DNA from: a virus
Length of the DNA: 25,466 bases
Virus record (IMG/VR): IMGVR_UViG_3300017770_000140
Coordinates: 1 to 25,466 of that record
Strand: one strand, 5' to 3'
Shown: piece by piece, positions 1 to 25,466 of the stretch
Layout: each line of letters opens with the position of its first letter
Numbering within the stretch: the stretch's first letter is position 1
The notes under the pieces: model-generated
The model's input: the letters and a program-made list of their open reading frames with translations, nothing else
Database searches by the model: none
Told to the model about the DNA's origin: nothing
Translations under genes and position numbers: made by a program

Positions 1-488
1 CCTTTAGCATATGCATATAATGATTTAACATTACCAAATACTTGTGCTAATTTATTCTGCCACCATTCTTCTGGGTCCATATCTTCAGCACCAAGGTATT
101 CCATAATCTCTTCAGATGCATAACAGATAAAGTGTAGTTGCTTCATCATCATCGAAATCTCTTCTTGGGGACTTTCAAGAAGTTCTTCGTTATCAGAAAC
201 TTTTTCAATTAAATCTTTAAATGAAAGTTTGGTCTCATCGATGTTTCGTGGCATTTTAAATGGTTTAGCTTTAGCAGCTGCTCCACCGTCGTATTTTTTT
301 GCGTCTTCCCCGGCTTTAACATCAGCAGGTCTTTCCTTCTTTGTCTTACCAGGAATTTCACCGGTATGAACAAAATCAGGCGCGACTGGGTGTTTGATTA
401 ACTCAATCTTGTGCTGATCTTTAAAAGCTTTCTCTTCGGGTGACTTTGGTTGGGCCACTTCCGAAAGTAGGTCTTTAAAGTTTTTCAT
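1..488 (-). CDS. Conserved T4-like phage protein of unknown function, downstream of portal (partial, 3' end outside window)
   Basis: The reading frame opens with ATG at 488..486 and runs off the left edge after about 162 residues. A GGGA-type ribosome site lies 6-7 bases before the ATG. The first half (MKNFKDLLSEVAQPKSPEEK onwards) is charged and rich in Lys, Pro and Ala and looks disordered. The second half is helical, with the segments MMMKQLHFICYASEEIMEYL and DPEEWWQNKLAQVFGNVKSL. I recognise this pattern from conserved hypothetical proteins of marine T4-like phages. In T4 the genes after gp20 are prohead-core genes (67, 68, 21), so a head-assembly role fits its position, but no T4 gene can be assigned from sequence alone. 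A late-promoter-like element at 519-526 could serve it separately from the portal gene. Confidence 0.8.
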   Translation of the reverse strand, partial: MKNFKDLLSEVAQPKSPEEKAFKDQHKIELIKHPVAPDFVHTGEIPGKTKKERPADVKAGEDAKKYDGGAAAKAKPFKMPRNIDETKLSFKDLIEKVSDNEELLESPQEEISMMMKQLHFICYASEEIMEYLGAEDMDPEEWWQNKLAQVFGNVKSLYAYAK

Positions 489-518
489 ATTTAGTCCCTA
501 TTTAATTTAATATAGTTT

Positions 519-526
519 TATTTATC
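519..526 (-). promoter_or_regulatory. Candidate T4-type late promoter (GATAAATA)
   Basis: The minus strand reads GATAAATA immediately after the gp20 stop codon and about 31 bases before the ATG at 488. T4 late promoters use TATAAATA at -10, recognised by the phage late sigma factor gp55. The first base differs, but the location between two genes is typical of the other late elements in this window. Confidence 0.55.
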
Positions 527-2056
527 TCAAAATGGATTGTCTTCCGCACCTTCTTCATCGGGTGCTTCAAGTTTCTCTTTTTCCATCTGGTCATTCATTT
601 CGTTAAACTCTTCTTCGCTTAACTGCAAGATGTTACGAATAACCCATTCTCTAGAATAATATTTTCCAATCTGGTCTTCAATATCTCGTAATGTACTCAT
701 ACGTTCACGAAGTATTTCTGACTGTTTTAATTCGTCGTAATAATTATCCTTAGCAAATTCATATCTTATATTGTTACGAATTTGGTCAAATTCTTCAGGT
801 GTTAAAATTCCCTTCAGAATAAGTTGTTTTTCTAAGATAATATTAAACAACCAAGAAAAACGTGTTCTAATTCTTTTAATAAACTTACCAAATTTAAGTT
901 CATCTCTTGTTATCTCTGAAGTTCTACCAAATGATGCCTGTGTTTCAGGCTCCAAACGTGTTAAAGGTACTTTCAACGCTTTATAAAGTTTACGTTGAAA
1001 ATACAACATGTTTGTATCATCACTTAAGCCTTGAGCACTACCTCCGGCTAGTGTATCAACTTCAGTTGTTCGTTCACCACCTCTTCGTGGGAACCAAAAA
1101 TCTTCTGTCATTGTCAACATTTTACGTGAGTCACTAATCTCACCAGTTGACGAATTATATTGTAACTTATTCTTATGTCGAGTCATCATATCTCTTAGAT
1201 ACTGCTCGGCCTTATTCTTAGGCAAGTTACCTACATCAATATAAAAAATTCTTCTTTCGGGTGCTCTTGTTAATGTGTAAATAACAGTTGCATCCTCTAA
1301 CATACGAAGTTGGTTTAAAGGCTTGATCGCTGGATGTAAATGAGATAATACTAAACTGTTATTCTCATTCATCAAGCCCGATGTTATTCGAGCTATACTG
1401 TCTTTAGCAATTCTAACACCTTGAGTACTTCCGTTACCAGTACTACTTGCCCCACCAAATCCGTTGTCTGAGTACATATAGTACTCATTTTTAATCTTCT
1501 TAGTAGGAGCCCCACTATGTGGGTCCTTACTCTTCTTGTCAACCTCTCGTATCAGTTTTAATTTACGAGGGTCGCAATATCTTAACTCTTGTATACCCTT
1601 TTTAATATCTTTAGGGTTAATTACAATATGATAATTTAGTCTACCATCAACGTAGAACTTCTGAAACATATCGTAACCATTGTTTGCCATGTCTAACATA
1701 GAAACAACATTATCAAATTCTTCTGTTATTCGCTCTTTTACTTTATCAGGCAAATCAGTTTCGCCTAAAGTAATACCTACTACGCTTTCATCTAATTCTA
1801 CTGATATAGCTTCATTAACAACATCGTCTACAGCTTGTGCAATTTCAGGTTGCATTGCCATATTCCGATATTTTGTTATGAGTTCAGATTCCGACTTAGC
1901 GGCACCTTCCATATCAAGTATCGTACTATAAAAACCACCAAGGGAATTACTAGAAACAGTAATTGCCCCATCATCATTTTGAGGTTCCACAAATGAGACA
2001 ACATTATCGTTTGTCTCATCTTGTGGTCTCGTTATTTCAAATCCAAAAATCTTCAT
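527..2056 (-). CDS. 20: Portal vertex protein gp20
   Basis: Encodes 509 residues, close to T4 gp20 (about 524). Portal proteins form the dodecameric ring at the unique head vertex through which the terminase pumps DNA and to which the neck attaches. Recognisable T4-like gp20 segments are the N-terminal GGFYSTILDMEGAAKSESEL and YRNMAMQPEIAQAVDDVVNE, the central EDATVIYTLTRAPERRIFYI, then NKAEQYLRDMM and LAGGSAQGLSDDTNMLYFQR, and PLTRLEPETQASFGRTSEIT toward the C-terminal third. The C-terminus is acidic (EAPDEEGAEDNPF). The ATG at 2056 follows a short gap after the gp19 stop, with a modest AGG-type ribosome site. It sits directly after gp19 as in T4. No promoter was seen in the short gap, so it is probably co-transcribed with the tube gene. 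Confidence 0.97.
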   Translation of the reverse strand: MKIFGFEITRPQDETNDNVVSFVEPQNDDGAITVSSNSLGGFYSTILDMEGAAKSESELITKYRNMAMQPEIAQAVDDVVNEAISVELDESVVGITLGETDLPDKVKERITEEFDNVVSMLDMANNGYDMFQKFYVDGRLNYHIVINPKDIKKGIQELRYCDPRKLKLIREVDKKSKDPHSGAPTKKIKNEYYMYSDNGFGGASSTGNGSTQGVRIAKDSIARITSGLMNENNSLVLSHLHPAIKPLNQLRMLEDATVIYTLTRAPERRIFYIDVGNLPKNKAEQYLRDMMTRHKNKLQYNSSTGEISDSRKMLTMTEDFWFPRRGGERTTEVDTLAGGSAQGLSDDTNMLYFQRKLYKALKVPLTRLEPETQASFGRTSEITRDELKFGKFIKRIRTRFSWLFNIILEKQLILKGILTPEEFDQIRNNIRYEFAKDNYYDELKQSEILRERMSTLRDIEDQIGKYYSREWVIRNILQLSEEEFNEMNDQMEKEKLEAPDEEGAEDNPF

Positions 2057-2073
2057 TATTTAATTACCTAATT

Positions 2074-2607
2074 TTAGGTTGTAGGGATACCAGTAGCGCC
2101 TTCAACTCTCCAGAAGTCATAGCTGAACGTAACCGTAAATTCTTCGATTTGGTCAACTGTGCTCCAGTCCATAGTTATCTGGTCTACCTGGGTTGGGTAC
2201 ATCCCCTCAAAGACGTATGTTCTAATTGCGTCTCCTTCTTTACTATATTGTGTAATGATTCCGTTTGATTTATAATCTTGTGGTAAAGAACGTAAATTAC
2301 TATCGTGTGTATTGATAGAATTCATCCACGCTTCCATTCCGTTTCTGACTATAAAGTCTTCATCATTAATTATTGTTACTGTCCAATCTGCAAATGTTCT
2401 ATCACCTGCATACTTAACCTGTCGTCCAAAGTAATTCGTATTGAAACTTCCTACTGTAGAGGCTGGAATACCAGCAGCTCTGCACATGAAAGGAACTTTA
2501 AAATCTGCTTCTGGAGCAACGGGGTTAAGAATTTGAACTTGGAACAGACTAGGACGTGCACCACCACCTACTAGCTGTGATTTAAATTCATTAATATTAA
2601 ATGCCAT
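2074..2607 (-). CDS. 19: Tail tube protein gp19
   Basis: Encodes 177 residues, slightly longer than T4 gp19 (163). Stacked hexamers of this protein form the inner tube of a contractile tail, the channel for DNA inside the sheath. Diagnostic segments are the N-terminal MAFNINEFKSQLVGGGARPS, LFQVQIL, the PFMCRAAGIPASTVGSF stretch, and FGRQVKYAGDRTFADWTVTI followed by NDEDFIVRNGMEAWMNSIN. This order is the standard tube-protein pattern of T4-like phages. The ATG at 2607 has a strong AAGGAG ribosome site, and an AATAAATA late element lies 24 bases upstream. It lies between sheath and portal, as in T4. Confidence 0.97.
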   Translation of the reverse strand: MAFNINEFKSQLVGGGARPSLFQVQILNPVAPEADFKVPFMCRAAGIPASTVGSFNTNYFGRQVKYAGDRTFADWTVTIINDEDFIVRNGMEAWMNSINTHDSNLRSLPQDYKSNGIITQYSKEGDAIRTYVFEGMYPTQVDQITMDWSTVDQIEEFTVTFSYDFWRVEGATGIPTT

Positions 2608-2630
2608 GTTCGTTATTCTCCTTTAATACT

Positions 2631-2638
2631 TATTTATT
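2631..2638 (-). promoter_or_regulatory. Candidate late promoter (AATAAATA) for tail tube gene
   Basis: The minus strand reads AATAAATA 24 bases before the gp19 ATG. It overlaps the last bases of the gp18 stop region and is followed by AAAGGAG. Position and sequence match T4-type late promoters except for the first base, and would allow extra tube transcription beyond read-through from gp18. Confidence 0.6.
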
Positions 2639-4652
2639 AACCGATTGAGCCAACAATTTCTTCAAACTCAATCCCGCTTCGTGTTGCTACAAAAGTCAGT
2701 TCAATTACATTAATTGACCTAGCAGGCTTGATAAAGATATTAGCTTTAAATTTACCTTGGTCAACTACTGCTGGAGTATTTACTGTTCCATCAGATATTA
2801 CTCTGAAGTCAATAATTCCCCTACGTCCTTGAATTTCTCTTAGGAATGGTTCAACAATGTTCTTAAATTGTGTTTGTGAAAACTCGTCATTCAATTCAAA
2901 CAAGAATGATTGAGCTGCGTTAGCGATCGCTTTTTCAACAGAGATAAACAATCTACGAACATTTAATCTGTCAAATGCACTTGGTAGACCTAATCCAGTC
3001 TTATCACCGAATAAAACAATTCCTTGTCCTACTTGACTCATTACTGGGTTAATATCTTTACTGTATAGTTGGTCACGTTGAGCTTTATTAGGGTTAAACG
3101 CGAGTTTAACAACATTCTTAATTACACCCTTACGGAATCCTGCTGGTGATTCAAAAGGTTCAACTCTTGAAGCAAGTCCTGCAGTATCTCCATTTAATGG
3201 TACATATCTGTATACATCATTATACTTGTCGTATCTGTATTTGTAACCAGAATCCATGAAGGAATAAGAACTGTTTTGTAAGTTTTCTGCATAAGCAATT
3301 ACATTTGCAAGCTTAGTGTTTGTTTTATTTTCGTCAACAACAGCTTCTTTCGAAGGTGAGATAAATGCAACTGCATCTTTTCTGTAATCTGCAATATTAG
3401 AAATAATATAATTTGCAAGATTACCAGAGTTGTCACCCTTACCTTGTAGTACGAATGAAACATCAATTTCATTTGAATTAGCAAATAAATCGTATCCACC
3501 TGCTAAAGCTCCGAGAGATGTTGCACTCTCTGTAGTACCATCAGTACCTATAGTTGTAGATGTAATTGCCGTTAATGATGTATTTGCGTTGTTAGTAGTA
3601 ACTGCATCACTAGGTACTCCGAATGCTTCATAGGAAGATGTCGAATAAGTTGTATTCGCAAAGTGTGTAGTATTAGCAACTTGTACCCAATCTGATTGGC
3701 CTAAAATTACATCTGCATAATAGTTTGTTGAACCATCTGCAAGCTTTGCAGTTGATGTTGTTGAAACATCTTCGTATAATTCTAATATTGTGCCAGGTGT
3801 TCCTGAGATTGTACCAACTTTATCTTTAACGATAACGTGGTAGTTACCAGTTTGTGGAGCTTTGCGGAATGACGTGTGGTCTTTCCATTTCTTCTCTAAC
3901 TTAAGCTTGTTTAATGAATTTTCAAAAAACTTATATTTTGTACCTAATCCAATTGTATACTCGTGAGCTGCAATTAATGAGGTATTTGCTGTAGTGTCAC
4001 CATCTGAATTAACTGTTCTTTCAACAAAAGATGATACTTCAATATCTTGATAGCCAACTGAATCGTTACCAATTGTTAAAATATCACCTGCAGTCATTGC
4101 AGTTGCTCCTATCGCGTTGCTTGGAGCTAATTCAAATAAAACTGTGTTAGCATTATATTCAATTGTTACTGATGATGTAGCACCATTCACATCAACTGTT
4201 ATTGTTGAAGCAGGAATGTCACCTACATTAAGTATTTCTTGTTCGAAGCTTGTATCTTTTACATAACCAACTTCTAAAGAGTTACCTAAAGAACCTGGAT
4301 ATTTTGCTTCAAATGCACCATGTCTTGTAAATGTGTCGTTAATATCACCATTTGCATGATATTGTAATTCTTCTGCCGATGCTTTGACAGCACCGTTATC
4401 GACTCTAGCTACATATAAAGCGTTTGCATATGAAAGGTAATCTGCTGCTACAAAGAATGTTTCATAGTTATCGTTGGTTGGTTTACCAAATCGGTTAACT
4501 AGTTCGTTCTCTGAAGATACAAGTATTGTTTCGCCTACGGGACCCCATCTAAAAACACCTGCGATTGCGGCAGGTGGCGTTGCGATGGCAGGAACCGCTG
4601 CTGATGCGTCCACTTCACGAACTATTACCGAAGGACTTACGGAAAAAGCCAT
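2637..4652 (-). CDS. 18: Contractile tail sheath protein gp18
   Basis: Encodes 671 residues, close to T4 gp18 (659). The protein polymerises around the tail tube and contracts during infection. The N-terminus MAFSVSPSVIVREVDASAAV, then IAGVFRWGPVGETILVSSEN and ELVNRFGKP, and YLSYANALYVARV are standard for phage sheath proteins. The middle (about residues 150-400) is rich in Thr, Asn, Ala and Ser and should be the variable surface domain. The conserved C-terminal domain includes GIVLFGDKTGL, FDRLNVRRLFISVEKAIANA, FLFELNDEFSQTQFKNIVEP and RSINVIELTFVATRSGIEFE. The start has a strong AAAGGAGA site, and a perfect TATAAATA late promoter lies 61 bases upstream. Confidence 0.97.
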   Translation of the reverse strand: MAFSVSPSVIVREVDASAAVPAIATPPAAIAGVFRWGPVGETILVSSENELVNRFGKPTNDNYETFFVAADYLSYANALYVARVDNGAVKASAEELQYHANGDINDTFTRHGAFEAKYPGSLGNSLEVGYVKDTSFEQEILNVGDIPASTITVDVNGATSSVTIEYNANTVLFELAPSNAIGATAMTAGDILTIGNDSVGYQDIEVSSFVERTVNSDGDTTANTSLIAAHEYTIGLGTKYKFFENSLNKLKLEKKWKDHTSFRKAPQTGNYHVIVKDKVGTISGTPGTILELYEDVSTTSTAKLADGSTNYYADVILGQSDWVQVANTTHFANTTYSTSSYEAFGVPSDAVTTNNANTSLTAITSTTIGTDGTTESATSLGALAGGYDLFANSNEIDVSFVLQGKGDNSGNLANYIISNIADYRKDAVAFISPSKEAVVDENKTNTKLANVIAYAENLQNSSYSFMDSGYKYRYDKYNDVYRYVPLNGDTAGLASRVEPFESPAGFRKGVIKNVVKLAFNPNKAQRDQLYSKDINPVMSQVGQGIVLFGDKTGLGLPSAFDRLNVRRLFISVEKAIANAAQSFLFELNDEFSQTQFKNIVEPFLREIQGRRGIIDFRVISDGTVNTPAVVDQGKFKANIFIKPARSINVIELTFVATRSGIEFEEIVGSIG

Positions 4653-4712
4653 ATTATTTCTCCTTTAAATTATAATTTAAAAATCTTAGTCTAAATTTAG
4701 TTATCACAGTTA

Positions 4713-4720
4713 TATTTATA
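4713..4720 (-). promoter_or_regulatory. Late promoter (perfect TATAAATA) for tail sheath gene
   Basis: An exact match to the T4 late promoter core lies on the minus strand in the 82-base gap between the terminase stop and the gp18 ATG. The gap holds no other recognisable element. This should drive gp18, and gp19 and gp20 by read-through. Confidence 0.75.
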
Positions 4721-4734
4721 AAACCTAACATTTA

Positions 4735-6342
4735 TCAGATTTGCCATGATTCTCTTACGAAATCATACCCGTCTTCTTCTGGAATATCTCCTCCGTCGTC
4801 GATAAATCCAAATGGTAACAAATCTTGTTCAATTTGTTCCTCAGTTTTCTGTCTTAAACGCATCATAGTATTAATATCAGTAAGGTCTTTAAAGAATGTT
4901 TGGTCTGTTAACCATGAAAAGATAACGAAATTCATTACCAAATCATCGTGTGCTCCAGATTCTGCTTCATAGGAAGACCCTCTTTTCGAAAATCGCGATA
5001 ACTCTTGTATTGTGTTATAATCCTGTAATATTATCTGGTTTTGTTCAACCAGTAATTTTAATATAGAACAACCGATACTTTTAACACTTTTTGTTGTTCT
5101 TATGCCATTATCTACTCTTTTTCCGAAACCACTTGAAATCCGTTTACCAGACCTTCCAGCATTTTCAGTATAAAGAAGATTCTCATAGCCATAGTCCATT
5201 AAGAGTACATCTGATACTTGTTCACCGATATCGTTGATTTCGATGAGTACAGCACTCTCATTGTACATTAATCCTATTCTATATATAATTGCTGCGAAAT
5301 CCACTGGGGAAACAGTGTTATCTCTATATACACAAACCTGAGTATAAGGCATTTTTGTAATATCTATAATATTAAATGTACTATAATCGAGGCCTTTGCC
5401 TCGAGATACATCAACTGTCATAACATAAGTGTGGTCTTCTTGTGCAGCTTCGTATTGAGATATTCCCTCATTTTCTTGTATTGGTCGAGAATATGCTAAT
5501 TCTTTTAATTTAGAACCATCAATAAGTGTTCCCGAACTACCTAAGAATTGACAACAATACTCTTGGTTAAACTTTTCATTATCAAAGTCTAGTGCTTCGA
5601 GCGTTTCGTTTTTCCATAATTCATCTCTACCAGGAACATCGTCCCACATTACCTTAACAAATTCATAACCATTTGTGCCTTCTTCAGCACCTTTACATGT
5701 TTTCCAAAAATGGTTTAATCCATTAGGAGTAGAAGTCATTAATAATTTTGTAGTTTTACCAGATGATATCGTTGGATATACTGAAGCAAAGAACTCATCA
5801 AATCCTTCAATAAATGCAACCTCGTCTAGGTATAGGAATGAGATTGATTTACCACGAATAGCACTTGATGTTGTGGTACCTGCGTAAATTTTACAACCAT
5901 TTTCCAAAGATATATTACCTTTGTTCCATTCTTCAATACCTTGTTGCATCCATTTAGGTAATGCTTCATAGGCGAGTTGTACTCTACCTAATACTTCTCG
6001 AGCTGCATCTCCTTTGTTAGCAAGAATTGCAACTGTTTTAAATTCGTTAAAAAGAATATAATGCAGAATAACTGCACATGCTGTAGTTGTTTTACCAGAC
6101 TGTCTTGCAGTCAATACAGCAACACGTCGATTGTTTGTAATCTTCGTAGTAATATCTTTTTGATAGTCATACATTTCAAAGGGAACAAATCCCTTATCAA
6201 CATGCACAATTTTAATATACTTTGAAGCAAAATATATTGGGTCTTCTGCACATTTCATGTACTCCTTGATTTGCTTAGGAGTATATTCGTGTTGTTCATT
6301 GGACCTTTTGAGGTAATTGTTACCTAAATATCCGTTACTCAC
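4735..6342 (-). CDS. 17: Terminase large subunit gp17 (packaging ATPase/nuclease), GTG start
   Basis: Encodes 535 residues, shorter than T4 gp17 (610). It powers DNA packaging and makes the headful cut. The ATPase domain has Walker A TARQSGKTT (residues 78-86), Walker B FLYLDEVAF (169-177) and the coupling motif TSTPNG (203-208). The C-terminal RuvC-like nuclease shows MTVDVSRGKGLDYS with the acidic D311, an IEIND stretch (368-371 region), and HDDLVM (465-470) supplying late acidic residues. The start is GTG at 6342: TGA and TAA lie in frame just upstream, and AAAGGA sits 5 bases before it. The next Met is at residue 29, which would remove part of the conserved N-terminal region. The start overlaps the gp16 stop by 8 bases, suggesting translational coupling as expected for a subunit pair. 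Confidence 0.97.
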   Translation of the reverse strand: MSNGYLGNNYLKRSNEQHEYTPKQIKEYMKCAEDPIYFASKYIKIVHVDKGFVPFEMYDYQKDITTKITNNRRVAVLTARQSGKTTTACAVILHYILFNEFKTVAILANKGDAAREVLGRVQLAYEALPKWMQQGIEEWNKGNISLENGCKIYAGTTTSSAIRGKSISFLYLDEVAFIEGFDEFFASVYPTISSGKTTKLLMTSTPNGLNHFWKTCKGAEEGTNGYEFVKVMWDDVPGRDELWKNETLEALDFDNEKFNQEYCCQFLGSSGTLIDGSKLKELAYSRPIQENEGISQYEAAQEDHTYVMTVDVSRGKGLDYSTFNIIDITKMPYTQVCVYRDNTVSPVDFAAIIYRIGLMYNESAVLIEINDIGEQVSDVLLMDYGYENLLYTENAGRSGKRISSGFGKRVDNGIRTTKSVKSIGCSILKLLVEQNQIILQDYNTIQELSRFSKRGSSYEAESGAHDDLVMNFVIFSWLTDQTFFKDLTDINTMMRLRQKTEEQIEQDLLPFGFIDDGGDIPEEDGYDFVRESWQI

Positions 6343-6841
6343 TACTATCCTTTATCATTTTAAGTAAATCTGCAGTTGATACAATCAGATTATTATTAGT
6401 AACTTCGTTCTTAGCAGGATTAGCTTCTTCTTTAGCATATCGCTTCTTAGTACTCATTTCAACATAATCTTTGTTTGCATCAAGTAATGTTTTCATTAAT
6501 GTAGATACAACTTCAAATGCTCGAGGTGATTCTGATTGTTTTGCAATCTCAACCATCTCTTTAACAGAGTCATCTCCTAAACTAATAATGTTTTCAATAT
6601 TAGCTTTAGCTAACTCAATATCTTTTAAATTTTCTTCAGCACCAGCATCATCTATTACTACAGGATGTTGAACAGGTGCTTCTATAGGTAAATTTTCTAC
6701 TTCTTCGTTTGTAGAAAAAGCGTTAACAGGTAGGTCGGGCAATTTGTCTGGATTTACTTCGTCCAACAATTCTTGTTTCTCGTCATTAATTTCTTGTAAC
6801 GATCTCATGTTTAATGCCTGTGCTATCTTATCATCGCTCAT
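6335..6841 (-). CDS. 16: Terminase small subunit gp16
   Basis: Encodes 168 residues, matching T4 gp16 (164). The small subunit forms a ring that recognises viral DNA and regulates gp17. The identification rests on position directly before gp17, on length, and on the central helical segment SPRAFEVVSTLMKTLLDANK with following DYVEMSTKKR, which resembles the oligomerisation coiled coil of T4-like gp16. The N-terminal 60 residues are acidic and Pro/Asn-rich and probably flexible; the C-terminal NNNLIVSTADLLKMI may contact gp17. The ATG at 6841 uses a GAAGGA site that lies inside the 3' end of the preceding nucleotidyltransferase gene. No convincing late promoter precedes it, so its transcription may come from the sigma70 promoter at 7331-7359 or from gp15 read-through. 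Confidence 0.87.
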   Translation of the reverse strand: MSDDKIAQALNMRSLQEINDEKQELLDEVNPDKLPDLPVNAFSTNEEVENLPIEAPVQHPVVIDDAGAEENLKDIELAKANIENIISLGDDSVKEMVEIAKQSESPRAFEVVSTLMKTLLDANKDYVEMSTKKRYAKEEANPAKNEVTNNNLIVSTADLLKMIKDSSE

Positions 6842-6848
6842 ATACTAT

Positions 6849-7295
6849 TTATCCTTCTTGAGTCATTTTCCAATCACCATCTTTATTGACCCAAGCGCAA
6901 GCTTTTCGTAAACCTGATGTACTGAATCTATGGTCTCTTTTATTAAAAAAGAGTTCAATGTCTCGTTTACGGCAAATATCTTTACCTGTAAATTCTTTAT
7001 CTCTATATTCATCACCTAAAATACGAACATCAATATGATACAATTCCAAAATATCCATAAGGTCTCGCTCAGAGTTATAAGGAATAATCTCGTCGACATA
7101 TCCAATTGCTTTAAGCTGTGTATATCTTTCAACAATTGTTTGTATAGGTGGGTTCTTTTCTTTAGGTCTATCTAATGCAGGGTCCATTTGTAATCCTACC
7201 ATTAAATAATCACATTGTGCTTTAGCATCTCTTAACATCTGTACATGACCTGCATGTAATAAATCAAATGCGCTACATGTAAAACCAATTCTCAT
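6849..7295 (-). CDS. Cytidylyltransferase-like nucleotidyltransferase (GCT/TagD type)
   Basis: Encodes 148 residues of the small HxGH nucleotidyltransferase family (glycerol-3-phosphate cytidylyltransferase TagD-like), which joins a nucleotide to a phosphorylated alcohol or sugar. HAGH is at residues 14-17 after the N-terminal MRIGFTCSAFDLL. ILGDEYRDKEF and the second motif HRFSTSGLRK, equivalent to the family's RTxGISTT-type loop, follow. Substrate cannot be read from sequence. An in-frame TTG at 7307 would add four residues, but the ATG at 7295 is preferred because GGAGA lies 5 bases before it and overlaps the would-be TTG extension. The gene is wedged between gp15 and gp16, neighbours in T4, and carries its own consensus sigma70 promoter, so it looks like an acquired cargo gene. 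Confidence 0.9.
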   Translation of the reverse strand: MRIGFTCSAFDLLHAGHVQMLRDAKAQCDYLMVGLQMDPALDRPKEKNPPIQTIVERYTQLKAIGYVDEIIPYNSERDLMDILELYHIDVRILGDEYRDKEFTGKDICRKRDIELFFNKRDHRFSTSGLRKACAWVNKDGDWKMTQEG

Positions 7296-7300
7296 AATAT

Positions 7301-7305
7301 TCTCC
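7301..7305 (-). promoter_or_regulatory. Ribosome binding site deciding the nucleotidyltransferase start
   Basis: GGAGA on the minus strand sits 5 bases before the ATG at 7295. It overlaps the upstream in-frame TTG (7307..7305), so TTG would lack its own site. This favours the ATG. Confidence 0.75.
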
Positions 7306-7330
7306 AATCATTTTTCATTTCCAATTATAT

Positions 7331-7359
7331 ATTATAACACATTTTAAAGTGTTTGTCAA
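7331..7359 (-). promoter_or_regulatory. Consensus sigma70 promoter with palindromic spacer (P1)
   Basis: The -35 TTGACA (7359..7354) and -10 TATAAT (7336..7331) are both perfect matches to bacterial housekeeping consensus, with an exact 17-base spacer, AACACTTTAAAATGTGT. The spacer has approximate dyad symmetry (ACAC and GTGT arms, 6 of 8 pairs matching). It lies in the gap between the gp15 stop and the nucleotidyltransferase, giving a predicted leader of roughly 30 bases. It is very like the promoter at 16848-16876. A regulator binding the dyad would block polymerase. Early or host-polymerase expression is inferred. Confidence 0.88.
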
Positions 7360-7361
7360 CC

Positions 7362-8180
7362 CTAATCTGTAGGTGCTGTATTCGCAATTTTATCTGCGTA
7401 ATCCCAATTATCATCAAATTCAATCAAGCTATAATCAACTGAGAGGTCTGGGTTTGTTGTAGCTGTATTAGCAGCTGTCATACCTGGTTGTAAGGTATAA
7501 AATTCTTCTGGCGTTGTATTTGTATCTGAATCTGTAGCATATCGTATATCGATAAACTTGATAATACCAGTTTCTTTTTCTGGCCCAAAGAACCATGCTT
7601 TCATAGTAAAGTTAAGTGTATAAACAATACTCCTTCGCTCTTCAAAATTACCTTCGTAAACTTCGTCCATTGATACACCGCTTAAAACAAGTGGAATATC
7701 AAGTGGTTCTAAACCATCAATTAATTTTACTGTTCTTGTATAGTCTGGGTTAAAGAATGGAACAATTTGTTCTAATAACTTTACTGCATCCTCTTGGTAT
7801 TTAGTCATAATATACAAAGAGAAATCTAAATTATATGGTGTGCCACCGTATACGAAATTTCTTCCACCTGTTATATCGTCTGTAACAGTTTTTCGTATTT
7901 TACTAATTGGTGATAATTTACGGTCAGAATCATATTGCATATTCGTCATTTCAAACGACATACGAGGTAAGTTAATTGCTGACTTAGCTTTAAAATCTGG
8001 ATTCTGTTCAAGTCGAGATAATATCTTTTGGAATGGTGCGTAAGATATAGGAACAATCATTGATTGTTGTGTAACACCACCATTGTCAACTCTTTTAACT
8101 TGAAGCTGATTAAAGTATGTACCAAATAAAGCTACATATTTTCGAGTAGTTCCGTTATAAAAATAATTTGCTATGGCCAT
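7362..8180 (-). CDS. 15: Tail completion / sheath terminator protein gp15
   Basis: Encodes 272 residues, the same length as T4 gp15. This protein forms the hexameric ring capping the tail tube and sheath and joins the tail to the neck. Recognisable segments are the N-terminal MAIANYFYNGTTRKYVALFG, QMTNMQYDSDRKLSPI-like text near residues 75-90, and YGGTPYNLDFSLYIMTKYQE followed by EQIVPFFNPDYT, typical of T4-like gp15. The C-terminal 40 residues (after ATDSDTNTTPEE) are low in conserved features. The ATG overlaps the gp14 stop as TAATG, consistent with coupled translation. It is the last gene of the gp13-gp14-gp15 block. Confidence 0.95.
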   Translation of the reverse strand: MAIANYFYNGTTRKYVALFGTYFNQLQVKRVDNGGVTQQSMIVPISYAPFQKILSRLEQNPDFKAKSAINLPRMSFEMTNMQYDSDRKLSPISKIRKTVTDDITGGRNFVYGGTPYNLDFSLYIMTKYQEDAVKLLEQIVPFFNPDYTRTVKLIDGLEPLDIPLVLSGVSMDEVYEGNFEERRSIVYTLNFTMKAWFFGPEKETGIIKFIDIRYATDSDTNTTPEEFYTLQPGMTAANTATTNPDLSVDYSLIEFDDNWDYADKIANTAPTD

Positions 8181-8869
8181 TAGGAATCACTTATAGTAAT
8201 GTTTTCTGTGAATGGGTCTTGGTCAGAGAAGTCAAGAATGTTATCGCCTTCTTGCTCAAACGTAAAGTTATCTGCTAACGAGTCATAACCTTGAGCATCA
8301 GTATTAGATAAACCTTGAAGTGTTGTAGTAACTGTAGTATCGATATCATCAAAGTAATCATCAATAGCTGGGAACCCAGTATTGAATCTTTGACCACTAT
8401 ACTCAATTAACTCACATCTCATATCTTGTACTTGTAATGCTCCACTTTGATAGAATACGCTTTCATGTTCTACGAATTTAATCTCAAACATTTTTTCGTT
8501 AAGTGGGAAGTATATTAAATCGCCTTCACGAGGTCTTATAATTTCAACAACTTCACGAGTTACATATTTTTCGAATGTTCTATTTGCTACGCAGAACGTA
8601 ATACTATCACGAATTTGTAAACCGAATTTAGATAGGAAATCGCCTTCACCTTCAAAGCCATCAACATTTTTAACATAAGCTTCGAACTGAAACATTTCAT
8701 CGTATATTGGCAAGTCGTCTTCGTTTAGTACTTCGTCAACAGCACCAAGAGAACGCTTGATGTACATTACATCTACGCCATAAATCTTAATGCTCTCAAT
8801 AACTAAATCGTCAATTAAATTTTGCTCGTTAAAGTTATCGTAGTTTCTAAAGAATACATTTGTTGCCAT
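8180..8869 (-). CDS. 14: Neck protein gp14
   Basis: Encodes 229 residues, somewhat shorter than T4 gp14 (256). With gp13 it forms the neck connecting filled heads to tails. The N-terminus MATNVFFRNYDNFNEQNLID and following DLVIESIKIYGVDVMYIKRS are characteristic of gp14. GDLIYFPLNEKMFEIKFVEH and the downstream FYQSGALQVQDMRCELIEYS also fit. The acidic C-terminus (NILDFSDQDPFTENITISDS) is common in the family. The gap from gp13 is 9 bases and the ribosome site is weak, with GGAT well upstream of the ATG, so coupling to gp13 translation is likely. Confidence 0.95.
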   Translation of the reverse strand: MATNVFFRNYDNFNEQNLIDDLVIESIKIYGVDVMYIKRSLGAVDEVLNEDDLPIYDEMFQFEAYVKNVDGFEGEGDFLSKFGLQIRDSITFCVANRTFEKYVTREVVEIIRPREGDLIYFPLNEKMFEIKFVEHESVFYQSGALQVQDMRCELIEYSGQRFNTGFPAIDDYFDDIDTTVTTTLQGLSNTDAQGYDSLADNFTFEQEGDNILDFSDQDPFTENITISDS

Positions 8870-8878
8870 AGCAGTATG

Positions 8879-9844
8879 TTATCCAATAAAGTTGTAGGTG
8901 AGTGGTTGGTAAGCTCTGATCGCTTCTTCTTCCATTGCTTTTCTTTCTTCTCTTGCTTCGGAAAGAATTTGTTCACCGTTAAACGAAACACCACCAACAA
9001 GCTGCATATTAGTAAATTTAGTTAAATTGAGTCCCCATTGTTCTTTAATTAAAACAGTAGCATAATTTTGTAACCAACGATCACCCCAAACGTCACCATA
9101 AGTATCACCATCAATAACATCATAAGCTTCAACAATAATAAATTGTCCAACTGTAAGAAAGTCTTTAGTAACATCGATGTGTAATTTGTTGACATGTTTG
9201 TTATAACGAATCATTGGTTTACCTACAAGAATTTCTTGTAAGAATTGAAGATGGCTCATTGCCATATAATAATTCTGAACATTATAACCAGTAATATCTT
9301 GAATGTTATTTAAAACAAATTGGTACTGAACGTTAAATATACCTGAACCAGTTGATAAGCTTGTGGTTAATGGGAATATACCTGAAATGCCTAAAAGTGT
9401 CTCTGGTAAAGAGATATAGCCATTCTCTCTATCACCTCTCGTTACAGTTGTAATAGTAGCTGTAACTCCAGAGTTTTGACCTGTTACTGTTTCGTTTGCT
9501 TGAAATTTAATTAATTCTTTGTGAGTAAGATTGTCATATCTTAATGTTGTACCAGTAGAGTCTTTAGAAACTTTAGCAGTAGCACCTGATGTTCCACCGG
9601 TTACCGTTTCACCAAATACAAAATTTCCTGCAACTGATGCATCAAGTTCTAATACACTACCAGTAATTTTATGCTTTAAATAAACTTGTTGACTTCCGTT
9701 ATAGTGATAATCACGCCAAAAAGAAACAGCTTCGTCAATACGATCTTCTACTTGTTCTTCGGCAACATTAATCTCAATAACTGGAGCACCAATTTTTCTA
9801 AGAATATAATCTTTAAAAAGTTCTCTTGAGTTTGGTATTGACAT
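8879..9844 (-). CDS. 13: Neck protein gp13 with an internal repeat insertion
   Basis: Encodes 321 residues, close to T4 gp13 (309) in total. The N-terminus MSIPNSRELFKDYILRKIGA, then EINVAEEQVEDRIDEAVSFW and RDYHYNGSQQVYLKHKITG match marine gp13. Conserved sequence resumes at ENGYISLPE (about residue 140) and continues through MAMSHLQFLQEILVGKPMIR, ITKDFLTVG-like text and YGDVWGDRWLQNYATVLIKE to the end, LTYNFIG. Between the two lies an extra stretch of about 75 residues (62-136) with a duplicated Gly/Thr-rich motif, described separately. The start has AAAGAGA and a late element 27 bases upstream. It heads the neck gene block. Confidence 0.94.
   Translation of the reverse strand: MSIPNSRELFKDYILRKIGAPVIEINVAEEQVEDRIDEAVSFWRDYHYNGSQQVYLKHKITGSVLELDASVAGNFVFGETVTGGTSGATAKVSKDSTGTTLRYDNLTHKELIKFQANETVTGQNSGVTATITTVTRGDRENGYISLPETLLGISGIFPLTTSLSTGSGIFNVQYQFVLNNIQDITGYNVQNYYMAMSHLQFLQEILVGKPMIRYNKHVNKLHIDVTKDFLTVGQFIIVEAYDVIDGDTYGDVWGDRWLQNYATVLIKEQWGLNLTKFTNMQLVGGVSFNGEQILSEAREERKAMEEEAIRAYQPLTYNFIG
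9437..9661 (-). repeat. Inserted duplicated beta-type motif inside gp13
   Basis: Residues about 62-136 of gp13 hold two copies of a motif: FVFGETVTGGTSGATAKV (75-92) and FQANETVTGQNSGVTATI (114-131), 39 residues apart. The insertion separates HKITG from NGYISLPE, which I recall being nearly adjacent in other marine gp13 proteins. The FxxGETVTGxTSGATAxV pattern recurs in marine phage virion proteins and probably forms a surface-exposed beta domain on the neck. Exact borders are approximate. Confidence 0.65.
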
Positions 9845-9870
9845 TTTTTTCTCTTTTACCTATATTATAT

Positions 9871-9878
9871 TATTTATT
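9871..9878 (-). promoter_or_regulatory. Candidate late promoter (AATAAATA) for the neck genes
   Basis: The minus strand reads AATAAATA 27 bases before the gp13 ATG, directly after the stop of the preceding virion gene. It differs from T4 consensus only at the first base and would drive gp13, gp14 and gp15. Confidence 0.6.
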
Positions 9879-10895
9879 TTAATAAACACTGTCAGCAGTT
9901 GTTTGAGCTCTCATGCGTATTGATTTTACTAGAGTATCACCAGAAGTAGCTGTTCTTGCATAAAAATCTAATCGGCCATCTAATGTATAAATGGCTGATG
10001 AATCACTCATAGTACCAGTTGTTTGTATAAACGCAAGAGTTACACCAGTGCTCATGTCATTTGCTGTTGTTTTCCAACCAGAATCCATAGCACTTAATGT
10101 AGTATTATTAGGAACTGCAGTTCCGTCAAAAGTTTTTACAGGCTGAAGTGCACCACCGCCACCGGTTCCAGATGATGATGAAGTTGTTGGAGTAAATACT
10201 GCTCGTATTCCAGTAATAGCTGCTGTTGCATTAAATGAGTAATGTGTTTCAGAAGGTACACTACGAATTACTGCATAATAAGTATCATCATTATAAACTT
10301 CTTGATAGGCTCCTACTGTATATGTATAGTTATCACTGTCACCAGAAACGGAGTCGCCTGGAGACCAGGTTGAACTTAAAACATAACCAGCATCATATAC
10401 TTTTACACTGTTGTAGTAAATATCATCTCTTACTGTATCATTATAACCTTCGCCGTCTACAACTTGCCGCTCTCTTACGCCGTAAGAATAAGTACCTAAG
10501 CTTCTGTTATATTGTGAACCATCATCTTCACCAGTAGCACCTTCGAAGCTATTTGTAGCAGGACTTCCTGATGCAGCAGGTCGGTTTGAGTATGTGGAAT
10601 CAGATGTACCAGTTTCTCCAGTTGCACTACTATCATCAGTAACTGTAATTCTAAGACCATTTGTGCCGGACCTGAACCATTTTATGCTACCGTCCGCGGT
10701 CGCAGCGCAATTTCCTGGTGCATTTGCAAATCCAATTTGTAACCAACGAACACCAAGGTCGTTACTACCTGCGTCGTCTATACTTCTAATTTCTTCTGTT
10801 ACAACAGTACCGGCTATGCTATTACCAGCGCTTATTCCGCCAGTTCCACCAGTTACTTTAAAACCTGAACCTTGTTGAAATGAATGTGTTGGCAT
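9879..10895 (-). CDS. Putative virion/appendage protein, unknown function
   Basis: Encodes 338 residues rich in Ser, Thr, Gly, Asp and Tyr with no hydrophobic helices or cysteine clusters, a composition typical of phage tail appendage proteins. The N-terminus MPTHSFQQGSGFKVTGGTGG is not the MAIKV type of its neighbours, although it ends the same gene cluster. Visible parts are a Tyr-rich middle (YNRSLGTYSYGVRERQVVDG, YYNSVKVYDAGYVLSSTWSP), a Ser/Gly linker near residues 238-248 (TSSSSGTGGGG), and a C-terminal beta-rich part (DGRLDFYARTATSGDTLVKS). The AAGGAG site before the ATG at 10895 is strong and lies in the 9-base gap after the preceding gene. A baseplate or fibre role is inferred from context only. 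Confidence 0.85.
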   Translation of the reverse strand: MPTHSFQQGSGFKVTGGTGGISAGNSIAGTVVTEEIRSIDDAGSNDLGVRWLQIGFANAPGNCAATADGSIKWFRSGTNGLRITVTDDSSATGETGTSDSTYSNRPAASGSPATNSFEGATGEDDGSQYNRSLGTYSYGVRERQVVDGEGYNDTVRDDIYYNSVKVYDAGYVLSSTWSPGDSVSGDSDNYTYTVGAYQEVYNDDTYYAVIRSVPSETHYSFNATAAITGIRAVFTPTTSSSSGTGGGGALQPVKTFDGTAVPNNTTLSAMDSGWKTTANDMSTGVTLAFIQTTGTMSDSSAIYTLDGRLDFYARTATSGDTLVKSIRMRAQTTADSVY

Positions 10896-10904
10896 AATAT
10901 CTCC

Positions 10905-11747
10905 TTAAGCGTTACCTATGTATCTCATCTCGTAATAACCTGTATCTAATATTGTTGAACCACCTGAGTTAGATGAAATTTCAACTTTAATTACACAATT
11001 TTCATCGGCATATGTGGTTATGTCTCTAGAATCTCTTACTTGAAACTCTCTATTAGACGTTAATGCAATCCACGAATTAAGAGTATCACTATCAGAAGTA
11101 CTTATGTTTTTAGTACCACCAAAATTTGTTACTCTAATATAATATGTTTGTGACGGTGTAATATTATTCCATTGAGTTGATGAATGTAGATATCTACCTT
11201 GACCACCAATATTGTATACAGATTCATATTTGTAAATATTTCCGTCTGAAGCAAATTCCCAGCCCATAACTAAATCATTATTATTACTACCAGGAAAGTC
11301 GGTGAAAGTAATTGGAGTACCAGTTGTTCCAGATAGTGCTACAGCTTCTGTAGGTTGAGATGACTGAGCATCAAATCCAATTGCTGTTGCATCAATTCTA
11401 CCAACACTGTGGTGTATCATATGAATTTGCCATTTTCTATAAGAAGACCAAGTTGGTTCTGTATCATCTTCCCAATTAAATGAGGATGGAAATGTTGGTG
11501 TGTGGCCAGTAGAACTTGTATCTAAACATAAAATAGCAGACTTGCCGCCACTAGCTGTGGTGCCTGAACTGGTGAATGTTGTTGCACCAGATAAAGTTAC
11601 AGTCATAAATGGAGTAGTAAAGTTAATATTAGTTGTAATAGTAGCTGGTGATGGATAAAACTCACCGAACTTACCTGTTGCATCTGTAACGTTTAATAAA
11701 CCTCTTGAGTCGTCTATTACTTCTGTTCCGTTTACTTTAATTGCCAT
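10905..11747 (-). CDS. Putative appendage protein, MAIKV paralogue 3 (last in array)
   Basis: Encodes 280 residues and is one of three paralogues in a row. All three start MAIKVxGTxVI, a common opening of marine T4-like structural proteins, and share three internal landmarks. Here these are LCLDTSSTGHTPTF (about residue 90), EPTWSSYRKWQIHM (about 113) and DATAIGFD (about 136). The C-terminal half is unlike that of its sisters (ITFTDFPGSNNNDLVMGWEF, RYLHSSTQWNNITPSQTYYI), suggesting a conserved attachment half and a diversified tip. The ATG overlaps the stop of the small upstream ORF as TAATG. Function is unproven; decoration of tail fibres or the head is possible. Confidence 0.86.
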   Translation of the reverse strand: MAIKVNGTEVIDDSRGLLNVTDATGKFGEFYPSPATITTNINFTTPFMTVTLSGATTFTSSGTTASGGKSAILCLDTSSTGHTPTFPSSFNWEDDTEPTWSSYRKWQIHMIHHSVGRIDATAIGFDAQSSQPTEAVALSGTTGTPITFTDFPGSNNNDLVMGWEFASDGNIYKYESVYNIGGQGRYLHSSTQWNNITPSQTYYIRVTNFGGTKNISTSDSDTLNSWIALTSNREFQVRDSRDITTYADENCVIKVEISSNSGGSTILDTGYYEMRYIGNA

Positions 11748-11917
11748 TATTCTTCTGAGCCTCTTTTAGCATCAACAAGTTGATACATTTTTTTCATTAA
11801 CTGTTGTTCATTTTCTATCTCATCATCATGCTCTGGAATCATGTGATAGGTGTCAACAATTTCATTATTAGCATTTGTTGATGAAATTTTAACTTGTCTG
11901 AGTTGTCCTGTTTTCAT
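11747..11917 (-). CDS. Small protein, 56 residues, unknown function
   Basis: A short frame from ATG at 11917 to a TAA that overlaps the next ATG (TAATG). It encodes MKTGQLRQVKISSTNANNEI followed by VDTYHMIPEHDDEIENEQQL and MKKMYQLVDAKRGSEE. An AGGAA ribosome site lies 6-7 bases before the start, overlapping the preceding gene's TAG. The C-terminal half is strongly charged and predicted helical. It exactly fills the gap between two MAIKV paralogues with coupling signals at both ends, which supports a real gene. No family recognised; a chaperone or linker for the flanking fibre-like proteins is only a guess. Confidence 0.78.
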   Translation of the reverse strand: MKTGQLRQVKISSTNANNEIVDTYHMIPEHDDEIENEQQLMKKMYQLVDAKRGSEE

Positions 11918-11926
11918 ATTTAATTC

Positions 11927-12766
11927 CTACGGTGTATGGTGAGCTGTTAGCTCGCAGGGTATAGATACTAATTCTGTTTGGTCTGAAGCTCTTCTAATTT
12001 TTAATGTTCCATCAAGTACATTATTAGACGCATTTGTTGATGCATCATAAATTTTCCACTCGCGACTTGTACCTAATCCTTCCCACGTATTATTACCTGC
12101 TGTAGATTGGTCTGCTCCACCGTTATTAGTAAATGTATAATTAAAGTTACATTCGTAGTCGCTTGCGCTTCCTGAAAGCAACCATGTGTATCCGTTATTT
12201 TGTGCTCCATTTACACTACCTTGTGTTCCGGAACCTGTTAAACTCAAGGTGCCTGTAGAATTTAATCTAACAACACAATTACAGTTTCCGCTTTGTGTTC
12301 CCGAGTTTGCACTTATATCAATTGCACTTGGTAAGGAAACAGTAGGGCCGTCTCCCCAACTTGTAGATATTACACTTACTGTATCAGCTGACCAACATGT
12401 TAGTCTGTGTAACCAATATCTTGCACCAGTCCAAGTTGGTTCTGTATCATTTGGATATAATATTGTTCCACCGCCACTTACACTAAAACTTTGGTCGTGG
12501 CCAGAATCAGATGCGTCTACAAACATCGTCATTTGTTTACCTGTTCCTAGGCTAGTTAGAGTCCAATCAACATCACCAGTTGCTTGTGCTGATGTTCCTA
12601 GGTCTTTATGCGAACTGTCAAAGCTCACACTAAAAGCGCTGCCACCGTAATCACTAGTAGTAGTAACAGATAAAGGCTGGAAATCTGTATAAACGCCCGT
12701 AGCACCGGTAACAGTAAACTTTCTTGTGTTACTTATTACTTCTGTTCCGTTTACTTTAATTGCCAT
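11927..12766 (-). CDS. Putative appendage protein, MAIKV paralogue 2
   Basis: Encodes 279 residues, starting MAIKVNGTEVISNTRKFTVT. It shares the array landmarks MFVDASDSGHDQSF and DTEPTWTGARYWLHRLTCW, then diverges: the DATAIGFD landmark of its sisters is replaced by VISTSWGDG. The second half is Gly/Ser/Thr/Asn-rich with repeated short beta-like stretches (GTLSLTGSGTQGSVNGAQNN, YECNFNYTFTNNGGADQS) and ends ELTAHHTP. A consensus AAGGAG site precedes the ATG. It is the most diverged of the three copies, consistent with diversification after duplication. It is probably a structural protein displayed on the virion; the role is inferred from composition and context. Confidence 0.86.
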   Translation of the reverse strand: MAIKVNGTEVISNTRKFTVTGATGVYTDFQPLSVTTTSDYGGSAFSVSFDSSHKDLGTSAQATGDVDWTLTSLGTGKQMTMFVDASDSGHDQSFSVSGGGTILYPNDTEPTWTGARYWLHRLTCWSADTVSVISTSWGDGPTVSLPSAIDISANSGTQSGNCNCVVRLNSTGTLSLTGSGTQGSVNGAQNNGYTWLLSGSASDYECNFNYTFTNNGGADQSTAGNNTWEGLGTSREWKIYDASTNASNNVLDGTLKIRRASDQTELVSIPCELTAHHTP

Positions 12767-12776
12767 ATATTACTCC

Positions 12777-13736
12777 TTAAATCGCAGGCATGTTGCCCCA
12801 GTTTGCTGTAGCTGAGATTGACCCTAGAGGTACATCGCAAGTAGCATATACTGTACCTGCAACGCTGTCTACAATTTTAATTCTAAAATCTGGGTCTAGA
12901 CCTGTAAAGCTTGCACTTGTTTGGGTAGATGAAGGGTCGCTATTTTGTGATACAGCTTGCCATCCAAAAAATAAACTACCTGACGTTGGAACAGTATAAT
13001 ATGAACCACTAGAATAACCATCATTAGTTGGAAGTGGTCCATAGCTATATCCACCAGAAGGGTTTGTGTTACTGCCATTAACATTTTGGCTTTGTACATT
13101 ATATTGCGCAGTAACTGCAGTAATATTACTTAATCCTGTATAGGTAGCATAAGATGTATATTGGTTTGAGCCACTATTAAAGTTTCCAGAACCATGAACT
13201 ACATTAATTCTGTTATTTGATGTATCATGTTGAAAAGAAACCCATACTGCTGACCACGGTTCGCTGAAAGTTCCGTAACCACTTACTGATGTATCCCAGG
13301 CGTTATTAAATGTCCAGTCGTTAAAAGCTGAAGAAGTTGAAGATGGTTCATCAAATCCAATAGCTGTAGCTCTTACATCAGCACCATTAGAGCCAGTGCA
13401 TGTAAATGTGATTTGCCAATGGCGATTATTTGACCATGTTGGTGCAACACCAAATAAAACTTCTGAACCAAATGTTGGAGTATGGCCAGATGTTGATGTA
13501 TCTAAAAGTAATGTTGCAGTAGCACCTAATTGAGTATTTGTGGTTGTAAACGTGACATTACCAGACATAGCCAACTTCATAATTGGTTTATGAAAATCAA
13601 TAGCTGTTGTTATTGTGTCAATGCCATCAGGATGGAAGTTAGAATAAACTCCGTTTAATCCTGTGCCATAGTTTGTACCTGTAATGACTTTAATAGTGTC
13701 ATCAATGACAGTTGTGCCACTTACTTTTATCGCCAT
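12777..13736 (-). CDS. Putative appendage protein, MAIKV paralogue 1 (first in array)
   Basis: Encodes 319 residues, the longest of the three paralogues. It starts MAIKVSGTTVIDDTIKVITG and carries LLLDTSTSGHTPTF, APTWSNNRHWQITFTC and RATAIGFDEPSS, close to paralogue 3 in the N-terminal half. The C-terminal half is Tyr/Asn/Ser-rich (NRINVVHGSGNFNSGSNQYT, NPSGGYSYGPLPTNDGYSSG), a composition common in receptor-binding tips. It heads its transcription unit: AAAGGAGA precedes the ATG and a perfect TATAAATA late promoter lies 40 bases upstream, right after the glycan cassette ends. So the array is expressed late, independently of the cassette. Fibre or decoration function is inferred. Confidence 0.86.
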   Translation of the reverse strand: MAIKVSGTTVIDDTIKVITGTNYGTGLNGVYSNFHPDGIDTITTAIDFHKPIMKLAMSGNVTFTTTNTQLGATATLLLDTSTSGHTPTFGSEVLFGVAPTWSNNRHWQITFTCTGSNGADVRATAIGFDEPSSTSSAFNDWTFNNAWDTSVSGYGTFSEPWSAVWVSFQHDTSNNRINVVHGSGNFNSGSNQYTSYATYTGLSNITAVTAQYNVQSQNVNGSNTNPSGGYSYGPLPTNDGYSSGSYYTVPTSGSLFFGWQAVSQNSDPSSTQTSASFTGLDPDFRIKIVDSVAGTVYATCDVPLGSISATANWGNMPAI

Positions 13737-13775
13737 CCTCGTCTCCTTTGACTATTAGCGTTTATATTTAATTAC

Positions 13776-13783
13776 TATTTATA
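13776..13783 (-). promoter_or_regulatory. Late promoter (perfect TATAAATA) for the MAIKV array
   Basis: An exact TATAAATA on the minus strand sits immediately after the stop codon of the nucleotidyltransferase-cupin gene and 40 bases before the ATG at 13736. It separates late virion genes from the glycan cassette upstream. Confidence 0.75.
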
Positions 13784-14545
13784 TTAATCACGACGTTCTA
13801 TATCACTTTCTTCTAATATATCGCCTAACCATACTTCGATTACTTTAGCAGATTCTTTACCAACATTGGTTGCTTTGTGCCATGTTTCTTTTGGAATATC
13901 AACGCTCATACCTGTATGGTAAATCTTTGTATGTTTTGACCCAGGCATTCCATCACCTCTATCGAGTTCCATTAAAACAGAACCACTTACAATGTGCCAA
14001 TGTTCTGACCTGTGTGTATGGCGTTGATCGCTTAATGATTGACCAACATCAAAACTTAATTCTTTAACTTGCCAATGGCCATTAGAATCTAATATTTTAT
14101 ATGTTCCCCACTTACGCTGTGTTGTAGGTTGAGCCCATTCTTTTAATATCCAACTTGAAGAATTTGCTTTATTGTCTCCACCGACACTAAACTCAAACGT
14201 AATACCTTCTACTGCCATTTCAGGAATGTTATCTGGTGTTCTATCGCCACCGTTTACAAATATAATAGTGTCATTAGGATATAATAGTTTAACTGTTTCT
14301 AATGCATGAATAGCACTGTCATCAGAATCATTAAAAGAAATTACTTCGTCAACACAAGCAAGTTCTCTTACAATAGCAGCGCGTTCTTCCCAAGGCATAA
14401 AATATCTACCTTTTTTTCTTGTTAACCATTCATCAGAATTAACGCCAACAATTAATCTTGTACCAGACAATGAAGCGTCTTTTAAATATTTAATATGGCC
14501 AGAGTGTATTGGGTCAAAGCCACCTGTTGCTACTACAGTAATCAT
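13784..14545 (-). CDS. Bifunctional-looking nucleotidyltransferase (RfaE/HldE-C type) fused to cupin
   Basis: Encodes 253 residues in two domains. Residues 1-135 form an HxGH nucleotidyltransferase: ATGGFDPIHSGHIKYLKDA (HSGH at 14-17), LIVGVNSDEWLTRKKGRYFM and the C-terminal NSSSWILKEW, most like the ADP-heptose synthase (RfaE/HldE) nucleotidyl domain. Residues about 145-248 form a cupin of the type-II mannose-6-phosphate isomerase kind, with QRHTHRSEHWHIVSGSVLME; H176, H178, E181 or H182 and H223 are candidate metal ligands. The fusion suggests activation plus isomerisation or epimerisation of a sugar phosphate, but the substrate is unknown. AAGGAT lies 6 bases before the ATG, and the gap to the preceding gene is 3 bases. 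It is the last gene of the glycan cassette. Confidence 0.88.
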   Translation of the reverse strand: MITVVATGGFDPIHSGHIKYLKDASLSGTRLIVGVNSDEWLTRKKGRYFMPWEERAAIVRELACVDEVISFNDSDDSAIHALETVKLLYPNDTIIFVNGGDRTPDNIPEMAVEGITFEFSVGGDNKANSSSWILKEWAQPTTQRKWGTYKILDSNGHWQVKELSFDVGQSLSDQRHTHRSEHWHIVSGSVLMELDRGDGMPGSKHTKIYHTGMSVDIPKETWHKATNVGKESAKVIEVWLGDILEESDIERRD

Positions 14546-14548
14546 AAA

Positions 14549-15778
14549 TTAATCCTTCATATCATTCATAAAATAATCCCATACAAAATTAATATTTTTC
14601 AGATTAGCAATAAATTTCTTTGGAACATCAATGACATCAGGATGTACGTACCAATCTTCGTATGAGTGTTGTGGTGAAAATGCAACATCATTAATTACAA
14701 GCTGATAACCGTGTTTCTTTAATATAGTTCTTGCCTTATCTCTTATATCAGTACCAAGCCTGTAAGTATCATGCTCGAATGTAATGACTCCAAATTTGTG
14801 AGTATCGAAAGGTATATTTTCTAAAATTTCTATTGAAGCTTCATCACAATCAATTTGCAAATAATCAGTTACTGGGTCTACACAATGTAAATTAAATAAG
14901 TTAGTAAAATCTAATTCTGTAGCATCAGTACAAATTACTGTATTGTTTCTATTCTCTTTAAAATTATAACATAGAGCTTCTGAATTGTCAATAGAAATAC
15001 CTTTCCAATTAAACATTCCTTCTAATAAAGCTGTATTATTATGTACGAATGGGTCACCAGAGCCAATCTCTAAATAAGAACCATTTCTCTTTCCGTTATA
15101 TAAGGATAGTACAAAAAGGTCTTGGTAATGTTTAGAATGATTCGTAGTAATGGTTTCTAAACCATCAAATTTAAATCTAAATCTTTCGTAATCATCATCA
15201 ATATAAGGTATTGTATCTGGGTACCAAAGTTGACCTACCATTTGTTCAACTTTATCAGTATAACCTTTCATGTCATATCTATGCTTTAAATTAAAGAATG
15301 CATGTTTTCCAGTTTGTGTACCACCGATAAACCATGTTGCTAAAGCTTGAAAATATAACAATCCTTCATATTCACCATAACCGGGAATATCTAAAACCCA
15401 TTCTTCATCATAGCCTTCATTATACCACTCTAAAGCTAAGTTGGTGTGCATTAACATTGGTTTCCACTCTTGTAGAGTTTCTAAATATTCTGCTAAAAAG
15501 AAATGAGCTTCTGGTCTATAAGGCATTAACGCTATAGCATCTTGGTATGCAGTTTTAACAGTCCATTGTCTATTTTTTTGGCGTTGGTATGCTCTTGCAA
15601 TTCCAATCATACATTCGTATTGGATTTCTTTATCTTCACTAATGTCAGCTGTTTTAAGATATAAAGATACAGCCATAGCTCCTTGTTCAAGTCTATCGTA
15701 TTCTCTTGCAAGTTTAAGTAACTTATGAGTATTTTTAGGGTCTAAACAGTGTTCGTTTAAAAGTTCTTGTATCATCAT
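14549..15778 (-). CDS. TPR-like domain fused to FkbM-type methyltransferase
   Basis: Encodes 409 residues. Residues 1-190 are helical with TPR-like pairs (KLLKLAREYDRLEQGAMAVS, ECMIGIARAYQRQKNRQW, AHFFLAEYLETLQEWKPMLM), the kind of array often attached to glycosyltransferases. Residues 215-400 look like an FkbM SAM-dependent methyltransferase: GSYLEIGSGDP (motif I, 233-243), KGISIDNS (259-266, acidic residue after the second strand), ATELDF, DYLQIDCDEASIEILENIPF (305-324) and FEHDTY (334-339). FkbM enzymes O-methylate sugars and polyketides. Sugar methylation fits the neighbours but is inferred. The start is ATG-ATG at 15778 and 15775, following TAA of the upstream gene with AAAGGA, so translation is probably coupled. 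I see no glycosyltransferase domain. Confidence 0.85.
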   Translation of the reverse strand: MMIQELLNEHCLDPKNTHKLLKLAREYDRLEQGAMAVSLYLKTADISEDKEIQYECMIGIARAYQRQKNRQWTVKTAYQDAIALMPYRPEAHFFLAEYLETLQEWKPMLMHTNLALEWYNEGYDEEWVLDIPGYGEYEGLLYFQALATWFIGGTQTGKHAFFNLKHRYDMKGYTDKVEQMVGQLWYPDTIPYIDDDYERFRFKFDGLETITTNHSKHYQDLFVLSLYNGKRNGSYLEIGSGDPFVHNNTALLEGMFNWKGISIDNSEALCYNFKENRNNTVICTDATELDFTNLFNLHCVDPVTDYLQIDCDEASIEILENIPFDTHKFGVITFEHDTYRLGTDIRDKARTILKKHGYQLVINDVAFSPQHSYEDWYVHPDVIDVPKKFIANLKNINFVWDYFMNDMKD

Positions 15779-16816
15779 TTATCCTTTCGCTACAAAATCA
15801 AAAAATACCTTTTCAGGTACTTTAAGTATATACGTACCATTATCTTGGTAGCCATAAGCTATTACTACATATCCATCTAAGAACATCATACCAGTAGCAA
15901 ATTCAATATTGTATTCATATCCTGTTGTGTGGTCAATCTGTGTGCCCATAAAATGGAAGTCTTTGGTATAATGTATTATATTCCAATCTTCGTCCCACAC
16001 AATAACTCTGTGATTGTAGTGACCATCCTTACGCTGAAAGCTATCTTTATATAAGTCAGTTTCGTGAGTTATAGTCATACGACGACCTTGACCTATAGGA
16101 TGTACTTGAGTACCACCTCTTAGGTCACGATAAAGACTTTCAACTTTACTGTCTTCGTTTAAATGAACTGTAGTTGTTGTACGAGTTTCTGCATCGTATT
16201 TAATAACTTCTGTTGGATTACACCATTTAACAAAATGCCATGGCATATCAATAACAGGCATCCAATTCTTTTCGCAGAAAGTTGCATCATCGCCTGGTGC
16301 AGGAATAGGATGTCTTCCTACTTCTTGCCATTCATTGTCGATAAATTCAATTTCGCACATTTCCATACGACCTGTGCCTTTATCATCGTAAGCATCTCTT
16401 CGTACTCCACATAAGAATAATCTATTTTCCCAATTAAATAGTCTACCATCTTCAAGTCCAATAAAGTTCCAGGTAGGTTCACCTGTATCTAAATTCATTT
16501 TAATACGACCTGCAGATAGAATATTCATATTAGCATCAAGCTCACACATAATATTGTGAGTAGTTAAACTAACATCGTTTTCTGGATGGATATATTGAAG
16601 TGGGCCCCATAAATGTGGGAATTTTTTACCTTCTGAGTGATAAAGAGTATAATTGACATGACGAACATTCAATAGTATACGACCCTCGTGCATAAAAATC
16701 GAGGGGTTCATAATACCCGTTTCGCCTGTTAACTCTTTTGGAAGGGTTATTGGATGTATACTTCCACCACGCTTAAGTGCGTAATGGACTAATCCATGAT
16801 GACGTAAATCATGCAT
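15779..16816 (-). CDS. GH130/GH43-like five-bladed beta-propeller glycosidase or phosphorylase-like protein
   Basis: Encodes 345 residues from ATG at 16816. Blade landmarks are MNPSIFMHEGRILLNVRHVN (36-55), GLEDGRLFNWENRLFLCGVR (120-139), EKNWMPV (182-188), RGGTQVHPIG (233-242) and EFATGMMFLDGYVVIAYGYQ (305-324). EDxR, EKNW.P, RGG and EFxTGxxxxxxxVxxxYG are typical of GH130-like and fructosidase-like propellers that accompany glycan genes; catalysis itself is not shown. An in-frame TTG at 16876 would add 20 residues but is the -35 box of the promoter, so cannot be in the transcript. The ATG has GGAGA 4 bases upstream. It is the first gene of the cassette. Cell location and substrate are unknown; no signal peptide is seen. 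Confidence 0.85.
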   Translation of the reverse strand: MHDLRHHGLVHYALKRGGSIHPITLPKELTGETGIMNPSIFMHEGRILLNVRHVNYTLYHSEGKKFPHLWGPLQYIHPENDVSLTTHNIMCELDANMNILSAGRIKMNLDTGEPTWNFIGLEDGRLFNWENRLFLCGVRRDAYDDKGTGRMEMCEIEFIDNEWQEVGRHPIPAPGDDATFCEKNWMPVIDMPWHFVKWCNPTEVIKYDAETRTTTTVHLNEDSKVESLYRDLRGGTQVHPIGQGRRMTITHETDLYKDSFQRKDGHYNHRVIVWDEDWNIIHYTKDFHFMGTQIDHTTGYEYNIEFATGMMFLDGYVVIAYGYQDNGTYILKVPEKVFFDFVAKG

Positions 16817-16820
16817 ACTT

Positions 16821-16825
16821 TCTCC
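16821..16825 (-). promoter_or_regulatory. Ribosome binding site deciding the propeller gene start
   Basis: GGAGA on the minus strand lies 4 bases before the ATG at 16816 and downstream of the sigma70 -10 box. It fixes the start at 16816 and excludes the longer TTG-initiated frame, which begins inside the promoter. Confidence 0.78.
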
Positions 16826-16847
16826 ATTATGTAAAACATTATTGTAT

Positions 16848-16876
16848 ATTATAACACACTTTCGTGTGTCTGTCAA
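16848..16876 (-). promoter_or_regulatory. Consensus sigma70 promoter with perfect palindromic spacer (P2)
   Basis: TTGACA (16876..16871) and TATAAT (16853..16848) are perfect, with a 17-base spacer GACACACGAAAGTGTGT. Spacer positions 2-17 form an exact inverted repeat, ACACAC-GAAA-GTGTGT. The axis of symmetry is the same as in the promoter at 7331-7359. The predicted transcript starts about 25 bases before the ATG at 16816. A dimeric repressor binding between -35 and -10 is the simplest reading of the dyad. Confidence 0.88.
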
Positions 16877-16880
16877 CTAT

Positions 16881-16888
16881 TATTTATG
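16881..16888 (-). promoter_or_regulatory. Possible late promoter (CATAAATA) just upstream of P2
   Basis: The minus strand reads CATAAATA spanning the stop codon of the preceding gene (TCA TAA ATA), 65 bases before the propeller ATG. It could give late expression of the cassette in addition to P2, but because it includes a stop codon context it may be coincidental. Confidence 0.35.
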
Positions 16889-17213
16889 ACCAGGGAACAG
16901 CTTTTGTTATTTCACTAGTCTTAGCTATTTTAGCTACAATTTTAGCATTATAATCTTCAATAAATGCTGCATTAACAGTATCTAACCACTCTATTACTTT
17001 AGCTTCAGTTAAATCATTATAACTGATAAAGTTAGCAGCAGGAATACCGGATACATCAAGTGGTGCATAACCGTTTATTAAAGCAGTATTGCCGTCATCA
17101 TCAACTCCAGACCTACGCCAGTGAATGTTAACGACGGCTTCCGGTAAAGAAACACCGTCGCTACTTTCTTCTGTACGCGTAATAAGGTTAATAACTTGCC
17201 ATGTGTAAGTCAT
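16884..17213 (-). CDS. Small structural-type protein, paralogue of the next gene upstream
   Basis: Encodes 109 residues beginning MTYTWQVINLITRTEESSDG. It aligns with the protein at 17221-17649 along its length: YTWxV, GxxLxxAV, a following W, DxxGNTA-type text, PAxxFxxxxDLTExxVxxW and a terminal PW. This compact family is common near tail-fibre genes of marine T4-like phages and I recall it as an uncharacterised DUF (possibly DUF7936), but the number is from memory. No catalytic motif or membrane segment is seen. The gap to the upstream gene is 7 bases, with a weak ribosome site, so coupling is likely. It is shorter than its sister, lacking the acidic C-terminal tail. Confidence 0.82.
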   Translation of the reverse strand: MTYTWQVINLITRTEESSDGVSLPEAVVNIHWRRSGVDDDGNTALINGYAPLDVSGIPAANFISYNDLTEAKVIEWLDTVNAAFIEDYNAKIVAKIAKTSEITKAVPWS

Positions 17214-17220
17214 TATTTAC

Positions 17221-17649
17221 TTACTCTGGGTCTGAATCTTCGACAGCGTCTTCAGCTTCAGCGTGTGCATCAGGAACTGGTGTAACATCTTCAGGTGCCC
17301 AAGGCATAGAAGCGTCTTCAACTGTTACTTCGTCAATTTGTGCTCCAACTCTTTCGCCGATATGGTTTGCATATCCTTGATCGCCATTTACGACTGCTTG
17401 AATCCAACCTAATACGGTGTCTTCTGTTAAATCGTCAAAGGCTACAAATGAGCCCGCTGGTGTGTTTTGTGCGGTAAATGGAGTTGCTCCTGAGAACTCT
17501 CCTGTATTACCGTTACCGTCTGTTCCAGTAACTTTCCAGTATGTTTGGCATACTGCACCTGTTAAGGTCGCGCCTTCAGCATTGACTTGGTCTTTACGCT
17601 TGAGAGATGTTACTTCCCATGCCCAAGTGTAATCTGTACTTAGTGCCAT
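17221..17649 (-). CDS. Small structural-type protein with acidic tail, paralogue of the next gene downstream
   Basis: Encodes 142 residues beginning MALSTDYTWAWEVTSLKRKD. Residues 7 to about 115 align with the gene at 16884-17213 (GATLTGAVCQTYWKVTGTDG, PAGSFVAFDDLTEDTVLGWI, SMPW). About 25 further residues form an acidic, Pro/Ala-rich tail (PEDVTPVPDAHAEAEDAVED). The start has a strong TAGGAG site, and an AATAAATA late element lies 24 bases upstream, so this pair is transcribed late. The role is unknown; tandem duplication beside the fibre gene suggests a virion or fibre-assembly function. Confidence 0.85.
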   Translation of the reverse strand: MALSTDYTWAWEVTSLKRKDQVNAEGATLTGAVCQTYWKVTGTDGNGNTGEFSGATPFTAQNTPAGSFVAFDDLTEDTVLGWIQAVVNGDQGYANHIGERVGAQIDEVTVEDASMPWAPEDVTPVPDAHAEAEDAVEDSDPE

Positions 17650-17672
17650 TTTTATTTCTCCTATAAAAAATC

Positions 17673-17680
17673 TATTTATT
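17673..17680 (-). promoter_or_regulatory. Candidate late promoter (AATAAATA) for the small paralogue pair
   Basis: The minus strand reads AATAAATA 24 bases before the ATG at 17649, overlapping the stop of the preceding gene. The geometry matches the elements before gp19 and gp13 (24 and 27 bases). Confidence 0.6.
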
Positions 17681-18116
17681 AATCTTCGATTGCGTTTTCA
17701 AAATAGTCAAGTGATTTCAAGTGACTATACGCTTGAACTATGTGACTATCGCCCGAATCCATATCGATAAAGAAAACGCATCTGTGGTCGAGTCCCGCCG
17801 TACCAATATGTAATTCTGCTTCTACTTCTGTAGTATGTGCTCCTGCCATGCCTATAGGTTTATTACTAGATTCACGAGCTTCTTTAGTAGCCCATATAGT
17901 AACACAGCATTCTGCAACATATCCAGCTCGATAATGTACAGGGTCGATATTTTCATCGTGTACACCACCGTTTGTAAAACCTGTAGGGTCGGAAGTATCT
18001 ACTGGTGTAGGAATATCTTCCATTCTTTTTTGTACCTTGACATCAGTAACTACAAAATATGCGTTTGCTGCAGTTAAACCAGTGCCAGGTACTTCGTATG
18101 ACTGTATTAGTGCCAT
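17679..18116 (-). CDS. Conserved small phage protein downstream of the tail fibre, unknown function
   Basis: Encodes 145 residues starting MALIQSYEVPGTGLTAANAY, an opening I associate with marine phage virion-like proteins. The sequence continues FVVTDVKVQKRMEDIPTP, a central VHYRAGYVAECCVTIWATKE and a C-terminal VQAYSHLKSLDYFENAIED. It looks like a small beta-rich domain; no catalytic motif is evident. Its ATG overlaps the fibre stop codon as TAATG, with GGAGAA about 8 bases before, so it is translationally coupled to the fibre gene. That position fits a fibre-associated protein or assembly factor, but this is inference. A possible late element lies inside the fibre 3' end at 18187-18194. 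Confidence 0.82.
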   Translation of the reverse strand: MALIQSYEVPGTGLTAANAYFVVTDVKVQKRMEDIPTPVDTSDPTGFTNGGVHDENIDPVHYRAGYVAECCVTIWATKEARESSNKPIGMAGAHTTEVEAELHIGTAGLDHRCVFFIDMDSGDSHIVQAYSHLKSLDYFENAIED

Positions 18117-21100
18117 TATTTGTTCTCCATTTTATTCATTATATTATATACCATTTCTTCAAGTTTGTCAATCTTTTCTTGTTGACTATTTATTAATTTT
18201 TGTTGGTCTTCAACAATCTTGTGTTGGTCCTTAATACCTTCAACAAGTAAACCTACCATCTTCGGATAATCAAGTCCGTATTGGTCAACTTCTTCAGCAT
18301 AAGATACAACTTCAGGTACAATTTCTTTAACTTCTTGAGCAATTAAACCAAGTTGTCTTCCTTTGTAAATCTCGTCGCGATCATCAACTAGATGTTCTCT
18401 AGTTTTTCTATCATAGTAAACACCGCGTAATTGTAATACTTTATCTAAAGCACCGTCAATTGTAATGATATTTTCTTTATCACGAGCATCTGAGTAAGCA
18501 ACAACGTTACCATTACAGTAAAGCGAACCGTTAACTCGCATACGATAACCAGAAACCGTTGAAGATGAAGCAAAGCCAGTACAGTTGTTGCTACGGTTGT
18601 GATAGAATACCCATCGGCCGCCGCCTTGCATATAGATACCACCAGAACCATTACCATCGAACATGAGATGTGGGTCCCATGTAGGCTCATGGAATGATAA
18701 ACCGTACCATCCACTTCTGTTACCTCGAATATTCCAAGCACCGTAACTTGTGTGACCGTTAGGTTCAAAGTGAGCACCGTTATGACTTGAGTAAATACCT
18801 TGGTTAGAACCAGCAACTCTTAACCATGTGTTTGCGTATGTATAACTTGAACCACCATTGATTTGGAATCTTACAGTTCCACTGCTGTAGTCATTGAAGA
18901 ATCTCATACCACCGTACGATGGGTTACCTGCAAATGACATACCAGTATGATATTGTAATACCAAGTCTGGATATGGATAACTCCAACCACCAGATTCCTG
19001 GAATCCGAATGAGTATGGTGAACTTGCTCTTGTTATACCAGAGTTACCACCAGCGTATGGTGTATTAATTCTGTTAACAGTTAGCTGATTGAGCCTAGAA
19101 GTACTTGCATAGTCTCCATAATATCCAGTATTATTCTTATCGTAGAATATGTTAGAACGAATATCATTTTGGTACATCTGGGAACCACCCTGTACCTGAA
19201 TCATTTTATTAAAGTAGAAGTTACTTCTATCAGAGTAAATGTGTGCGTGACTACTGTTAGCAGGGCCGAACTCAATATATCCGTATGGAGTCTGATTTCT
19301 CATACCCCAAGAACCAGCTCTCATGTAGTAACTACCATTACCAAAGTCAATTTCTTGTAGTCTACTTCTGCCGGCTGGATTTGCATAGTAACCAGTATTA
19401 TTTGAATCGTAGTAAATGCCAGCATACATTGCGCCGCCATTAGTACTATTCTCATCTAATACAGGGATTGTTCTCCAAGTTCTAAATCCTGACCAGGAAG
19501 AACGGAATCTTAAGTTGGTAATTGGTCCACCTGCCATCTGCCAACCATATCTTGCACTACCATTAGAATAGTGATATGCTTGAACACCAACCCAATGCGA
19601 AGTACCGCTTGGTTGGTTAGCTGGGTTACTCCAAGTATCGAAGAAGCCTGAACCCCAGTTACCAACTGTGTTCATATCAATTCTACCCCAACCTTTGGAA
19701 CCTGTCCAATAGTTTGAGTCACTAGTAATATTTGGTCGTCTACCGTAGTTACTTATTGCTCCACTTCTTGTATGACCAGGTAAGCCAATCATTGCTTGAC
19801 CGCGAGCAGTTAAACCTTGCCAGTTTGAATCACTATTTGGATTCATGTAATAACCAGTGTCGTTTAAGTCATAGAATATTGGAGCACGGAATGATGAATC
19901 ACTTTGTACATATCCATAATTAAAGTCGTGATATGAACCATTATAATATTGTAACCAACTACGAGTATTATCGTGTACACCAACATTGTTGCCTTCAGTT
20001 GACATCCAAGTCCATCTTGAACCAATACCGTATCCACCCCAACCATTTCGTCCGATATTATATGTTGATACGTTACCGTATGGGTTGCCTTCAGCTTGTG
20101 CACCACGTAATCCATATCCGTAATCTTGGAAGTAAAGACCAGAACCACCGTCTGCTCTAAACCAATCGTTAGCATATACTGCTCTTAGTCTAGATGTTGC
20201 ATCTGGGTCCATGTAGTAACCAGTGTTAGACCTTGCATAGAATACATTTGAACGGAATGAAGAAGTACTATAAGTATTACCATCCATCATTGCCTGGAAA
20301 GGCCAACCTGAAATACCACCTGTTCCTGCACCGTGATGGCCGACATAGAATCCTGTTGAACCAGTACTATTATTATTGTTCGAGTCAAGGTTAAAGAAGA
20401 TATCGTGATAAGAGTTAAATCTTAAATCGTCGGTTACACCACCGCCATTATCACGAGATGAAATACTGTGATAGTTAGAATCGTTTCCGTAGAATGTAAT
20501 AAAGTCACCACGATCTCTCATGTTCAACGTATCAGCTGTGACCGTTCTTAATGAAGCATCACCGCTTGAGTTATGTACATAGTAAGCAGTGTTGTTTCTA
20601 TCGTATAAGATATTGACTCTTAAGTCGTTCATATATGAAGTAGAAGCAAAGTCACCATAATAACTTGTATCATTACGATCGTAGTAAATTTGTGCTTGGA
20701 TTGCGTTATTTACATAAACTGTTCCACCAACATACCACTGTAAATATAGGTTATTACCTGAACGAGAATCTAAGTGTAAATTACCGTTTGTAGTAGCAAC
20801 ACAAGCTTCACTTGATACATTACCATTTGTACCTACGTATAAGTATCTGCCCCAACTTGGGTTAGGTCCATGTAATGTTCCACCTCTGAATCGCATTGCT
20901 GTGTTAGAAGTAGAGTTAAAGTCAGCTCTGTAAGTTGTATCATCTGAATCATAGAATATTGGAGCTCTAACATCACTAGTAGCACTTACACCAGGTCCAA
21001 TTAATCTACCGTCATTAGCAATATAAGACCTATCAGAACCGTTTTGTCTGAACTGAACAATTCTATTTGAGTTTCCGTTAGATACAATGTACCAACGGTT

Positions 21101-24100
21101 ACTGTGCATTTGAATTTTACCTACAGTACTACCTGGGTTACCTGTCCAGCTTGAGCTTCCGTTTGAGCGAATATCAGAACTTGTAAGCTCGATCGCACCA
21201 GCGCCACCGTCGAAGTTAACATCTCCAACAAATTGCATTGTGTTAAATCTTGAATTACTTCTTGGGTCTGCGTAATAACCAGTATCGTTTGTATCATAGA
21301 AGATAGGTGCTCTTAATGATGCACCAGCAAATAAGTAATTAGGAACATATACGGTATTATTTGACCTTGTCTGTAATGTTTCATAACGAGTACCTGAAGT
21401 ATTCGTATTATAGAATGTCATATAACCATTAGTGTCAAATCTCATGTAAGCCTGACCATGAGAAGTATTTGGTCGACCTAAGTAATACTGATTAGTACCA
21501 CCATTAAGATTATTATCAACGTTATAACCGAAGCCTGCACCAGACCAAGTTCTTCCTGGTTCTGATACCCACATCTGTAATGGTATATTACCTTGTCCTG
21601 CACCGTTATTTCCTGCAGGTAATTCTAACCTGATCGCTGTATTACCGTGGTCACCAGTAACATCTAATCTCTTACTTGCTGACCTATAACCAATACCTAA
21701 TTGCCATACACGGCCGTTATTAGCAGGGTCTATATAGTAATTAGTGTCGTTATAGTCATAGAATAATGCAGCTCTTGCATCACCACCTTGAACATATAAG
21801 TTATTACCATTCTCAACTCTAACATGTGAGTCGCCTTTACCTACTGAGAATAATACAGTACTTAAGTCTTCGTTGTTGTATATACGAGTACCACCATAGC
21901 TTGGCTGAGCACCCATACGAATACCAGTATGCCATCTTAAATCAAGCTTGGTATAATTACCGCCATAATTTTCTAAGTTTGTACCGATGTAATAGTTGCC
22001 TTGAGCATTACCATCTCCACCACCAAACATTAACCTTGTTGAACCAACTGAGTTATATGGATTGTTTTGGAAGTTACCACCAATTACAACAAACCCTGCG
22101 GTTCTTAATGTATTAATTCTTGATTCACTGTGTGGGTCTGTATAGTAAGCAGTATTGTTACTATCGTAAAATATTGGAGCTCTTAATGATGAACCAGCTT
22201 GCAAGTTATTGTTAACATATACGTTACTGCCACCTAATGGGTCTGAACCATTATTGATTGACATGACCTGAGTTGCCATGTTATAATCAGTATAGAAACG
22301 CATACCTTGGTAAGAAGCATTAGCACCAAACTTAAGACCTGTGTGGAAAGCAATTCTTAAATCAGGATATGGATAAGTCCAACTACCACCTTCACGGAAG
22401 ATTGCATAGGCAGTACTTTGGTTAGAACCAAAATATAAACCAAATTGGTCGTCTTGTGAAACATCATCTACGTGAGAGAAACGTTGAGCTCTTACAGAGT
22501 TCAGTACTGAAGTTGAAGCAGGGTCTAGATAATATCCAGTGTTATTTAAGTCATAGAAGAGTGGTGAACGCATAGAACCACGAGCTTCTGTATAACCAGT
22601 TCTAATAACAAGTCTTGCATACGAGTCGTATGACCAACCATTAACACCAACACCGTAGTGTGGATTATTTTGGTTATCAAAGTAACCAATTTGTATAGAT
22701 TCAGGATTATAGTTTGATGTACCAATATTCCATCTTCTAAATCCACCACCCTGTCGTGACCTGAAACTAATTACACCACCGTGTGTTGTATTACTTCCGT
22801 ATGACCATAGTGTAAGGTGCGGATAAGCATGGTTTTCGCCAATTTCGAGCTGTGGTCTGTTAGTATCTCGTGTTGTAGTTGTAGCACTGTTAGCACCAAT
22901 TTTTAAATATGAGTCACCACTTGAAAGGCGCATGTAATTCAGTCTTGAAGTACTTGCTGGGTCGACATAATATCCTGTGTTATTATAATCGTAGAATAAT
23001 GTACCACGAACATCTTGTGAGAATACAGCTCTACTTGAAATAGCAGCTCTGAATCCACCATTGTTAATAATTAACAAACCATGATCGTTTAGGTTATTAG
23101 CTCCACCTTTACTTCCTGCGTTTGGATGCGACCATGCAACACCATACATATTTGCTGTAGAGTTACCATCAGCAGGTAATCTGTATGATGAGCCCATCGC
23201 AAAGACTTGTTGTAGTCTTGTAGATGTATAAGTACCTGTGATACCAAGACCATAGTTTAAGAACGTATGATAACCATTCTGCTGTGAAGTATTCCAATAA
23301 GAAGTACTGTTTGGATTTAAATAGTAACCAGTATTATCTCTATCGTATATAATACTAGGTCGTACATCATTCATGTACGATACAGAAGCAGGGTCTACAT
23401 AGAAAGTACTTGGGTTTGCTCTATCTCTAAATACGTTTGCTGTTATTTCATCTGCAGTAATATCATCTGCTAGTAAATCATCAACTAATAAATTGGATTC
23501 AGCGTTACGACGCTTGAGCATAATACCAGCCCACTGTCGAAGTGCTCCACCAGCATTATAGTTTAATAAGATACGAATTCTTACATAGTAACAACCACCG
23601 CCGTCTGAACCATTATAAGGTGTATGTGATGATGGTATTGTTGTATGACCACGTTGTGTCTGCCAACTGGTATTAGTAAATATATTACCACCAACTACGA
23701 AGTATGTAGTACCTGTATTACCAGCGATTGGTCGTTTCTGACTATCAAATCTCTCAACACCGTAGTATAATCGGCCGCCTGAGCCTGAAATTGTTTTATG
23801 AGAAATCTCACCGTAAATATCTTCACCAGGAACAACTGGTATGTAATCTGAATAGAATGTTCTGTAACCAGATGATTGGAGAACCATTGAACCAGCGAAT
23901 GGTCCGTCTGTTGTTCTAACAAATTCTGCTGTATTACTTGTAAGAGCGCTTTCGTTATCAGCCATTGGCTTAATAACACGTTTGTCAAAGTATTCTGTAG
24001 CATCAAATAATACTAAGTCTGCTCCACCTGAGCCGTATGACTTAATAAGACCGATGTTTTCGTTTCCACCATTTAGTAAGAAGTTACCAGCAGAAACATT

Positions 24101-25466
24101 ACCATTAAAGTGTGCATTACCATTATCAAGGTCAATACTTGCTCTTACATTACCTGAACCAACAAATACGAGTTCATTTGGATTAGAACTACTAAAGTGA
24201 CTATATGAAGCACCAGTATTTCCTGCCCAGAAGATACCCCAGTTATTAGCTGTGTTCCAAATCCAATGTGAATAATCTTGAGCTTCTAAGAATCTATTAT
24301 TATCACCACCGCCTGAAGTTTGGAAATTATCTCTTCTAATTCTTCCAGCAATCTTAAGTGCATTATCTGTATTACCAGATGCAAAGTTAGCATAATAACC
24401 AGTATTATTTGAATCGTAATAAATTGGAGCACGCATTTGGTTATTTGCGAGGAAGTAACCATTTGCTGTTTGTGCTTGTACTCCACCATTATAGCGTAAA
24501 TCTATTTGAGCATTACGTTGACCGTATAACATCCATTCATTATCGATGTCATTATAGATACCCATTTCACCGGTATTTGCCATAAAGACATAGTTACCTT
24601 CAATAGAGTAACCAGCCCAACCATTGCGTCGGCCGCCAGCCATTATTGAACCGTAACTACCAGATGATTCATCTATGTAATATGTTGTTCCATGATTCAT
24701 GTAGTATCTTAAGGCCTGAATAGTATTCAGTCTTGTATTACTATGTGGGTCTATGTAATATCCAGTGTTGTCAGTATCGTAACCAACATTGAAATAGATA
24801 TTTTTGCCTGAAGCAGAACTACCATTTCTTCCATATACAACAGGAGATAACCAACCTGAGTAGTTATCGTTATTCCATTGTGTCTTATACGCAAGGTCAC
24901 CAGTATGTGCTGAATATAATTGGAACGAATGATTATCTGTTCTTGTACTTATTACAGAACCGTAAGTATATACAGTAGGTGGTGAGTTGGTATAATTACC
25001 AATAGCATTATACTGAGTGACAGTAAATTTACCAGAAGTATCAACAAGGGTCTGCCAATCTGATTGCTGGTTTGTAGTATTAATAGTACCAATATTGGTA
25101 TTATCGCCTCTAGCATTACCATGTATTCGATTTAATCTTGAAGTACTTGCAGGGTCTGAATAATAAGCAGTATTATCTCTATCGTACATGATAGGCGTAT
25201 CAATTCTAGACCTGATTAATGTTTGTCCGCTACCACGGATAATCATATTCCAGTCGCCGTCTAGGCCACCATCCATGAATCGGATATCTTCGCCACCTGA
25301 AGTAGCAATTCTAAAGTGACCATCATCAGTATCACGAGCTTGAATATAACCACGAAGATTACCACCTGATGTGTAGTAATATGAAATACCACCACTGATT
25401 GCTCGACTGTCGTTCCAGTCGATTCTGTTCATTCTTGATGTAGAAGCAAAATCTCCATAGTAAGAA
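18116..25466 (-). CDS. Giant repeat-containing tail fibre with C-terminal S74 chaperone (partial, 5' end outside window)
   Basis: At least 2449 residues. The frame stays open to the window edge: upstream of the ATG at 25432 it reads SYYGDFASTSRMNRI, itself a copy of the fibre repeat, so that ATG is internal and the true start lies beyond. The protein is Gly/Asn/Ser/Tyr-rich with about 18 copies of a module whose core is FYDxNNTGYYxDPASTSRLN, plus one at the edge. Between copies lie variable beta-rich blocks, some recurring (YPYPDLxxxxHTGxxF), and one larger beta-sandwich-like domain near 23500-23985. The C-terminus is a peptidase-S74 intramolecular chaperone with a coiled coil. Such fibres are trimers that bind host receptors. 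It probably corresponds to the long or side tail fibre; the exact T4 equivalent is not assignable. Confidence 0.94.
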   Translation of the reverse strand, partial: SYYGDFASTSRMNRIDWNDSRAISGGISYYYTSGGNLRGYIQARDTDDGHFRIATSGGEDIRFMDGGLDGDWNMIIRGSGQTLIRSRIDTPIMYDRDNTAYYSDPASTSRLNRIHGNARGDNTNIGTINTTNQQSDWQTLVDTSGKFTVTQYNAIGNYTNSPPTVYTYGSVISTRTDNHSFQLYSAHTGDLAYKTQWNNDNYSGWLSPVVYGRNGSSASGKNIYFNVGYDTDNTGYYIDPHSNTRLNTIQALRYYMNHGTTYYIDESSGSYGSIMAGGRRNGWAGYSIEGNYVFMANTGEMGIYNDIDNEWMLYGQRNAQIDLRYNGGVQAQTANGYFLANNQMRAPIYYDSNNTGYYANFASGNTDNALKIAGRIRRDNFQTSGGGDNNRFLEAQDYSHWIWNTANNWGIFWAGNTGASYSHFSSSNPNELVFVGSGNVRASIDLDNGNAHFNGNVSAGNFLLNGGNENIGLIKSYGSGGADLVLFDATEYFDKRVIKPMADNESALTSNTAEFVRTTDGPFAGSMVLQSSGYRTFYSDYIPVVPGEDIYGEISHKTISGSGGRLYYGVERFDSQKRPIAGNTGTTYFVVGGNIFTNTSWQTQRGHTTIPSSHTPYNGSDGGGCYYVRIRILLNYNAGGALRQWAGIMLKRRNAESNLLVDDLLADDITADEITANVFRDRANPSTFYVDPASVSYMNDVRPSIIYDRDNTGYYLNPNSTSYWNTSQQNGYHTFLNYGLGITGTYTSTRLQQVFAMGSSYRLPADGNSTANMYGVAWSHPNAGSKGGANNLNDHGLLIINNGGFRAAISSRAVFSQDVRGTLFYDYNNTGYYVDPASTSRLNYMRLSSGDSYLKIGANSATTTTRDTNRPQLEIGENHAYPHLTLWSYGSNTTHGGVISFRSRQGGGFRRWNIGTSNYNPESIQIGYFDNQNNPHYGVGVNGWSYDSYARLVIRTGYTEARGSMRSPLFYDLNNTGYYLDPASTSVLNSVRAQRFSHVDDVSQDDQFGLYFGSNQSTAYAIFREGGSWTYPYPDLRIAFHTGLKFGANASYQGMRFYTDYNMATQVMSINNGSDPLGGSNVYVNNNLQAGSSLRAPIFYDSNNTAYYTDPHSESRINTLRTAGFVVIGGNFQNNPYNSVGSTRLMFGGGDGNAQGNYYIGTNLENYGGNYTKLDLRWHTGIRMGAQPSYGGTRIYNNEDLSTVLFSVGKGDSHVRVENGNNLYVQGGDARAALFYDYNDTNYYIDPANNGRVWQLGIGYRSASKRLDVTGDHGNTAIRLELPAGNNGAGQGNIPLQMWVSEPGRTWSGAGFGYNVDNNLNGGTNQYYLGRPNTSHGQAYMRFDTNGYMTFYNTNTSGTRYETLQTRSNNTVYVPNYLFAGASLRAPIFYDTNDTGYYADPRSNSRFNTMQFVGDVNFDGGAGAIELTSSDIRSNGSSSWTGNPGSTVGKIQMHSNRWYIVSNGNSNRIVQFRQNGSDRSYIANDGRLIGPGVSATSDVRAPIFYDSDDTTYRADFNSTSNTAMRFRGGTLHGPNPSWGRYLYVGTNGNVSSEACVATTNGNLHLDSRSGNNLYLQWYVGGTVYVNNAIQAQIYYDRNDTSYYGDFASTSYMNDLRVNILYDRNNTAYYVHNSSGDASLRTVTADTLNMRDRGDFITFYGNDSNYHSISSRDNGGGVTDDLRFNSYHDIFFNLDSNNNNSTGSTGFYVGHHGAGTGGISGWPFQAMMDGNTYSTSSFRSNVFYARSNTGYYMDPDATSRLRAVYANDWFRADGGSGLYFQDYGYGLRGAQAEGNPYGNVSTYNIGRNGWGGYGIGSRWTWMSTEGNNVGVHDNTRSWLQYYNGSYHDFNYGYVQSDSSFRAPIFYDLNDTGYYMNPNSDSNWQGLTARGQAMIGLPGHTRSGAISNYGRRPNITSDSNYWTGSKGWGRIDMNTVGNWGSGFFDTWSNPANQPSGTSHWVGVQAYHYSNGSARYGWQMAGGPITNLRFRSSWSGFRTWRTIPVLDENSTNGGAMYAGIYYDSNNTGYYANPAGRSRLQEIDFGNGSYYMRAGSWGMRNQTPYGYIEFGPANSSHAHIYSDRSNFYFNKMIQVQGGSQMYQNDIRSNIFYDKNNTGYYGDYASTSRLNQLTVNRINTPYAGGNSGITRASSPYSFGFQESGGWSYPYPDLVLQYHTGMSFAGNPSYGGMRFFNDYSSGTVRFQINGGSSYTYANTWLRVAGSNQGIYSSHNGAHFEPNGHTSYGAWNIRGNRSGWYGLSFHEPTWDPHLMFDGNGSGGIYMQGGGRWVFYHNRSNNCTGFASSSTVSGYRMRVNGSLYCNGNVVAYSDARDKENIITIDGALDKVLQLRGVYYDRKTREHLVDDRDEIYKGRQLGLIAQEVKEIVPEVVSYAEEVDQYGLDYPKMVGLLVEGIKDQHKIVEDQQKLINSQQEKIDKLEEMVYNIMNKMENK
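18119..18493 (-). other. Peptidase S74 intramolecular chaperone domain of the fibre
   Basis: The last 125 residues start at SDARDKENI, the S74 cleavage motif (SDxRxKxNI); the serine codon is 18493..18491. They include the ALDKVLQLRGVYYDRK strand, then GLIAQEVKEIVPEVV, the conserved IAQE box, and PKMVGLLVEGIKDQ. They end in a coiled coil (IVEDQQKLINSQQEKIDKLE). In characterised endosialidase and fibre proteins this domain drives trimer folding and then cuts itself off before the serine. The Ser and Lys of the motif are intact, so self-cleavage is expected. Confidence 0.92.
18187..18194 (-). promoter_or_regulatory. Possible late promoter (AATAAATA) inside the fibre 3' end
   Basis: AATAAATA occurs on the minus strand within codons of the fibre C-terminus, 71 bases before the ATG at 18116. 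It could boost the downstream small genes over the giant fibre, but being within coding AT-rich sequence it may be chance. Confidence 0.3.
19100..25466 (-). repeat. Irregular array of YDxNNTGYYxDP repeats in the fibre
   Basis: Copies of the module (arm RAPIFYD, core NNTGYY, exit DPASTSRLN) are centred near 19130, 19395, 19855, 20215, 20590, 20665, 20935, 21275, 21745, 22150, 22535, 22975, 23325, 23400, 24395, 24760, 25165 and 25455. Spacing is not constant: mostly 265-470 bases, two tight pairs about 75 bases apart, and one gap near 995. The DNA is also conserved across copies (for example the complement stretches TAGTAACCAGTATTATT), which would support recombination between modules. Some copies are degenerate, such as those near 20935 and 23400. 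Confidence 0.88.
23500..23985 (-). other. Inserted globular domain in the fibre, possible carbohydrate-binding type
   Basis: The longest repeat-free stretch of the fibre encodes VRTTDGPFAGSMVLQ, FYSDYIPVVPGEDIYGEISH, RLYYGVERFDSQKRPIAGNT and GGGCYYVRIRILLNYNAGGA, then a linker LLVDDLLADDITADEITANV. The strand-rich pattern with a PVVPGE-type turn and a Tyr-Val-Arg-Ile-Arg strand resembles jelly-roll carbohydrate-binding modules seen in fibres. This is a pattern judgement only; boundaries are approximate. Confidence 0.55.

Follow-up and report, generated by a model that had tools for sequence, protein, structure and literature searches.

Probable early sigma70-type promoters before inserted genes in the late block of a marine T4-like phage, one with a probable late-RNA hairpin in its spacer

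The window, by which we mean the whole stretch of 25,466 nucleotides analysed here (IMG/VR record IMGVR_UViG_3300017770_000140), comes from a marine T4-like phage whose nearest relative is phiM12 of Sinorhizobium. The large terminase most resembles those of Sinorhizobium phages phiM12, M7 and N3 (58%), and the genes around it are ordered gp15-gp16-gp17-gp18 as in phiM12, with some gene names assigned by position. phiM12 has no gene at the gp15/gp16 junction, where the window has a sigma70-type promoter (A) and a cytidylyltransferase-like gene. A second promoter (B) lies ahead of a run of three genes in the same direction. The features of the window are as follows.

6849..7295, minus strand: cytidylyltransferase-like gene behind promoter A (Pfam PF01467)
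7331..7359, minus strand: sigma70-type promoter A (TTGACA 7354-7359, 17-nt spacer, TATAAT 7331-7336)
7337..7352, minus strand: partial dyad A (AACAC/GTGTT, 5-bp stem and 8-nt loop, flanking bases included)
13784..14545, minus strand: cytidylyltransferase plus cupin / mannose-6-phosphate isomerase-like gene, following the 409-aa gene
14549..15778, minus strand: 409-aa gene with a weak glycosyltransferase-family match, following the 345-aa gene
14963..14991, minus strand: TTGACA-N17-TATAAT within the 409-aa gene, without a dyad and perhaps fortuitous
15779..16816, minus strand: 345-aa gene downstream of promoter B, resembling cyanophage proteins annotated as beta-mannosyltransferase and MGP protein
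16848..16876, minus strand: sigma70-type promoter B (TTGACA 16871-16876, 17-nt spacer, TATAAT 16848-16853)
16854..16869, minus strand: dyad B (ACACAC-GAAA-GTGTGT)
16881..16888, minus strand: CATAAATA, a motif like a T4-type late promoter, 4 nt upstream of promoter B
18143..18171, minus strand: third sigma70-type promoter, no dyad, inside the tail-fibre ORF at its 3' end

An earlier note on this DNA had described promoters A and B and the palindromes in their spacers, and direct inspection and a pattern search found the boxes and dyads of both exactly as given there. Its statement that TTGACA-N17-TATAAT occurs twice was incomplete: the minus strand has four such sites, of which those at 14963-14991 and 18143-18171 lack a dyad, and a further match with N18 spacing lies on the plus strand. 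These five matches to TTGACA-N15-19-TATAAT compare with 0.07 expected in shuffles, so the promoters of the window are not a product of chance. The site at 18143-18171 is a credible promoter, located 26 nt ahead of the gene at 18116-17679; relatives G001 and G006 have a counterpart. Two marks of sigma70 early promoters are present, namely TTGACA and TATAAT separated by 16-18 nt beyond chance expectation, and a TGn extended -10. The note had also placed only sugar or glycan genes behind both promoters; at site A this holds for the first gene only, after which gp16-gp20 follow on the same strand.

Both dyads are centred at spacer position 9.5, with six of eight positions paired at site A; at site B the arm is a perfect 6 bp. 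At least six of eight pairs are expected by chance at about 0.007 per spacer with the axis fixed and at 0.03 with any axis; with GTGT already fixed by the extended -10, the chance is 0.005. GTGT, the right arm of the dyad, corresponds to the TRTGn extended -10. Its TGn is constant in every allele of both sites, and the left arm is variable.

Promoters of this kind are not confined to the window, as eight related contigs contain between 2 and 28 perfect promoters each. In the larger contigs most are intergenic and have A-rich sequence upstream, and their spacers are alike within a lineage and different between lineages. Several of the lineages (L581-L611, G001-G007) have a near-uniform 17-nt spacer of their own in many early promoters, for example TTCATAAAGAACTATAG and TTTGCTTTGAGATGATG, and these spacers are conserved beyond the need of sigma70. 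Stems in the spacers are another matter: among 85 distinct perfect clade promoters, 6-bp stems were found three times versus about 1.1 in left-half permutations, which is not a clear excess, and the dyad therefore does not define the promoter class. The boxes and the right arm bear out the note's alternative of a standard early-promoter class; the dyad, which is not class-wide, does not. T4 early promoters have a UP/-35/TGn/-10 layout (PMC2988021). The promoters described here share with them the near-consensus sigma70 boxes, the TGn, the A-rich upstream sequence and extra conserved positions, but differ in that sites A and B lie inside a late block before inserted glycan genes and in that the spacers are lineage-specific.

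Homologues of the two junctions were collected by protein searches with the two downstream genes, without selection for the dyad. The site-A junction has a promoter in 21 of 77 relatives, representing nine alleles. GTGT precedes TATAAT in all nine, and the left arm reads AACAC in five, TTTGC in three and AGCAC (AAGCAC) in one. We found no left-right matching across the site-A alleles (P = 0.45), and ACAC is absent from its expected position in four of the nine with the boxes and GTGT retained. The site-A palindrome would then be a loose, non-covarying coincidence of the GTGT arm with one common sequence beside the -35. One site-A allele, AACACACAAAAGTGTGT (L419), is two bases from site B, and sites A and B are thus not clearly independent.

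The site-B junction has a promoter in 31 of 54 relatives, with 17 alleles. The test set consisted of 15 distinct spacers, each counted once after merging near-duplicate alleles. Paired forms include ACACAC-GAAA-GTGTGT, ACATAC-GAAA-GTATGT, TCACA-N6-TGTGA and ATAACACA-N4-TGTGTTAT, and the arm changes from ACACAC/GTGTGT to ACATAC/GTATGT to TCACA/TGTGA are compensatory. Upstream of some of these promoters is the T4-type late motif NATAAATA. In the window it occurs nine times on the minus strand (eight of them intergenic, just before genes) and never on the plus strand, so that late transcription probably covers the block. Site-B spacers fold better than their left-half permutations (P = 0.009), and stems of at least 6 bp are present in all seven alleles with NATAAATA just upstream versus two of the eight without it (Fisher P = 0.007); both P values ignore the shared ancestry of the alleles and are therefore optimistic. 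Two further alleles with NATAAATA pair the right arm with sequence downstream of it, as in ACGTGTTA-TAA-TAACACGT, where the pairing spans the -10. Some relatives (L506, L508) have NATAAATA at this junction and neither the sigma70 promoter nor the hairpin. The predicted RNA fold of the 71-nt region of site B has -12.3 kcal/mol (z -1.8). A protein dimer would hardly tolerate the combination of sequence change and register shift seen at site B, whereas a hairpin would, and from these comparisons of sequence a single hairpin at site B is modestly supported.

The earlier note had favoured a shared dimeric regulator, that is, a phage or host repressor or activator binding ACAC-N8-GTGT between the boxes, with the two promoters forming a small regulon. 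The identical axis at sites A and B and the recurrence of the same arrangement in other phages are in line with this proposal. ACAC-N8-GTGT is also the shape of the NrdR box. NrdR boxes are 16-bp palindromes that occur in pairs (PMC12051234, PMC9110341), with 14-17 or 24-27 bp between the two (PMC12051234). The dyads resemble them as 16-bp palindromes overlapping an RNA polymerase site, but each is a single box, the arms are not conserved, and the genes are not ribonucleotide reductases. An NrdR operator was rejected, as the genes downstream of sites A and B are not nrd genes and no paired second box was found at offsets of 29-33 bp (spacers of about 13-17 bp; best 3-4 of 8 positions). In bacterial genomes, mostly Clostridia, 10 of 64 matches are accompanied at 29-32 bp by another ACAC-N8-GTGT-like box, as expected of a real repressor pair, but none was found in the window at the offsets scanned. 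Clostridia promoters of the TTGACATACACTAxxxxTAGTGTTATAAT type (L129, L146, L148, L151, L160, L161, L166, L172), whose second such box is 29-30 bp upstream, stand before lipoprotein-like, zinc-ribbon-like and other genes, and look like a repressor regulon that is not limited to nrd genes. The exact promoter-dyad motif is also common in viral contigs, with at least 118 matches, a large share of them coding-like; amino acids can fix the arms in such matches, and these counts were therefore not used as evidence for a regulon. One perfect promoter-like form, TTGACAAACAC-N8-GTGTTATAAT, lies in the apparent C-terminal codons (DKHI..CYN) of a gene that immediately precedes DNA polymerase gp43 in T4-like contigs (L006, L011, L017, L081, L109, L114 and others). 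Neither the coding-like viral matches nor the paired-box bacterial matches resemble the window. The dyad is missing from the other window promoters and from most of the roughly 85 in relatives, and no regulator gene was seen in the window. The note had also looked to homologous promoters for a decision, and there the arms do not persist: at site A the ACAC is lost in the four alleles mentioned above, and at site B the arms are altered (ACATAC, TCACA) or shifted inwards. A regulon is therefore very improbable. It is less far-fetched, if still doubtful, that the dyads are coincidental and without function, reflecting separate preferences for TGTG before the -10 and for A/C-rich sequence after the -35. 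The absence of left-right matching at site A and of a clear stem excess clade-wide agree with this. So does a sample of phage promoters for which GTGT ahead of the -10 was the sole selection criterion, since ACAC is rare at their mirror position. It accounts poorly for site B, where pairing survives several different sequences.

The hairpin could also be the terminator of the upstream gene, nested in the promoter as a composite akin to the PeSL promoter-stem-loop cassettes of T4-like phages (Arbiol 2010, Comeau 2014, as cited in PMC4503421). As far as that citing account describes them, these cassettes share with our sites a compact sigma70 promoter and a stem-loop between tandem genes, gained and lost, and differ in that the stem here is nested between the -35 and -10 and lacks a U-tract. 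A promoter with a stem-loop between same-strand genes is found at site B and in weak form at site A. Recombination between PeSL cassettes shuffles genes; at the A and B junctions the promoter is seen in some relatives and not in others. RB49 has one clear case, with a TTCG terminator hairpin that starts 38 nt upstream of the -35 of a TTGACA promoter. Many phages do have hairpins with UUCG or GAAA RNA tetraloops in their sigma70 spacers, and each of the 22 testable UUCG cases follows a same-strand gene. One such stem, GGACC-TTCG-GGTCC, is followed by a T-run in E. coli phage VR26, where it has the shape of an ordinary terminator. At sites A and B, in contrast, no T-run follows either dyad and a terminator scan found neither; moreover, an upstream terminator was found for only 1 of 65 clade promoters, and the stability of stem B is modest. 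A nested terminator is thus an unlikely reading of the two sites.

Searches beyond the clade nevertheless showed hairpins in sigma70 spacers of unrelated phages. Among 44 distinct contexts of TTGACA-N6-CGAAAG-N5-TATAAT, four had stems of at least 6 bp versus 0.13 by permutation: site B, its covarying relative and two unrelated phages. Stems of at least 3 bp were found in 0 of 11 CTTTCG control contexts versus 9 of 44 with CGAAAG, a strand asymmetry of the loop that is suggestive but small. With CTTCGG loops, stems of at least 7 bp were present in 26 of 61 cases versus about 1.4 expected, many of them compensatory. The UUCG-loop form can be written TTG[ACAGGACC]TTCG[GGTCCTGT]TATAAT, has compensatory stems in several phage groups, and was found once per record in the 12 records checked. 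In L720-L811 (viral_contigs) and L865 (Aeromonas phage Ahp1) the spacer forms a perfect hairpin of 7-8 bp capped by a UUCG loop, and among isolates an Aeromonas Straboviridae phage has a nested hairpin with TATTGT as its -10. In Synechococcus phages ACG-2014b and S-RIM2 (L867, L868), TTGACA of the promoter ahead of the late sigma gp55 is itself in a palindrome with the spacer (TTGACA-N4-TGTCAA). Judging by sequence, a hairpin capped by UUCG or GAAA sits within a sigma70 spacer in many unrelated phages, as a variant of the known PeSL composites.

Taken together, we consider it rather probable that sites A and B are early promoters ahead of inserted genes, that GTGT is their extended -10 and not part of a shared operator, and that site B in addition encodes a late-RNA hairpin. 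By their sequence both belong to the class of strong host-sigma70, presumably early, promoters of this phiM12-like marine T4-type phage. They would serve host-interaction genes, for sugar nucleotides and glycans, that are inserted in late operons, and are gained and lost at these junctions as short cassettes. The hairpin at site B would probably be maintained in transcripts that enter the promoter from further up, their most likely origin being CATAAATA, the late-promoter motif immediately before it. In T4, late transcription starts about 6 nt after the late-promoter motif. A start at that distance from NATAAATA would fall inside the -35 hexamer of promoter B (~16875), which would make hairpin B the 5'-terminal stem-loop of the late mRNA, a few nucleotides in. 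Early mRNA from promoter B would lack the hairpin. Its most likely use would be protection of the 5' end of the late mRNA. As 93 other late-leader candidates were no richer in stems than shuffled sequences, a hairpin at the 5' end is not general among late transcripts, and such protection is proposed for this site locally.

More tentatively, several unrelated phage lineages may have bifunctional promoters whose spacer also encodes a hairpin for the upstream RNA, site B being the case in which that RNA is a late mRNA. If true, one 29-bp element would mark where an early mRNA starts and, for another transcript, the end or the 5' leader. On the main reading, the idea of a hidden regulon gives way to the simpler one of early promoters travelling with host-interaction genes into late operons. 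Compact, overlapping promoter/hairpin elements of this kind could pass for a promoter or for a terminator.

Follow-up and report, generated by a model that had tools for sequence, protein, structure and literature searches.

What do three tightly packed glycan genes do between the fibre genes of a marine T4-like phage? Glycan genes of such phages have so far been read as LPS-modifying accessory genes. Here, we analysed a stretch of 25,466 nucleotides from the IMG/VR record IMGVR_UViG_3300017770_000140 (the window), for which an initial annotation had proposed a self-contained cassette making or altering a methylated sugar, either on the phage's own fibres or on the host surface.

Gene order and control of the cassette

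According to the list of open reading frames, all large genes of the window are located on the minus strand. Their order starts with a giant fibre (18116-25432), a 145-aa protein and two DUF7936 proteins, which are followed by the cassette. Next to it lie a fibre-like set, the head-tail adaptor, the Hc2 neck protein, the sheath stabiliser and a second RfaE nucleotidyltransferase (NTase); small and large terminase, sheath, tube and portal form the last part. The features relevant for our analysis are:

18116..25432, minus strand: giant tail fibre upstream of the cassette, candidate acceptor; C-terminus resembles an S74 chaperone domain by eye
17221..17649, minus strand: second DUF7936-like protein (phrog_7802), its protein cluster having 98 copies in 51 loci
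16884..17213, minus strand: DUF7936 protein, conserved immediate upstream neighbour of the cassette
16881..16888, minus strand: late-type element CATAAATA shortly before P2, sharing bases with the stop codon of the gene that precedes it
16848..16876, minus strand: P2, sigma70 promoter with perfect boxes (TTGACA-17-TATAAT) and a TG preceding the -10 box; the spacer is a 6-4-6 palindrome, ACACAC-GAAA-GTGTGT
15779..16816, minus strand: beta-propeller enzyme, GH130/GT108-like, 345 aa, with invariant GLED-x-R (E122, D123, R125) and EKNW (E182-W185)
14549..15778, minus strand: 409-aa fusion of a TPR module (about residues 1-190) and an FkbM-type SAM methyltransferase
13784..14545, minus strand: RfaE-type nucleotidyltransferase (HSGH) fused to a cupin resembling type-II phosphomannose isomerase, 253 aa
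13776..13783, minus strand: late promoter TATAAATA, which directly follows the last stop codon of the cassette and precedes the fibre gene 12777-13736
12777..13736, minus strand: fibre-like protein downstream of the cassette, candidate acceptor; its N-terminal ~130 aa are common to neighbouring paralogues

The cassette is a real, compact and separately controlled three-gene unit of a marine T4-like phage. Its genes were found where they had been annotated, as minus-strand reading frames at 15779-16816 (up to 16876 with the start assumed earlier), 14549-15778 and 13784-14545, in the order propeller, TPR-FkbM and NTase-cupin and with intergenic gaps of 0 and 3 nt. Only the propeller start at 16876 did not stand, since the TTG at this position belongs to the -35 box of P2 (TTGACA, 16876-16871) and was thus rejected as a start codon. 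The propeller starts at the ATG at 16816, with a GGAG five bases upstream, and the same MHD N-terminus in aligned propellers of the window lineage matches this start.

P2 consists of the -35 box named above, a 17-nt spacer and TATAAT at 16853-16848. As the window contains five perfect TTGACA-N15-19-TATAAT sites compared to 0.07 expected, P2 is beyond chance. In a first search for relatives, the hexamers upstream of the propeller were perfect in 30 of 64 loci, with varying spacers. After removal of near-duplicates, 51 loci of the window lineage remained, 11 of which carry a perfect sigma70 site 5' of the propeller (0.0 in shuffles), while the late-type element NATAAATA lies just upstream of the propeller in 23 (4.8 in shuffles). 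A perfect or near-perfect sigma70 site (at least 11 of 12 positions) was found in 16 of these loci, seven of them also having the late element; a further 16 have the late element without a sigma70 site, and 19 have neither, for which reason the timing of expression probably differs between lineages. The cassette had been described as an early-type unit. The sigma70-type P2 agrees with this description, but the late-type element upstream of 23 of the 51 relatives, with or without a sigma70 promoter, does not, and even in the window itself P2 is accompanied by CATAAATA at 16881-16888.

Within the cassette, the TPR gene (perfect sigma70 sites in 0/50 and NATAAATA in 0/50 window-lineage loci) and the NTase gene (0/40 and 1/40, respectively) are essentially devoid of promoters of their own. 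Ahead of the gene that follows the cassette, TATAAATA is present in 33 of 36 loci compared to 0.8 in shuffles; the word itself is not enriched across the window (2 found, 3.9 expected). Given these essentially promoterless genes and the conserved element after them, we conclude that the cassette genes form a single transcription unit with a late promoter at its end. Both its own promoter and this end had been annotated initially, and both turned out to be far above chance across relatives. A perfect sigma70 site inside the FkbM part (14963-14991) recurs in relatives and was not counted as a promoter, because the conserved peptide IDNSEALCYN would produce such a site.

Among 15 distinct P2 spacers, five contain perfect dyads of at least 5 bp (0.34 in shuffles), whose arms change together (ACACAC/GTGTGT, ACATAC/GTATGT, TCACA/TGTGA). 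From this pattern, the dyad looks like a putative operator.

The cassette's surroundings, i.e. giant fibre, DUF7936, cassette, fibres, head-tail adaptor and Hc2 neck, fit the order of the host recognition cluster of pelagimyophages, which extends from VrlC to the gp14 neck protein; the VrlC side lies outside the window. In pelagimyophages and cyanomyophages, this cluster is a variable island before the neck genes with fibres, glycosyltransferases, rfaE and radical SAM genes (PMC7029224). Glycan genes in fibre islands are thus already known, as are cassette type and island in general, and the window shares with that cluster the presence of glycan genes and fibres in a structural-region island before the neck genes. 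In contrast, the cassette is strongly conserved rather than variable, and a propeller-TPR core was not found described there. Compared to loci L006, L007 and L009, the propeller is 89-92% identical whereas the next fibre gene is only 44-61% identical, and hence the cassette behaves like core rather than like the hypervariable fraction. Neck and tail-completion proteins (82-92% identity) evolve equally slowly. None of three long relatives (137-170 kb) has psbA, which leaves a cyanobacterial host of the window lineage unsupported. Three cassette contigs were found in one Rhodobacteraceae MAG, which could be a binning effect.

The three cassette proteins

For the propeller of the window, no family was obtained from Pfam, PHROG or NCBIfam. 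Its AlphaFold model (pLDDT 84, pTM 0.87) was thus compared with the PDB, in which the top 21 matches are GH130 enzymes (Z 20.8-23.0, about 270-285 aligned residues), followed by GT108 mannosyltransferase/phosphorylases (Z 17.9-18.6) and then by GH43 from 17.4 on. At least the top 26 matches of this five-bladed beta-propeller hence belong to GH130 or GT108, and the fold search bears out the GH130-type family named at the outset. The Pfam GH130 profile is touched by five of 31 propeller relatives (E up to 0.1, best 5.2e-4), the window copy not being among them, and one of the 31 touches the BMT beta-mannosyltransferase profile. Residues G120-D123 and R125 (GLED-x-R) are invariant in 31 propeller sequences including bacterial ones, and EKNW is likewise invariant in phage and bacterial propellers. 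GLED-x-R aligns with GLEDPR of the beta-1,2-oligomannan phosphorylase 9fj8 (E 0.04, weak on its own), and D123 is therefore, by transfer of the motif, the putative catalytic aspartate. Judged from the model, the propeller belongs to the GH130/GT108-type fold group, and activity as a phosphorylase or as a nucleotide-sugar transferase would both fit; the GT108 fold is known for dual transferase/phosphorylase chemistry (PMC8950772).

The GH130 mannoside phosphorylases (Teth514_1788, PDB 9fj8; BfMGP, 3wau) resemble the propeller in the five-bladed fold (Z up to 23 over about 272 residues) and in GLED-x-R, but identity is only 9-14%, the Pfam GH130 match is limited to 5 of 31 members and the phage propeller has a TPR partner. 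The Leishmania GT108 enzymes (6q4w, 6q50) have the same fold, whereas their similarity (Z 17.9-18.6) is below that of GH130 and their context is parasite storage mannan.

In the second protein, helical TPR repeats extend to about residue 188. A fold search with its model returned TPR matches only and none for the methyltransferase part, the assignment of which is based on FkbM profiles and BFVD matches. The profile PF05050 is matched by 10 of 20 members (best 3.7e-6), not including the window's own copy, and E237, G239 and G241 are invariant in the region of the FkbM SAM-binding motif; the matches in relatives confirm the annotated combination of TPR and FkbM. The TPR part matches the TPR of OGT (6eou) with Z 16.1 over 163 residues, a value that all TPRs reach alike.

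The third protein is, as annotated, an RfaE-type NTase fused to a cupin. Its NTase part matches PF01467 (4.8e-14) and phrog_7878 (1.2e-25) and carries an HSGH motif of the HxGH cytidylyltransferase-like family. It scores below the TIGR02199 equivalog cutoff (70.7 versus 181.5 bits), so that heptose specificity is not supported by these profiles. The cupin part matches PF01050 (type-II phosphomannose isomerase, 3.1e-20) and retains H176, E181, H182, H184 and H223 of the metal-binding motif as invariant residues; H178 is not invariant. With the ManC/GMP-PMI model TIGR01479, the cupin part alone matches (64 versus 372.95 bits). As its NTase belongs to another family, the protein is not a member of ManC, yet by analogy its role may be one of supply, as for ManC-type enzymes. 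Such RfaE-cupin fusions were absent at E<=1e-20 from 298 other Pseudomonadota genomes, and none of the phage records covers 80% of the protein.

Propeller and TPR module as the constant unit

Viral contigs were scanned with propeller or TPR sequences and profiles. The window propeller detected 63 loci, and the two profiles yielded at least 588 propeller and at least 571 TPR matches, i.e. hundreds of aquatic phage contigs share the propeller-TPR core. Among the matches listed, 134 of 147 viral loci found by TPR queries alone contain the propeller; in 12 of the other 13, the TPR gene lies no more than 1.3 kb from the upstream end of the contig, leaving locus L171 as the one real exception. Conversely, the TPR is present in 138 of 140 listed viral loci found by propeller queries, and the two loci without it are short contigs. 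In each of the 283 propeller-TPR pairs, both parts are encoded on one strand. Among 50,697 phage records, the TPR module was limited to two phages, both of which have the propeller. Carriers with a named host include the Synechococcus phage S-SCSM2R (host WH7803). Bacterial propeller homologues (L076-L094) and an actinophage copy (L004) are devoid of the TPR.

The remaining enzymes vary. In 100 non-redundant phage loci, the TPR is N-terminal in 69, C-terminal in 13, internal in 12 and stand-alone in six, the latter representing minimal pairs of propeller and TPR. Partners fused to the TPR include FkbM, GT2/GT7C, GT17, GT25, WavE, DUF6445 and radical SAM/SPASM, and exchangeable genes around the pair comprise FkbM, GT2, GT17, GT25, GT11, radical SAM and NTase-cupin. 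That the three genes might never occur together or have unrelated folds had been considered at the outset; neither was observed, as NTase-cupin joins the pair in 40 of the 51 non-redundant window-lineage loci and the fold matches fit the families guessed. NTase-cupin is nevertheless swapped: loci L292 and L279 differ by 5% in this protein compared to 33% in the propeller. Divergence of propeller and TPR is correlated with r 0.82-0.87 (0.87 within both groups; 0.63 for the NTase), which is partly expected as linked genes share ancestry. The constant unit is thus propeller plus TPR with exchangeable other enzymes, which the earlier reading had missed.

Does the pair keep its place beside fibres? 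In the window lineage, DUF7936 is located immediately upstream of the cassette in 50 of 51 loci, and fibres or the adaptor lie downstream. For 49 loci of other lineages, the commonest upstream PHROG matches are tail-fibre and collagen-like proteins; in DSL-LC02 tail-fibre genes flank the pair on either side, with the pair itself on the opposite strand, and in L074 a minimal pair with stand-alone TPR is inserted between collagen-like fibre genes. Several phage lineages hence repeat this placement of the pair next to tail fibres.

Probable role and candidate targets

We regard it as highly likely that the cassette is a cytoplasmic glycan-building unit, which very probably builds and methylates a sugar; with the families confirmed by profile and fold matches, the methylated-sugar role proposed initially holds up as a prediction. 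NTase-cupin would supply an activated, probably mannose-related sugar, which the propeller would move to an acceptor via GH130/GT108 inverting chemistry, and the FkbM domain would add a methyl cap to this sugar. The TPR module, the near-obligate partner of the propeller, would dock the acceptor, most likely the phage's own fibre proteins encoded by neighbouring genes. Membrane segments were predicted for none of the three window cassette proteins and for one of 231 relatives. What tilts the balance towards fibres, short of proof, is the constant TPR partner together with the missing membrane segments and a neighbourhood in which fibres recur; modification of fibres also fits the late elements. 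The phage's own tail fibres are thus the most likely target, with about an even chance of being the true one. The same balanced estimate applies to the explanation as a whole, i.e. a TPR-guided cytoplasmic unit for sugar transfer and methylation acting on these fibres.

But could the sugar be destined for the host instead? The cassette might make or methylate a sugar of host LPS or capsule, thereby changing receptors and blocking superinfection, as was proposed for glycosyltransferases in the pelagimyophage host recognition cluster (PMC7029224). Placement in a host-recognition island suits such host-surface modification equally well, and TPRs bind many things. P2 is a host-type promoter and suggests early expression, which virion glycosylation would not need. 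Bacterial propeller relatives with readable context adjoin, by eye, O-antigen-ligase-like and other glycan genes, so that the enzyme family can serve cell-surface glycans in apparent surface-glycan loci, and some TPR-fused partners belong to the LPS families GT25 and WavE. Against this stand the lack of a membrane protein among the cassette proteins, the many relatives with only a late-type element upstream and the distribution of the TPR, which is missing from bacterial homologues while all but one phage locus with readable flanks have it (the actinophage copy aside). Remodelling of the host surface is the main rival and appears possible but less likely than a role on fibres. The phage serotype-conversion cluster gtrABC includes genes for a membrane flippase and a membrane glycosyltransferase; the comparison with it covered the three cassette proteins of the window, for which no membrane segments were predicted.

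Two further explanations appear improbable to us. A metabolic phosphorylase freeing mannose-1-phosphate from a host beta-mannoside for the sugar or nucleotide metabolism of the phage would agree with GH130 phosphorylases as closest folds, and phosphate could be bound by Arg and Lys residues that are invariant or nearly so; a near-obligate TPR, co-transcription with FkbM and NTase-cupin and the location among fibres are a misfit for a simple salvage enzyme. Propeller and TPR might also be non-enzymatic fibre components or chaperones, considering the fibre neighbourhood, the frequent occurrence of TPR folds in chaperones and a propeller whose rate of evolution is as low as that of neck and tail-completion proteins (89-92% versus 82-92%). 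This very doubtful reading leaves the invariance of GH130-type motif residues unexplained, as well as adjoining modules that are glycosyltransferases and methyltransferases.

For decoration of the phage's own fibres, related systems offer partial parallels. The mycobacteriophages Che8 and Rita, as cited in PMC11256854, have glycosylated virions and encode glycosyltransferases, which sets a precedent for decorating virion proteins; their target is the major capsid protein, however, and neither a propeller nor a TPR hub is mentioned for them in that paper. In O-GlcNAc transferases, a TPR fold is likewise physically joined to a sugar-transfer enzyme, but the phage catalytic domains are FkbM, GT2, GT17, GT25 and others instead of an OGT domain. 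The literature yielded no direct precedent for the combination of TPR, glycosyltransferase and phage fibre, and neither the propeller-TPR core with its exchangeable partners nor the fusion of NTase and cupin had an earlier description in the literature and collections searched.

More tentatively, and with somewhat less than an even chance of being right, we suggest a modular, phage-specific platform for protein glycosylation, in which a TPR docking hub is permanently combined with a GH130/GT108-type enzyme as the core that decorates fibres while interchangeable enzymes set the glycan. Aquatic T4-like phages would share this platform as a plug-in system. A conserved core of enzyme and docking module, present in hundreds of contigs and often located beside fibres, provides a testable case for many aquatic phages decorating their own adhesion organs. 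If true, such decoration would matter for host range, for the evolution of fibres and for the recognition of receptors.

Sigma70 consensus sites in the window

Perfect sigma70 consensus sequences were found at several places in the window:
16848-16876 (-), P2, the promoter upstream of the glycan cassette
14963-14991, within the FkbM coding sequence
7331-7359, promoter of a second, stand-alone RfaE-type nucleotidyltransferase gene (6849-7307), which is flanked by small terminase and sheath stabiliser

The spacer of P2 is palindromic, the palindrome arms co-vary among relatives, and it looks like a repressor or activator site. The spacer at 7331-7359, AACACTTTAAAATGTGT, contains a 4-bp dyad, and the two promoters possibly belong to the same regulon. 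The consensus inside FkbM also recurs in relatives, but it is probably a by-product of encoding the conserved peptide IDNSEALCYN.

Genes upstream of the cassette

The DUF7936 pair (16884-17649) precedes the cassette in 50 of 51 loci of the window lineage; a search of 50,697 phage records yielded a single weak match. In the relative locus L045, the opposite strand carries tandem radical-SAM-like ORFs (1084-5477) ahead of DUF7936 and the cassette; related clusters occur in 10-14 non-redundant loci. Radical SAM cassettes have been mentioned for pelagimyophage islands (PMC7029224).

Propeller relatives and possible fibre modification

BFVD fold neighbours of the propeller include giant-virus proteins, with matches to Pithovirus, Solivirus and entomopoxvirus proteins, and some of the giant-virus neighbours are annotated as sugar-transfer enzymes. 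Genes resembling prolyl-hydroxylase-like 2OG oxygenases by eye lie close to the propeller in three relative loci (L061, 2532-3191; L232; L136), whose lineages have GT25-type enzymes. Other GT25-bearing loci (L066) encode collagen-like fibres. Together, oxygenases, GT25 and collagen-like fibres hint at collagen-style hydroxylation and glycosylation.
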